From: Microgenomates group bacterium ADurb.Bin219
GTDB lineage: Bacteria > Patescibacteriota > Microgenomatia > UM-FILTER-40-11
Length of the DNA stretch: 54,489 nucleotides
Assembly (NCBI GenBank): GCA_002069945.1
Contig: MWCH01000007.1
Coordinates: 1-54,489 of the forward strand
Direction of reading: 5' to 3'
Numbering within the stretch: position 1 is the stretch's first letter; each line of letters begins with the position of its first letter. Below are positions 1 through 54,489 of this stretch, piece after piece. Below the pieces are notes generated by a model. It was not told the DNA's origin. It did no database searches and worked only from the letters and a program-made list of their open reading frames with translations. The position numbers were made by a program, and so were the translations under genes.

Positions 1-105
1 GGTAAGCCCGGTAATGCCGGTAACGCCCGTGATTCCCGTGATACCGGAAATGCCGGTAACGCCGGTGGGTCCGGTAAGACCGGTGATTCCCGTAACCCCA
101 TTGAC
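1..105 (-). repeat. Collagen-like G-x-T coding triplet repeat
   Basis: On the minus strand this stretch encodes repeated Gly-X-Thr/Pro triplets (GITGLTGPTGVTGISG and onward) and continues past the window edge. It is a 9- to 18-bp degenerate DNA repeat. Such tracts form collagen-like stalks in bacterial and phage fibres and are prone to length variation. Confidence 0.85.
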
Positions 106-2610
106 TCCAATAGCGTCCGTCCAGCTTGATCCGTTACAAAAATAGAATTTATTATCGTCTCCGTTATAATAAAGAGTTCCAGCCGTGTTGGCATCACAAG
201 TTCCGGCTTGGGTTGTATTCAACGGTCCTAGCCCCAAAGTTCCGGAGAGAGTAGCATTTCCGGCTACATCTAAAAGTTCAGTCGGATTGGTTGTTCCTAT
301 ACCAATATTTCCAGTACTGGCAATATATAGCCGGTCGGCCAAGCCAGTGTCTCCGCCAATTGAGGTTCTAAAAGAAAGAGATTGATCATTAAGAGAATTG
401 ATATAGTTAGTTGTATTTTTATTTAGTGTGATTTGGCCGGCAAAAGAAGCGGTTGGCGTTCCCGAGTCAAGATTAACAAAAGCAAAATCGGCGCTGTCCG
501 AAGCGGTTCCGCCAATTAAAAGATCAACAGTTGAATTTTTAGGATATAAAGCACCTTCAACCAAATCCCAGTAATTTATGCCGACCGAAGCGGCTTGGGT
601 CCAACTGGGATTGGCTCCGGTTCCGTTGGTAGTCAGAACATATCCGGCAATGCCCGGAGCCAAAGTGGACATGGTTCCGGTTGAGGAGAAAAAAGGGACG
701 GATCCCTGAACGACGCTTGACCAGTTTTGACCTGTTCCGCCATATTCTGTTGCAATTATTGAACCGGTCCAGGAACCGCCGGTAATGGCTCCACTGGAGC
801 TGATAACAAAATTACCGCCGCCAACAGAAAGAGAACCGGAGATAGTAGCCGAACCGGCCGATTGAAGATTTCCGCCAAGATAAGTATTTCCCAAGGCATC
901 AACCGTAAAACGATCCAGGAGACTTGATCCGGACTGAAGTTTCAAAAGATAATAATCCAAGTTGTCGTTAAGAACGCCACCGTAATAAAGATTGCCGGTT
1001 GTTAAAGCCGAAGAAGTGGCATTAACTGTGCTGTTCATAGTATTCCCGGAAGTTAAATAAATACTGCCGGTTCCGCCGGGAATTAAAGAGATGTTACCGT
1101 TAGTTTCCGGATTGGTGGTGATATAGACGGTTCGTCCGTCAAGAGTAAAAACGCCGGAAGTTGAACGAATTGAAGGAGAATCGGCCGCAATAACTAAATT
1201 GCCAAAAGCATTAATGACAGGAATTGTATTTATTGTCGCTCCGGCAGTTGCGGTTGGATCACTGCTGGGAAAGGAAGCGACCGGGTAACCGTCCAGGTAT
1301 TTACTGTTAAAAGCATAGCCGACCGTGGCAATTTGTTGACGGTTAACCATCTCGGGATTGGTTTCAACGGTTACGCCAAGCCAAAGGTTAGTGTTGTCTT
1401 TAAAGATATTTTGGGTTAAGGCAGTCGTATCGCCAAGTAAGGTATTAAAAATGCCGTCTTGATCTGGTGCGATACTTTTTGTCTCACTCCAAAGGCGGGC
1501 AGAGCCGGAAGCGGCAAAGTCGTTATAAAGAGCAAAAGTAAACCAGGTCGGAGTAGTAATCGGTGTATCGGTAATGTCGGTTAGTCTTCCTTGAAAAGAC
1601 ATAAAGAGCGGCGGACTGGCCGGACCGACAGCCAATTTTGGAGTGGAAACCGGTTGACTTAGCTGTTGATAAAAACCGAATCCGATACCTGCGGAAAAAA
1701 TGAATAAAATTGCCCAATGGAAATAGTTGGCAAGCGGAGAACGATTGTAGTCGATATACCATCTCGGTCGGGAATAGCGAAGGCGGAAAAGTAATTTTTT
1801 ATAGAAAGGCCAGCCTTTCTGGGAGATTTTTTCCGGAGCAAAAATTTCCTTGCTCAGTCCTAGTTTATTTTTTGAGCGGTTAAAAAAATTAAATCTTCCC
1901 CAAAAGAGCCCTTTTTTCGGGGTAGAAATTGTCTGGCGCTCAAACGGATTTTCTGCCAAATAGCCTCGGATTTTAGCAAATTGAAAAAAACTTCTGAGGG
2001 AAGAAATTTTACGATTGACGGAGCGGGGAGAAAGCTTGGCAATCTTTAAAAGACGATCTTGATATTCGACAAGGATTAAAGGCGTAACCCTTTTTAAGAT
2101 CGGGATTTCTTCGTCTGAAACCTTATCCAGCCAATAAAAAAAGTTTTTTACATCCACCAAATAGTTTTTGATGGTTGAAGGCTGACATTTCTGAGAGGAA
2201 AGATAACTCTCAAAACCGGAAAGATAATTTTGAGATTGATTTAAAGAATTTGAGTTCATTTTCCGCGGAATATTCGCAAGATTTTTGGCAAAATTTACTT
2301 CAATCCAGTGCTGCTCGAGACAAAACTGACCGAATTTTCTAAGCGAGGAAAGCCGACGATTGATGGTGGCAAGGGGAATTTGATTACCGGTTAAATATTT
2401 TTTGTATTCTTCAATCGTTTGAGCGTTAATTTTTTTAAACAATTCAGGCTCAAATTGATCATCAAAAACAAAACCGTTTTTTTTGAGATAGAGAATGAGC
2501 CAACCGAGAAAGTGGTTGAGATCGGAAAGGTAATTTTTTTTGGTTACAAAAGAAACTCCTTGAAAGTCTAAGAAGTTTTTAAACCCGGAAGTGATATTTT
2601 GAAGTAACAT
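1..2610 (-). CDS. Giant surface protein: tandem integrase-like N-domains, TM helix, tail-fibre/collagen exterior (3' end off window)
   Basis: Reading the minus strand from the ATG at 2610 gives one open frame of about 870 codons that leaves the left edge without a stop. Residues ~3-115 and ~124-235 each resemble the four-helix SAM-like core-binding domain of Xer/phage tyrosine recombinases; the second has 'PSTIKNYLVDVKNFFYWL' and 'SPRSVNRKISSLRSFFQF'. No catalytic R..H-R-H..Y domain follows. A basic linker leads to one hydrophobic helix (~293-315, 'YFHWAILFIFSAGIGFGF'). The rest is exterior-like: an 'FQGRLTD...' module ending in 'YAFNSKYLDG', a 'YGGTGQ' motif, 'GNIGIGTTNPTELLDVAG' as in phage tail fibres, then collagen-like G-x-T triplets. 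The family is not a known enzyme; membrane anchorage with a DNA-binding-like cytoplasmic part is inference. No clear ribosome site precedes the ATG. Confidence 0.82.
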   Translation of the reverse strand, partial: MLLQNITSGFKNFLDFQGVSFVTKKNYLSDLNHFLGWLILYLKKNGFVFDDQFEPELFKKINAQTIEEYKKYLTGNQIPLATINRRLSSLRKFGQFCLEQHWIEVNFAKNLANIPRKMNSNSLNQSQNYLSGFESYLSSQKCQPSTIKNYLVDVKNFFYWLDKVSDEEIPILKRVTPLILVEYQDRLLKIAKLSPRSVNRKISSLRSFFQFAKIRGYLAENPFERQTISTPKKGLFWGRFNFFNRSKNKLGLSKEIFAPEKISQKGWPFYKKLLFRLRYSRPRWYIDYNRSPLANYFHWAILFIFSAGIGFGFYQQLSQPVSTPKLAVGPASPPLFMSFQGRLTDITDTPITTPTWFTFALYNDFAASGSARLWSETKSIAPDQDGIFNTLLGDTTALTQNIFKDNTNLWLGVTVETNPEMVNRQQIATVGYAFNSKYLDGYPVASFPSSDPTATAGATINTIPVINAFGNLVIAADSPSIRSTSGVFTLDGRTVYITTNPETNGNISLIPGGTGSIYLTSGNTMNSTVNATSSALTTGNLYYGGVLNDNLDYYLLKLQSGSSLLDRFTVDALGNTYLGGNLQSAGSATISGSLSVGGGNFVISSSGAITGGSWTGSIIATEYGGTGQNWSSVVQGSVPFFSSTGTMSTLAPGIAGYVLTTNGTGANPSWTQAASVGINYWDLVEGALYPKNSTVDLLIGGTASDSADFAFVNLDSGTPTASFAGQITLNKNTTNYINSLNDQSLSFRTSIGGDTGLADRLYIASTGNIGIGTTNPTELLDVAGNATLSGTLGLGPLNTTQAGTCDANTAGTLYYNGDDNKFYFCNGSSWTDAIGVNGVTGITGLTGPTGVTGISGITGITGVTGITGLT

Positions 2611-2674
2611 TTATTAATTTCCGCAAGATATTCGTTTAGCTTTAAGATTATATTAATTATACTAACTTATACAA

Positions 2675-2823
2675 CTATAATAAGAGCGGAAATCCTTTGT
2701 CAATACCCATTTCCGCTCTTGTTTCAAGCTCCGCTTATAATAAGAGCGGAAATCCTTTGTCAATACCCATTTCCGCTCTTGTTTCAAGCTCCGCTTATAA
2801 TATGAGCGGAAATCCTTTGTCAA
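2675..2823 (-). promoter_or_regulatory. Three stacked promoter-like elements inside the 60-bp repeats
   Basis: On the minus strand each repeat boundary shows TTGACA (2823-2818, 2763-2758, 2703-2698), a 17-nt spacer, and TTATAA (TTATAG in the proximal copy). All point toward the surface protein starting at 2610. The -35 matches are perfect; the -10 matches are weaker. Multiplication of the promoter by tandem duplication is inferred, not demonstrated. Confidence 0.55.
2681..2820. repeat. 60-bp tandem direct repeat with internal hairpin, about 2.3 units
   Basis: Units begin at 2681, 2741 and 2801; the first two are identical over 60 bp apart from the junction, and the third is cut after about 20 bp. 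Each full unit holds an inverted repeat with 12-bp arms (AAGAGCGGAAAT / ATTTCCGCTCTT) around a 15-bp loop. It lies 70-210 bp upstream of the giant surface gene. Confidence 0.9.
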
Positions 2824-2829
2824 AAGTCA

Positions 2830-3459
2830 TTTGTTTGAATTAATTTTTAGCCTATGAAGATCTTAATTATTTGTGCCTATTTTTGACTTTATGTTTATTT
2901 GAAGCAAACAGAAGATTTCAGATATCAAAAATTTACCTATTTTTTTGTCTTCTTATGTGCGATATTTGTGCGGGAAAAGCTCTGTAGTTGGCTTAAAAGA
3001 CCTTAAAATATTTTTGTTAAATTCCGGAAGGTTATTGTTGTTTCGGGGTGTAGATATGCGTCATATGACGGGATATTTTTTGATTATTTTTTAAATATAT
3101 TAACCCTATAACTTATTATTTACATGTTTTCATTTAAAAAATATTCACGGAAATATTCAACATATATACATCAATTAATATCAATAATATACTATTTCTA
3201 TAAACGTTTTATATGTCCTGATAATTATTTATTTTTGATTTACTTATCAAATTTTCTTATATTTTCTTTTTTTTATACTTTTTAACTTTTCTTTTTTTTG
3301 TTTAAGATAATATTTTTTGGTAAATTATTTTTCTTAGAAATGGCAAAACTTCTTTGTTGTTAATGACAGTGAATATGGAATTAGCAGATTTTATTAAATC
3401 TTGCCAGACTATAAAAATATTATATTTGCCCCTATTCAAAGGAATTATTGAGGGTTAGC
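2830..3459. other. AT-rich stretch without a recognisable gene
   Basis: About 630 bp of very AT-rich DNA with T- and A-runs between two minus-strand genes. No plausible reading frame, RNA gene or clear terminator was found. It may hold the 3' end of the transcript starting upstream and extra promoter sequence for the repeat-controlled gene. Confidence 0.6.
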
Positions 3460-5697
3460 TTATTTAAAGATGTCTTTTTTGAGCAAGACGAATACGGCGA
3501 GAAGATTGGCTAACCCCACTATCAGCAAAATCATCTTTGTTGAGCTTGGTTGATAACGAAAGCTAACTTCGTGGGTTCCCTGAGAGGCCTTGACGGCGAT
3601 AAAACTGGGAAAGACCATGATTTTTTCGGCGATTTGTCCGTCAATGATGGCTTCCCAATCCGGGTGATAAGTCATCTTAAAAATAATCAGGCAATTTTGG
3701 CAATCTTTGTTGACTTGAATTTTTCCCCGATAGGTTTCAGCAACAATGTTTTCGGCTTCTATAGTGCCCAAAACGGCCGGTTGGGGAGCCAGGGGGTAGG
3801 ATAAGGAGTAAAGCGAAGAAAGAAGGCCCTCTTTCTGATAAAGATTATTGTCGACGAGTTTTATTTTGGTAGTATAGGGCAGATCGGGAGTTCCGTTGGT
3901 AAGCTTCAGGGTAGGAAATTCCTTTTTATTGGCCAGATCGGAGCGAAACCAAAGGTGGGTAAAGTTAAATAAATTTTCTTTGTTTGATTCAACTAAAAGA
4001 TTGGAAGTAATAATATCAAAGTAACCGCTTGTTTTAACTTCCGCCAGTTTATACGGGCCAAAGATTTCGATAAGCCGGGCGAACTCCGGCAATTGAAAAT
4101 CGGCCGGAGTGACGAGATAACGAACATTATAAAATTGATAATGATTGGGATTATATTCGTTAAAGAAAGTTTCCAAATCGGTATTTAAAGACCAGCTTTC
4201 CGGCAAAAAACCATTTAAAGGAAATCCTTCCCTGGAAAGCGCCAAGTACATTTGGGAAGCGCCGATTTTAAACTGATTTCCCCAGTTGCCCGGACGCCCG
4301 GCAAAAACCCGGCCCGGTGGTAACTGTTTAATTTTCGCGACCAATTGCCGGAAAGATTCTTCGTTTTGAACATACTCCAAATTAGCCTGTTTTAACCAAA
4401 TTGTATTTAGTTTGAGATAGTTATAATTAGCTTGATATACTGTGAATCCAGCCGCCAAAAGTAAAAGCCAGGCCAGGGGCCGGCGCAATTTTTGCCAAAG
4501 AAACTCCGCTCCCAAACCGATTAAGGGAATTGAAACCAGATGAAGACCGTTAATCAATCTTTGGTGGTGCATCTCTTTCATCATCGGCAAAAGATTAAGC
4601 AATTCGCCCCAGGTTGTCCGGCCGAAAAAGAGAAGATACCAAAAAGGAAAGGTTAAGGAAAAAAATCGGTAATGACCCTCAAAACAGTAAAGACTGACCA
4701 GCCAGCCAAAAAGGAGAAGGAAGGTAAGGATCGGCCAACGGCCGAAATCAAAAAGCTGGCCGCTCAGAAAAAGCTTGGTGACTTCCGTAAAGCCATAAGA
4801 ATTCCACTTTACCGGCGGATCCCAGAGCGAAATATTGTGGTAAACATTTCCCAACAGCAAAGGAACAAACCAATAGGATAAAAGCATAAAACAGCAAAAA
4901 AGAATCAGCAACAAAGGTAGAAAAAACCGGCGTCCGCCAAGAAAAATTTCTCCGGTCAGTTCTTTAATATTTCGTCCTTTTATTTCCAAGAAGCAAAAGG
5001 GCATAAATAAAGCGGAAAGAGCGACAAAATAGCCGACGGTCATATGAGAGGCAAAAGTTGCCGTCAACAGAAGAACCGTCAAAAAAAAGTCTTTTTTCCT
5101 CCAGGGCTTTTTTTTCTGGTGCCACTGGAGCATTTGCCAGATTTTTCCCAAAGCCAAGGGAGCGAAGAAGAGAGCTGTTTGCTGGTTGGAAAGACCGTAG
5201 CCGCGCCAGGCGAAGCTGGTAATATCCGTTCCATAGAGACCGTCGGTTAAGATTTGGCTACCGAAAAAAGCGCTTAATCCGGCGGCCAAAAAACTAAGCC
5301 CGAAAAGCCGGCCGGAAAGATAAATTGAAACCGGAAAGAAAATCCAAAAAGAGAAATTAAATAATTTAAAAACAGAATATAATGATATCTCTCTTAATAA
5401 TAAATGATATATTGATACAATAGCTAATTGAGGCAGATGTTGATAATAACGGGGAAGCGGATAGCCGGAAGCCCAGTCGGGAACCCAATGATCAACCAGA
5501 CTAATTGGAGATTGGCGATTGGCGCCAAGAGATTCCCACACTTCGTTCATTCTCCGAACCAGCGCGAATTGAAAAACATTGTCGTTCGGGTCGGTTTTAG
5601 CCGACAACTCCGGGTAAAGAGTATAGATATTGAAGACAACTGCTACCAGGACTAAAAATAAAGACAAAAAATAATTTTTTCGGTTTTTGTTTTCCAT
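3460..5697 (-). CDS. Multi-TM GT-C-like membrane protein with YfhO-like C-terminus
   Basis: 745 residues. It starts with a signal-anchor helix (about 10-30), followed by an exterior loop with 'DPNDNVFQF', the acidic first-loop position expected of GT-C enzymes that use polyprenyl-phosphate sugars. About ten further hydrophobic segments run to residue ~430. The last third is soluble and exterior, ending with a YfhO-type strand pattern ('GTHEVSFRYQPSS') and a final helix ('MILLIVGLANLLAVFVLL'). Family knowledge suggests transfer or handling of lipid-linked sugars at the outer face of the membrane; substrate unknown. It is last in a minus-strand series (9941 to 3460). Confidence 0.72.
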   Translation of the reverse strand: MENKNRKNYFLSLFLVLVAVVFNIYTLYPELSAKTDPNDNVFQFALVRRMNEVWESLGANRQSPISLVDHWVPDWASGYPLPRYYQHLPQLAIVSIYHLLLREISLYSVFKLFNFSFWIFFPVSIYLSGRLFGLSFLAAGLSAFFGSQILTDGLYGTDITSFAWRGYGLSNQQTALFFAPLALGKIWQMLQWHQKKKPWRKKDFFLTVLLLTATFASHMTVGYFVALSALFMPFCFLEIKGRNIKELTGEIFLGGRRFFLPLLLILFCCFMLLSYWFVPLLLGNVYHNISLWDPPVKWNSYGFTEVTKLFLSGQLFDFGRWPILTFLLLFGWLVSLYCFEGHYRFFSLTFPFWYLLFFGRTTWGELLNLLPMMKEMHHQRLINGLHLVSIPLIGLGAEFLWQKLRRPLAWLLLLAAGFTVYQANYNYLKLNTIWLKQANLEYVQNEESFRQLVAKIKQLPPGRVFAGRPGNWGNQFKIGASQMYLALSREGFPLNGFLPESWSLNTDLETFFNEYNPNHYQFYNVRYLVTPADFQLPEFARLIEIFGPYKLAEVKTSGYFDIITSNLLVESNKENLFNFTHLWFRSDLANKKEFPTLKLTNGTPDLPYTTKIKLVDNNLYQKEGLLSSLYSLSYPLAPQPAVLGTIEAENIVAETYRGKIQVNKDCQNCLIIFKMTYHPDWEAIIDGQIAEKIMVFPSFIAVKASQGTHEVSFRYQPSSTKMILLIVGLANLLAVFVLLKKDIFK

Positions 5698-5731
5698 TTA
5701 ATTAAATAATTATTGCCAAAATTCTAAATAT

Positions 5732-7513
5732 TTAACGATAAAGAGTTGGGTTAAGCCAATCCGCGTGGTCGTCGGAAATTCCGTCTCCAGCGTCGGAAAC
5801 CAATAATTCTAAAGTTTGAATTCCCTTGACAGGAAGATCTATTCTTTGGGGAAGATCGGCTTTTTTAACCACGGACGAAGTAAAAAGGATACGGTTGTCA
5901 CCGACAACGCTAAAAATTACACTAGCTTTGCTGCCGGCATCGCTGTCAACACCGTAATCGGCGGTAAAACGGCCGAATTTTCCCTTAAGATCATAAGCGA
6001 GTTTGGAATTGGCGTGGGTGGCCAGGCCTTTTTTATAAAAGAAATGGTTGACCGAAAGAAAACTCCAGCTTTTCCAACCGGCCGATGAAGCCAGGTTTCG
6101 GTTTATCTGTAAACTGCCGAAGCCCTGGTTGATTATTAGCGGTTTAAATTTAGTCAGGCTTATCGGCCGGCCGGCCAAATACCCCAGATTGGTTAAAAGC
6201 CAACCGCCAAAGAACAAGCTGAAGACAAGCAGAAATTTAATTAAAGAGATTTGTTTGACTAAAATTTTGAGCAAAACGACCAAAACAATAAAATTGAAAA
6301 AACAGATAAAGGTTTCAATTTGGGGCTGGTTGAAAAAGGCCAGAAACGGCCAGCCGTTCTTCGGATAAAAATGAAGAAGGCTATTATTAAGGTTTATTAA
6401 GCCGGTAAAAGAGAAAATCAGGCCCAGAAGTAATCTAAGCCGTGCTTTTAAAGGGTTTTTGGCCAAAAGGAGAAAAGGGAGAAGGGGAAGGCTTAAGCTG
6501 ACAAAAGGAAAAAGATAACGTTCGTGGCTTTGGGTGGGCAGGAAGAAAAAAGCGAAAGAAGAAAAAGCAAAAGCGAAAAGAAGATTTTTCGTTGACGGCT
6601 TCAAAAGTATTTGAATAGCCGTCAAGAAATAAACAAAGAAAAACAAGCCACGGCCTAAGGTCAGAGCGCTGGTAATTCCGAAAGTTAAAATATTATCCGA
6701 AGCAGTCCAGTTGCCTTTGGCCACCAGCCACCAAAAATTATAAGCTCTCAAAGAAAGATAGGGGAACCAGCCGGTATTATTAAGGATTAAGGTAAACGTT
6801 CTTTCCAAGTTGCGGCTAAGTAAAAAAGGAGAGCAAATAAGCAAATAGGTAAATAAAGCCCAGGCGAGATTTTGAACCATCTCCTTGCGGGAATATTTTC
6901 TGGCCAGAAATAAAAAATACAAAGGAAGGAAAATTATATTTTGCATTTTTAAAAGAAATCCGGTTGTCAAGCTGATGGTGGCCAATTTGGTTTTTTCTTT
7001 AGTCAAAAAGTAGAGAGTCAGAAAAGCGAAAAGGACGCCGAAAGAATCAACCTGGCCCCACCAAACGCCGTCAAAAAGGACGATCGGATGGAAAAGATAA
7101 ATACCAGCTAGCGGCAAAGCAAAACGGCTGGCCTTGGCGGGTAATTTTAATTTTTCCGGCTCGGAAATCAACTGGAAAATTAGAAAGGCAATCAGCAGAT
7201 CGGATACGACAGGGACCAGTTTGATCAGAAAAAGAAAAAAATAATTTCCGGGAGAGAAAAATTCGGCCTGATTATTAGGGTCTTTAAAAATCCGGTAGAC
7301 TTTGCCGACTAACCAAAGAACCCAGGTGAAACCGGCCGGATAATTATAATCGGTATTCAAGGTTACCCAAACCGGCCCGTTTTCGCTGGCTGCTTTGCTC
7401 CATGATTTCCAAAAACCGATATCACCTTCAAAGCCTGGTTGGGGAACCAAGAGCAACCTGACCAATAAACCGAGAAATAACAAGACAATAAACAAACGAG
7501 TCCGTTGGTGCAT
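5732..7513 (-). CDS. GT-C glycosyltransferase fused to a C-terminal NPCBM carbohydrate-binding module
   Basis: 593 residues. The N-terminal two thirds hold about ten membrane helices with the first-loop acidic motif 'FEGDIGFWKSW' (residues ~28-38) and 'PTQSHERYLFPF' late in the membrane part, as in PMT/mannosyltransferase-like GT-C proteins. After a last helix ('FLLVFSLFFGGWLLTNLGYL') comes ~135 residues typical of NPCBM: 'KKGLATHANSKLAYDL', 'TADYGVDSDAG', 'IQTLELLVSDAGDG' and 'DHADWLNP'. NPCBM is normally attached to secreted glycosidases, so a fusion to a transferase suggests the enzyme holds its glycan acceptor. The gene lies 34 bp upstream of the YfhO-like gene and 55 bp after its own upstream neighbour. 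Confidence 0.82.
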   Translation of the reverse strand: MHQRTRLFIVLLFLGLLVRLLLVPQPGFEGDIGFWKSWSKAASENGPVWVTLNTDYNYPAGFTWVLWLVGKVYRIFKDPNNQAEFFSPGNYFFLFLIKLVPVVSDLLIAFLIFQLISEPEKLKLPAKASRFALPLAGIYLFHPIVLFDGVWWGQVDSFGVLFAFLTLYFLTKEKTKLATISLTTGFLLKMQNIIFLPLYFLFLARKYSRKEMVQNLAWALFTYLLICSPFLLSRNLERTFTLILNNTGWFPYLSLRAYNFWWLVAKGNWTASDNILTFGITSALTLGRGLFFFVYFLTAIQILLKPSTKNLLFAFAFSSFAFFFLPTQSHERYLFPFVSLSLPLLPFLLLAKNPLKARLRLLLGLIFSFTGLINLNNSLLHFYPKNGWPFLAFFNQPQIETFICFFNFIVLVVLLKILVKQISLIKFLLVFSLFFGGWLLTNLGYLAGRPISLTKFKPLIINQGFGSLQINRNLASSAGWKSWSFLSVNHFFYKKGLATHANSKLAYDLKGKFGRFTADYGVDSDAGSKASVIFSVVGDNRILFTSSVVKKADLPQRIDLPVKGIQTLELLVSDAGDGISDDHADWLNPTLYR

Positions 7514-7568
7514 AAACCAATTTTATACCGAAAATTTATTTTCGGGCAAGATGAATTTTTGAGCTAGG

Positions 7569-8255
7569 TTACGGATTGGGAGTCGGGGGAATCGGCGTCG
7601 CGGTTGCGACAGCAGCGGGAGAATATTTAACCGAATCAACAATGCGGTCAAAAATTTCCGGATCCAAGATACCGTTAGCCAAGTGGACTAACAGATCGGG
7701 ATTTTTGGGAATCTCGAAAAAAACATCTACATTCGGAGTCTGATCATTTTTGTTGATATAAATCGCTTTGTAGCCGACCAAGCCATTGGCATTAACAAAG
7801 CGGTCAACCGTAGAAATGCCTTTTAGTCCGGAGTAAAATTTCCACCAATTGCGGACATATTCCAATGTTTGCCCTGCGTATTGAGGGGAATTCTTTTTGA
7901 TTGATTGAACGTCCAATAAAATATTCAATTTCGGGTCTAAATTTCCCCAGCTGATACCAACACTGTCCGGCGGATCGCTGAAGATTTCCAGGGAAAGATT
8001 GCCCGGATAGGAAAAAGTATAAGGATAAATCAAACCGGTATAGCTAATCCAGGGAGTATCTGCTGGAGCGGTAAAACGAACAGGCGCGGTGGGTGGATTT
8101 TCCGTGGTAACCGGGTTATTTTCTCCGATTTCGGTAGTTGGGTTGGCGGATTTATTTTTGGAGTAATAATAGCCGCCGTAAACAATGGCGCCGATGCCGA
8201 TCAACCCGACCAATAATCCCAAAAAGACTTTTTTCATATCCATTTCGTTTTCCAT
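7569..8255 (-). CDS. Membrane-anchored exported protein, PsbP-like fold possible
   Basis: About 228 residues from the ATG at 8255 (an in-frame ATG at 8237 is equally possible; the one at 8273 lies in AT-rich leader). There is one N-terminal helix ('VFLGLLVGLIGIGAIVYGGYYY'), a Pro/Thr-rich spacer (residues ~30-60), then a globular exterior domain beginning 'YPYTFSYPGNLSLEIF', a pattern seen in small PsbP-like exported proteins of these bacteria. It ends with a second Pro/Thr tail. Function unknown; the location between two glycosyltransferases suggests a cell-envelope role. Confidence 0.6.
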   Translation of the reverse strand: MENEMDMKKVFLGLLVGLIGIGAIVYGGYYYSKNKSANPTTEIGENNPVTTENPPTAPVRFTAPADTPWISYTGLIYPYTFSYPGNLSLEIFSDPPDSVGISWGNLDPKLNILLDVQSIKKNSPQYAGQTLEYVRNWWKFYSGLKGISTVDRFVNANGLVGYKAIYINKNDQTPNVDVFFEIPKNPDLLVHLANGILDPEIFDRIVDSVKYSPAAVATATPIPPTPNP

Positions 8256-8330
8256 ATTAAATATTAATAACACATACTTTTAGATTAAGTCAAGAGGTAA
8301 AAAAGCCCAACAAATTATTACTGGAATTAA

Positions 8331-9941
8331 TCAATAACCGGTTTTAAGGATGGTATTTCCCTGATTGGCAAAAACGATTTCCATTCCCGCCATTTGCTTA
8401 AGTCTTAATAAGGGCAAAGACCCCGTTTCCGGAGTAAACAAAAGATAACTGATTTTATTTTTTTTAAGGATTTCCCTGATGGTTTTTTCCTCGGTTTGAG
8501 GATTTAAGATTGTTTTCATCTCCTGTTCTCTTTGTTGGGATTGGTAGGTAACAAAATCATGGCCGAAAAGAACTTTATTATGAGTGAAAGCGGGAATCAT
8601 GTTGCTGGTATAGTAACCGGAGCTGACAACCGATTCGTCCGGCGTATTTTTATCCAACCAGCTAAAAGCTTCAATTAAGGATTTTTCCAGATAGATATTA
8701 ATATATGGTTTGTTATAGTCTTCCAGCTGGGATTTAACCGAAAGGTAAAGATAGGGAACAGAAAACATAACGATTAAAAGATAGACTAGTTTGCTTAAAA
8801 ACGGTTTTTTAAATTTATCAAGCATCTTTTCCAAGGTGGCGGTTGCTAAAATGGAAAGAGGAATAAAGTGAGAAAGTTCAAAAAGTCTTTCCTGGGAAAC
8901 GGGTAAACGCCTTCCCAAAAGCGGTTCCAGCAGAAAGGGAATAACCGCCCAGACAATTAGAAAATTGGCCAGCAAATCCTTCTTTTTAAGAAAATCCTTA
9001 AGGCTGAAGAAAAAGAGAATGGCCGCCGGTCCGAGAGAAAAAAAGTAGCCTTTAAAATCAATATCCAAAGTTACTATTTTTTGTTGTTCATACATCCAGG
9101 AAAAAGGTAAGGTGTCTTTAAAAAGTAATTGATAATAGATAATTAAAGGCAGGCCGGCCAGTAAAGCAACCCCGCCGGCCAGGATTAATTTTGCAGATGG
9201 TTTTTGTAAAAAAGTGATGAAAAATCCCAATCCAAGGAAAAGATAATAAAAAGAAAGCATCGCCGGGTTGGCAATAGCGGCCAGAATAAAAAGAATTGCG
9301 GCAAAAATAAGGAAGCGCCATTGGGCTGGTTTGTTTTTATTTTCGTTAATTTGGAGCCAGCGGTAAAGAAGAAGGATGGCGATCAGAACAAAACCGGTAG
9401 TGGCCAGATTGTGGGGAATGAAAAAAGCGCGATGCAGAATATCAACGCTGGCGATTCGGCTGAACAGCCGGGTAAAAGGACGAAAAGAATAAAAAGGAGG
9501 CAAAAAAAGGGCAATTAAAAAGGCCAATTTTCGGGAAGAGGCTTTTTTGAAAACAAAACTGATTAGCCAATACAAAACAAAAATCTTAAGCAGGCTGAAG
9601 GCAATTCTGACCAGGGTATAGCCTAGATAGAGATTAAGGCCCAATCGGCTGACTAAAAATCCGAAAAAAGGATAGAAAAGATAAACCGGACGGCGGGGAA
9701 AATTATCCGGAGAAAGCCGGGAAGTGATAAGAAATTTGCCGTCACTGCCGTCTTTCATCCAGGAAAGATATTGATAGTAGTCGGGCATATAATTATGGGC
9801 AAAGCAATAAATGGTGCTTTTGGGCCGGATTACCCATTGGTCATAAAAAAGAGAAAGCAAGCCGAAAAAGGAAATCAAGAAAATTAAAGCCAGGACATAA
9901 TTGGTTTCCCGGCGGAAAAAAACAGTAATTTTTTTTATCAT
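8331..9941 (-). CDS. Multi-TM GT-C-like glycosyltransferase
   Basis: About 536 residues from the ATG at 9941 (MIKKITVFFRR); an ATG four codons upstream is the alternative. The first helix is followed by 'NYMPDYYQYLSWMKDG', the D-containing first exterior loop of this paralogue family (compare 'PPDYIGYLTFIAQG' in the 17804 gene). About ten helices follow, then a C-terminal soluble domain with 'IEAFSWLDKNTPDESVV' and 'KKNKISYLLFTPETG', shared with the other GT-C proteins here. It is probably a lipid-linked-sugar transferase of the plasma membrane. First gene of the minus series, divergent from the radical SAM gene at 10003. Confidence 0.72.
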   Translation of the reverse strand: MIKKITVFFRRETNYVLALIFLISFFGLLSLFYDQWVIRPKSTIYCFAHNYMPDYYQYLSWMKDGSDGKFLITSRLSPDNFPRRPVYLFYPFFGFLVSRLGLNLYLGYTLVRIAFSLLKIFVLYWLISFVFKKASSRKLAFLIALFLPPFYSFRPFTRLFSRIASVDILHRAFFIPHNLATTGFVLIAILLLYRWLQINENKNKPAQWRFLIFAAILFILAAIANPAMLSFYYLFLGLGFFITFLQKPSAKLILAGGVALLAGLPLIIYYQLLFKDTLPFSWMYEQQKIVTLDIDFKGYFFSLGPAAILFFFSLKDFLKKKDLLANFLIVWAVIPFLLEPLLGRRLPVSQERLFELSHFIPLSILATATLEKMLDKFKKPFLSKLVYLLIVMFSVPYLYLSVKSQLEDYNKPYINIYLEKSLIEAFSWLDKNTPDESVVSSGYYTSNMIPAFTHNKVLFGHDFVTYQSQQREQEMKTILNPQTEEKTIREILKKNKISYLLFTPETGSLPLLRLKQMAGMEIVFANQGNTILKTGY

Positions 9942-9988
9942 AAATATCGGCAAGATAATTTTGCCTTATGGTAATTTGTTTATTAAGA

Positions 9989-9994
9989 TATAAT
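9989..9994 (+). promoter_or_regulatory. -10 box directly before the 10003 start
   Basis: TATAAT ends 8 nt before the ATG at 10003, so transcription should begin at or next to the start codon, predicting a leaderless mRNA. No good -35 is visible at 17 nt and there is no ribosome-binding site. Confidence 0.6.
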
Positions 9995-10002
9995 ATACAA
10001 AA

Positions 10003-11328
10003 ATGAAAGTCATTCTCACAAGACCAAGTTACAAGACCCACCTCATTACGCCCCCTTTGGGGATCGGCTACCTTTCTTCCTATTTAAAAAAGCAAAAAAT
10101 TGATTGCCGGATAATTGACGGTCTGAATTTAAATTTAACCAACCGGCAATTGGCCAATCAATGCCGGTCGGCGGATATCGTGGGAATCTCGGTTCTTTCC
10201 TATTATTTTCTTCAGGCAATTGATTTAAGCAAAAAGCTCAAAAAAATGGGCAAAATCGTGATTATCGGCGGTCCTCACCCTAGTTGTTTGCCGGAATTGA
10301 CTTTAAAAGAAACTAAAGCCGATTTTGTGATTAAAGGAGAAGGGGAAGAAGTATTCTCTCAATTGGTTAAGGAAATTGAATCCGGAAAAATTAACCGCAA
10401 AGAAAAGATCCGCAGTGGCCCTTTTATCAAAGATCTTTCTTCTTTGCCCTTTCCCGATTGGGAGCAAATTGATCCGCGAATTTATCAGAAGGCGCCTCAC
10501 GGCGGGGTGGTTAAGGCTTTTCCGGTAGCGCCGATTTTAACGACCCGCGGCTGTCCTTACGAATGTAAATTTTGTGCTTCGCCGAAGCTTTGGCAAAGAA
10601 CAATCCGCTACCGCCGGCCGGCGGAAGTGGTAAAAGAAATAAAGTATTTGGTTGACCGATTCGGGGTAAAAGAAATTCATTTTGAAGACGATAACTTTAC
10701 CTTAAAAAGAGCCCACGCGGAGAAAGTCTGCCGGTTATTGATTAAAGAAAAGATAAAAGTAGCCTGGGCGACTCCCAACGGTATCCGGGCCGACAAGGTT
10801 GATCTGAGCCTTTTGAAATTAATGAAAAAAGCAGGTTGTTATTTTGTCGCTTTCGGAATTGAATCCGGCAACCAAACCATTTTAAATAATGTTGCCAAGC
10901 ACAGCAATTTGGCAGTTATCAGGAAGGCGGTTAAATTGGCCCATCAGGCCGGTTTAATTACCCAGGGCTTTTTTATTTTTGGCTTGCCCGGAGAAACAAA
11001 AGAAACCGTCAGGGAGACTATTGATTTTGCCAAAAGCCTGCCTTTGGACAAGGCCCAGTTTTTAATGCTGGATATTATTCCGGGTTCTGCCCTCTGGGAA
11101 GAACTTAAATTCGGCAAAAAAGTTAATTGGCAATTGGATTCCTTCCACGAAATTTCCTGGCTGCCGCCGACGATAAAACGGGAGGATTTGGACCGCGCCC
11201 AAAGCTTGGCTTTCAGGGAGTTTTTCCTTAATCCGGCAAGAATAATGAAAATGTTAAGCTTGATTAAATTAAGCCAACTAAAATATATTTTAAGAAGAGC
11301 TAAAGATTTTGGAATTGTAAAAAAATGA
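10003..11328 (+). CDS. B12-binding-domain radical SAM protein
   Basis: 441 residues. The N-terminal Rossmann-like half (1-140) has the opening 'MKVILTRPSYKTHLITPPLGIGYLSSYL', shortened here as 'PPLGIGYLSSYL', and 'VIIGGPHPS', typical of cobalamin-binding domains lacking DxHxxG. The radical SAM core carries 'RGCPYECKFC' near residue 184 (CxxxCxxC for the 4Fe-4S cluster), followed by 'EIHFEDDNFT' and 'GIESGNQ'. Family members methylate or rearrange unactivated carbons; the substrate here is unknown but the setting points to lipids or sugars of the surface glycan. Its TGA overlaps the next ATG (ATGA), so the two are translationally coupled. Confidence 0.88.
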   Translation: MKVILTRPSYKTHLITPPLGIGYLSSYLKKQKIDCRIIDGLNLNLTNRQLANQCRSADIVGISVLSYYFLQAIDLSKKLKKMGKIVIIGGPHPSCLPELTLKETKADFVIKGEGEEVFSQLVKEIESGKINRKEKIRSGPFIKDLSSLPFPDWEQIDPRIYQKAPHGGVVKAFPVAPILTTRGCPYECKFCASPKLWQRTIRYRRPAEVVKEIKYLVDRFGVKEIHFEDDNFTLKRAHAEKVCRLLIKEKIKVAWATPNGIRADKVDLSLLKLMKKAGCYFVAFGIESGNQTILNNVAKHSNLAVIRKAVKLAHQAGLITQGFFIFGLPGETKETVRETIDFAKSLPLDKAQFLMLDIIPGSALWEELKFGKKVNWQLDSFHEISWLPPTIKREDLDRAQSLAFREFFLNPARIMKMLSLIKLSQLKYILRRAKDFGIVKK

Positions 11329-12697
11329 AAAACTATCTTATTATCGGTGCCGGACCGGCGGTTTAATCCTGGCGGAAAAAGGGGAGAAGGTTGTTCTTTT
11401 GGAAAAAAGCCAACAGGTTGGCGGTATTTCCCGAACAGTAGTTTATAAAAAATATCGTTTTGATATAGGCGGTCATCGGTTTTTTACCAAAAATCAGGCT
11501 GTTCTTGATCTTTGGGGGAGAGTTATGAAAAAAGATTTTTTGGTCAGAAACCGGATTTCCCGGATTTACTACCAGGGAAAATTTTACAATTATCCGCTGG
11601 AGCCGGTGAACGCTTTGTTTAATTTGGGAGTTTTTAAAGCCGGCTGGGCTTTTTTAAGTCATTTGCAGGCCAAATCAAAACCGATTGAGCCGGAAAAAAA
11701 TCTGGAAGACGTTTATATTAACAGTTTCGGCCGCTATCTTTACAATAAATTTTTTCGGGTTTACAGCACTCGTCTTTGGGGTTTGCCTCCGGCGGAAATG
11801 GCGCCCGATTGGGGAAAGGCCAGAGTAGGTAAACTGTCTTTGTTTTCCGCAATTAAGGACGCTTTTTTCCCCGAAAAGGCGGAAATTAAAAGTCTGATAA
11901 GGAAATTTAATTATCCGAAACTCGGTCCGGGGCAGATGTGGGATAATTTTGCCGGAAAAATTATTAAGTCCGGCGGCAAGATCCGATTCGGGGCCGAAGT
12001 TGAAAGAATTTATCACCGCCAAGGGAAAATTACAGCGGTTGTGACGAACAAAGGCGAAGAAAAAAATCCTCTTCAGGTGATTTCTTCCATGCCGGTTCGT
12101 GATTTGATAAATTGTTTAAGCCCGGCGGCGCCGGCTGAGGTGCTGGCGGCTGCCAATCAGTTAAAATACCGGGATTATATTTTGGTTGCTTTGGTCATCA
12201 AAGCCAAAAAAATTTTTCCCGACCAATGGATTTATATTCAGGATCCCGGTTTTATGAATGTGCGGGTGCAAAATGTTAACAATTGGAGTTCGGCCATGGT
12301 CGGCGAGAGAGGCAGAACCGTTTTGGGAATGGAATATGTTGTTTCTCAGGGAGACCCGCTTTGGCAAATGAAAGACCGCCAGCTAATAGAATTAGCCAAA
12401 AAAGAGGCGGAGAAGCTGGGTTTTACCAAACCCGGACAGGTTGTTGATGCTAAAGTCGTTCGGGAGTTGAAGGTTTACCCGGTTTACGATTTGGATTATC
12501 AAAAACATCTCGGGCTGGTTAAAAATTATTTGTCTTCTTTTAAAAATTTAACCTTGGTTGGCCGCAACGGTATGCATAAATATAACAATATGGATCATTC
12601 TATGCTGACGGCGATGTTGGCGGTGGAAAATATTTTTGGCGCCAAACACGACTTATGGAAAGTCAATGCCGATCAAGAATACCACGAGAGGAAATAA
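11325..12697 (+). pseudogene. UDP-galactopyranose-mutase-like FAD oxidoreductase, frame broken in the FAD loop
   Basis: From the ATG at 11325 the frame gives 'MKNYLIIGAGPAV' and stops. Shifting frame after the glycine loop gives 'GLILAEKGEKVVLLEKSQQVGGISRT' (here split: GLILAEKG / EKVVLLEKS), continuous with a 432-residue ORF from 11399. The expected loop 'GAGPAGLTAAYxLAKxG' is missing about four residues as well as the frame. Downstream the family signatures are intact: 'YRFDIGGHRFFTK', 'LWGLPPAEMAPDWG', 'YPKLGPGQMW', and the C-terminal FAD motif 'LVGRNGMHKYNNMDHSM'. Such enzymes rearrange or oxidise nucleotide sugars or carotenoid-like substrates. Either the gene is inactivated or there is a small assembly/base error; the downstream reading frame looks well kept, which favours error or very recent mutation. 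Confidence 0.8.
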
Positions 12698-12710
12698 CAC
12701 AATTATTAAT

Positions 12711-14372
12711 TTATCTTCCCAAAATCGTCACGGTCAAGCCCAGATAAGGAAAATCCTTCTCGTTAATTTTTATCAGGCTTTTATCTTTAAGAGCGCTTTC
12801 TGTCTCGGCCGCCGAATCAATGCCTCTTAATTTGGTGTAATAACGGTAATTAAGGGTTTCAAAACGGCTGCCCGGTTTTACCCGGAGAACGACAAAATAT
12901 TCGGAAAATTGACGTTTTAAAGAAGAACCGACCGGAAAAGATAAGCTTTCCCGGGCCTTGTTAAGGTAAAAATCAAAAATGCCGCGATTGAATTCGTCAA
13001 AACCGCCGACCAAAAAGACATTTTTGTTCCAATCAACGTTTTTAAGGGCAAAATCAATAACCGCGGCCAATTTTTCCGCTTCTGCCGGAGGTGGAATTTT
13101 TGGCCAATGGCGGCGGTTAAAATCAAACATGGATATTCGGTAATCCTGTTCGTAAAAAGCTGCCGATTGGAGGTTTTGTGAGCCGGCGCCAGAGATAATT
13201 CGGGAAAGATTAAACAAGTCTCCGGCAATAATGACACCGGCAAGAACGATTAGAGAGATCGCTACACCCAGGTAAAATTGGTTGTTGCGGATTTTTTGAC
13301 CGAAATTTTTCAGGCTTTGCCGGTTGGTTTCCAGTCCGGCGGCGCAGAGAATAAAAAAAACCGGCACGCTGGTAAAAATATAACGGGCCTGGTTATTAAT
13401 AATGTGTTTTTCGGCCAGAAAAAAATTAAAAAGGAAAAAATTAATTAAAAGCCGGGAGGAATAATGACGCCGGTTTTTTAACGATTGCCAAAAACCGAAG
13501 ATCAAAAGAAGAAAAATAGGCCAGGAGAGAGTATAGCTGAAAGCCAGAGCTTGCGGGTAAAAAAGCAAGTGACCAATAAAATTGGTTTGCTTGAGATTAA
13601 AGACATCGTTCGCCTGGGGAAAAGGGAAAAGATAACCAAAGCGGTTGGTCGGGTAAAATAACCAAAAAAGAAATCCCAAAAGAAAGGGCAGGTATAAAAA
13701 AGAATTGTTAAGCCAGAATTTTTTTTGGCGATAGCCTTTGTCTTTTAATAGCCAAACAAGGCTTTCAATTGCCAGCGGCAATAAAATCAGACCTCCGTAA
13801 TTATATTTGGTAAGGGTTAGCGCCAGCAAAGAAAGACTGCTGAGAAAAAACCAGCGGTTTTTTCCCTTTTCGCGGCCGCGAAAATAAGTATAAATTACCA
13901 GAAGAGATAAACAGGCGGCCAGCCCCTCTTTCATCGCGTTGGAAAAATAAAAAAGTCCCAAAGGAGAAGTCAAAATTAATCCCGAGGCCAAAAGAGGCGC
14001 CACATTTTCCGTTTTTAATTTTTTGGTTATCAACCAAGCCAAAATGATGGTCGGCAGGAGCAGAAAAAGGCTGACAAACCGGCTGGAGGCAACGGAATAG
14101 GGGAAAAACAAGGTGGCAAAACCCAGATACCAGGACTGGAAGAAGGGGTAGTGGAATTGAGGATAGGTAAATTGCCAAAAACGGGACCAACTTTTTTCCC
14201 TGATAGTATTGGTAATGACATGGCCGGTCCAAATATAATCACCTTCGTCCGAATAGACGATTTGGGGTAAACTGACAAACTTAAAAACATAACCAATAAT
14301 CAATAAAGCGGCGAAGACAGAAATAAGGAGAGAATAATCCTTTTTTGTTATTCCGGATCGGAAACTATTCAT
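12711..14372 (-). CDS. Multi-TM GT39/PMT-like glycosyltransferase
   Basis: 553 residues. Helix 1 (~18-38) is followed by 'IVYSDEGDYIWTGH', a DEGD-type first-loop acidic motif typical of GT39/ArnT-like enzymes. About ten helices follow, with conserved 'NQARYIFTSVPVFFIL' before the last ones, then a ~160-residue exterior C-terminal part. Expected reaction: transfer of a sugar from polyprenyl phosphate to an acceptor on the outer membrane face. It converges with the flavoprotein gene (13 bp gap) and follows the 14382 gene by 9 bp. Confidence 0.78.
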   Translation of the reverse strand: MNSFRSGITKKDYSLLISVFAALLIIGYVFKFVSLPQIVYSDEGDYIWTGHVITNTIREKSWSRFWQFTYPQFHYPFFQSWYLGFATLFFPYSVASSRFVSLFLLLPTIILAWLITKKLKTENVAPLLASGLILTSPLGLFYFSNAMKEGLAACLSLLVIYTYFRGREKGKNRWFFLSSLSLLALTLTKYNYGGLILLPLAIESLVWLLKDKGYRQKKFWLNNSFLYLPFLLGFLFWLFYPTNRFGYLFPFPQANDVFNLKQTNFIGHLLFYPQALAFSYTLSWPIFLLLIFGFWQSLKNRRHYSSRLLINFFLFNFFLAEKHIINNQARYIFTSVPVFFILCAAGLETNRQSLKNFGQKIRNNQFYLGVAISLIVLAGVIIAGDLFNLSRIISGAGSQNLQSAAFYEQDYRISMFDFNRRHWPKIPPPAEAEKLAAVIDFALKNVDWNKNVFLVGGFDEFNRGIFDFYLNKARESLSFPVGSSLKRQFSEYFVVLRVKPGSRFETLNYRYYTKLRGIDSAAETESALKDKSLIKINEKDFPYLGLTVTILGR

Positions 14373-14381
14373 GGAAATCGG

Positions 14382-16019
14382 CTAATCAACTTTAAAGATA
14401 ATTGTTTGATTGGATTGAAAAACTTTTGTCAAAAAGGGATAATCCGGCGTTTTGCCATTGGCCAGATTTCTTTCCAGGTTTGACCAAAAAACGTAGCGGA
14501 TCTTGTTATCAACAAGGAATTTTTTTGCTTCGGCGTTGCTTATTGTTTGTTGGTAAAAATTGCGGAGGGTATTATCGATTTGTTTAAGGCGGTCGTCGGG
14601 AAAAAGATTAACTTCGTCATTGACATAAGGGTAATTGCCGGCAAGAGCGGCGATTAATGAGCCGTTAAACTTGTCCGATAAAACAATGTCGTCTTCCTTG
14701 GTATTTTTTTCCAACCAGCGGATGGCGTTAAGGTTTTCCTTCAGGGTATAGTAACCGGAATCTCCGGCCCATTTAAAGTTTTCCGTATTAATTTTTAGGC
14801 TTTGTTTGGCAGCCGGAAAGCCGGTTCCCAAAACGATTAGAGTCAGAATAATCAAAATTATTTTGTGAGTGATTGATTTTTTTCCGGCCAGCTTTAAGCT
14901 TATTTCGTTCAAAGCCATGGTCGAAAGAATCGCCAGGATGACAAAAAAAGAGGTTTGCAGGAATCGCTGGGAGTTAAAAGAAAAAATTTTTCCGGCGAAG
15001 AGGTAACCGAAAATATAAGTAATTGACCAGGGTGCCAGTATTAAAGCCAAATCGCTTTTTTTCTTGATTGCCAGCCAGCTTCCGTAAAAACTTAAAAACA
15101 TTATCGGACCAACCGCGGAAATTAAAAATGTTTTGGGAAAAATTCTTCCGAAGTCAAACTTAGCGTCACCGCTCATTAACAAAGTCCAAGGATAAGATTG
15201 AGTGAGGTAGCGCAGGTAAAGGAGGGGTAGGACGCTGACTAGAAAATAAATTCCCAAATAAACAATTTTGTAAATCCAATGATTGATTTGGCGATGCTGG
15301 CGCCAGTTGAGATAGATTGTCAGCAACGAGTATAAACCCAGGACCAGATACAGATTTGCCGTATTGGGGGCGTGGATAAAGCTGATTAAAAAGCCTAAAA
15401 CGGAGGCCTGGAAGAGATTTTTCAGATTTTTTTCCTCCAAAGCCCGGCTTAATAAGATCACCACCAGAAGAGAAAAAATAAAGGAAAGAGAGTAGTGGGG
15501 GAAATAGGCTCCTCGTTGGAAGATACCAAGCGGCGACCAATTGTCAATAAATCTGGCTCCGGACGCGCCGAAGCCGGTGCCGAATAAAGTTAAAAGATAA
15601 GCGGTTATGCGCAGAATTTTTCGATCAAAAACAAGACTGATCAATAAATAACTGGTTAGGAGAAAGACGAGGGAAAGAACCAGGCGACAAAGATGAAAGA
15701 AAATTAGCGGATCCAGGGGAACCAAGCGGCTTAATTGTCCTAAAAAAATATATTCAAAAGGAATAATGGCGGCCGGGGTCGGAATGGTAGTGGTAGTTTT
15801 GTGGGTAAAAAGCCAATGGCCCAATCGTCCTTCGCGAAAAATAATCATCTTTCCCCAAAAATCCGGGGGATATCCGTAACTGCCCAAAAATACGCGGTTT
15901 TCCGGCGGGATAGCCAAATAATCTAAAACCAGAGGAATATAGGAGAAAGCCAGGAAGATTAAAGACAAAAGCACAATCCAAAATTCTTCGCTTCGCCATA
16001 TTTTAGTCATTTTTTTCAT
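14382..16019 (-). CDS. Multi-TM GT-C-like glycosyltransferase
   Basis: About 545 residues from the ATG at 16019 (MKKMTKIWRSEEFW); upstream in-frame codons extend into the divergent promoter region and look spurious. Signatures: a first exterior loop with 'GSYGYPPDFWGKMIIF', about ten helices, and a C-terminal domain with 'LNAIRWLEKNTKEDDIVLSD' and 'DNKIRYVFWSN', matching the 8331 protein. A TAAGAT -10-like hexamer lies 7 nt before the ATG. It is divergent from the paralogue array at 16099. Confidence 0.72.
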   Translation of the reverse strand: MKKMTKIWRSEEFWIVLLSLIFLAFSYIPLVLDYLAIPPENRVFLGSYGYPPDFWGKMIIFREGRLGHWLFTHKTTTTIPTPAAIIPFEYIFLGQLSRLVPLDPLIFFHLCRLVLSLVFLLTSYLLISLVFDRKILRITAYLLTLFGTGFGASGARFIDNWSPLGIFQRGAYFPHYSLSFIFSLLVVILLSRALEEKNLKNLFQASVLGFLISFIHAPNTANLYLVLGLYSLLTIYLNWRQHRQINHWIYKIVYLGIYFLVSVLPLLYLRYLTQSYPWTLLMSGDAKFDFGRIFPKTFLISAVGPIMFLSFYGSWLAIKKKSDLALILAPWSITYIFGYLFAGKIFSFNSQRFLQTSFFVILAILSTMALNEISLKLAGKKSITHKIILIILTLIVLGTGFPAAKQSLKINTENFKWAGDSGYYTLKENLNAIRWLEKNTKEDDIVLSDKFNGSLIAALAGNYPYVNDEVNLFPDDRLKQIDNTLRNFYQQTISNAEAKKFLVDNKIRYVFWSNLERNLANGKTPDYPFLTKVFQSNQTIIFKVD

Positions 16020-16098
16020 TTTCTTTATCTTAGCATTTCTTTTTGGAGAAATGTTAAAATAAATTGACCTTAAAAACAAAAATTGGTTACCGACTGAG

Positions 16099-17787
16099 AT
16101 GAAAAAAAGAATTTCCGATCTTTTGGCCCTGCTGCTGGCGATTCTAGTCGGTTTTGGCAATGTTTACAATATCTTTCTGAGTTTTTTAGCCACCCCTCAA
16201 GGAACAGAATATTTGGGTATCAGTAATTTTTTTCTTCCCGACTATCTTTTTTACTTGACCTTTATCAAAGAGGGGATGAGAGGTCTTTGGCGAATTGTAA
16301 TTCTTTATACTCAGGAAGAAACCGTTTATTGGGTTATTCATTGGCCGTACCTATTAATCGGCCATTTGTCCCGTTTGTTTTCTCTTTCCGCGCCGGTCGG
16401 TTATTGGCTGAGTGTCTTTTTGTTGTCCGGGGCAATTGTTCTTTGCGCCTATCTTTTTCTTAGGTTGTTTTTTAAGTCGATTGGCAAAAGCCATTTGGTT
16501 TTTCCGGTTTTGCTAGCCTATCTTTTTACCGGCTCTTTTTTCTTGATTCAGAAAGATCCGTTTTCGATAAGAGTTATGGATGTCACTTGGTATTACCGGG
16601 CAGATCTTTTTACAAGACTCGGGATTATTCCTCATCATTTAATCGCTAATTTAGGGGTCATGATTTTTTTTATTGCCTCTTTTTATCTTTTTGAATCTTT
16701 TAAAAAAAAGAAATACACTTTTCGTTCTTTTTTGTTTTGGTTGGCAATTGCCTTTCTCCTTTTTTTAGTGATGTCAATCGCGCCCATCGAGGTGACTTAT
16801 CTTTTGCCGGCTTTTGGTGCGGCTTTGGTATATAGCCTTTTTTTCTACCGCTTTTTTAAACCAAAGGGGATTTTATTTAACGGGATATCGTTTGAAGTTT
16901 TAGTTTTGGGACTTTTTTTGTTTGGTCTTTATTTCCAAAAAAATATTGCCTCATTTTACAACGAGGAAGTCGGAATTGCCGAAATATCCAACCATATGGC
17001 TTGGCCGACCTTAAAAAATTTTTTTTTCGCCTCGGGCCCTGTTTTGATCTTGGCGATTCCCGCTTTATTAATTCTTTGCAGAAATGTGATTAAAGCGTTT
17101 ATTCACCCCTCTCTCTTTATGGGGATTACCGCTTCAATCCTGTCTTATGCATTATTCTCCACAAAGATTTCTCTGTTGTTTAATACGCACAATTCTCGTT
17201 TTTTGTTCCCCGATGCCTATTTATTTATGGCAATGGTGGTTTTTTTGGCGTTGGATGAACTTAAAGCAAAATCGTGGAAAAAAAAGGCTGTAATTTGGCT
17301 AACGACGATTTTGATAATTGGTTTTTCTGTCCCCGCGAATTATTTTATATTAAAACTAAGAGGAGAAAAGAGAACTAGCTTTACCGAAGAATATTATGAG
17401 TATTTACCCGATGATCTTGTTGACGGCTTGAAATTTTTAGAGAACGAATCTCTTAAAAATCCTTTGGTTTTAACAACAGTTGTTTCAGGTTTACGGATGT
17501 TTTTGCCTATTTACACTCAGGCTAGAGTTTACGCTACTAATTACGCGCATACGATTAACTTTCCTCAGAAAGCCAAAAACTGCAATGATTTCTTTACCAA
17601 CGTGATGTCAGATCAACAAAAAATTGATTTCCTCCGCCGGGAAAAAATCAATTATCTCGTTTTTTCAATTTACGATCTTGGAGATTTGGATAAAAAGTTC
17701 TTGCACGAGCCTTATTTTATCTCTCCCAATTTGCCTTTGAAGTTAATATTTTCCAATTCCAAGGTGGTTATTTATAAAGTGATTTAG
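16099..17787 (+). CDS. GT-C-like membrane glycosyltransferase, paralogue type A (copy 1)
   Basis: 562 residues with about 11 helices. The N-terminal block 'SDLLALLLAILVGFGNVYN' and the first-loop 'FFLPDYLFYLTFIKEG' are shared with the genes at 17804 and 23737. The C-terminal soluble domain begins 'YLPDDLVDGLKFL', includes 'QQKIDFLRREKINYLVFSIYD' (quoted in parts: QQKIDFL / REKINYLVFS) and ends 'KVVIYKVI'. Family knowledge supports a lipid-linked sugar transferase; the acceptor is unknown. An extended -10 (TGTTAAAAT, ending 16060) leaves a leader of about 30 nt. First gene of a plus-strand operon to at least 25434. Confidence 0.72.
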   Translation: MKKRISDLLALLLAILVGFGNVYNIFLSFLATPQGTEYLGISNFFLPDYLFYLTFIKEGMRGLWRIVILYTQEETVYWVIHWPYLLIGHLSRLFSLSAPVGYWLSVFLLSGAIVLCAYLFLRLFFKSIGKSHLVFPVLLAYLFTGSFFLIQKDPFSIRVMDVTWYYRADLFTRLGIIPHHLIANLGVMIFFIASFYLFESFKKKKYTFRSFLFWLAIAFLLFLVMSIAPIEVTYLLPAFGAALVYSLFFYRFFKPKGILFNGISFEVLVLGLFLFGLYFQKNIASFYNEEVGIAEISNHMAWPTLKNFFFASGPVLILAIPALLILCRNVIKAFIHPSLFMGITASILSYALFSTKISLLFNTHNSRFLFPDAYLFMAMVVFLALDELKAKSWKKKAVIWLTTILIIGFSVPANYFILKLRGEKRTSFTEEYYEYLPDDLVDGLKFLENESLKNPLVLTTVVSGLRMFLPIYTQARVYATNYAHTINFPQKAKNCNDFFTNVMSDQQKIDFLRREKINYLVFSIYDLGDLDKKFLHEPYFISPNLPLKLIFSNSKVVIYKVI

Positions 17788-17803
17788 GGACTTTTTATTT
17801 AAG

Positions 17804-19516
17804 ATGAAAAGAAGAACTTCCGATCTTTTGGCCTTACTGCTGGCGATTCTAGTCGGTTTTGGCAATGTTTACAACGTAATTGTAGATTTTCTGAGGACTC
17901 CGTCCGGAACGCAATATTTGGGCACCGGCCGTCTTTATCCTCCGGACTACATCGGCTATTTAACTTTTATCGCCCAAGGGCTGAGAGGGAATTGGCAAAT
18001 ATTTAATCTTTTGTCCCAGGAAAAAACGACCGGGTTTTGGGTTATAGACTGGCCTTATTTGTTGATTGGTCATTTGTGCCGATTGTTTTCGCTGCCGGTC
18101 TATGCCGGGTATTGGCTAAGTGTTTTTTTTCTGACAACGGCGATCGTCTTTTGCGCTTATCTTTTTCTTCGTCTGGTTTTTGAAAAAATCGGGAAAAGTT
18201 ATTTGGTTTTTCCGGTTTTACTGGCGTATATTTTTGCCGGTCCGTTTCCCCATATCGGGAGAAACCCGCTAAGGGTAATTGATGTTTGGTCTTTAACCTG
18301 GTATTACCGGGCGGATTTTTTTGACCGAATCAGTATTATTCCTCATCATCTGGTTGCCAATTTAGGCGTGCTTTTGTTCCTGATTTTTTCATTGAGTTTT
18401 TTTGAATCGTTGAAAAAAGCAAAGTATGATTGGTTTTCCTTTCGGTCGTTGCTTTATTTAACCGTTTCCCTTCTTCTGATAATGTCAATCAGCCCGATTA
18501 AACTAATTTATCTTCTGCCTTCTTTGGGGATAGCCTTTATTTACGGAATTTTTTATTTTAAATTAGTCAGCCTCAGAAAAGTTTTAGTAGGCAGTGCTTC
18601 GTTAATGTTTTTAGTGCCGGTATTGTTTTTGTTTGGCCTTTATTTTCAAAAAAATGTGGCCGTTACTTTTACACCGGTAAAAATTGCCTGGGAGAAATCA
18701 ATGATGCAATGGCCGCCAACGGCCGAGATTTTTTTTATCACTTCCGGTCCGCTTTCGGTTTTAGTGATTCCTGCTTTTTTGCTTATTATTATGGACATCA
18801 TCAAAACCAAAATTCATCCGGGAATATTTTTGGGTTTTTTAATCTCTTTATTGTCTTATGCTTTGTTTTTTACCAAGATTTCCCTTTTGTTTAACAATCA
18901 CAATTCCCGGCTTCTTTTTCCCGATGCCTATTTATTTATGGCAATGGTGATTTTTTTGGCTTTGGATAAACTTATGGCCGGTTTTAAGAAGAAGGGGAGA
19001 GTTGTCTGGCTGATCGCCATTCTCCTTGTTTCTTTTTCTCTGCCTTCGTTTGTGGTGGTCTTAAAGGATAAATTATCGGAGCCGATGGGTTTTGAGGGAG
19101 CGGCGCATCTGGTTAAGTATTTACCCGACGAAATTGTCGCCGGCATGCAATTTTTGGGAGCTCGTGATTCAACCAATCCCCTGGTTTTGACAACGACTTC
19201 TTCCGGGTTAAATATTATTTTGCCCGTTTATGCCCAGGCCAGAATCTATGCTTCCTGGGGCCTGGGGACAATTGACTTTCCTCAAAAATTAAAAAATTCT
19301 TCCGATTTCTTTTCCAACACCCTGTCGGATCAACAAAAAATTAACTTTCTGCGTCGGGAAAAAATTAATTACCTTATTTTTACGATTTACGATCTTCCTC
19401 CCGGCGTTGACCGAATGGAGATAAAATATCTGAACGAACTTTACTTTATTTCCCCGGGTTTACCTCTTGAGTTGATTTTTTCCAACGCAAAGATGGTTAT
19501 TTACAAGGTAATATAA
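17804..19516 (+). CDS. GT-C-like membrane glycosyltransferase, paralogue type A (copy 2)
   Basis: 570 residues, tandem paralogue of the previous gene after a 16-bp gap. The first ~60 coding bases are nearly identical to copy 1, then the proteins drift apart. It has the first loop 'LYPPDYIGYLTFIAQG', about 11 helices, 'LFNNHNSRLLFPDAYLFMAM' near the last helices, and a C-terminal 'YLPDEIVAGMQFL' domain ending 'KMVIYKVI'. Same predicted role as copy 1 with perhaps a different sugar or acceptor. Confidence 0.72.
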   Translation: MKRRTSDLLALLLAILVGFGNVYNVIVDFLRTPSGTQYLGTGRLYPPDYIGYLTFIAQGLRGNWQIFNLLSQEKTTGFWVIDWPYLLIGHLCRLFSLPVYAGYWLSVFFLTTAIVFCAYLFLRLVFEKIGKSYLVFPVLLAYIFAGPFPHIGRNPLRVIDVWSLTWYYRADFFDRISIIPHHLVANLGVLLFLIFSLSFFESLKKAKYDWFSFRSLLYLTVSLLLIMSISPIKLIYLLPSLGIAFIYGIFYFKLVSLRKVLVGSASLMFLVPVLFLFGLYFQKNVAVTFTPVKIAWEKSMMQWPPTAEIFFITSGPLSVLVIPAFLLIIMDIIKTKIHPGIFLGFLISLLSYALFFTKISLLFNNHNSRLLFPDAYLFMAMVIFLALDKLMAGFKKKGRVVWLIAILLVSFSLPSFVVVLKDKLSEPMGFEGAAHLVKYLPDEIVAGMQFLGARDSTNPLVLTTTSSGLNIILPVYAQARIYASWGLGTIDFPQKLKNSSDFFSNTLSDQQKINFLRREKINYLIFTIYDLPPGVDRMEIKYLNELYFISPGLPLELIFSNAKMVIYKVI

Positions 19517-19553
19517 ATTTATTGGTTTAAAATTAATCAGAGAAGAGATTCAA

Positions 19554-21677
19554 ATGGAAAAAAACTTAAAAATAAATTCGAATTCCGAAGAAAAAAAATT
19601 TAATCAAGGAACGGAGGCGGTAACCATAAGTATGGGAGACAAAATTATTTTTTGTCTGGTTATTGCCTATTTGATTATTATAATTTCGGCAATTGTTTCC
19701 GGTATTTTATTTGGTCATACGGAAAAGAGCGAGTGGTTGATATTTCAAATCGGCTCGGTTTTAACTTTCTTTTTGGCGGCGGGAGTCGGTCGCTTTAGAA
19801 GCCTTGCCAATAACAGATCTCTTAACCGGATTATTAGATTTAGCCCGATAATCGGTTTAATCTTTTTTGTCACCCACTCCTTATTTTTGACTTTTTATTT
19901 CCGCATAATTGATTACGGTTTTTGGTTGCTTATTTTTGGGGGATTGGCCCCGGTAATATATCTTTACCGGAAAAATTTCCGCAATCTGGTTAGGCTTGTC
20001 TTGATCGAGGGTGTTTTATTATTTTGCGTTGGCGGATATTTTTTTGAATTTTTTGAATATTTCAAACATTTTGGAATCCTTCGTTATTTGTTTGTTTTGA
20101 TTGCCTGGACTTTATTGAGTCTGGTAATTCTTGCTTTAACAAAGATAAAAACCCCAAAAGTTTCCGGGAAATTTGTTACAGCGGGTATTTTTTTCCTGGT
20201 AGTTTTGGCTGCTTTCAATTCCACCAGGAAGATTATGGACTATTGGAATTATTCTAATTTTGTTGGACCGGCGTATGAGTTGAGTTTGGGGAAAAGTTTA
20301 TTGAACGACCGAATTCCTTCTTTATACGGTTATTTGTCCGTTCATTTTATAAAATTGATACTCACTCCTTTTGGCCTTAATTTTGAAAACTTTCATTTTT
20401 TAAACATAAATTTATTTTTTTTATATTATTTGGGCTTTTATTTTGCCTACAAAAAAATCTTCAAAGACAATTTGCTGGTTTTACTGTTCAGCTTGGTGAC
20501 AACTTTCCTAAGCACGCGATTTTATGTTTCGGAGGTTAGAGGTTTGCCGCCGTCTTGGGGTCCGTTAAGACATGGATTTGGCTTGTTGATTATTTTGGCG
20601 TTATTGTATTTGCCGGAAAAGGTTAATTATTGGCTGATTTCCTTTTTAGCCGGGATGACGGTTTTCTGGTCCCCGGAAGTGGCTGTTTATGTTGTCCCTG
20701 CCTTTCTGTTTACCTGCCTGGTTAAAGCGATTGTCCGGGGCAAAAAATTATCTAAAATAATTGTTCTGTTAGTTGGTAGTTTGATTCCCTTTGTCCTTAT
20801 AACTTTGGGCTTGTTTTTGGGAATTGCTCTTCGGGAGTCGGGAGGACAGGGGTTGCTTTCTTTTATTTCTCGTCTTTCGCATTATTTCTTATTTGCCGGA
20901 TTATTTAAGAATACGCCCATAAATGGTGCGCTTATTATGAGAGCCCCTGTTTTTGGGAATTATTATTTGGCGGTTTTGGTCTTGATTATCGGCTTATGCT
21001 TGGTTTTTATTCAAGAGTGGAAGACGGAAAAAAACAAATTGTTTCTGCCTTTATCTTTTTTGGCGATATATAATGTTGCCGCCTTAAGTTATTTCGTCTC
21101 CAACTCGGCGCCGATTACCTTAGAAGTTATCAGTTGTTTTATTTTATTGGAACTGGCGCTTATCTTTCGTTATTTTCAAGAGGATAAAGGGTTTTGGCCG
21201 CGGATTTTTCTGCCCGGAACTTTGTTTTTAACCGTTTTTTCGATTATTTGTATTTGGAATTTTTTGGGTTTGCCGCCCAAGACTTACGAGAAGGAATTTC
21301 TCTCAATAGAGAAAGTCCTGGCCGATTACCAAATCCTTAAAGTTAATTATGGTTTGACTTCCGAAAACGTTTTGCTTTTGAGCAAGTTTTACGATACGCC
21401 ATTGATTATTGCCAACCAAATCAAAACGATTTGGCCTTTAAATCCGAGCGCCACGACAATTCTTACCCCTAACTATATAGAGAATTACCTGATCCCGAAC
21501 ATGGACAAGGTTAAAATCGGAACAAAATTGGTCTATACCGAAGATTTGCCGCCCGAATTCAGTGACTTTCTCAATAATAATTATGTTTTTGAAGAAATTA
21601 ATCCGGCCAAAAGGGTGGGGATTTTCAAAGTCTACAATTTTAAGCCGCGGTCGGAACTTAATCTGTTAACCAAATGA
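19554..21677 (+). CDS. Large GT-C-like membrane protein, paralogue type B (copy 1)
   Basis: 707 residues with about 15 hydrophobic segments. The N-terminus is cytoplasmic and hydrophilic (1-28), then helices alternate with short loops; the first large exterior loop contains 'FVGPAYELSLGKSLL', a possible active-site loop with E/D. A central block (residues ~272-393) is identical to copy 2 at DNA level. The C-terminal ~150 residues are soluble ('YGLTSENVLLLSKFYDTPL', 'EDLPPEFSDFL') and end 'IFKVYNF'. The role is likely oligosaccharide assembly in the membrane; no exact family is recognised. Start supported by an AGAAGAGA site ahead of the ATG. Confidence 0.65.
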   Translation: MEKNLKINSNSEEKKFNQGTEAVTISMGDKIIFCLVIAYLIIIISAIVSGILFGHTEKSEWLIFQIGSVLTFFLAAGVGRFRSLANNRSLNRIIRFSPIIGLIFFVTHSLFLTFYFRIIDYGFWLLIFGGLAPVIYLYRKNFRNLVRLVLIEGVLLFCVGGYFFEFFEYFKHFGILRYLFVLIAWTLLSLVILALTKIKTPKVSGKFVTAGIFFLVVLAAFNSTRKIMDYWNYSNFVGPAYELSLGKSLLNDRIPSLYGYLSVHFIKLILTPFGLNFENFHFLNINLFFLYYLGFYFAYKKIFKDNLLVLLFSLVTTFLSTRFYVSEVRGLPPSWGPLRHGFGLLIILALLYLPEKVNYWLISFLAGMTVFWSPEVAVYVVPAFLFTCLVKAIVRGKKLSKIIVLLVGSLIPFVLITLGLFLGIALRESGGQGLLSFISRLSHYFLFAGLFKNTPINGALIMRAPVFGNYYLAVLVLIIGLCLVFIQEWKTEKNKLFLPLSFLAIYNVAALSYFVSNSAPITLEVISCFILLELALIFRYFQEDKGFWPRIFLPGTLFLTVFSIICIWNFLGLPPKTYEKEFLSIEKVLADYQILKVNYGLTSENVLLLSKFYDTPLIIANQIKTIWPLNPSATTILTPNYIENYLIPNMDKVKIGTKLVYTEDLPPEFSDFLNNNYVFEEINPAKRVGIFKVYNFKPRSELNLLTK
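20367..20733 (+). repeat. 367-bp near-identical tract, copy 1
   Basis: Matches 22475-22841 at a constant offset of 2108 bp with one difference (C at 20702, T at 22810). The flanks of the two genes are clearly diverged, so the edges are sharp. It encodes the identical central membrane block of both type-B proteins. Confidence 0.95.
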
Positions 21678-23740
21678 AAACGGATTTGAAAATAAATTCT
21701 TTATCAAAGATGGAATCGGGTTCGGAAATCGGTTGGCTTGCCGGAACGGGGGATAAAATCACTTTTTGTTTGGTAATATCCTACCTGGTTATCGCAATTC
21801 TGGCAACTGTTCTTGGTTTAGCTTTCGGCCATACGGAAAAAAGCGAGTGGCTGATATATGAGATCGGGGCGGTGATTATTTTTGTTTCAATCGCAATGCT
21901 GGGCCAACTTAAAAAAAATCCCTCCGCTGGCCGGCTAAATCGGATAATCAAAGCTAGCCCGGCAATCGGGCTTGGGCTGGCCATGAACCACCTAGTATTT
22001 TTGTTTTTTTATTTTAAAGCGATTAATTTTGGCCATTTGGTTCTTCTTTTTGTTGGCCTGATTCCGGTTGTGTTTCTTTACCGGAAGAAACCTTCAGTTT
22101 TGATTCAATCGGCCTTAGCTATCGGGGTTTTATTGTTTTGTGTGGAGGGATATTTATTTGAATTTTTGGCCAAATTTAAAATTCGGGAGTATTTGCTGGT
22201 CATACTATCCTGGCTGGTTTTAAGCCTTAGCCTGATACTGATTAAAAAAAGCCGGTTTAAAATACCGTCTCTTTACCGGCGGTTAATTTCTTTTGCTACC
22301 TTTCTATTAATAGTTTTAATTGCCTTTAATTCAACCAGAAAGACGATTGATTATTGGCACTATTCCTTTTTTATCGGTCCTGCTTATGATTTGAGTTTGG
22401 GAAAAAACCTGCTTAAGGAAATTCCCTCAATGTATGGCTATTTGTCAATCCATTTTATTGAGTTGGTGATGCGGCCTTTTGGCCTTAATTTTGAAAACTT
22501 TCATTTTTTAAACATAAATTTATTTTTTTTATATTATTTGGGCTTTTATTTTGCCTACAAAAAAATCTTCAAAGACAATTTGCTGGTTTTACTGTTCAGC
22601 TTGGTGACAACTTTCCTAAGCACGCGATTTTATGTTTCGGAGGTTAGAGGTTTGCCGCCGTCTTGGGGTCCGTTAAGACATGGATTTGGCTTGTTGATTA
22701 TTTTGGCGTTATTGTATTTGCCGGAAAAGGTTAATTATTGGCTGATTTCCTTTTTAGCCGGGATGACGGTTTTCTGGTCCCCGGAAGTGGCTGTTTATGT
22801 TGTCCCTGCTTTTCTGTTTACCTGCCTGGTTAAAGCGATTGGCCGGGAGCAAAAGTTTTTTAAAAGTTTGTCTTCATTAATGACCGAGCTGGTGCCGTTT
22901 GCAATTATGACGGCGGGGATATTTCTTTCAATTGTCGCTTTTGAACTAAGGCGTTACGGGGAATTCCCGAAATTTTCCAATTACTTTCAATTTGCCTCTT
23001 TGTTCAGAAACGGTTTGGTGACAAAATTGATACCTTTGTTCGGAAATTATTATTTGCCGCTGCTGGTAATGGTCATCGGGTTGTGTTTGGTTTTTTTTCA
23101 AGAGGGGGGAAGACAAAAAAATACTTTATTATTACCTCTTTCCTTTTTGGCAATCTACAATGTCGCCATCTTCAGTTATTTTGTGACAACTTCCATTTCG
23201 GTTACGGTGAATAATATCAGTTGCTTTGTTTTATTGGAGCTGGCCATAATTTTTCAATATTTTAGGAAGGATGAAAATTTTTGGTCAAGAATTTTTTTGC
23301 CGGCAACCTTGTTTTTGACCGTCTTTTTTACGGTTTGTTTATGGAATTTTTTGCAAGTAATACCGGAGAAAGAAGATCCCCACTATTCACAAGTGAAGAC
23401 GCTTTTAAACGATTACCAAACAATTAAAAAAACTTACAATTTGACGTCCGAAAATGTTCTGGTCCTCAGTAAATTTTACGACACCCTGATTGTGACGGAA
23501 AACAAAATAAAAACAATCTGGCCGGTAAACCCGAGCGCGGGGACCATTCTGGTTCCCAACTATATTGAAAAGTATTTGGCCCCCAATCTTAACCAGGTTA
23601 AGAAGGGCACGATTTTGGTTTATACCGAAGATTTGCCGCCCGAATTCAGTGAATTTCTTAATAGCCACTATATTTTTGAAGAGATTAATCCGCAAAAGAG
23701 AATCAATATTTTTAGAGTTTATAATTTTTGGCCAAGATGA
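21674..23740 (+). CDS. Large GT-C-like membrane protein, paralogue type B (copy 2)
   Basis: 688 residues, same layout as copy 1 and overlapping it by ATGA. Shared features are 'GDKITFCLVISYLVI' near the first helix, 'FIGPAYDLSLGKNLL' before the conserved central block, and C-terminal 'YNLTSENVLVLSKFYDT' and 'EDLPPEFSEFL'. Outside the central tract the two proteins are clearly divergent, so the duplication is old and the tract recent. Its stop overlaps the next ATG at 23737. Confidence 0.65.
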   Translation: MKTDLKINSLSKMESGSEIGWLAGTGDKITFCLVISYLVIAILATVLGLAFGHTEKSEWLIYEIGAVIIFVSIAMLGQLKKNPSAGRLNRIIKASPAIGLGLAMNHLVFLFFYFKAINFGHLVLLFVGLIPVVFLYRKKPSVLIQSALAIGVLLFCVEGYLFEFLAKFKIREYLLVILSWLVLSLSLILIKKSRFKIPSLYRRLISFATFLLIVLIAFNSTRKTIDYWHYSFFIGPAYDLSLGKNLLKEIPSMYGYLSIHFIELVMRPFGLNFENFHFLNINLFFLYYLGFYFAYKKIFKDNLLVLLFSLVTTFLSTRFYVSEVRGLPPSWGPLRHGFGLLIILALLYLPEKVNYWLISFLAGMTVFWSPEVAVYVVPAFLFTCLVKAIGREQKFFKSLSSLMTELVPFAIMTAGIFLSIVAFELRRYGEFPKFSNYFQFASLFRNGLVTKLIPLFGNYYLPLLVMVIGLCLVFFQEGGRQKNTLLLPLSFLAIYNVAIFSYFVTTSISVTVNNISCFVLLELAIIFQYFRKDENFWSRIFLPATLFLTVFFTVCLWNFLQVIPEKEDPHYSQVKTLLNDYQTIKKTYNLTSENVLVLSKFYDTLIVTENKIKTIWPVNPSAGTILVPNYIEKYLAPNLNQVKKGTILVYTEDLPPEFSEFLNSHYIFEEINPQKRINIFRVYNFWPR
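22475..22841 (+). repeat. 367-bp near-identical tract, copy 2
   Basis: Partner of 20367-20733 (one mismatch). See the type-B genes; most simply explained by gene conversion between tandem paralogues. Confidence 0.95.
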
Positions 23741-25434
23741 AAAAAAGACTACCCGATCTTCTGGCTTTATTCTTGGCGATTTTGGCGGGTTTTGGCAATG
23801 TAAGCAGTATTGTTTTCAACTATCTTAAAACTCCTTCGGGAACCCAATATCTGGGCACAAACAGTTTTTATCCTCCGGACTATCTTTTCTATTTGTCATA
23901 TCTGGTTCGGGGACTGAAAGGTCATTGGCAAATTTTTAATCCTCTTTCCGAAGACGGAAAAATCGGATTTTGGGTTATTCACTGGCCCTATATAATAATC
24001 GGCCAACTGTCGCGGTTGTTTTCTCTTTCCGCCCCCGCCGGTTATTGGGTGGGCGTTTTTCTCTTAACCTGTCTTATCGTTTTTTCCGCTTATATTTTTC
24101 TCAAGTTGGTTTTTAGCGCTATCGACAAAAATTATTTGGTTTTTCCGACCTTGTTTGTTTATCTTTTTGCCGGTCCTTTTTTAAAAGTTCAACAAAATCC
24201 GTTTAAATTTGAGGTTTGGCGGATAAATTGGTATTACCAGGCGGATTTTTTTGAAAGGATCAGCACGATTCCTCATCATCTGGTCTCAAATTGGGGAGTG
24301 ATGATTTTTTTTATTTGTTCTTTGACTTTTTTTAACTCACTGAAAAAGGAAAATTTCCTGAGATCTTCCTTTTTGGCTTTCTTTGAATTGGCCGGCTCTC
24401 TTCTTTTGGTTATGTCTATTAATCCTCTTAAACTAACGTATCTTTTGCCGGCCCTGGGAATCTCTTTTTTATATGGGATTTTTGCCAACAAACGGATAAG
24501 ATTTGCCAGTATTTTAGTTCATTCTTTTTTACTTATTTTTCTTGGTTTAATTTTGTTTTTGTTCGGTTTGTATTTTCAAAAAAATGTCGCTCTTTATAAT
24601 CTTTTCGCCGAAATTGCGGCTTGGGAAAAATCAATAAGCCGGTGGCCGGATTTAAAGAATTTTATTCTTGGTTCAGGCCCGGTTTTCGTTTTGGCGATTC
24701 CGGGGCTACTGATAATCGGCAAACAGATAGTTAAATTTTCCTTACCACCCTCTATTATTATGGGTATTTCTGCCTCGATTTTATCTTATGCTTTGTTTTT
24801 TACCCGGCTTGCGTCGCTTTTGGGCACTCACAATGCCCGTTTTCTCTTTCCCGATGCTTATCTTTTTATGGCCATCGTGATTTTTCTGGCAATTGATTCT
24901 CTTATAAAAGGGAAAAGTTTTAAACGAACGGCCATTTTTCTAGTAACAATTTTGATCATTTGTTTTTCCGCTCCTACGGTTTATTTTGTTTTAAAAGCCC
25001 GGTCTTCCGATCACCGTGATTTTGAACACGCCAAGAGTGTTTATAAGTATTTGCCCGACGAAATAGTTGAGGGCTTTCAATTTTTAGACCGGCGATCTTC
25101 CGACCACCCCCTGGTTTTAACAACCACCGTTTCCGGAATGGGAATGCTGGTGCCGGTTTTTACCGAGGCGAGAGTATATGCTTATCGAAGTCTTTCCACC
25201 ATTGATTTTCCCTGCAAAGCAAAAAATTGCAATGATTTTTTTACCGGAGTGATGTCGGGCTGGCAAAAAATTAATTTTCTGCGTCAGGAAAAAATTGACT
25301 ATCTGGTTATCTCCATTTATGATTTTGGCAGCCCGGAGGTAAATAATTTGCGCCATCCCTACTTTATTTCCAAAGACCTGCCCTTGGAGCTCATATTTAT
25401 AAACTCCCAACTGGCCATTTATAAAGTTATCTGA
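23737..25434 (+). CDS. GT-C-like membrane glycosyltransferase, paralogue type A (copy 3)
   Basis: 565 residues from the ATG at 23737, whose A is the base before the TGA of the type-B gene (ATGA overlap). It shares 'LPDLLALFLAILAGFGNV', the first loop 'FYPPDYLFYLSYLVRG' and the C-terminal 'YLPDEIVEGFQFL' / 'EKIDYLVISIYDFG' blocks with copies 1 and 2, and ends 'AIYKVI'. The A-A-B-B-A order shows that units were duplicated and interleaved inside a single operon. Confidence 0.72.
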   Translation: MKKRLPDLLALFLAILAGFGNVSSIVFNYLKTPSGTQYLGTNSFYPPDYLFYLSYLVRGLKGHWQIFNPLSEDGKIGFWVIHWPYIIIGQLSRLFSLSAPAGYWVGVFLLTCLIVFSAYIFLKLVFSAIDKNYLVFPTLFVYLFAGPFLKVQQNPFKFEVWRINWYYQADFFERISTIPHHLVSNWGVMIFFICSLTFFNSLKKENFLRSSFLAFFELAGSLLLVMSINPLKLTYLLPALGISFLYGIFANKRIRFASILVHSFLLIFLGLILFLFGLYFQKNVALYNLFAEIAAWEKSISRWPDLKNFILGSGPVFVLAIPGLLIIGKQIVKFSLPPSIIMGISASILSYALFFTRLASLLGTHNARFLFPDAYLFMAIVIFLAIDSLIKGKSFKRTAIFLVTILIICFSAPTVYFVLKARSSDHRDFEHAKSVYKYLPDEIVEGFQFLDRRSSDHPLVLTTTVSGMGMLVPVFTEARVYAYRSLSTIDFPCKAKNCNDFFTGVMSGWQKINFLRQEKIDYLVISIYDFGSPEVNNLRHPYFISKDLPLELIFINSQLAIYKVI

Positions 25435-25467
25435 TTTTTCCCGAAGGAACCGATTGTCATTAAATGT

Positions 25468-25473
25468 TAAAAT
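25468..25473 (+). promoter_or_regulatory. Extended -10 box before the methyltransferase
   Basis: TG-T-TAAAAT (TG at 25465-25467, hexamer 25468-25473) ends 6 nt before the ATG at 25480, predicting a leaderless transcript starting inside the larger operon. Confidence 0.5.
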
Positions 25474-25479
25474 AGCGCT

Positions 25480-26220
25480 ATGCGTCGCGATCTTTATCGG
25501 GAAATGTTTACCCAGGAAAGTTATTACTGGTGGCATGTGGGAAAGAGGGGACTGGTTAAAGGATTATTGAAGAAATTTGCCGGTCTTGGCCAAAAGAAGC
25601 TGAAAATATTGGATGTGGGTTGCGGAACAGGGATGACGATGAAAGACTTGTCGGTAGGTAATGAAGTTTGGGGATTGGACGGCGATTTGGCGGCCTTGAA
25701 TTTTTGCCGCAAAAGAGGTTTCAAAAATTTAACCAGAGCCGATTTATCAAAAAAAATGCCGTATCATGATAAAACTTTTGAGGTGATTTTGTGTTTGGAT
25801 GTTTTGGAACATTTGAAAGATGACCAGTTGCCGTTAAGGGAATTCCGGCGAATTTTGAAGCCGGGAGGTATTTTGGTAATAACGGTTCCGGCTTATCCGC
25901 AATTGATGAGCCGGTGGGATGAAGTTTCCGGTCATTATCGCCGGTATTCGAGAAGTAATCTGGAAAGTCTCGTGGTTCGGGCAGGCTTTAAGATAAAGAA
26001 ACTGAGTTATTTTAATTTTTTTGCTTTAACCCCGGCAATTTTAATTCGTTTTATTAAATCAAGATCAAGCAAGAAAGATTACGCTTCCGACTTCGTCAAT
26101 TTGCCCAGTTGGCTTAATCAATTTTTGCTTTTTTTGACAAAAATAGAAAAATCGGTTATTAATCTAACTAATCTGCCCGCCGGCTTGTCCTTTATTTGCC
26201 TAGGCCAGAAAAATGATTAA
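25480..26220 (+). CDS. Class I SAM-dependent methyltransferase
   Basis: 246 residues. Motif I is 'ILDVGCGTGMTMKDL' (from ~43), the acidic end of strand 2 is 'VWGLDGD', motif IV 'VILCLDVLEHLKDD', and post-motif 'ILKPGGILVITVPAY' as in Methyltransf_11 enzymes. The C-terminal 'SGHYRRYSR' element is typical of versions linked to glycan clusters. It probably methylates a sugar or lipid intermediate. The 3' end overlaps the GT2 gene by 8 bp. Confidence 0.88.
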   Translation: MRRDLYREMFTQESYYWWHVGKRGLVKGLLKKFAGLGQKKLKILDVGCGTGMTMKDLSVGNEVWGLDGDLAALNFCRKRGFKNLTRADLSKKMPYHDKTFEVILCLDVLEHLKDDQLPLREFRRILKPGGILVITVPAYPQLMSRWDEVSGHYRRYSRSNLESLVVRAGFKIKKLSYFNFFALTPAILIRFIKSRSSKKDYASDFVNLPSWLNQFLLFLTKIEKSVINLTNLPAGLSFICLGQKND

Positions 26221-26920
26221 AAAGAAAAAAGGAATTTCCATCATTCTGCCCGCCTACAACGAAGAAGCCAATATCTGGAGCGTTTTAAATGATGCGATTG
26301 GCTACCTTAAGACGCTAAAAGACCCCTGGGAGATAATTGTCGTGGACGACGGCTCCAAGGATGATACCGCCAAAATTGTCAACGATTTTAGTAAACACCA
26401 CCGCCGTATTAGGTTGATTTCTCACCCAAACAATCTCGGTTACGGGAGGTCGTTAAGTGACGGCTTTGCGGCGGGTCTTTACGATTATGTTTTTTTTACC
26501 GACGCGGATCGGCAATTTGACCTAAAAGCCTTGGATATAATGTGGCCGGTGGCTAAAACCGGCGTTATTGACCTGGTGATTGGTTACCGGCTTAACCGGA
26601 AAGACCCTTTCAGCCGCAAGGCCCTTTCCCGCCTGTATAATATTTTGGCCGACTTGCTTTTTAATTTGGACGTTAAGGATATTGATTGTGCTTTTAAAAT
26701 ATTTAAAAAGGAAATTTTTAAAAAAATTAAGATTGAAGACAATAATTTTTTTGTAAATACGGAGATTTTGGCCAAGGCAAGACATTTTAATTACAAAATT
26801 CTGGAAGTAGGGGTGCCTCACTTTCCCCGCAAAGCAGGCAAGTCCACGGTTTCTTTTAAATATATACCGTTAACCATAAGGGAAATAATTAGGATTAAGA
26901 AAAATCTTAGAAAGCTATAA
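26213..26920 (+). CDS. GT2 family glycosyltransferase, DPM1-like
   Basis: 235 residues, GT-A fold. Motifs: 'SIILPAYNEEANI' (N-terminal), 'IIVVDDGSKDDT', 'GYGRSLSDGF', 'FFTDADRQFDL' (DxD metal site), and 'DIDCAFKIFKK'. This is the pattern of polyprenyl-phosphate mannose/glucose synthases that load a sugar from a nucleotide donor onto undecaprenyl phosphate at the cytoplasmic face. That product would be the donor for the many GT-C enzymes of this window. It has no membrane helices. Confidence 0.88.
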   Translation: MIKKKKGISIILPAYNEEANIWSVLNDAIGYLKTLKDPWEIIVVDDGSKDDTAKIVNDFSKHHRRIRLISHPNNLGYGRSLSDGFAAGLYDYVFFTDADRQFDLKALDIMWPVAKTGVIDLVIGYRLNRKDPFSRKALSRLYNILADLLFNLDVKDIDCAFKIFKKEIFKKIKIEDNNFFVNTEILAKARHFNYKILEVGVPHFPRKAGKSTVSFKYIPLTIREIIRIKKNLRKL

Positions 26921-27005
26921 ATTCGAATTAAAAGATTAAAAGATTAACGAATTAAGAAATTAAAAAATTAACGAAATAGCAAAATAACGAGATAATAATC
27001 TGACA
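26921..27005. repeat. AT-rich degenerate micro-repeat between genes
   Basis: A run of variants of AAAGATTAA / AATTAACGA in about 75 bp. The reverse complement of the 37441-37524 tract is built from the same units. No gene fits here. Confidence 0.7.
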
Positions 27006-28406
27006 ATGAAAATCTTATTGGTTAAGCCGGTTACGCCGCCAAATTTTGTTATCAATGTTGTTCCGCCTATCGGTTTAGGCTATTTGGCAACCGCTTTGCG
27101 CCAGGCCGGCTTTAAAAAAATCAAAATTTTGGATTGTGTTAAAGAAGGCTTGACTTTGGCCGATTTTAAAAGGGAGGTCAAAAAATTTAAACCCGACCTG
27201 GTCGGCTGGCAGATTTTTTCCCACGACTTGGAATCGCTTAAAGAAAGTTTGGCTATAGTTAAGGCTTCTAATCCAAAAACAATAACTCTTGCCGGCGGAC
27301 CGCATCCTTCCGGTTTTCCCGAGGAGGTTTTGGCCGATTTCTCTCAACTGGATTACGCTTTTAAGGGCGAGTCGGAAATCGGTTTGCCTTTATTGGTTAA
27401 AAAAATTGAGGGGAAGAAGATTGATTTGACAAAAATTCCGGGTTTAATTTGGCGTCGGGGTAAAAAAATCGTTGTCAACCAGCAGGTTTTTTTCTGCGAT
27501 TTGGACAAGTTGGGGATGCCGGCCTGGGATTTATTAAAGCCGCAAGATTATCCGGAAGCGCCTCAGGGCGTGATTTTTAAAAACCTGCCCATTGCGCCTA
27601 TTATGGCAACCCGCGGCTGTCCTTTTCAATGCACTTTTTGCGCCGGAAAAACGGTAACAGGTTTAAAAATCCGCTCCCGATCCGTAACCAATCTTTTGGC
27701 GGAGATTGAATTATTGTACCGGGATTACGGCATTCGCGAAATTCATTTTTTGGACGACAACTTTACTTTTAACAAACAATACGTTAAGGATTTTTGCCGG
27801 CAGTTGCTGCAAAAAGATTTTAAGATTTCCTGGTGCTGTCCGAACGGAGTCCGCTTGGATACTTTGGATTTGGAGGTTTTAACTTTGATGAAAAAAGCCG
27901 GTTGTTATTATATTTCCGTCGGTATTGAATCTGGTTCAGATCGGATTTTAAAACTGATGAGGAAAAGCCTAAAGGTCAAAGATATTCGTTGCCAGATAAA
28001 GTTGATTAAAAGAGCCGGTTTGACGGTTAACGGATTTTTTATTCTCGGCTATCCCGGGGAAACCAAAAAAGAAATGGAAAAAACAATTAAGTTTTCTCAA
28101 AACCTGGGCTTAACCCGGGCCGCTTTTTATAATTTTTTGCCCTTGCCGGGAACCGAAGCTTACCGTCAATTGATCCAAACGGGGGAGATTTCAGCAGACG
28201 GCTTTGATTTTAGCCGAACCTTTCAATCGGAAACGCCTTATTCGCCCAAAGGAGTGAGTAAATCGGAGCTAAAAAAGCTCCAGGAAAAAGCCTATTGGCA
28301 ATTTTATCTGCGGCCGGCAGTTCTTTTTGCTCTTTTAAAAGAAATCCGTTCCTATAATCAAATTAAATATCTTTTCCGGAGAGCAAGAACCTATTTAAAA
28401 TTTTAA
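27006..28406 (+). CDS. B12-binding-domain radical SAM protein
   Basis: 466 residues. Cobalamin-type domain first ('VPPIGLGYLATALRQAGF', 'TLAGGPHPSGFP'), then the radical SAM core with 'RGCPFQCTFC' near residue 204 (CxxxCxxC), 'EIHFLDDNFTF' and 'SVGIESGSDRIL', and a C-terminal helical region. It is close in layout to the 10003 protein. A carbon methylation or ring/chain rearrangement is expected; substrate unknown. The next gene starts on the base after its stop. Confidence 0.87.
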   Translation: MKILLVKPVTPPNFVINVVPPIGLGYLATALRQAGFKKIKILDCVKEGLTLADFKREVKKFKPDLVGWQIFSHDLESLKESLAIVKASNPKTITLAGGPHPSGFPEEVLADFSQLDYAFKGESEIGLPLLVKKIEGKKIDLTKIPGLIWRRGKKIVVNQQVFFCDLDKLGMPAWDLLKPQDYPEAPQGVIFKNLPIAPIMATRGCPFQCTFCAGKTVTGLKIRSRSVTNLLAEIELLYRDYGIREIHFLDDNFTFNKQYVKDFCRQLLQKDFKISWCCPNGVRLDTLDLEVLTLMKKAGCYYISVGIESGSDRILKLMRKSLKVKDIRCQIKLIKRAGLTVNGFFILGYPGETKKEMEKTIKFSQNLGLTRAAFYNFLPLPGTEAYRQLIQTGEISADGFDFSRTFQSETPYSPKGVSKSELKKLQEKAYWQFYLRPAVLFALLKEIRSYNQIKYLFRRARTYLKF

Positions 28407-29555
28407 ATGATTAAAAAAAAGAATCCCTCTCTTTCCGTGGTCATGCCTTGTTTAAACGAGGAGAAAACCGTTGGTATTTGTGTTAAAAAGGCCAAAGAAG
28501 TATTGAGAAAAAATAAAATTTCCGGTGAAGTGATTGTGGTTGATAACGGTTCAACCGACAACTCAGCCAAGGAAGCGGAAAAAGCCGGCGCGATTGTTGT
28601 TAAAGAGGCGCATAAAGGCTATGGGAGCGCTTATTTGGCCGGATTTCGGCAAGCAAAAGGGGATTGGCTGGTAATTGGAGACAGTGACGGTACTTATGAC
28701 TTTAGCGATTTGCCCAAATTAATTAAACCGTTGGGGGAAGGATATGATTTGGTTGTCGGTTCAAGGTTAAGCGGCCGGATTAAAAAAGGAGCGATGCCTT
28801 TTTTGAATCGTTATTTGGGGACGCCTTTCCTGAATTTTTTTTTGCGCTGGTTTTACAAAATTAAAATTTCCGACAGCCAATCGGGGATGAGGGCTTTTAC
28901 GCGGTCGGCCTTTGAACAATTAAAATTAAAGACACTGGGAATGGAATTCGCTTCGGAGATGCTGGTCAGGGCTTCTCAGGTTGGTTTAAAGATCGGCGAA
29001 GTGCCGATAAGCTATTGGCCAAGACAGGCGCCGACAAAACTTTCCCGCTTCCGTGACGCCTGGCGCCATATCCGCTTTATGCTGCTTTTTGCGCCGACCT
29101 ATGTTTTCCTTTTTCCCGGAGGGCTATTTATGGGGTTGGGCTTGTTGGGCTTGGTTTTATTGGCGAAAGGTCCTTTTTGTTTTTCTTCCGGATATTGTTT
29201 GGATTTCCACGCGATGATTTTAGCCAGCATGCTGGCTTTACTGGGATACCAGGTGGTGATGCTCGGAGTTTACGCCAAGGTTTTTTCTTATGTTTCCGGC
29301 CTGGATAAAGGCGGCTGGACCATCAATACAACCTTGCGCTATTTTAAATTGGAAAAAGGTCTTGTTTTGGGTTTTATTGTTACACTAGTAGGTTTTTTGA
29401 TAGGCTTTGTTACCTTTCTTAATTGGGCAAGGGCAGGTTTTGGTTTTCTTTGGGCGATCAGGCCGGCAATTATCTCCCTGACTTTATTGGTTTTGGGAAT
29501 GGAGATCATTTTTTCTTCTTTTTTTCTCTCCATTTTGGGGCTGGAAAGAAAATAA
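28407..29555 (+). CDS. GT2 glycosyltransferase with C-terminal membrane helices
   Basis: 382 residues. GT-A domain (1-235): 'SVVMPCLNEEKTV', 'VIVVDNGSTDNS', 'HKGYGSAYLAGF', 'IGDSDGTYDF' (DxD site), 'DSQSGMRAFTR'. It is followed by four hydrophobic segments (~225-375). The layout matches GtrB/DPM-like enzymes that glycosylate a polyprenyl phosphate at the membrane. It follows the radical SAM gene without a gap, suggesting they act on the same lipid-linked intermediate. Confidence 0.85.
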   Translation: MIKKKNPSLSVVMPCLNEEKTVGICVKKAKEVLRKNKISGEVIVVDNGSTDNSAKEAEKAGAIVVKEAHKGYGSAYLAGFRQAKGDWLVIGDSDGTYDFSDLPKLIKPLGEGYDLVVGSRLSGRIKKGAMPFLNRYLGTPFLNFFLRWFYKIKISDSQSGMRAFTRSAFEQLKLKTLGMEFASEMLVRASQVGLKIGEVPISYWPRQAPTKLSRFRDAWRHIRFMLLFAPTYVFLFPGGLFMGLGLLGLVLLAKGPFCFSSGYCLDFHAMILASMLALLGYQVVMLGVYAKVFSYVSGLDKGGWTINTTLRYFKLEKGLVLGFIVTLVGFLIGFVTFLNWARAGFGFLWAIRPAIISLTLLVLGMEIIFSSFFLSILGLERK

Positions 29556-29584
29556 TTGGTATTTAATCAGTTTGTGGAACTCAC

Positions 29585-30505
29585 TTACTTATTTGTTTTT
29601 AAAAATCCGGCTATGAATCCCAAGCTCCAGCCCAGAAACCACAAGCAAAAAATCAGCCAATAGGTATAGAAAAGGACGGTTTTTTTAGCAAACGAAAGAT
29701 AAATTGAGACGGCCAGAAAAACCATAAAAGCCGGTAATATTCCCACGAGCGAGATTAAGGCCAAAGAGGGGAGAAAATGAAACCAACGGGCCATTTTTGG
29801 GTGAAGTTTGATGGCCTGACTTCGTCCGAAAGCAAAACGGTAAAACTGGATGAATATTTTTTTATATGTTGGCCGGCGGTAGTGATTAACTACAACCCTT
29901 GGCGTAAAAAGAATTTTATAACCGTTTTTTAATAAGCGAAAATCCAGTTCTTCATCTTCGCAGGTTAATAAATCGGGATTAAAATTGCCGGCTTTTAAAA
30001 TTGGGCTTTTTCTATAAAGCACGTTACAGCCGGGATTATGATATGTTTCCGTAATCTTGTTTGAAGAAAATCCATAGCGGGAGCCGGGTTTGGTCAATAA
30101 ACTAATGACTTCACCGGCTGCTTTGGCAAAATTGGTATCGTCTTTTGGGGTGATATTTGGTCCGCCGACAGAAGCTACTTGGTCGTTTTTTAATTCGGCC
30201 AGAAGCCCTTTTAACCAGTTTTTCGGAACAACACAATCGGCATCGGTAAAAGCAATTAATTCGCCCCTGGCTTTTTCAACGCCGATTTTGCAGGCGGCCC
30301 CGCGAATTTTTAAAGGATTATGATAAACTTTGGCGCCAAATTTGCGGGCAATGGCAATTGTTTTGTCAATTGAGCCGCCGTCAACAACAATCAACTCCTG
30401 TTTGACTTTCGGGTAAGCGATTTTTTTTAACGATTCAAGACAATGGGGAAGGTTTTTTTCTTCGTTAAGAGTAGGGATGATAATTGAAACAAGCGGCAGA
30501 TTCAT
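29585..30505 (-). CDS. GT2 glycosyltransferase with membrane tail
   Basis: 306 residues. Motifs 'SIIIPTLNEEKNL', 'LIVVDGGSIDKT', 'FTDADCVVP' (DxD) and 'CEDEELDFRLLKNG' (the ED catalytic-base motif plus acceptor loop) are all present; two helices end the protein (~240-300). This is typical of processive or single-step glycan-building GT2 enzymes. The start overlaps the end of the upstream radical SAM gene (30502) by 4 bp. Confidence 0.87.
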   Translation of the reverse strand: MNLPLVSIIIPTLNEEKNLPHCLESLKKIAYPKVKQELIVVDGGSIDKTIAIARKFGAKVYHNPLKIRGAACKIGVEKARGELIAFTDADCVVPKNWLKGLLAELKNDQVASVGGPNITPKDDTNFAKAAGEVISLLTKPGSRYGFSSNKITETYHNPGCNVLYRKSPILKAGNFNPDLLTCEDEELDFRLLKNGYKILFTPRVVVNHYRRPTYKKIFIQFYRFAFGRSQAIKLHPKMARWFHFLPSLALISLVGILPAFMVFLAVSIYLSFAKKTVLFYTYWLIFCLWFLGWSLGFIAGFLKTNK

Positions 30506-31902
30506 TTTTTAAGCATTTTCGGCAAGGCAAAAAACCCGGTTCTTATTAGCCGAAAAAGGTCGTCTTTTGAGTTAAGACTGCCAAGGGTATTAAATAAGTA
30601 TTTCGGAGTGAAGTAGATTGAACGCATGGCCTTAAAACGCCAATAATTAAGTTGTTCGGCTGTTAGCTGGGGATAGTTGATTTGATTATTTTGTTTAAGG
30701 CAGCCTTTTTTCTTCAGATAATTAAAAAGGGGAGTTTCCGGTTGGGGCTGGGGAATAAAAAACTGATAGCCCTCAATCCCCAACTCCTGAGCCCATTTGA
30801 TAGTATTCTTAATAGTTTGTTCGGTTTCTCCCGGAAGGCCGAGAATAAAATCGCCGTGGATTTTTAAACCGGATTTTTGGGCGTCTTCGGTAAATTTCTT
30901 CATTATTCCCGGAGTTGTGCCTTTATTAATATTTTTTAAGATTGCCGGATCGGCGCTTTCGTAACCGACATGGAGAAAACGGCAGCCGGCCTTTTTCATC
31001 AATTTCAAAGTTTTCAAATCCATCAGGGCGTCGGCGCGGGCATAACAGGACCAGGTAATTTTGATTTTTCTTTTAATAATCAATTGGCTTATTTCTTTGG
31101 CCCGCCAAGCGGGGAGAGTATCGTCCTGAAAAAAAACTTCTTTGACTTCGGGCAATTCTTTTTTAATAAAAAGAAGTTCTTGAATGACATTTTCGGGGCT
31201 TCTTGTTCGGTAATTGGCCGCTCCGCGGTGAATGGTATTGGGCCAAAGGCAAAAAGAGCATTTTCCCCAGGAACAACCGCGGCCGGTAAATAAATCAACA
31301 AAAGGGTGGAGCAAACTGGCCTGGTGATATTTTTCAATGTTTAAATGTTTTTTGTACACTTCGGTGACAAAGGGGAATTGGTTCAATTGCTCCGGTTTCA
31401 GAAAATCTCTTTCCGGATTAACCATAATTTCTTTTCCCCGGCGAAAAACCAATCCCTTAATCTTTTCCGGAGGTTTTTTATTGGCCAAATCAAGCAAAAC
31501 CTGGTCAAATTCGCGGGGAATAATGGCGTCAATTTCTTTGTTTTGGCTTAAGATTTTTTGGGGATGGGTGCTGCACCACGGTCCGACCAATACTATCTTG
31601 CTGCCGTTGATTTTTTTTATTTTCAAGCCGATTTTTAAGTCGTTGGTCAGGCTTTCGGCGGAGATATAAAGAGCGGTTATTTCCGGCCGGAATTGTTTAA
31701 CCCGGGAATAGACTTCAGCCGGGGAAAGATGGGCGACTAAAGCGTCCAGAAGCTTGGCCTTGTGGCCGTGTTTTTCCAGCCAGCCGGTAGCATAGGCCAA
31801 AAATATCGGATACCAATTACTGCCGGAAATGGAAGGCCAGGTGCTGCGGGCGGAGCGGATATAGTTTTCCTTAAAAGGCGGATTTAGCAAAAGGACTTTC
31901 AT
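30502..31902 (-). CDS. B12-binding-domain radical SAM protein, Cx4Cx2C variant
   Basis: 466 residues from the ATG at 31902 (MKVLLLNPPF, the classic start of this family). The longer frame to 31974 runs into the divergent neighbour and is not used. TGATAAAAT, an extended -10, ends 8 nt before this ATG. The cluster motif is 'GRGCSWGKCSFC' near residue 206, with four residues between the first two cysteines, a known variation in B12 radical SAM enzymes. 'EVFFQDDTLP' and 'HVGYESADP' follow. Substrate unknown; overlap with the GT2 gene suggests a joint pathway. Confidence 0.85.
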   Translation of the reverse strand: MKVLLLNPPFKENYIRSARSTWPSISGSNWYPIFLAYATGWLEKHGHKAKLLDALVAHLSPAEVYSRVKQFRPEITALYISAESLTNDLKIGLKIKKINGSKIVLVGPWCSTHPQKILSQNKEIDAIIPREFDQVLLDLANKKPPEKIKGLVFRRGKEIMVNPERDFLKPEQLNQFPFVTEVYKKHLNIEKYHQASLLHPFVDLFTGRGCSWGKCSFCLWPNTIHRGAANYRTRSPENVIQELLFIKKELPEVKEVFFQDDTLPAWRAKEISQLIIKRKIKITWSCYARADALMDLKTLKLMKKAGCRFLHVGYESADPAILKNINKGTTPGIMKKFTEDAQKSGLKIHGDFILGLPGETEQTIKNTIKWAQELGIEGYQFFIPQPQPETPLFNYLKKKGCLKQNNQINYPQLTAEQLNYWRFKAMRSIYFTPKYLFNTLGSLNSKDDLFRLIRTGFFALPKMLKK

Positions 31903-31952
31903 CAGCTTGTATTTTATCACAGCCAGAAAGGGAAAATTTTGACGGAAAAAGG

Positions 31953-31958
31953 TATACT
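31953..31958 (+). promoter_or_regulatory. -10 box directly before the 31968 start
   Basis: TATACT ends 9 nt before the ATG at 31968; no ribosome site or convincing -35 is visible. The upstream in-frame TTG at 31962 would leave even less room. Confidence 0.5.
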
Positions 31959-31967
31959 GTCTTGAAA

Positions 31968-33365
31968 ATGACAAAAAAAGTTGTTTTGGTTCAACCGAAT
32001 TACAAAGTCAAGGCCGACGCGGAAATCTGGACAACCAATCCGCCGCTTGGCCTTTTGTATCTGGCGGCGGTTTTGGAAAAAAATAAAATTCCGGTCAAAA
32101 TTATTGACGCAAATGTTGAAAATCTCAGCTGGCGGAAAGCGGTTTCTTTAATTAAAAAAGAAAAGCCGGATTTTGTCGGTTTCAGCATTATGACTCCGGC
32201 AGCCGATTGGTCGGCCAAGGTAGCCAAAAATCTCAATTCGCCAATAATCAAAATTGCCGGGGGACCCCATGCTTCCGCTTTGCCGAAGGAAATTTTATTT
32301 TCCGGTTATGACCTTTGTATTATCGGCGAAGGCGAAGAAACCCTTTTGGAAATTGTTCAGGGCAAAGATCGGTCAATAATTAAAGGAATTGCTTACAGGA
32401 AAGGGAGAAAGGTAATTATCAATCTTCCGAGGACTCCGCTAAATCCCAACAAATTGCCCTTACCGGCACGTCATTTGATTGTTAAAGGAGGAACGGACAA
32501 GCCCTATCTTTCTGCTGGAACCCGCTACTATCCCTGGGCCCAGATATTGACCAGTCGGGGTTGTCCCTATAATTGCTATTTTTGCAATAAAAATATTTTC
32601 GGTTATCAATTCCGGCCGCGGACCCCGGCTAATGTTTTAAGGGAAATTGATTTTTTGGTCAAAAACTACCGGGTTCGGGAAATTGATTTTTACGACGACA
32701 GCTTCAATTTTGATATTAAAAGGGCGGAAAAAATTATGGATTTGATAATAAAAAGAAAATACAAATTGTATTTACGTTTTTCCAACGGAATAAGGGCGGA
32801 TAAAGTAACCGGAAGATTGTTGAGAAAGATGAAGAAAGCGGGGACCGACTATATTGCTTACGGAATTGAATCCGGAGACGAAAGGGTTTTAAGTATGATT
32901 CCCAAGGCGGAGAGTTTGGATCAAATCAGAAAAGCGGTCAAGCTGACCAATAAAATCGGAATTCCGGTTACCGGCTTTTTTATTTTGGGTCTTTTGGGTG
33001 ATACCCGGGAATCAATGCAAAGAACCATTGATTTTGCCAAAAGTTTGCCGTTTGACCGGATTATTTTAAATATCGCGGCGCCTTTTCCGGGAACCAGAAT
33101 GTGGCGTTTGATTAAAGAAAAAAAAGGGAAAATTCTGATTAAAAAATGGCAGGATTTTTACAATACTTCGGGCAAAATGGTTTTTACCTTTCCCGGGATG
33201 GCTTCTCCCGTTGAAGTGGAAGAAATGTATCGCCGGGCCCACCGCGACTTTTATTTCCGGCCGCAATATCTTTTAAAAAATTTACCCCGCCTTTTTTCTT
33301 TAAGCCAATTACCGATTATGTATCGGGGGCTGAAAAGAATCTTTTTTTCGTTACGGACTGACTGA
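31968..33365 (+). CDS. B12-binding-domain radical SAM protein
   Basis: 465 residues from the ATG at 31968. Cobalamin-type N-terminal part ('NPPLGLLYLAAVLEKN', 'KIAGGPHASALP', 'CIIGEGEETL'), radical SAM core with 'RGCPYNCYFC' near residue 198, 'EIDFYDDSFNFD' and 'YGIESGDERVL', and a C-terminal helical part. It is divergent from the 30502 gene. Same family-level function as its three relatives; substrate unknown. Confidence 0.87.
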   Translation: MTKKVVLVQPNYKVKADAEIWTTNPPLGLLYLAAVLEKNKIPVKIIDANVENLSWRKAVSLIKKEKPDFVGFSIMTPAADWSAKVAKNLNSPIIKIAGGPHASALPKEILFSGYDLCIIGEGEETLLEIVQGKDRSIIKGIAYRKGRKVIINLPRTPLNPNKLPLPARHLIVKGGTDKPYLSAGTRYYPWAQILTSRGCPYNCYFCNKNIFGYQFRPRTPANVLREIDFLVKNYRVREIDFYDDSFNFDIKRAEKIMDLIIKRKYKLYLRFSNGIRADKVTGRLLRKMKKAGTDYIAYGIESGDERVLSMIPKAESLDQIRKAVKLTNKIGIPVTGFFILGLLGDTRESMQRTIDFAKSLPFDRIILNIAAPFPGTRMWRLIKEKKGKILIKKWQDFYNTSGKMVFTFPGMASPVEVEEMYRRAHRDFYFRPQYLLKNLPRLFSLSQLPIMYRGLKRIFFSLRTD

Positions 33366-33400
33366 TGCCCAATTAATTTTAGATTTGCCTTCTATTCCTC

Positions 33401-33427
33401 TTGACAAGAAAAAAAAACTGGTATACT
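33401..33427 (+). promoter_or_regulatory. Promoter of the small Ig-like protein
   Basis: TTGACA (33401-33406), 15-nt spacer, extended -10 TGGTATACT (hexamer 33422-33427). The ATG at 33439 follows 11 nt later, so the leader is only a few nucleotides. Confidence 0.55.
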
Positions 33428-33438
33428 CTCAAATTAGA

Positions 33439-33852
33439 ATGAAAACAAGGACACTTCTTTTAACTCTTCTTTTGGTTTTTTTAGCCACACTCTTAATTCT
33501 GGTTTTTTCCCTTACCCGGGCAAGGACGATTTTCTTTGGCCGGGCCAGCGGTGAAACTTACAGTTTAACCAATTCTTATGTTTTTGCTTCGCCTCTTTCC
33601 GCCAGGTCGGTGAGTGAAAAAATTCGGGTCACGGTTTTTTTGCTTGACGATAAAGGCCGGGGAGTTTCCGGAAAAAGAATTAATTTAGCTTCAGCACCTA
33701 TAGGAGTTAATTTCGTCAGCCTCCAGGCGGATACGGATAAAATGGGCCAGGCGGTTTATGACTTAACCTCGCCGGTTGCCGGTCAATTCGTCATTACGGC
33801 TTCGGTAGAAGGCGCTTCTTTTCCCCAGACGGTTACCGTCAGGTTTGAATAA
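33439..33852 (+). CDS. Membrane-anchored single Ig-like (Big) domain protein
   Basis: 137 residues from the ATG at 33439 (MKTRTLLLTLLL); an earlier in-frame codon at 33385 lies upstream of the promoter and is rejected. One N-terminal helix (~5-28), then a bacterial Ig-like domain: 'IRVTVFLLDDKGRGVSGKRI' in pieces (VTVFLLDDKGRGVSG), 'TDKMGQAVYDLTSP' and 'GQFVITASVEG', the usual invasin/intimin strand pattern. It faces outward and likely serves as a surface spacer or adhesin subunit. It converges with the 33883 gene. Confidence 0.72.
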   Translation: MKTRTLLLTLLLVFLATLLILVFSLTRARTIFFGRASGETYSLTNSYVFASPLSARSVSEKIRVTVFLLDDKGRGVSGKRINLASAPIGVNFVSLQADTDKMGQAVYDLTSPVAGQFVITASVEGASFPQTVTVRFE

Positions 33853-33882
33853 CCCCTTCTAAATTTTTCTTAACGAAAGACT

Positions 33883-34821
33883 TTATAAATTGTTGGTTGT
33901 AGTTTCTTTTTCTCTGATTCCCCGGAGGAGGACTTTGACAAAAAGAAAAGAAAGGATCGGAATTTCCAGCCAGATAATCTTAACCGGATCGTCAATAATA
34001 GCCCTGATCCAAAGAAAAATTTGGATTAGGATTAGGCCGAAAAAGTAGGCAATTTTTTCCCAAAAAGAAAGCGATTTAAAAGAAAGGGTAAAGCTTTTCG
34101 GCGAACCCGGTTCTTCGTCTTTAAAACCGGCCAGGTTGGGCTTAAGAAAGCTGGCGACAAAGATCTTTTGTTCTGCCGGTTCGGCTGAGGGCAAATTAAA
34201 TTCAAAATCTCCCTGGTCATCCGATTGAACATCCAAAAAGGGAGCGGTTTTGGCAAAAACGCTTTTGACCAGATTTTCCTGAATAATTTGCCAGAGGGTT
34301 GTTTCCGTTTGAGCGTAAAGGTAAACTCTGACGCGCGAGTCGGGAAAAGTCCGGCCGGAAGCTATGGCGGTTTCTTCGTTGGTGACAATGCCGGTAGAAA
34401 GATTAAGTGTCGGTGGCATCAGGATATTTTCCATAACCACATTTTGGTTGTTTACCGGTTCGGGTAAGAACAACGGCGGAGAAGCCTGGCCGTTGGTGTC
34501 CTGGGCAATTAAACAAAGTTCACCCACTTTATTGGGCAGAAAAACAAAGCGAAAAAGAAAAAAGCCGTTTTGATCGGCCGTGACGCGGCCGGAAAGGCTA
34601 TTGGCTGAAGAGGTAAGGGTAACCAAGGCAAAAGGAGAAGTCCAGCCGGAAAGAGTTAAATAATATTCACCGATGCGGGCGGAAACTTTGGTCGGTGCCT
34701 GGATTCCCTTAACAGTTGGCGTTTCCGGAGGTGGCGGAGAAGGTTTATTGATCAAATTGGCAATGACAATCAAGAAGATGACCAAGCCTAAAAAAAGAAT
34801 TTGTTTTTTTTGTTTATCCAT
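33883..34821 (-). CDS. Surface protein with two Ig-like domains between membrane helices
   Basis: 312 residues: N-terminal helix (~8-25), proline-rich linker ('KPSPPPPETPTVKG'), first beta domain (~40-120, 'GWTSPFALVTLTSSAN', 'VTADQNGFFLFRF'), second (~130-230, 'ASGRTFPDSRVRVYLYAQ', 'SDDQGDFEFNLP'), then two C-terminal helices (~255-305). Such modules carry repeated 'D.nG.F.f' strands seen in carboxypeptidase-regulatory or Big folds. Last gene of the surface operon that begins at 40041; function unknown beyond envelope structure. Confidence 0.65.
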   Translation of the reverse strand: MDKQKKQILFLGLVIFLIVIANLINKPSPPPPETPTVKGIQAPTKVSARIGEYYLTLSGWTSPFALVTLTSSANSLSGRVTADQNGFFLFRFVFLPNKVGELCLIAQDTNGQASPPLFLPEPVNNQNVVMENILMPPTLNLSTGIVTNEETAIASGRTFPDSRVRVYLYAQTETTLWQIIQENLVKSVFAKTAPFLDVQSDDQGDFEFNLPSAEPAEQKIFVASFLKPNLAGFKDEEPGSPKSFTLSFKSLSFWEKIAYFFGLILIQIFLWIRAIIDDPVKIIWLEIPILSFLFVKVLLRGIREKETTTNNL

Positions 34822-34867
34822 AAAATCAGGATTTTGTTGACAATAGAAATATTATAGACTGAGCGGT

Positions 34868-35839
34868 TTAGGAATTTAAAGGGGAGTCGGGAGGAATAAC
34901 TATTTTTTCTTTGTTTTTTCCTTTTTGACCAAGCCAATAGCCGATCAGAACCAGAATTGCCAAACCAAAGACAACCGCCAGGATTATTTTCCAAGGCAGC
35001 ACCCAAAAATATAAATAGCCGGCGAGAACCTGACCGGTGGTGCCGTAGCTGCCGTTTAAAGTCGCTTTATAGCGGCCGAAAAGCCACTTTTTTTCCAGAG
35101 TATTGGTTAAGGAGCGGACGGCATAGGGAAAAATTCTTCTTTCTTCAATTTGAAAACGGCTGATATTTTTTCCGAACAAATCGGTAATGACAATTGAACC
35201 CCGGGGGGTAATATCCAAATCCGATTGATTTTCAATTTGGGTAGTGATGGTAATCGGGCCGTATTCGGAAAAGCGGGGAGCGCTAAATTTTCTCAAATAG
35301 GCCATTTCCGTTACCGGTCCTTCAACAATTAATTTAAAAAGTGAGGCGATTCGGGTTTCAACCGCCGAACCGGATTGATTTTCCTTTAAGCCGTTTTCAA
35401 CCGGAGTAAAATAAACGGAGGCGTAATGACCGCCCGGAAGAGCGTCCGGCGGAACAATAACGGCAACATCAAAAACTTTGGAAGAACGGGGATTGATGGT
35501 AAATTCGGTCGGGGAAACAATCATCCAGGAAGAAAGGCTCCAACGGCCGGAAACCGCTTCTTCCACAAAACTGGGGGTTCCTTTGTCATCCAGAACAATA
35601 AAATCCCTAAGGTTGGCTTTAACCGTGATCGGTTCGTCGGTTTCGTTTCTGACTTTAACGTTGGCCGAGATTTGTTTGCCGGCCTTGGTTTTAAAATCTT
35701 GAGAAGGAGGAACGACTGTTAAGGTTCTTGGGGTTTGAGCAAAGACTACGCCTCGGCACAGAATACAAAGCGCGAAAGTTAAAACCAAACCGCAAAGTGC
35801 CGAAATTCTAGTTTTTGAATGATTATCTTGATTTTTCAT
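34868..35839 (-). CDS. DUF916/WxL-interacting-like surface protein (unit 1)
   Basis: 323 residues. Signal peptide with cleavage after 'GVVFA', then 'LTVVPPSQDFKTKAGKQISANVKVRN' (in short: PPSQDFKTKAGKQ), the opening of DUF916-type domains, followed by 'GGHYASVYFTPVENG', a second beta domain (~185-275), and a C-terminal helix ('IILAVVFGLAILVLIGYWLG') with basic tail. The order (signal, DUF916-like, second Ig-like, anchor) matches the WxL-interacting proteins of Gram-positives, which bind peptidoglycan and WxL proteins. It starts on the base following the stop of its WxL-like partner. Confidence 0.6.
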   Translation of the reverse strand: MKNQDNHSKTRISALCGLVLTFALCILCRGVVFAQTPRTLTVVPPSQDFKTKAGKQISANVKVRNETDEPITVKANLRDFIVLDDKGTPSFVEEAVSGRWSLSSWMIVSPTEFTINPRSSKVFDVAVIVPPDALPGGHYASVYFTPVENGLKENQSGSAVETRIASLFKLIVEGPVTEMAYLRKFSAPRFSEYGPITITTQIENQSDLDITPRGSIVITDLFGKNISRFQIEERRIFPYAVRSLTNTLEKKWLFGRYKATLNGSYGTTGQVLAGYLYFWVLPWKIILAVVFGLAILVLIGYWLGQKGKNKEKIVIPPDSPLNS

Positions 35840-37276
35840 TTAAAATACCGGGGTAGCGATATACATCACTTTATTCCAATAATAACCGGCTTCCTGAATA
35901 CCGGAAACGTTAATTCGGTAGCAAACATCAATCTGGTTGGCGGAAACCGGGCCACTGTTGCTCATAATTGTTTGAACAGTATCCTGGGTGCCGCAAGTGC
36001 CGGCAACACTGGTGCAAGGCAGTTGTTTAATTAAGAATGTTTGCCATTGGTTGTAGGTAAAGCTGGCGTCCGTGCCGGAAACATTTCCCAACGAATAACC
36101 CAAGCCGTAGGCTCCGGAATCGGTAGCCGTCGCTGTATTCCAATTGGCTTTAACCAAATGGGTGGCGGTATTGTCGTCGGCGCCGGAGTCGGGAATTTCC
36201 GTCGTGCTGCCATCTTTGCTCATCTGGTCGTCTTCTTCAATAGTGACGGCGTAACCGCTGTCGGCGTTGGTGGAAACAGTTAAAGTTTGGGCGCCGTCGT
36301 AAAAAGTCAGAGGAGAGAGAGTGCCGAAAGGAACCGTAGAATAAGTCGTGGTGATATCGGTTGTTTGGCCGCAATGAGTTTCGGAACTTTCCTGGCCGGC
36401 AACGGAAAAGGAAAGAGTGGAATCAACCGTTGCCGAAATCTGAACCGATTCAATAATGGCGACTTTGGCGATAATCGAGTCAACGGCTTCGTTTAAATTA
36501 TTTTTAACTTCGATCAAAATACTGTAGCGGTCGGCGGTGCCTTGGGCGTGGCCGGGAGCTGGTGCCGGATTAATCAATTTAGTTGAAGCGTCACCGATGG
36601 TGATTGAATAAGCGGTAGAAGCCGGTAACGGACCGGAAAAACGACATTCGAAACAGGAATAGCCGGAGGTACACCCGTTTTGACCGGAATAGGAAGCGGT
36701 TGGAGTGACAAAATCCAAAGAGCCTGAGTCCGCCGGGCAAGCAATGTTGGTTGAACTGATGGAATTAAAGTCAAAGCCGGTTTGATCGGGAAGGCTGTCA
36801 TTGTAATTGCTCGTAGCAGAAGGGATCCGGATTCTGATTAGGCCGTTGGTGATAGCCGAAGCGGTCGTAAAAGTAACCGTATGAATGGCTGATTGAGTAG
36901 AAATGACCGGATCGTCTTCGATTAAAGCACTGCTTAAAGCAGAGGTTAAATTGAAATGGGTAGTGTCAATAATTGTTCCGACGGTTTTGGTGGCGTTGCC
37001 GTTCGGTCCGATCAAAATCGTATCTCCGGGGAAAAGATGGTTGGTGTCAACATCGGGGCCGTCAACGCCGAGAGTAATTCTGGTTTCTCCAGCAGCGTGG
37101 GCTCCGGAAATCTTGGCGTGATAGGAAAGACGGGAATTGGAAAGGGTGTCTTTGGCTGAAGTTAAGGTTCCGGATTCGGCTCTTTTAGGCAAAATAAGAG
37201 AAAGTCCAAAAAATTGGCTAATAAGAAAAATTACCAAGCTGGACTTGGCGAAAAGTTTTTTTCTGGCTTTTTTCAA
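35840..37276 (-). CDS. WxL-like secreted surface protein ending in ATPxF (unit 1)
   Basis: 478 residues. The start is a TTG at 37276 with a GAGGT ribosome site 6 nt ahead. Signal peptide ~1-35, then 'LTSAKDTLSNSRLSYHAKIS', a long beta region with several cysteines (CPADSG, GCTSGYSCFEC), and a C-terminal domain with 'TNADSGYAVTIEEDD', 'YGLGYSLGN' and the final 'GIQEAGYYWNKVMYIATPVF'. The C-terminal domain is shared with the 38536 protein. It resembles the WxL domain (GTYTATLTWxL-type ending) but lacks a WxL tripeptide, so the assignment is by context and pattern. Confidence 0.6.
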   Translation of the reverse strand: MKKARKKLFAKSSLVIFLISQFFGLSLILPKRAESGTLTSAKDTLSNSRLSYHAKISGAHAAGETRITLGVDGPDVDTNHLFPGDTILIGPNGNATKTVGTIIDTTHFNLTSALSSALIEDDPVISTQSAIHTVTFTTASAITNGLIRIRIPSATSNYNDSLPDQTGFDFNSISSTNIACPADSGSLDFVTPTASYSGQNGCTSGYSCFECRFSGPLPASTAYSITIGDASTKLINPAPAPGHAQGTADRYSILIEVKNNLNEAVDSIIAKVAIIESVQISATVDSTLSFSVAGQESSETHCGQTTDITTTYSTVPFGTLSPLTFYDGAQTLTVSTNADSGYAVTIEEDDQMSKDGSTTEIPDSGADDNTATHLVKANWNTATATDSGAYGLGYSLGNVSGTDASFTYNQWQTFLIKQLPCTSVAGTCGTQDTVQTIMSNSGPVSANQIDVCYRINVSGIQEAGYYWNKVMYIATPVF

Positions 37277-37387
37277 GATTAACCTCGGTTTTTACCTGTC
37301 GGTTTCTTAGAATTTTTAACCTTCTTTTTAAGATTGCTGTTTTTATTATGAGACACTTGAATTTTACTTGTCAAGAGGCCGTTTGAA

Positions 37388-37580
37388 GAATAGAGTAAAA
37401 GAGGATAGGGGATAGAGTAAAAGAGAAGGGAGTAAGAGTAATTTTTTAATTAGTTAATTCTTTAAAATTTTAATTTATTAATCCGTTAATCCGTTAATCT
37501 TTTAATTCGTTAATCCGTTAATTTGCTTGTCCCTACCGAAGCCTCTCGACTCCCTCGACTTCGCTCGGGACTAGTTCGTT
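37388..37580. repeat. Composite intergenic repeat: SSR, TTAATCCG array and palindrome
   Basis: Inside the 294-bp gap are (a) two near copies of ATAGAGTAAAAGAG (37390-37428), found again at 54001-54014; (b) 37441-37524, variants of TTAATCCG/TTAATTCG; (c) 37546-37580, a palindromic element with TCGACTTCGCTC, the core also found in argS (46445-46482). No gene is present in this gap. Confidence 0.7.
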
Positions 37581-38536
37581 CGGTGCGAAGGGGGATTAAT
37601 TCTTGTTGGTAGATTTTTTATGGTTATTAAAATCAAAATGATAATCAAAAGAGCAAACATGGCTTTATAGGGGAGAGCCAAAAAATTGGTCTGAGCGGTT
37701 AATTTTGCCGGAGTCGGATTTTCCTGGCTTTTTTCATCCAAGGTAAATTCGGCGGTTGCCCTGAAGGGTCCGACAATGAATTTTTCTTTCCAGGGAACAA
37801 GGCTCAAATCGCGGAAAGTTTTGGCCAAAATATTTTCCGGCAAAATCTTAACCGTTCCGCTTTGATTAAAAATACCTTCAATTTTAATTTCTCCGAAAGT
37901 CTTGAAAAAGGAATCGCCCAAATTTTCTACTTTTAAAACAAAAGGAACCGCGTCAAAAGAATCAACGATTTTTGGGGAAGAAAACTCCAATATTTTCCCT
38001 TTTTTGGCGGGGAAAAGGGAATTGGAAACCGAAATTAAAATGTTGCCGGCAATTTTGGCGGCGGTTTGGGTAATTGACTGGCCGATTTTTCCTTCAGGAC
38101 TGGTTTCCAAGACAAAACTGGCGTAAAAATCTTTTTCCGGCGTGTTTTTGGGAACGGAAATTTTTAAAACCAGATCGCGATTTTCGCCGCTTTTAAGCGC
38201 AAAAGCCTTACCCAAGGGCAAATCTCCCCCTTGGAAAGAGAAGTTAAGCGGACTAAGAAGCGTCGGCAAATTCAGGATGTTAACGTTTCCTTGATTGTCG
38301 GCCGGCTCAAAAGGCAAAACCTTGGTTATTAAAATTTGCGGGTCGCCCATATTGCTGATTTTATAAACCTGGGTGGCGGATTTTCCGGGCTTGATGATTA
38401 ATTCCAGCAAGGGAGGCCAAAGGGAAACGGAATATGTTTGGGCGTTTGCGGCTTTGGCCACAAAGTTAAAAGCGCAAAAAACAAAGCTCAAAACACAAAA
38501 GGCAAAGGTTTTAACTTTTAATTTTTGACTTTTCAT
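37571..38536 (-). CDS. DUF916-like surface protein (unit 2)
   Basis: 321 residues. Signal peptide ending 'AANAQ', then 'LWPPLLELIIKPGKSATQVY', the DUF916-like first strand, 'GENRDLVLKISVPKNTP', 'KDFYASFVLETSP', a second beta domain (~180-270) and a C-terminal helix (~290-310). Same plan as the 34868 protein but strongly diverged. The ATG overlaps the stop of its WxL-like partner by one base (TAATG). The first ~25 codons contain a K-S-Q-K-L-K-V-K micro-repeat of the AAAGTCA family. Confidence 0.6.
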   Translation of the reverse strand: MKSQKLKVKTFAFCVLSFVFCAFNFVAKAANAQTYSVSLWPPLLELIIKPGKSATQVYKISNMGDPQILITKVLPFEPADNQGNVNILNLPTLLSPLNFSFQGGDLPLGKAFALKSGENRDLVLKISVPKNTPEKDFYASFVLETSPEGKIGQSITQTAAKIAGNILISVSNSLFPAKKGKILEFSSPKIVDSFDAVPFVLKVENLGDSFFKTFGEIKIEGIFNQSGTVKILPENILAKTFRDLSLVPWKEKFIVGPFRATAEFTLDEKSQENPTPAKLTAQTNFLALPYKAMFALLIIILILITIKNLPTRINPPSHRTN

Positions 38537-39324
38537 TAGAATCCCGGTGTCGCGATAAAAGTCAGGATATTTTGATAACTGCCGGCTGCTTGGGTTCCGG
38601 AAATATTTACTTTTAAAGTCATTGTGGCGGAGCGGTTTTTACCGACAGGAGAGGAAACCATTATTGTTTCCGGAACTTCGTTTAAAGTCCGGTCGGAAAA
38701 TTGCTTAAAAAGATTTCCGGCCGGCGAGCCGGTGGGAAAAGGAGTCGGAACATCGTTGCCGAAAAGAGTATAACCGAAGCCGTAAGTTGAATTTTGACTC
38801 CAGGCAGTTGCCGAACTTTCGGTACAATCGCCGTTATCACAAGTAGTATCGGGAATGGTATTACCCGAACCGGAAGTCAGCGGTCTGTTTTCCTGGGCGG
38901 TAACCCGGTAGCCGCCGGCGCCGCCGCTGGAAACGGTCAAGGTAATATTGTCCGTAACCGGCGTGCCGGCCGTTAAAGTGCCGAAATTAATACTGGTCGG
39001 CGTTAAGGAAAAACCAAAAGGAATGATGGTTTTGATATACCAAAAACCGGCTCGAAGCCGGTAATCGTCGGAATTAGATAAACCGATGGCGTTTTCGCCG
39101 CCGGTAAAACCCAGCCGGTATTCTTCGGAGGTAATGTTTCCGGAAGCAAAATTAAAGTTCGGCATGTGGATCATATAGTCTTCCGATTTCATGGTTGAAG
39201 TGGAAGTGGCAATTTGGGCGAGTGCTGCCTTCGCGGCAAAATGTAGAATAACAAAGCTAAAAATAATTATTGTTAGCTTTGAATCATGACTTTTGACTTT
39301 TAACTTTTGATTTTTGACTTTCAT
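38536..39324 (-). CDS. WxL-like secreted surface protein ending in ATPxF (unit 2)
   Basis: 262 residues. Signal peptide with cleavage near 'AALAQ'; the N-terminus before it is a repeat-derived 'KVKNQKLKVKS'. Then 'PNFNFASGNITSEEYRLGFT' and the C-terminal domain shared with the 35840 protein: 'GGYRVTAQENRPL', 'IPDTTCDNGDC', 'YGFGYTLFGND', final 'GTQAAGSYQNILTFIATPGF'. The paired position with a DUF916-like gene is the main support for a WxL-type role. No sorting signal other than the conserved ending is seen. Confidence 0.6.
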   Translation of the reverse strand: MKVKNQKLKVKSHDSKLTIIIFSFVILHFAAKAALAQIATSTSTMKSEDYMIHMPNFNFASGNITSEEYRLGFTGGENAIGLSNSDDYRLRAGFWYIKTIIPFGFSLTPTSINFGTLTAGTPVTDNITLTVSSGGAGGYRVTAQENRPLTSGSGNTIPDTTCDNGDCTESSATAWSQNSTYGFGYTLFGNDVPTPFPTGSPAGNLFKQFSDRTLNEVPETIMVSSPVGKNRSATMTLKVNISGTQAAGSYQNILTFIATPGF

Positions 39325-40041
39325 TCATTCGTCCGTTTCCTTATCAATTTTTTCTTTCAATTTTTGGCCGCTTTTAAGCAGTTCCTTGGACAATTCGTGA
39401 ATTTTTTGCAAAGATTCTTTTTGAATAATTGTCAGGTGGCCTAAACCGGATAACAACTCCGAGCTTAAATGGGTGATCTTTAAAAGGCTGTCTTTAAAAT
39501 CCAAAGAAAGCCAAAGTAGGGAATTGGTTTCCTGGGCGGCGATTGATTGGCCCAATTTTTCGCCTTCTTTTTTCAGAATTTTTATTTGCTTGTGGGCTTC
39601 AAGGACTTTTAAGTATTGCCGGCCTAAAAACAAAGACAAGGGCAAAATTAAAACAACGGAAAACAATTGAACCAACCCGTTAAGAAAAAACGGATTTGGC
39701 CAAAAGAAAATCAAAATAGCGGCAGTTAAAACAATAGTTACCAAAGGCTCAAATAATAAAGAAACGGCAAAAAGAAGAAAATAAATCAAAAAAAAGAGCG
39801 GGGAATTAAGTTTGCCGGTGGAGGAAATCAAGAGGAGGATTACCACGGTAAAAATAATGGCGTCAATGGCGGCGGTGGTCGGCGCCGAGCGGGTTAAAAA
39901 ATGGGAAACAAAATAGAGAACGACAAAGATGGCGATTAGCTGGAGATTATAAAGAGAAAGTTCCGGGTTGGTTGTCCAAAACCAGGTTAAAATAATGGCA
40001 GAAAGTAAAAATAAAGAATGAATAAAAAATGATCTGGGCAT
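39325..40041 (-). CDS. Membrane protein with kinase-like helical hairpin but no ATPase domain
   Basis: 238 residues. Six hydrophobic segments (~5-150), then a cytoplasmic coiled-coil region (~155-235: 'AHKQIKILKKEGEKLGQSI', 'SLDFKDSLLKITHLSSELL', 'ESLQKIHELSKELL'). The arrangement resembles a sensor histidine kinase cut after its dimerisation hairpin, but the expected phospho-His position is not occupied and no N/G1/G2 boxes follow. First gene of the surface operon; the downstream gene begins directly after its stop. A role in sensing or scaffolding is inference only. Confidence 0.5.
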   Translation of the reverse strand: MPRSFFIHSLFLLSAIILTWFWTTNPELSLYNLQLIAIFVVLYFVSHFLTRSAPTTAAIDAIIFTVVILLLISSTGKLNSPLFFLIYFLLFAVSLLFEPLVTIVLTAAILIFFWPNPFFLNGLVQLFSVVLILPLSLFLGRQYLKVLEAHKQIKILKKEGEKLGQSIAAQETNSLLWLSLDFKDSLLKITHLSSELLSGLGHLTIIQKESLQKIHELSKELLKSGQKLKEKIDKETDE

Positions 40042-40109
40042 TAAATTAAGAATAAAGAATTTTTTTTAACGAATCAAGTAATGGTTTGATTTTTTTGTAA
40101 AAATGTTTC

Positions 40110-40138
40110 TTGCTTGAAGCGGTTTGGTTGATTATAAT
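40110..40138 (+). promoter_or_regulatory. comEA promoter
   Basis: TTGCTT (40110-40115), 17-nt spacer, TATAAT (40133-40138). The ATG at 40146 follows 7 nt later, predicting a leaderless mRNA. Confidence 0.65.
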
Positions 40139-40145
40139 TTTTTTA

Positions 40146-40760
40146 ATGGATCAAAATTCTTTTGATCTTGACCGTTTTCTTCAAAACCATAAATTAACGA
40201 TAATTCTTGCACTCTTTGGTTTGATTTTATTGGGGACAGGTTTTTTAATCTTTCAAAAAATGTTTTCCGAGGAGCCGAAAATGGAATTTATCCGATCGGC
40301 GGATGTTGGGCAAGGGGAAGAGCAGGTAATTTTAGCAGATATCGCTGGAGCAGTGCTAAAACCAGGCGTTTATGAATTGAAATTTGGCAGTCGTGTTAAC
40401 GACCTGCTTGTCTTGGCCGGCGGTTTGGCCTTAGACGCCGACCGTGATTGGGTCGCCAAAAATCTAAATTTGGCCCAAAAACTAAACGACGGAGCCAAGA
40501 TATATATTCCGGAGAAGGAAGAAGTTGGAAACGGGAAGCCAGAAGCGGGAAGCGGGTCTAGAGGCGAGAATTGGGAAACAAGGATTAATATAAATACGGC
40601 GACAATTCCGGAGTTGGATACTTTATGGGGAATCGGCGAGGCGACGGCGCGGAAAATTGTTGCCGGAAGGCCTTACCAAAAAATTGAAGACTTGATTAAT
40701 AAAAGCGTGATCACAACTTCCGTATTTGAGCGGATAAAAGATAGAATTACCGTTTTCTAG
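40146..40760 (+). CDS. comEA: ComEA: competence DNA receptor, SLBB + helix-hairpin-helix
   Basis: 204 residues from the ATG at 40146. One membrane helix (~18-38), SLBB domain (~60-125, 'DIAGAVLKPGVYELKFGSRV', 'LLVLAGGL'), linker, and a C-terminal helix-hairpin-helix DNA-binding domain ('ININTATIPELDTLWGIGEA', 'TARKIVAGRPYQKIEDL'). ComEA binds incoming double-stranded DNA at the cell surface and passes it to the ComEC channel. Slightly longer upstream reading (40110) is rejected because it overlaps the promoter. Confidence 0.92.
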   Translation: MDQNSFDLDRFLQNHKLTIILALFGLILLGTGFLIFQKMFSEEPKMEFIRSADVGQGEEQVILADIAGAVLKPGVYELKFGSRVNDLLVLAGGLALDADRDWVAKNLNLAQKLNDGAKIYIPEKEEVGNGKPEAGSGSRGENWETRININTATIPELDTLWGIGEATARKIVAGRPYQKIEDLINKSVITTSVFERIKDRITVF

Positions 40761-40848
40761 TTTTAAACAAAGAAATCGATAGAGATAGTCCTAGAAAGCA
40801 CGAGTTTTTTCCTCTTGAAAATACTTGGCGGTTTGAAAGAATTTGAAT

Positions 40849-41937
40849 ATGGGTTATCGCCGCCGAAAATCCTTCAATAAATTTAACAAATTAACCTTCG
40901 GGGCCGCGATTTTAGTGGTTTTGCTTTTGCCGACCGTTTATTTTTATTTAAAAAATCCGCGGCGTGTCAAGGCCGCTCCGTGGCCGCAGGCGGCCGGAAG
41001 TTGGCTTTCGCGGAAGCAAATAACTTTAGTAAATAACAGCGGAGCGACTCTTCATAGCAACACAACCTATACCATTACTTTTAATACCAAGTCTATATAT
41101 GACCAGGGTTATTTAAAAACAAACTGTGATGATTTAAGGGTTTTTTATCAGCCTTCAGATACTAACTCTATTGATTTATACCGCCACACGCTTCCTCCGA
41201 CAGGTTATACCTGCGCCACCAGTACGACGACAAAAATTTCCTTTCCCTTACAGGCGGATATTTCCAATGGCAGCACGGACTCAAATTACTATATTTACTA
41301 CAACAATAGTTCGGCCTCGGTTTATTCTGACGCTGACGCTCTAAAGGCCTACAACGTTGGGGCTAAAACAGCTACTTTTATAGCACCTTTTAACGGCTCA
41401 ACTACGGCCTTGGCTGCCGGCTCGGGAACACCGACGACGGAAACCGGCGCCATCCGGTATTCGGGAACCAAAAGCGCGCTAAAATTTGACGGTAACAGCG
41501 ATTATGTGAACGCCGGCGATGTCGGAAACGGAATCAAAACGGTTGAATTTTGGGTTTATCCGAATTTAACTTCAACTACCGCAAGTACTTCCATTAATGC
41601 CTCGGCTGTTAATTTTGGGTTAGTTTCCGGATCATATTTTGCCGACCTTGCCGATGAGTTACGTTTAAGTAATTTCATTCTCTATTCAGCCGCTTTCACT
41701 TCTTCAACTGCCTTTTTGTTCCGGATGAATTTTTCCAAACTGTTTTTGCATTTTGACGAAAACGGAGATGACCCACGCAATACCGGCAAGGCGATTGATG
41801 ATTCCAACAACGTTAATCACGGAACAATTACAGGAGCAAAATACGCCGCCGGTTTAGTTGGAGTTGACACGTCGACCCCCGACACCGGTTACCAATTTAA
41901 CCAAACTTACGGTGGTCACGAAGGAATTTTTATCTAA
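40849..41937 (+). CDS. Exported DUF2341/LamG-type protein, LamG domain shortened
   Basis: About 362 residues from the ATG at 40849 (TTG at 40843 possible). N-terminal signal anchor (~18-38), then a DUF2341-like domain ('WLSRKQITLVNNSGATL', 'NYYIYYNNSSAS'), then a concanavalin-like LamG start ('ALKFDGNSDYVNAGDVGNG', 'IKTVEFWVYPNLTST'). The middle LamG strands are missing: the text jumps to 'INASAVNFGLVSGSYFADLA', normally 40-50 residues later. The C-terminal end 'GTITGAKYAAGL' resembles the start of another LamG unit and ends at once. It may be a shortened remnant of a larger surface protein. Lies between comEA and comEC. Confidence 0.6.
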   Translation: MGYRRRKSFNKFNKLTFGAAILVVLLLPTVYFYLKNPRRVKAAPWPQAAGSWLSRKQITLVNNSGATLHSNTTYTITFNTKSIYDQGYLKTNCDDLRVFYQPSDTNSIDLYRHTLPPTGYTCATSTTTKISFPLQADISNGSTDSNYYIYYNNSSASVYSDADALKAYNVGAKTATFIAPFNGSTTALAAGSGTPTTETGAIRYSGTKSALKFDGNSDYVNAGDVGNGIKTVEFWVYPNLTSTTASTSINASAVNFGLVSGSYFADLADELRLSNFILYSAAFTSSTAFLFRMNFSKLFLHFDENGDDPRNTGKAIDDSNNVNHGTITGAKYAAGLVGVDTSTPDTGYQFNQTYGGHEGIFI

Positions 41938-42085
41938 TTATAATACTAATCGGACTAATGGCGGAAATAATTTTGAGATCTTTTGAATGGGGGAGGCTAT
42001 CTTCTTAATCGGTAAATCAACGCCGTTGAAGAAAAACACCAAAAGGAAGAGGGATAACGAAAATCTATTAAAAAAGCGATTAGAG

Positions 42086-42111
42086 TATAAAAGAAGTATA
42101 TAAAAGAAGTA
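42086..42111 (+). repeat. 13-bp exact tandem duplication before comEC
   Basis: TATAAAAGAAGTA occurs twice back to back (42086-42098, 42099-42111), ending 3 nt before the ATG at 42115. Each copy contains a -10-like TATAAA and a weak AGAAG ribosome site. The rest of the gap 41938-42085 shows nothing else. Confidence 0.8.
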
Positions 42112-42114
42112 ATA

Positions 42115-43101
42115 ATGACTAAAAGGAATTCTATTAATTATTTTCTAGTTTTAATTCTCATCGTTCGAATTCTCCTTTTTTCTAACACCTCTAATCCTCC
42201 CGATCCCTCTAATTTTTCTAGCCCCCTCGCCTTCACTTCCCTTCAGCAAAGGTTGGATTTGGCTTTTGCCTCCTCTCTGCCCAACAAAGAAGCCGGATTG
42301 CTATCGGGTATTGTTTTGGGGACTAAAAAATCTTTACCCACGAAGCTATATCAACAAATGATACAAACGGGAACTATCCATATCGCAGTAGCTTCGGGAA
42401 TGAATATTACCTTATTGATTACACCCTTATTTAATTTTTTGACTTTATTTTTAAATAGAAAAATTGCTTTGGTTGCTTTAACTATTTTGATATGGTTCTA
42501 TGCTTTATTATCCGGTTTTCAGCCACCGATTGTACGAGCTTCTTTAATGGCAAGTTTGCTTTATTTAAGCCAAGAATTCGGCCGGAAAGCCGATAGTTTG
42601 CGGATTTTAATAATGACCGGGTATGTTATGGTTATGGTAAAACCGGATTTGATTTTTGATCTCAGTTTTCAACTTTCTTTCTTTTCTATGCTCGGCCTTA
42701 GTTTTATCCAGCCAACTTTGAGAAAGTCCTCAAATCGTCTTTTAAAATCGGAAAATTTTTCCGCTACATTGGCCTGTCAATTAGCCACGCTGCCGATAAT
42801 TATGGCAAATTTTGGCGAGTATAATCTTTTCTCTCCCTTTATTAATTTTCTAATTTTACCGGTTGTTCCCTATATTTTGGGAATTGGCCTTTTAGCGGCC
42901 TTTTTTAGTCTATTTAGCAGGATGATAGCTTATTTGCTAGCCTTAATTTCATATCCTTTTTTATGGTATTTAAGCCGATTATTATCGTTTTGTGCGGATG
43001 TTAAAATTTTTCAGGTTTGGACACCAAAGTGGAGTTGGGGATTGGCGCTAGGGTATTATTTGATAGTTGGATGGTGGGTTTATAAAAAACGTAAATCTTA
43101 A
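42115..43101 (+). CDS. comEC: ComEC membrane channel domain (split protein)
   Basis: 328 residues. The competence domain covers ~60-310: 'EAGLLSGIVLGTKKSLP', 'THIAVASGMNIT'-type motif (here IHIAVASGMNITLL), 'RASLMASLLYLSQEFGRKAD', 'DLSFQLSFFSMLGL'. These are the signature segments of the ComEC/Rec2 channel that carries single-stranded DNA across the membrane. The N-terminal OB-fold portion of full-length ComEC is reduced to a short helix, and the C-terminal metallo-beta-lactamase part is on the next ORF. Functional complementation by the two ORFs is inference. Confidence 0.88.
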   Translation: MTKRNSINYFLVLILIVRILLFSNTSNPPDPSNFSSPLAFTSLQQRLDLAFASSLPNKEAGLLSGIVLGTKKSLPTKLYQQMIQTGTIHIAVASGMNITLLITPLFNFLTLFLNRKIALVALTILIWFYALLSGFQPPIVRASLMASLLYLSQEFGRKADSLRILIMTGYVMVMVKPDLIFDLSFQLSFFSMLGLSFIQPTLRKSSNRLLKSENFSATLACQLATLPIIMANFGEYNLFSPFINFLILPVVPYILGIGLLAAFFSLFSRMIAYLLALISYPFLWYLSRLLSFCADVKIFQVWTPKWSWGLALGYYLIVGWWVYKKRKS

Positions 43102-43205
43102 ATGTTAAATGTCAAAACCAAATCTTAAAAGTAAAATCTTAAAGTTTTTAGTTTTTAGCTTAGGTTTTAAGCTTTAAGGTTTAAGTTTTAAGTTCTTGAT
43201 TTATT
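43102..43205. repeat. Low-complexity tract between the two ComEC ORFs
   Basis: About 100 bp built of variants of AAATCTTAAA, TTTTTAG and TTTAAG(C/G)TTTAA. It belongs to the same style of micro-repeat as 26921-27005 and 37441-37524 and separates the channel and nuclease-like parts. Confidence 0.65.
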
Positions 43206-44108
43206 GTGTTTCAAATTTTTCTTTCTAAATTCAAATTAAAACACGGTTTGGGGATTTTAGCCTTGTTCACCGGCCTTGTTTGGCTGATTGTTTTTTCATT
43301 TCCCAACCGGAAGCTGAATATTATTTTTTGTGACGTTGGCCAGGGTGACGCGATTTTAATTCAAAAAGGAACGGACCAGATTTTGGTTGACGCCGGGCCG
43401 GATAAAAAGGTTCTGGATTGCCTGGCCAATAATATGCCTTTTTGGGACCGGACTATTGAAGCGGTAATTTTATCCCACCCGGAAGCAGATCATTATAAAG
43501 GACTTATTTATATAGTAGAAAGATATAGTATTAGATACTTTTTTGGTTCTCCGGTCGGTAACGTTGACTCGGAATTTCAAAAATTGGCGGAAAAAATAAA
43601 AGCCAAAACCAAAGTGATTAATCCTTATTTGGGCGATAAAATTAACTTTTTTGGTTCGGAATTGGCTTTTTTATGGCCGGAACGAACCTGGGTTAGCGGA
43701 AAAATTTCGTCTTTGGCTCTTGAATCAGGCTCGCAGTCAATGGATTCCGGGTCGGTTTTGGGGGCGACTACAACAGATTTGTTAAACAATTTTTCTTTGG
43801 TGTTTTTATTAAAATACGGCCAAACGAAGGTTCTTTTTTCGGGTGATGCCGACGCCGGCATTCAAGACGAGATTCTGCTAAACAATAATACTTTGAATAG
43901 GATTGATATATTAAAGGTAGCTCACCACGGAGCCAAGACCAGCCTGAGCGATCGCTTTTTGGAAATAATCAGGCCACGACAGGCGATTATTTCCGTCGGC
44001 AAAAATTCATTTGGTCATCCCAACCCGGATTTGATTAAAAAAATGGAAAAAGAAGGGATTAAAGTCAGAAGAACAGATTTGGAAGGGGAAATAAAACTTC
44101 AGATTTGA
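43206..44108 (+). CDS. comEC: ComEC metallo-beta-lactamase domain (split protein)
   Basis: 300 residues from a GTG at 43206. One membrane helix (~14-32), then the ComEC-type MBL fold: 'IIFCDVGQGDAILIQKG', 'ILVDAGPD', metal motif 'SHPEADHYKGL' (from ~90), 'VLFSGDADAG', 'ILKVAHHGAKTS', 'ISVGKNSFGHPNP'. In other bacteria this domain is thought to degrade the non-transported strand. It is a separate membrane-anchored polypeptide here. The terminator just downstream serves the convergent operon. Confidence 0.9.
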   Translation: MFQIFLSKFKLKHGLGILALFTGLVWLIVFSFPNRKLNIIFCDVGQGDAILIQKGTDQILVDAGPDKKVLDCLANNMPFWDRTIEAVILSHPEADHYKGLIYIVERYSIRYFFGSPVGNVDSEFQKLAEKIKAKTKVINPYLGDKINFFGSELAFLWPERTWVSGKISSLALESGSQSMDSGSVLGATTTDLLNNFSLVFLLKYGQTKVLFSGDADAGIQDEILLNNNTLNRIDILKVAHHGAKTSLSDRFLEIIRPRQAIISVGKNSFGHPNPDLIKKMEKEGIKVRRTDLEGEIKLQI

Positions 44109-44115
44109 AAAACAA

Positions 44116-44146
44116 GCCGAGAGGTATCAAGACGACACCTCTCGGC
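44116..44146 (-). terminator. Hairpin terminator for the minus-strand small-protein operon
   Basis: Perfect 10-bp stem GCCGAGAGGT / ACCTCTCGGC with an 11-nt loop. On the minus strand it is followed by TTGTTTTTC. Confidence 0.85.
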
Positions 44147-44162
44147 AATAACGAAAGTTCTA

Positions 44163-44366
44163 CTAATAGAAGAGCCTGATCGTGGCCCATAGAGGACCAG
44201 CAACCATCAAGGCCATTCCCACAAAAGTGATTGTTGAGAAAAAACGAGAGAGACCTACCCTGATCGGCCCGAGTCTCAACGACTCGTCGTTGGTGGAGCT
44301 CAACGCCACCATGGCCGAAAGCGCCGTTACGACCGCACCTAAGGGCATCAAATCATAGGGTCTCAT
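44163..44366 (-). CDS. Small two-helix membrane protein, unknown
   Basis: 67 residues from the ATG at 44366, which overlaps the stop of the upstream gene (ATGA). A strong AAAGGAG site lies 8 nt ahead. Hydrophobic segments ~5-22 ('LMPLGAVVTALSAMVALS') and ~42-63 ('STITFVGMALMVAGPLWATI') are separated by a short charged loop. No known family is recognised. A longer frame to 44477 is rejected in favour of this coupled start. Confidence 0.65.
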   Translation of the reverse strand: MRPYDLMPLGAVVTALSAMVALSSTNDESLRLGPIRVGLSRFFSTITFVGMALMVAGPLWATIRLFY

Positions 44367-44590
44367 TGGCCCACTCCTTTCTTGATCAACTGAAAGACTT
44401 GCCAGATGAAGCCATAACAGCCATAACAAGTGATTAATGTGCCGATCGTGCAGGAAATCCAAAAAATGGAACAACACGGGTCAAGAGAAATTGAACCGAG
44501 AGTGACTTGCTTATGACCGTAGAAAAGAGCTGCCAAAATCAGACCGAGCAAGATCATTGTGATCCCGGCGACGATCAAGTATCCTGGCAT
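44363..44590 (-). CDS. Small cysteine-rich two-helix membrane protein, unknown
   Basis: 75 residues; ATG at 44590 with AAAGGGGG ahead. Helix ~4-24 ('LIVAGITMILLGLILAALFYG') and a second, cysteine-rich helix ~38-62 with 'DPCCSIFWISC' and 'LITCYGCYGF' (five cysteines). The position between two other small membrane proteins suggests one complex. Family unknown. Confidence 0.65.
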   Translation of the reverse strand: MPGYLIVAGITMILLGLILAALFYGHKQVTLGSISLDPCCSIFWISCTIGTLITCYGCYGFIWQVFQLIKKGVGQ

Positions 44591-44698
44591 TCAAGCCCCC
44601 TTTCTGTCTTTTTTGATGTTGAAACCAACGAGAGCAAGGGGGAGGCTGAAAAGAAAGGCCGCCCACAGGTAACCCAGAACTTCTTTTACGTTAGGCAT
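44591..44698 (-). CDS. Very small membrane protein (35 aa), unknown
   Basis: ATG at 44698 preceded by AAAGGAGGAGAA, an almost ideal ribosome site. The product has one helix ('VLGYLWAAFLFSLPLALVGF') and a basic tail ('NIKKDRKGA'). Its TGA abuts the ATG of the 75-residue gene, so all members are coupled. Confidence 0.6.
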   Translation of the reverse strand: MPNVKEVLGYLWAAFLFSLPLALVGFNIKKDRKGA

Positions 44699-44777
44699 TT
44701 CTCCTCCTTTGGAAGTAGTGCCAGAAAGCGGGGAAGCTTGCCCCGCGGATGACCGATCCCCATATTAGCAGGAACAT
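44691..44777 (-). CDS. Possible leader peptide or tiny protein (28 aa)
   Basis: ATG at 44777 with a G9 run 5 nt ahead on the minus strand; the product is 'MFLLIWGSVIRGASFPAFWH...' ending in 'RRRNA'. The stop overlaps the next start. A perfect hairpin (GCGGGG/CCCCGC, 44728-44746) lies in the frame, so this could equally be a regulatory leader region. Low certainty. Confidence 0.35.
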   Translation of the reverse strand: MFLLIWGSVIRGASFPAFWHYFQRRRNA

Positions 44778-44875
44778 TTTCCCCCCCCCTTTTTTTGTTA
44801 GTGCAAAGAACCTTCGTTTGTTAAAGAACCAACCGGATTAGGCGCTTTTGCCCAACTCGGTTTTATTAATGCCTA

Positions 44876-44884
44876 ATTATACCA
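44876..44884 (-). promoter_or_regulatory. Extended -10 promoter of the small-protein operon
   Basis: TGGTATAAT on the minus strand (hexamer 44881-44876) about 100 bp before the first small ORF. No good -35, as expected for extended -10 promoters. The leader would be about 90 nt. Confidence 0.5.
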
Positions 44885-44947
44885 TTTTTAAGCTACTGTT
44901 TTCTAACTTTGTGTCTCTTAAAACTGGCGCGGAAACTTGCCGAATGA

Positions 44948-44953
44948 TATACT
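44948..44953 (+). promoter_or_regulatory. -10 box directly before argS
   Basis: TATACT ends 7 nt before the ATG at 44961, predicting a leaderless argS mRNA. An in-frame TTG at 44937 would lie upstream of this box and is rejected. Confidence 0.55.
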
Positions 44954-44960
44954 CAAGCCA

Positions 44961-46829
44961 ATGATAGACGAAGAACTCAAAAAAGGGATCTCCGAAGTTT
45001 TAAAAAGTTTGGGTTTACCGACGGAAAAAATTATTTTTGAGCATTCGGCCGAATTGACTCACGGCGACTACAGCTCGAACATCGCCATGACAATTTTCTC
45101 CCATATCCAATCTCCCCACCTGCGCCAAGGCTTCGGCGGACAGGCAATATCCGATATCAAGATACCATACAATTTGGCAAAAAGAATTGCGTCAGAGTGG
45201 CAAAAAATGGGATTACCTGACTTTGTGGCCAAAATTGAAGCGGTAGCGCCCGGATTTATCAATATTTTTTTTAAAAACGATTATTTATTGGTTGAAGCCA
45301 AGAAAGCCGTTGAAAAAGATTTTGGCAAGATAAAGGAAATGGCGGGCAAGAAGATGATGGTTGAGTTTGCTCATCCCAATACCCACAAAGAATTGCATAT
45401 CGGCCATATGCGGACTTTAATTGTCGGCGAGGCTTTGGCCAGAATCTTTTCCGCGGCCGGCGCCGAAGTTTTCCGGGCAAATTACCAGGGCGATATCGGT
45501 CCTCATGTTGCCAAATCCATCTGGGGAACGGAAAAAATAATTAAGGAAAGAGGTTTAGGCTGGGAGGAAATTGAAAAATGGTCTTTGCCGGAAAAGGCTC
45601 ATCTTTTGGGAGAGGGCTATGTTCGGGGAGTAAAGGATTACGAAGATCTGGAATTGGCCAAGGAAATTGATAAATTGAATCGCCAATTGTACAAAAAAGA
45701 TCCGCAGGTTATGCCGGCTTATGAACAAACCAGACGCTGGAGTTTGGACTATTACGATACCTTTTACTCTAGATTTTATACCAAGTTTGACCGGCTTTTT
45801 TTTGAAAGTGAGGTTTTTGAGTCAGGGAAAAAGATAGTGGAGGAAAATGTAGGTAAGGTTTTTGAGCAAAGCGAGGGAGCCATTATTTTTGACGGGGAGA
45901 AATACGGATTGCACAAAAGAGTTTTTATCACCAAAGACGGCAACCCGACTTATGAAGGAAAAGATATGGCTTTGGCCCCCCTTCAATACAAGACTTTCCC
46001 CTTTGATTTGAACGTCCACGTAGTGGCCAATGAGCAAGCCGGTTATTTCCAAGTCATCATCAAGGCCTTGGAACTATTGGACCCAATATTTAAAGATAAA
46101 GAGTTCCATCTTTCCATGGGAATGGTGCAAATGGTGGGCAAGAAAATGTCCTCACGGACGGGTGTCATTATTAAAGTTGATGATTTGTTGGCGGAAATTA
46201 AGGAAATGCTTCAGCCTCTTTTTGCGAAAGGGGAATTAACGGAGCCGGAAAAAGAGAAAATCGGCGAGGCGTTGACGATTGCCAGTATTAAATATTCAAT
46301 GCTGCGCGTTGGTCCGAAACAGGACGTAATTTTTGATTTGCAAAAGACGGTCAGTCTGGACGGGGATAGCGGACCGTACCTTGAATATACTTATGCTCGA
46401 ACACAAAGCGTCTTACGTAAGGCGAAAATATCAAATATCAATCCTTCGACTACGCTCAGGATTAATGGTGAGCGAAGTCGAACCATCAAATATCCAATAT
46501 CCAATATCAATCCCAATACTGAGGAGTCAGCTCTGTTGCGGACGATTTATAAATTTCCGGAAATTGTGGCTAATGCGGCAAAAGAAATGGCGCCGAACCT
46601 GGTTTGTAGTTTTCTCTATGATTTGTGCCAAAAATACAATACTTTTTATGATAAACACAAAATATTAATTCAAAAGTCAAAAGTCAAAAGTCAAAAGCCA
46701 AATTTCAAAACTGAAGACGAAGTGGACGAAAGAACAAGTGAGTTTAGGATTTTATTAACACAGGCGGTTGGGGAAGTGATTAAAAAGGGCTTGAATTTGT
46801 TGGGAATTGAAAGTTTGGAGAAAATGTAA
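44961..46829 (+). CDS. argS: Arginyl-tRNA synthetase with three in-frame repeat insertions
   Basis: 622 residues. N-terminal Arg-specific additional domain (1-110), catalytic 'HPNTHKELHIGHMRTL' (HIGH signature near 145-150), 'NYQGDIGPHV', 'KMSSRTG' (KMSKS equivalent, ~394), and C-terminal anticodon domain ('DGDSGPYLEYTYARTQSVLR', split as DGDSGPYLEY / TYARTQSVLR). Three inserts interrupt normal sequence: LRQGFGGQA (residues ~54-62), 'PSTTLRINGERSRTI' (~494-508) and 'QKSKVKSQKSKVKSQ' (~571-585), each repeat-derived DNA. All keep the frame and fall in surface or linker regions. The enzyme charges tRNA-Arg and should be essential. Confidence 0.93.
   Translation: MIDEELKKGISEVLKSLGLPTEKIIFEHSAELTHGDYSSNIAMTIFSHIQSPHLRQGFGGQAISDIKIPYNLAKRIASEWQKMGLPDFVAKIEAVAPGFINIFFKNDYLLVEAKKAVEKDFGKIKEMAGKKMMVEFAHPNTHKELHIGHMRTLIVGEALARIFSAAGAEVFRANYQGDIGPHVAKSIWGTEKIIKERGLGWEEIEKWSLPEKAHLLGEGYVRGVKDYEDLELAKEIDKLNRQLYKKDPQVMPAYEQTRRWSLDYYDTFYSRFYTKFDRLFFESEVFESGKKIVEENVGKVFEQSEGAIIFDGEKYGLHKRVFITKDGNPTYEGKDMALAPLQYKTFPFDLNVHVVANEQAGYFQVIIKALELLDPIFKDKEFHLSMGMVQMVGKKMSSRTGVIIKVDDLLAEIKEMLQPLFAKGELTEPEKEKIGEALTIASIKYSMLRVGPKQDVIFDLQKTVSLDGDSGPYLEYTYARTQSVLRKAKISNINPSTTLRINGERSRTIKYPISNINPNTEESALLRTIYKFPEIVANAAKEMAPNLVCSFLYDLCQKYNTFYDKHKILIQKSKVKSQKPNFKTEDEVDERTSEFRILLTQAVGEVIKKGLNLLGIESLEKM
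45117..45146 (+). repeat. In-frame palindromic element 1 in argS
   Basis: Imperfect palindrome CCTGCGCC ... GGCGGACAGG (45119-45144) encoding LRQGFGGQA. Flanked by ATATCC-type micro-repeats on both sides. It interrupts the N-terminal domain. Confidence 0.7.
46445..46482 (+). repeat. In-frame palindromic element 2 in argS
   Basis: 14-bp arms TTCGACTACGCTCA / TGAGCGAAGTCGAA with one mismatch and a 10-nt loop. Surrounding sequence carries ATATCAA/ATATCCA micro-repeats (46427-46510). The core TCGACTTCGCTC recurs at 37546-37580. Confidence 0.8.
46671..46710 (+). repeat. 7-bp tandem repeat (AAAAGTC) in argS
   Basis: About four units of AAAAGTC encoding K-S-K-V-K-S-Q steps between two helices of the anticodon domain. 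The same unit occurs at the 5' ends of the surface genes starting at 38536 and 39324. Confidence 0.85.
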
Positions 46830-46830
46830 A

Positions 46831-47058
46831 ATGAATAGTCCGGAAAATTTAACCAATAAAAAATTGATTGGGCTATTAAGGGGATTAGCCGAGTCGGTTC
46901 CGTTGCCGGATCCAAAGAGAATGGAGCAGGGGAAGCAGAAATTGCTGGCAGAAACTGGAAAAAGAAAAGTAGAGCTAAGTCGGGTGGTTAATTCTGTTGG
47001 CCAAAAAAAAGAGGAGGAAGGCCAAAAAATTGGCGAAGATCTTCCTCCTCAACAATAG
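46831..47058 (+). CDS. Small hydrophilic protein, unknown
   Basis: 75 residues from the ATG at 46831, one base after the argS stop codon. Starts 'MNSPENLTNKKLIGLLRGLAE', rich in charged residues, predicted helical and soluble, with 'PDPKRMEQGKQKLLAETGKR' after it. No family recognised. The last ~14 codons lie inside a hairpin that works as terminator, so the 3' end is under double constraint. Confidence 0.55.
   Translation: MNSPENLTNKKLIGLLRGLAESVPLPDPKRMEQGKQKLLAETGKRKVELSRVVNSVGQKKEEEGQKIGEDLPPQQ
47011..47050. terminator. Bidirectional hairpin terminator overlapping a CDS end
   Basis: Perfect 10-bp stem GAGGAGGAAG / CTTCCTCCTC with inner GGCCAA/TTGGC pairing. The plus side is followed after 11 nt by TTCTTTTTT; the minus side directly by eight T. 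It serves the argS unit and the convergent 47093 gene. Confidence 0.8.
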
Positions 47059-47092
47059 GGTTCTTTTTTACCTTGGATGGTTGGATTATCGA

Positions 47093-47458
47093 TCAACAAC
47101 CCTTGTGAGCCGATCGATAGTTGGTCCTTTGGATTAAGGTTTCCCAGGCCGTCGGCTCAGGAAGGAGAGAACCTACGGTTACACCTAGAGCTTCGGCGAT
47201 CTCATCGATCAGCTTGAATAGATCGAAGAGAATCTGCCACCTTAATTCCTCCATCCCAGGGAGCAGTTGTCCGTAAAGAACCAGCTCGAGGTTTTCCGGA
47301 TTAAAGGAAATCTCCCTTGCGAAATTTCTTGGTAGTCTTCTTTTTTCCGCTAAAGCGACTCGGAGCTTTACGGCGAAGCTAGTGAGGTCGACGTTCATGG
47401 AAATTCTGAGTATCCCATGCGAAAGATCTCGGTCGCTGACAATCTGGACGGTTTCCAT
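47093..47458 (-). CDS. Small soluble orphan protein, unknown
   Basis: 121 residues; ATG at 47458 with GAGGAGG 7 nt ahead. Looks like a mixed alpha/beta soluble protein ('LSHGILRISMNVDLTSFAVKL', cut here to SHGILRISMNVDLTSF, then 'FDLFKLIDEIAEALGVTVG'). No recognised motif. Second gene of a two-gene minus-strand unit; codon use is more GC-rich than in the neighbours. Confidence 0.65.
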   Translation of the reverse strand: METVQIVSDRDLSHGILRISMNVDLTSFAVKLRVALAEKRRLPRNFAREISFNPENLELVLYGQLLPGMEELRWQILFDLFKLIDEIAEALGVTVGSLLPEPTAWETLIQRTNYRSAHKGC

Positions 47459-47512
47459 TCTTTTCCTCCTCTCTTTTGTTGTTTTCTTGAGAGAACTCGG
47501 ATCCGGTTGAGC

Positions 47513-47986
47513 TTAAGAAGGAGCGTTTTCCTTCTTCTCTTCCGGCATTCTGTTTGTTGTTCCAGAAATAACCCTTTTCAGGAAATCGAATGCCATGCCA
47601 ACACTGATCTCAGTCAGGGCAATAAACAAAGCGTGGAAATTGCGCAATAGTTCACGGCAAAGTTCAGGGTTGGCCAACTTGCCGGTGTCACTGATCTTGA
47701 TTGCCTCCATAATCCGGAATTCTTTGTGGCCGGAGAATTGGCGTTTCATTTTCTCCTCCACCATTGCAGGAGTGATTGCCGGATAGAATTTGAAGAAAAA
47801 CGCCAATTCGGCGGCCAGATCGGAACCGGAGATACATCGGGAGATCCGCCCTTTTTCGTGATTGGTTGTTCCCCACTTGTCAACGTTTCCCAAACAGCCA
47901 ACCGTTACATCAATGAACTCTTTTGGATCTTCGTCAACAACAACTTGATTCGGTTTACCGTCCGTGCCATCAAATAACACTCCCAT
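47513..47986 (-). CDS. Small soluble orphan protein, unknown
   Basis: 157 residues; ATG at 47986 with AGAAGGAGGAGAAG ahead, a near-perfect ribosome site. Start 'MGVLFDGTDGKPNQVVVDED', middle 'GSDLAAELAFFFKFYPAITP', and a helical C-terminal part ('LCRELLRNFHALFIALTEIS') with an acidic/basic tail. No family recognised, no membrane helix. Followed by the 121-residue gene 54 bp downstream. Confidence 0.65.
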   Translation of the reverse strand: MGVLFDGTDGKPNQVVVDEDPKEFIDVTVGCLGNVDKWGTTNHEKGRISRCISGSDLAAELAFFFKFYPAITPAMVEEKMKRQFSGHKEFRIMEAIKISDTGKLANPELCRELLRNFHALFIALTEISVGMAFDFLKRVISGTTNRMPEEKKENAPS

Positions 47987-48030
47987 CTTCTCCTCCTTCT
48001 GTTTTGATCTTTTGTCAAAGAGCTGACCGG

Positions 48031-48059
48031 ATTATAAGGCGGGCAAATCAAGATTGCAA
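48031..48059 (-). promoter_or_regulatory. Promoter of the 47986 two-gene unit
   Basis: On the minus strand TTGCAA (48059-48054), 17-nt spacer, TATAAT (48036-48031). Leader of roughly 38 nt containing the strong ribosome site. Confidence 0.7.
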
Positions 48060-48089
48060 ATTCATGGCTTTTGGGTGTTAAATATGGTT

Positions 48090-50087
48090 ATGGCAAAAAA
48101 AATTCGGTACTTTTTTCTTACTTTTTTCTTTTTCATCTCATTTTGGCTGGAGGTTTCTTCTGTCAAGGCTAAGGACTACACTATTGACGCGGTTGATTTT
48201 AAAGTTCGAATCAATCAAGACGGCTCGGCAAATTTTGAAGAAAACAGGACCTATAATTTTGATGGCAATTTTAGCTGGGCGGACAAGGGGTTCGGACTTA
48301 TTGCCAATTGTAGTGCCAATAAAATTTCCTGCGAAAATTATATAATTTCCGATTTTCAAATTTGGGAAAATAACCAAAAATATCTTCAGTCGGAGACAGG
48401 AGAGCCAAAGACGTATTCTACGACCGTAACGCCGGAAAGATTTTATGTTAAGTGGTATCACCGGTCCAATTACGAGAGTAAAACATTTACTCTAAAATAC
48501 CGGATTGACAACATCGTCAATTTACAAAAAGATATTGCCGAATTTTATTGGCAACTGATAGATGACCAATGGACCAAGGGGGTAACCAAAGTATCGGCGA
48601 CAGTTTTTTTGCCCGGAAATGCGCCGGATGACCAAATTTGGGGTTTTGGTCACGGGCCGATAAACGGGCAAATAAAAATACCCGATAATAAATCAATTAT
48701 TTTTTCAGTTGATAATCTTCCGGCGGAAAAATTTTTTGAAATCCGGGTTCTATTTCCCAAAAATTTGGTTTTAAAGGGCCGGACCGGGGAAATGACTTTG
48801 GCCGGAATTCTGGCGGAAGAGAAAAATTTCGGCGAAAAGACCGCCAGATCAATAAAACGCCAGCAAATCAGCCTTGTTTTCTTCAGCGGGGTCAATTTAT
48901 TGGCCTTTTTCTATTTTCTTTACCAGATCATTTTCTGGCTGAGGAAGTGGCAGCAAATCGGGAAAGACAAACCCTTGCCCGATGTTAATTTGGCCGGCAA
49001 ACTTCACGAACCTCCTTCAGATTTGCCGCCGGCAATGGTGGAAGCTTTAACCAAATGGAATCTTAAAGTTGATACCAACGCCATGCTTGCCACGATTCTG
49101 GACTTAATCAGGAGAAAGGTGATTAGGCTGGAAACGGAAAAGAAAAAATCTGTCTTTATGGGTATCTTCCGGGAAAAAGATGAATATTACTTGGTTGATC
49201 AACAAACAGGCAAAGAGGATTTACTGCCTTTTGAAAAGAAACTTCTGGATTATATTTTTAATTTTACCAGTCATCACTCCAGTTTATTAACAGTGACCGT
49301 TAACGGGAGCATGGTAGCTCAAAAAAGAGAAGGGGAACCGGCCAGGGTTAGCTTTTCCGAAATTAAAGATCGTTTTACTAAATATCCGGAAAATTCCTAT
49401 AACTTTTGGCAGCTTTTTGTTGGGAAGGTTAAAGATGCCTGTCTTGAATCGGATTTATTTGAACAAGAAAGCCACAGGGAAGGTTATAAACTGGACGAAT
49501 GGATAATCAAGTCGGTTTTGGTTTTAATCGGGGTATCTCTTCTTAACTTTATTTTGGCGCCGGCTTTTTTGGGTCAGTATTATGTAATTTTGATCGCGGC
49601 TTATTTTTCTATAGTGATGCCTTTGGGGATCGGCGCGGCCGTTGTTTTGGGCTTGTTAACAACCTATATGGAAAAAAGGACGGATGAGGGTAATTTGGAG
49701 TTGGCTTCCTGGCTGGCTTTTAAGAAGTATCTGAAAGACTATTCGGTTACCGACAACGATCCGATTGACTCAATTGTCATTTGGGAAAAATATTTGGTTT
49801 ATGGCGTGGCTTTGGGAATTTCGCTTAAGGCTTTAAGTCAGCTTCCGGTTAAGTTTTCCGACCAACAGCTCCAATCTTCTGGAATCGGCCGTTTAACCTT
49901 TTCCCATGACGGGACGGGCAATTTTCAATCGTCTTTCGGTAGTTTTGCCAAGTCATTTAATTCTTCATTTTCTTCCTCTTCTTATTCTTCCCATTCCGGG
50001 GCTCACGGAGTTGGCTCTTCCGGCGGCTTTTCCGGCGGCGGAGGCGGCGGCGGTGGGGGAGGCGGCGGAGGCGGCGGAGCGGGATAA
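48090..50087 (+). CDS. DUF2207 membrane protein with poly-glycine tail
   Basis: About 665 residues from the ATG at 48090 (48084 also possible). Signal peptide ('YFFLTFFFFISFWLEVSSVKA'-like, cut to FFLTFFFFISFWLEV), exterior DUF2207 beta domain ('YTIDAVDFKVRINQDGSANF', 'WADKGFGLI'), helix ~270-290, cytoplasmic winged-helix-like part ('PPAMVEALTKWNLKVDTNAM', 'LATILDLIRRKVIRLE'), two more helices (~480-530), and a Ser-rich then Gly-rich C-terminus ('GGFSGGGGGG...'). DUF2207 proteins are widespread and functionally unassigned; the Gly-rich end is characteristic. Confidence 0.88.
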   Translation: MAKKIRYFFLTFFFFISFWLEVSSVKAKDYTIDAVDFKVRINQDGSANFEENRTYNFDGNFSWADKGFGLIANCSANKISCENYIISDFQIWENNQKYLQSETGEPKTYSTTVTPERFYVKWYHRSNYESKTFTLKYRIDNIVNLQKDIAEFYWQLIDDQWTKGVTKVSATVFLPGNAPDDQIWGFGHGPINGQIKIPDNKSIIFSVDNLPAEKFFEIRVLFPKNLVLKGRTGEMTLAGILAEEKNFGEKTARSIKRQQISLVFFSGVNLLAFFYFLYQIIFWLRKWQQIGKDKPLPDVNLAGKLHEPPSDLPPAMVEALTKWNLKVDTNAMLATILDLIRRKVIRLETEKKKSVFMGIFREKDEYYLVDQQTGKEDLLPFEKKLLDYIFNFTSHHSSLLTVTVNGSMVAQKREGEPARVSFSEIKDRFTKYPENSYNFWQLFVGKVKDACLESDLFEQESHREGYKLDEWIIKSVLVLIGVSLLNFILAPAFLGQYYVILIAAYFSIVMPLGIGAAVVLGLLTTYMEKRTDEGNLELASWLAFKKYLKDYSVTDNDPIDSIVIWEKYLVYGVALGISLKALSQLPVKFSDQQLQSSGIGRLTFSHDGTGNFQSSFGSFAKSFNSSFSSSSYSSHSGAHGVGSSGGFSGGGGGGGGGGGGGGGAG

Positions 50088-50163
50088 ATTGATATTTGAG
50101 ATTGGATATTAGATATTCAAAAAATAAAAAAAGGATTTTTATAGTAAAAAAAAGATTTTTTTA

Positions 50164-51018
50164 ATGAAAAAAAAGATTTTCTTGTTGTTTTTAATTTTAC
50201 TCGGCGGGCTTTTTTGGTTTAAATACAAGCCGCTGGTTGATATTACCAAAGTCGGTTTTACCGAAGAGCCGACAGCGACACCCGTTGTCAAAAAGGCGGT
50301 TTTACAGTTCGCGGTGGTGGGTGATCCGGAGTCGGATTTGGTAAACCTCAGTAAAATTATTAATCGGGTCAAAGAAAAACAGGGAACTTTTTTGATTTTT
50401 GCCGGCGATTTAACCCAGGTCGGTTCGCCGGGCCAATTAGCCGAGTTCAAAAAAGTTATGGACGAAAGCGGCTTGGAATATTACATTGTCCCCGGCAATC
50501 ACGATTTGTATACTTCCCGGAAGCAAACCAAAGACGCCAAGAAATATTTTCGGGATGTTTTTGGCACTCCCTATTATCAAGTGATAAAAAATGCCGGTAA
50601 ATTTAAAGTAAAATTTTTGTTTTTGGATAACAGCGACGAGTATTCAAAGATGGAAACGGACCAAATTAATTTTCTAAATAATAATCTAAAAAAGGCCTCC
50701 AATAAGTTGAATTTTGTCTTTTTTCATTTGCCGCTTTTTCATCCATCTTCGGATTATATAATGGGATATCAGGAGGAGATTATTAGCAAGCAGAAAGATG
50801 AACTGCTAAGTATTTTCCTAAAGGCAAATGAAGCGTCCCGGGCAAAATTTGCTTTTTTTGCCGGTCACCTTCACCATACTTCTTCTTATGAGTGGTCGGG
50901 GATGAAAATGTATGTCGCCGGCTCGGCCAATTCTTTGCGCAATTGGCAAACGCCCCGCTATCTGGAAGTAAAAGTTTTTAGCGACGCCGAATTTGAAGTT
51001 AAAGAAGTGGAGTTATAA
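50164..51018 (+). CDS. Membrane-anchored calcineurin-like metallophosphoesterase
   Basis: 284 residues. N-terminal helix ('KIFLLFLILLGGLFWF'), then the metallophosphoesterase fold: 'FAVVGDPESD' (first metal motif, D present but the usual following His absent), 'IFAGDLTQVGSP' (GDxx), 'VPGNHDLYTS' (GNHD), 'VFFHLPLFHP' and 'FFAGHLHHTS' (GHxH). It faces the cell exterior and may hydrolyse phosphoesters such as nucleotides or lipid-linked phosphates. The 76-bp upstream gap carries A/T-rich micro-repeats only. Confidence 0.88.
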   Translation: MKKKIFLLFLILLGGLFWFKYKPLVDITKVGFTEEPTATPVVKKAVLQFAVVGDPESDLVNLSKIINRVKEKQGTFLIFAGDLTQVGSPGQLAEFKKVMDESGLEYYIVPGNHDLYTSRKQTKDAKKYFRDVFGTPYYQVIKNAGKFKVKFLFLDNSDEYSKMETDQINFLNNNLKKASNKLNFVFFHLPLFHPSSDYIMGYQEEIISKQKDELLSIFLKANEASRAKFAFFAGHLHHTSSYEWSGMKMYVAGSANSLRNWQTPRYLEVKVFSDAEFEVKEVEL

Positions 51019-51025
51019 AAAAGAA

Positions 51026-51063
51026 GAAGGCAGACAATCTGGTTAAAAAGAAAGTCTGCCTTC
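51026..51063 (-). terminator. Hairpin terminator for the 51070 gene
   Basis: 10-bp stem GAAGGCAGAC / GTCTGCCTTC, followed on the minus strand by TTCTTTTTT. Confidence 0.85.
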
Positions 51064-51069
51064 CGGGTC

Positions 51070-51456
51070 TCAAATGACATACTTTTGGAAAAGAGGTTGC
51101 CTGTTTGGCATCAATAAATCAAGTTCCACCAAGTAACCCAAAATACTTTCTTCCACTGACTTTGTCTCCAGGAATTGGCAGGCAATATATCTGCCGTTGG
51201 AGACAACGATCAAGTAATGGGTGTTGGGTTCAAGGGGAATGCTAAGGAAATATCTGTTCGGTTTAGAGTAAACGATTGCTTCTTTGTAACTTGTTCCCTT
51301 TGGACCAATGACGGATACAAGAACCCTGCTTTGATAATCGAGAGCTCCATTAACGATACCGGTAAGCTGAGGTTCTTGAGCTTCAACAGCTTCGCACTTC
51401 ACGACGGCGAGAACGAAGACAATCATTAGCAGCAACCACATCTTCCCCCTGCACAT
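51070..51456 (-). CDS. Small exported orphan protein, unknown
   Basis: 128 residues from the ATG at 51456, chosen because AAAGGAGGTTGAAA directly precedes it (a longer frame to 51501 is rejected). Signal peptide ('WLLLMIVFVLAVVKCEAVEA') then a beta-rich domain ('LTGIVNGALDYQSRVLVSVI', 'YFLSIPLEPNTHYLIVVSNG'), possibly a carboxypeptidase-regulatory-like or transthyretin-like fold. Unknown function; stands alone between a terminator and its own promoter. Confidence 0.65.
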   Translation of the reverse strand: MCRGKMWLLLMIVFVLAVVKCEAVEAQEPQLTGIVNGALDYQSRVLVSVIGPKGTSYKEAIVYSKPNRYFLSIPLEPNTHYLIVVSNGRYIACQFLETKSVEESILGYLVELDLLMPNRQPLFQKYVI

Positions 51457-51489
51457 TTTCAACCTCCTTTCAAAGAGCAAAAACGATTT

Positions 51490-51527
51490 TTCCGGAAGCA
51501 ATTTTCCGGAAATCTGACTTGATTATA
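51490..51527 (-). promoter_or_regulatory. -10 box and paired TTCCGGAA palindromes
   Basis: TATAAT on the minus strand (51527-51522) followed in the leader by two TTCCGGAA palindromes (51511-51504 and 51497-51490) spaced 14 bp start to start. They could form a hairpin or be an operator for a dimeric regulator. Confidence 0.4.
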
Positions 51528-51597
51528 TTCTTATTTGTCAACAGAAAGCCTTCTTTTTGGGCCGGAAATGAAGCTTTAAAATAAAGAAATTCTGGAA

Positions 51598-51603
51598 TAT
51601 AAT
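51598..51603 (+). promoter_or_regulatory. -10 box directly before the M16 peptidase
   Basis: TATAAT ends 6 nt before the ATG at 51610; no ribosome site, so leaderless initiation is predicted. Confidence 0.6.
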
Positions 51604-51609
51604 CATTCC

Positions 51610-52875
51610 ATGACTAAAGTGAATCAATTCCGCCTCAAAAATAACCTACCGGTTATTTTTATTCATCTTCCCCAGGTTCCTTCGGCGGCAATCGGTTTTA
51701 TGACCAAAGTCGGTGAGCGGGATGGCGGAATGGCAAAAGCCGGAATTTCCCATCTTTTGGAGCACTTGCTTTTTGACGGAACGGAAAAATTTCCCGACCG
51801 GACCGATTTATCAATCGCCTTGGATGAAATCGGGGCGGAATTTAACGGCGAAACTTCGGAAGAAAATACCTATTATTATCTGAAATGCGAGCCGGGTAGT
51901 TTTTCCAGAGGCATGTTTATTTTGGGTCAGATGGTAACCCGATCTTTGTTGAAAGAAGAAGAATTGGCGAAGGAAAAATTGGTGATTACCCAGGAATTGA
52001 ATATGCGGGAAGACGATCCGATGATTAAGACTTTGGATTATCTTCAGGAAACGATTTTTCCCGATCATCCTCTGGGCTGTAGCCGGGAAGCGGCCTTAAA
52101 AGCGATTAACGGCTTTACCCGGAAGGATTTACTTGATCACTGGGAAAACAATTATCGCAGCCAAAGCTCGGTTTTGGTTATTTGCGGCGACAAAAAGAAA
52201 TTGGGAAAAATTAAGGATCTGGCCGAGGAAAATTTCGGCTCCTTAAGGTCGGGCGTCCGGGAAAAATTAATGCCGGTCAGCCGGGAAACGGCCGGAAGAG
52301 TAAAGATTATTGAGCGGAAAATGAGCCAGGCAAATATCGGCCTAGGGGGCCGGAGTTTTCCTTTAACCGATTCGCGGGTCTATGCCGGAAGGTTATTGGA
52401 TATTATTTTCGGTCATTCTTTTTCTTCACGGCTTTTTATGGAAATTAGGGAAAGAAGGAAATTGGCTTACGCGGTTTTTTCCGGCATTGATTTTTATCAG
52501 GATTCCGGCGTTTATTCCGTTTATGCGGGCGTTGACCGGAAAAGATTGCCCGAAGCCTTAACGGCAATTTTGGCGGAGATGAAAAAAGTCGGCGGAAAAA
52601 CGGCTGACGGAATTTCCGATCGTGAATTGGCCAAGGCCAAAAGTTACTTGCGCGGAAAAACTTTGGTTCAAATGGACGATCCATCGGCTCAGGCCGCATT
52701 TTTTGCGAAAAGGTTTTTATTTGACAATGAAGTAGTTGGCCCGGAGGAGATACTAAAAAGATATGCGTCGGTAACTAAAGACCAAGTGGTGGAAATCGGC
52801 CGTGATTTGTTTAAAAAAGAAAAATTGAATGTGGTGGTTATGGGCGAGGGGATAAAAGAAAAAGAAGTTATTTAG
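51610..52875 (+). CDS. M16 family zinc peptidase (processing-peptidase-like)
   Basis: 421 residues. Inverted zinc motif 'AGISHLLEHLLFDGTEKF' (HxxEH at 48-52), followed by 'GAEFNGETSEENTYYYLKCE' and 'LAKEKLVITQELNMREDDP', the third ligand region. The second half repeats the fold without the zinc site ('SQANIGLGGRSFPLTDS', 'LFMEIRERRKLAYAVFSGID', 'YAGVDRKRLPEAL') as in M16B proteins such as PqqL/MPP-like enzymes. Probably cytoplasmic; degrades or processes peptides. No signal peptide. Confidence 0.93.
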   Translation: MTKVNQFRLKNNLPVIFIHLPQVPSAAIGFMTKVGERDGGMAKAGISHLLEHLLFDGTEKFPDRTDLSIALDEIGAEFNGETSEENTYYYLKCEPGSFSRGMFILGQMVTRSLLKEEELAKEKLVITQELNMREDDPMIKTLDYLQETIFPDHPLGCSREAALKAINGFTRKDLLDHWENNYRSQSSVLVICGDKKKLGKIKDLAEENFGSLRSGVREKLMPVSRETAGRVKIIERKMSQANIGLGGRSFPLTDSRVYAGRLLDIIFGHSFSSRLFMEIRERRKLAYAVFSGIDFYQDSGVYSVYAGVDRKRLPEALTAILAEMKKVGGKTADGISDRELAKAKSYLRGKTLVQMDDPSAQAAFFAKRFLFDNEVVGPEEILKRYASVTKDQVVEIGRDLFKKEKLNVVVMGEGIKEKEVI

Positions 52876-52945
52876 CCTGGATAATTTGGCTTGAGATTGC
52901 TTGATTTTTATTTTAAAATTAAACTCAATATTTTAAAGCAAGACA

Positions 52946-54004
52946 ATGGAATTTCCGGTTTTTAAAACTAAAATCCCCGGTAAAGAAAAAAAATTTGATT
53001 TAAACGATCCGGCCGAGGTTCAAAAGTATTTTGATTACAAAGCCGGCGAGGAAATCGCCAAAATCAAAAAGTATTTGGAAAAAAATACTTTTGTTGCTTA
53101 TCTTCTGGGGAAAAAATCGGCCGGCAAAGGCACTTATTCCAAAATTTTTACCACAATTTTTGGGGCAGACAAAGTCGGCCATATTTCCGTAGGGGATGTG
53201 GTTCGGGCTGTAGATGAAGAAATGGCTGATCCCAAAAAGAAGAAAGAACTGATTGAGTATTTAAAGAAAAATTACCGCGGTTATTATTCGGTTGAGGAAA
53301 TTATCAAGTCCCAGGAAGATAGGGGAACCGGCAAGCCCTTATTGCCGACGGAATATATTCTGGCGCTTTTAAAAAGAGAAATTGCCAAGATGCCGCGCAA
53401 GGCTTTGTTTCTTGATGGTCTTCCCCGGACCTTGGACCAGGTTTCTTATTCCTTATTTTTCCGGGAGTTAATTGGTTTCAGGGATGACCCGGATATGTTT
53501 ATTTTGCTTCAGGTGCCGGAAGTAATTATTGACGAAAGAATTAAAACCCGGGTTATTTGCCCCAAATGCCATACTCCCCGGAATTTGAAATTGTTGGTAA
53601 CGAAAACCGCCGGTTATGACGAAAAAGAAAAGAAATTTTATCTTCAATGTGATAATCCGGAATGCAATTTGGCCAGAATGGTGACCAAAGAAGGGGACGA
53701 ATTGGGGATAGAGCCGATTCGCGAGAGGTTGACCAATGATGGTAAATTGATTGAGCAGGCTTTTTCTTTGTACGGAATCCCTAAGGTTTTATTAAGGAAT
53801 TCGGTTCCGGTTAAGGACAAGGATTCGGTTGACGATTATGAACTGACTCCGGAATTTGTTTTGGAAAATTTGGGAAACGGCAAGGTCAAGATCGGCCAAA
53901 GGCCCTGGATTATAAAAGACGATGAAGGCGTTGATTCCTTTAGTTTGATGCCTCAACCGGTAGCGGTTTCCATGATTAAGCAGATAGCGGAAATCTTGGG
54001 ATAG
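52946..54004 (+). CDS. Adenylate-kinase-like nucleoside monophosphate kinase with N-terminal extension
   Basis: 352 residues against ~215 in usual adenylate kinases. N-terminal extension of ~45 residues, P-loop 'YLLGKKSAGKGTYSKIF' (GxxxxGKGT, ~55-63), 'LDGLPRTLDQV' (~154, the NMP-site motif), and a lid with a likely zinc site, 'CPKCHTPR' (~203) and 'CDNPECN' (~234). Long inserts in the NMP-binding and lid regions and a C-terminal extension are unusual. It likely phosphorylates AMP or another NMP with ATP. Confidence 0.82.
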   Translation: MEFPVFKTKIPGKEKKFDLNDPAEVQKYFDYKAGEEIAKIKKYLEKNTFVAYLLGKKSAGKGTYSKIFTTIFGADKVGHISVGDVVRAVDEEMADPKKKKELIEYLKKNYRGYYSVEEIIKSQEDRGTGKPLLPTEYILALLKREIAKMPRKALFLDGLPRTLDQVSYSLFFRELIGFRDDPDMFILLQVPEVIIDERIKTRVICPKCHTPRNLKLLVTKTAGYDEKEKKFYLQCDNPECNLARMVTKEGDELGIEPIRERLTNDGKLIEQAFSLYGIPKVLLRNSVPVKDKDSVDDYELTPEFVLENLGNGKVKIGQRPWIIKDDEGVDSFSLMPQPVAVSMIKQIAEILG

Positions 54005-54032
54005 AGTAAAAGAGGTTTTTTTCAAAAAAAAA

Positions 54033-54079
54033 GCCCCTTGCCTTTTCTTCGGAAAGGGATCCGAAAAAAGACAAGGGGC
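54033..54079 (-). terminator. Hairpin terminator for the truncated hflX
   Basis: Stem GCCCCTTG / CAAGGGGC extended by CTTTTCTTCGG / CCGAAAAAAG with bulges; on the minus strand followed directly by nine T (54032-54024). Confidence 0.88.
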
Positions 54080-54086
54080 CAGCAGG

Positions 54087-54489
54087 CTAAGCTTCAGCTA
54101 GGGCAGCCGCAATGGCTACATTTTGGATCTGGCGGCGGTCCAGTTCAAGCTGGGTTTCACCTTCGCCTCGGGATCCTCGCACTCCTCCCCGTTGCTGTGA
54201 AAGGTTCGTCCACTTGCGGACCAGACGGGGAAGGGAGTATTGAAGGCGGGCGAGTTCGACCTGCAGCATCGCCTCCTTGGTTTGCGCCCGATCGGCGAAG
54301 ATCTGCAATATCACCTCATCGCGGTCTATCACCGCAGATTGGAATATCTCTTCCAGGTTGCGCTGAACCCGCGGGGAGATCGGCCGATCGAAGATGACGA
54401 CATCCGCTTCAAGTTCTTCCAGAAGCTCCTTGATTTCAGCCACCTTTCCGCTGCCGATGAGGGTGGCGCTGGTTTCGCCTCGAAGGGGG
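54087..54489 (-). CDS. hflX: HflX N-terminal domain, ends before the GTPase domain (5' end off window)
   Basis: At least 133 codons; the frame is open to the right edge. It begins in the window with 'LRGETSATLIGSGKVAEIKE', followed by 'DVVIFDRPISPRVQRNLEEI', 'VIDRDEVILQIFADRAQTKE', 'LQVELARLQYSLPRLVRKWT' and 'GSRGEGETQLELDRRQIQ', which are the successive landmarks of the HflX N-terminal (nucleotide-binding accessory) domain. A normal HflX would go on for ~250 residues through a coiled coil and a G domain. Here it stops after 'IAAALAEA' and a strong terminator. GC content is visibly higher than in the neighbours, suggesting separate origin. A GTG near 54443 is a later in-frame start and not preferred. 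Confidence 0.88.
   Translation of the reverse strand, partial: PLRGETSATLIGSGKVAEIKELLEELEADVVIFDRPISPRVQRNLEEIFQSAVIDRDEVILQIFADRAQTKEAMLQVELARLQYSLPRLVRKWTNLSQQRGGVRGSRGEGETQLELDRRQIQNVAIAAALAEA

Follow-up and report, generated by a model that had tools for sequence, protein, structure and literature searches.

Membrane proteins of the ToxR/CadC and MyRF kinds carry a cytoplasmic DNA-binding or DNA-binding-like domain, a single membrane helix and an external domain. Their cytoplasmic domains are winged-helix or Ndt80-like, and they have no long adhesion fibre; the eukaryotic MyRF includes the S74 trimer module. Tyrosine recombinases (XerC/XerD/XerA, lambda Int and Cre) join a core-binding domain (CBD) to a C-terminal catalytic domain that carries R-K-H-R-[H/W]-Y (PMC5357621). 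In Cre, K43, M44 and Q90 are treated as specificity determinants of helix B and helix D, and Q90 is stated to contact DNA (PMC6486577). The MAT fibres of Bdellovibrio, probable trimers with variable tips, carry a signal peptide and, after it, a conserved N-domain (~130 aa, beta-rich) of unknown attachment (PMC10769870). For Strigamonas, small epibiont Patescibacteria, very large membrane proteins with adhesion domains have been described (PMC13059738).

Here we compare with these systems a fibre gene of a Microgenomates group bacterium (ADurb.Bin219), located at the start of a 54,489-nucleotide stretch of DNA that was analysed as a whole (the window; contig MWCH01000007.1). The Microgenomates form a large group whose members are ultra-small and uncultured. 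Patescibacteria, to which this organism belongs, are thought to live attached to other microbes. To our knowledge, little has been established about the anchoring and control of their surface machinery.

Results

Tandem core-binding domains at the base of a membrane fibre

A minus-strand frame fills window positions 1-2610. It starts with an ATG at 2610, runs uninterrupted for 870 codons, as the earlier note had claimed, and is open at the contig end. As window position 1 is base 1 of contig G000:C7, the C-terminus of the fibre gene is missing. The following features were located, all on the minus strand.

1-2610, minus: fibre gene, 870 aa (ORF, ATG at 2610, C-terminus missing)
2275-2607, minus: CBD1, integrase/Xer-type core-binding domain, aa 2-112 (Pfam PF02899/PF13102 and AlphaFold helices)
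2533-2538, minus: K25-N26 of CBD1, equivalents of CBD2 K148-N149 (alignment)
2356-2358, minus: R85 of CBD1, equivalent of CBD2 R200 (alignment)
1969-2250, minus: CBD2, second core-binding domain, aa 121-214 (Pfam PF02899 at aa 132-215 and AlphaFold helices)
2164-2169, minus: K148-N149 of CBD2, aligned with Cre K43-M44
2083-2118, minus: loop between helices B and C of CBD2, about aa 165-176 (gene break site in relatives)
2011-2013, minus: R200 of CBD2, aligned with Cre Q90
1741-1806, minus: juxtamembrane helices, aa 269-290, with the family motif RP(K/R)WYxxYHxxxxxxY (alignment and AlphaFold)
1657-1737, minus: single membrane helix, aa 292-318 (AlphaFold helix; hydropathy peak at aa 297-313)
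1291-1599 (end approximate), minus: FQGRLTD...PIT...TFALYND, the conserved segment with which the exterior begins, immediately following the membrane helix (alignment and relatives)
211-411, minus: tail-fibre or MAT-like segment, aa 734-800 (phmmer to 8ol4 and 8ond)
1-102, minus: collagen-like Gly-X-Thr repeats at aa 837-870, cut off where the contig ends (Pfam Collagen below cut-off, E 0.0013)
2676-2855, minus: three 60-bp repeats upstream of the fibre gene (palindrome AAGAGCGGAAAT-n15-ATTTCCGCTCTT around TTGACA, promoter-like region)

Pfam identified two Phage_int_SAM_1 stretches in the protein (PF02899, E 2.5e-18, above cut-off), together with PF13102 and PF13495, and gave no match to the catalytic domain PF00589 in the 870 aa. 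The two PF00589 proteins of this genome are encoded by separate genes (315 aa on C3 and 299 aa on C2). NCBIfam models of XerC and XerD matched over their first ~100 positions only. An AlphaFold2 run on an 18-sequence alignment (mean pLDDT 82.6) gave helical bundles at aa 2-112 and 121-214, a disordered linker at aa 228-255, juxtamembrane helices at aa 269-290 and a long helix at aa 292-318. The CBD1 bundle is made of helices at aa 2-16, 21-44, 63-75, 80-99 and 105-112, and that of CBD2 of helices at aa 121-139, 144-164, 177-190 and 195-214. When the model was compared with the PDB by Foldseek, the top matches were XerA, archaeal Xer, integrase N-domains, XerD and Cre, with probabilities mostly of 0.96-1.0; the best E value was just 6e-3 because a single query domain is aligned at a time. 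Two SAM-like, Xer/integrase-type domains lacking a catalytic domain, as had been proposed, are confirmed. The earlier note had named a lack of structural match to integrase N-domains, or a frame error, as grounds for giving up the proposal, and neither occurred.

An artefact, in which mis-assembly or frame fusion joined a recombinase fragment to a fibre gene, would fit the position of the frame at a contig edge, in repeats. It is refuted, with a negligible residual chance, by the same fusion in complete chromosomes and in dozens of genera, under purifying selection. A frame error is likewise excluded because many relatives carry the same domains in one frame. We consider the architecture of tandem CBDs, membrane helix and fibre nearly certain.

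Two further contigs of this genome, C11 and C12, are candidate continuations of C7, and both terminate in collagen repeats. Joining C7 to either for the true C-terminus was rejected: there is no sequence overlap, and the repeats leave any join ambiguous. A second collagen-like membrane protein of the same genome lies at G000:C12:26518-28050, and a collagen-like C-terminal half at G000:C11:3-2864. As contigs break within the collagen repeats, the assembly underestimates fibre lengths.

The family recurs across the Microgenomates

When residues 1-340 were searched against 94 relatives, numerous long frames proved to share this N-terminus. With a profile built from the inner part, 85 of 137 class genomes gave matches at E <= 1e-15. 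With Xer-sized frames (about 260-330 aa) set aside, the fibre family was found in about 68 of the 137, a manual count in which short frames could be fragments. The domain order that the earlier note had proposed to seek among Patescibacteria thus recurs in about half of the class genomes sampled; neither this class-wide conservation nor the gene split described below had been part of it. Members occur in Levy-, Woese-, Shapiro-, Roizman-, Collier-, Beckwith- and Gottesmanbacteria. Outside the class, mostly ordinary XerC-sized proteins were matched, and the other-class members L130 and L134 have a single CBD with membrane helix and fibre.

The complete single-frame proteins are 1,352-3,762 aa long, and two of them are in complete chromosomes (G019 and G039). 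Giant frames were also seen in the family (7,471 aa for the second chain on G007:C32 and 6,561 aa on G075:C1). The inner part is under purifying selection, with omega of 0.06-0.15 for close pairs, fused or split, in comparisons with unsaturated dS; two other comparisons were near or at dS saturation. A search of IMG/VR confirmed no virus-borne copies.

Membrane topology and exterior

The 30 residues preceding the membrane helix have a mean net charge of +4.3, compared with +2.0 after it, and the charge before the helix is the higher in 53 of 68 members. No hydrophobic N-terminus was found among the members examined, and the segment aligned with the membrane helix is strongly hydrophobic in relatives. 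The protein thus has the marks of type II (N-in/C-out) topology: no cleavable signal, one membrane helix and a more positive inside. A cytoplasmic N-terminus, assigned previously by the positive-inside pattern, is well supported.

By phmmer, the exterior is similar to 8ol4 and 8ond, MAT fibres of Bdellovibrio, and Pfam Collagen gives a weak match at aa 837-867. Together with the AlphaFold helix, these bear out the single membrane helix and tail-fibre/collagen exterior first noticed in the sequence. Exteriors of relatives, including L043, contain Gp34_trimer, the trimerisation domain of the T4 long tail fibre (E 3e-20), and the intramolecular chaperone Peptidase_S74 (E 8e-16); collagen repeats are present too, and the exterior usually terminates in a shared domain ending FNW(L/W)I(I/V)N. 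S74 and tail-fibre modules are also features of the MAT fibres, and MyRF has been named as an S74 protein (PMC10769870). Judging from the trimer-forming modules in relatives, the fibre is probably trimeric; variable tips are probably a further likeness to MAT fibres. In contrast to MAT fibres, the base of the family consists of a membrane helix and cytoplasmic CBDs; the N-terminus of the window protein is two CBDs in place of the MAT-type signal peptide and beta-rich N-domain, and in place of a winged-helix domain of the ToxR/CadC type.

In Candidatus Shapirobacteria (VGLL01000061.1; L041/L081), ORF2 ends at a contig edge with a Hint/intein-like C-terminus (...HNFVANGIVAHN-T), which suggests an intein or Hint domain within a surface fibre of the family.

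DNA-contact positions are conserved in both domains

Both CBDs are basic (median pI 9.5). Among 68 CBD1 and 63 CBD2 sequences, about 95% have K/R at position 148 in helix B, 94-97% have N at position 149 and 95-99% have R at position 200. Since one contig scan had used a KNY-containing pattern, with consequent ascertainment bias, we recounted conservation without those loci. In the remaining 37 CBD1 and 31 CBD2 sequences, whose loci came from the whole-protein search with no motif filter, K/R accounted for 89-90% at 148, N for 89-93% at 149 and K/R for 94-97% at 200. By contrast, nine true Xer proteins have mostly L and A at positions 148 and 149, so that N149, and usually also K148, set the fibre CBDs apart from the true Xer enzymes of the group. 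MAFFT aligned K148/N149 with Cre K43/M44 and lambda Int I98/N99, and R200 with Cre Q90. By this alignment, both CBDs carry polar or basic residues where helices B and D of Cre and lambda Int contact DNA. The K-N motif is lost from CBD2 in some Roizmanbacteria-type members (L049 and L050).

Retention of contact residues in both copies favours DNA binding over a bare scaffold, without proving it, and on sequence grounds we consider DNA binding by the fibre-protein CBDs likely. Counting against it, the basic residues also serve the positive-inside rule, a lone CBD is only half of a recombinase DNA clamp, and the motif is lost from CBD2 in the members just named. An unlikely but substantial alternative is that the CBDs have been repurposed for protein-protein contact, as a cytoplasmic cap, an oligomerisation scaffold or a partner dock that does not bind DNA. 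Such a role would suit a family in which the catalytic domain is absent from every member examined, the number of CBDs varies from one to three and CBD2 is degenerate in some lineages. However, it offers no obvious reason why both copies conserve K/R, N and R at DNA-contact positions or why their pI is basic.

As to the DNA that might be bound, the earlier note had mentioned DNA or the gene's own promoter repeats. A DNA link as such remains plausible, given the basic CBDs and conserved contact positions, whereas the repeats as target are not supported. The three 60-bp palindromic repeats are confined to this locus within the genome, and neither a counterpart of them nor the palindrome near the promoter was found upstream of homologues; autoregulation through promoter palindromes was rejected for this reason. 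Nor did we find a DNA target site for the CBDs or a conserved operator upstream of the fibre genes, a result that leaves room for more distant targets.

The lack of a conserved operator also counts against the idea of a membrane-tethered regulator resembling ToxR/CadC or MyRF, in which contact outside would alter DNA binding and gene expression. The shared topology, the family-specific K-N signature and the S74 modules of relatives are consistent with such a regulator, and the soluble, DNA-binding-like first chain of split lineages (below) could be its mobile part. Yet the ectodomain is a very long fibre, not a sensor, and the S74 module lies outside, unlike that of MyRF. We regard this explanation as improbable.

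The fibre gene is split within a core-binding domain in many lineages

The fibre gene consists of two adjacent genes in 19 of the 68 members whose loci were mapped, and no Levybacteria are among these 19. ORF1 (about 145-330 aa) encodes CBD1 and helices A-B of CBD2, while ORF2 begins with helices C-D of CBD2 and continues into the membrane helix and fibre. Eighteen of the breaks map to window aa 160-175, the B-C loop of the membrane-proximal CBD2, and the nineteenth (L057) falls at the equivalent place of a third CBD. At the junction, the two genes overlap by up to 17 bases (L115, L116, L117 and L120), meet as TAA-ATG with zero or three bases between (L041 and L044) or are separated by gaps reaching 382 bases (L059), most cases being overlaps or few-base gaps. 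Stop-codon recoding or programmed frameshifting was considered as an explanation of the split and rejected, as spacers of such different length and frame, from a 17-base overlap to the 382-base gap, indicate two genes. Both halves are under purifying selection.

Fused and split states coexist within family f1 (the fused window gene and split L044) and within family f18 (fused L042, L043 and L045 and split L046). By a quick tree, at least 7 changes between the two states are required, and strongly supported branches force 1 only. Because the break always lies in the B-C loop, one fold must be completed by two chains, and docking of the two chains to complete the CBD2 bundle is the simplest reading. 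No such natural split inside a CBD characterises the tyrosine recombinases with which we compared the family. The repeated splitting and fusion of one domain also suits the scaffold alternative, since it shows the bundle serving as an assembly interface.

Structured gaps with a closing stem and inner hairpin(s) separate ORF1 and ORF2 in L048 (7813-7915, minus strand, z -2.6) and L056 (1472-1548, minus strand, z -0.9). Rfam returned no family for either gap, and an RNA element of a new kind at the same place is possible. In L049, L075 and L059 the two halves are separated by small ORFs (about 50-120 aa), of which those of L049 and L075 share a DP...NPY/DPY..N-type motif; the small ORFs could encode a third small partner.

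Genomic neighbourhood

Across loci, the fibre gene lies among genes for surface proteins. Exported proteins, WxL-interacting-protein-like ones (WxLIP_PGBD, below cut-off at E 4e-5) and their partners, are encoded upstream, and a membrane protein with a TPR-like tail downstream; comEC-comEA-leuS often lies on the opposite strand. In the window, 33883-40041 encodes WxL-interacting-protein-like proteins and their exported partners, two pairs in all, together with a membrane protein; this module is conserved and syntenic across the class. It lies about 31 kb from the fibre gene, across a region in which membrane and radical-SAM-like genes abound. Five tandem, partly duplicated, large membrane proteins, each of about 560-710 aa and with a GT-C-like look, are encoded at 16099-25434, and two of them share long identical stretches. 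Four radical-SAM/B12-binding-like genes (10003-11328, 27006-28406, 30502-31974 and 31962-33365) sit within one surface-polysaccharide-like region.

We also considered whether the fibre is part of a DNA-uptake apparatus whose CBDs receive incoming DNA. In roughly 20-27 of 68 loci, comEA or comEC is no more than about 10 kb away, often past a divergent leuS, and in the window both (40.1-44.1 kb) adjoin the WxL-like surface module. The neighbourhood also holds the house-keeping gene leuS and cell-wall genes, however, and may reflect plain synteny; the distance between fibre gene and surface module in the window speaks against a shared role as well. Moreover, ComEC delivers single-stranded DNA, whereas CBDs bind duplex. 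A role in DNA uptake is therefore very unlikely.

Discussion

The fibre protein shares CBD fold and sequence with tyrosine recombinases and exterior sequence with MAT fibres. It differs from the former in lacking the catalytic domain and in that its tandem CBDs precede a membrane helix and fibre. The surface proteins of Strigamonas are likewise very large, but PMC13059738 mentions no cytoplasmic domain of integrase type for them. The earlier note did not recognise the architecture as described, and the open-access literature is in accord: we found there no account of a surface fibre that has integrase CBDs at its base, which, for a search of this scope, is weak evidence of absence. The component parts are of known kinds; their combination and the natural intradomain split appear to be new.

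Our preferred model, held tentatively and at a little under an even chance, is an adhesion fibre that is trimeric and is anchored to the nucleoid through DNA held at its cytoplasmic end. The window protein would form the inner end of a surface fibre that is very long and probably trimeric and that is exported across the membrane with type II (N-in, C-out) topology. At its cytoplasmic end would be one to three catalytically empty integrase CBDs with a DNA-contact face that has been kept and specialised. A trimer would present about six CBDs and could bind chromosomal DNA by avidity; anchored to the nucleoid in this way, it would resist from inside a pull exerted outside by attachment to a cell or surface. 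In many lineages, a soluble chain (CBD1 and helices A-B of CBD2) would dock with the membrane fibre (helices C-D of CBD2). The outer fibre may in this manner be physically tied to intracellular DNA. The fuller proposal, a new class of bacterial fibre tied to the chromosome through domesticated CBDs, 3-6 or more per trimer, with DNA inside, a partner cell outside and, in many lineages, a DNA-holding domain whose naturally split fold is completed by a soluble chain from a separate gene, is possible but rather doubtful.

For annotation, short ORF1 proteins and the N-termini of fibres are likely to have been mis-named as integrases. Repeated fission and/or fusion at one loop, in more than 10 families, amounts to a natural experiment in split-protein evolution. 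Present in about half of the Microgenomates sampled, the fibre is a concrete candidate, open to testing, for attachment to hosts and for a direct connection of the envelope with the nucleoid.
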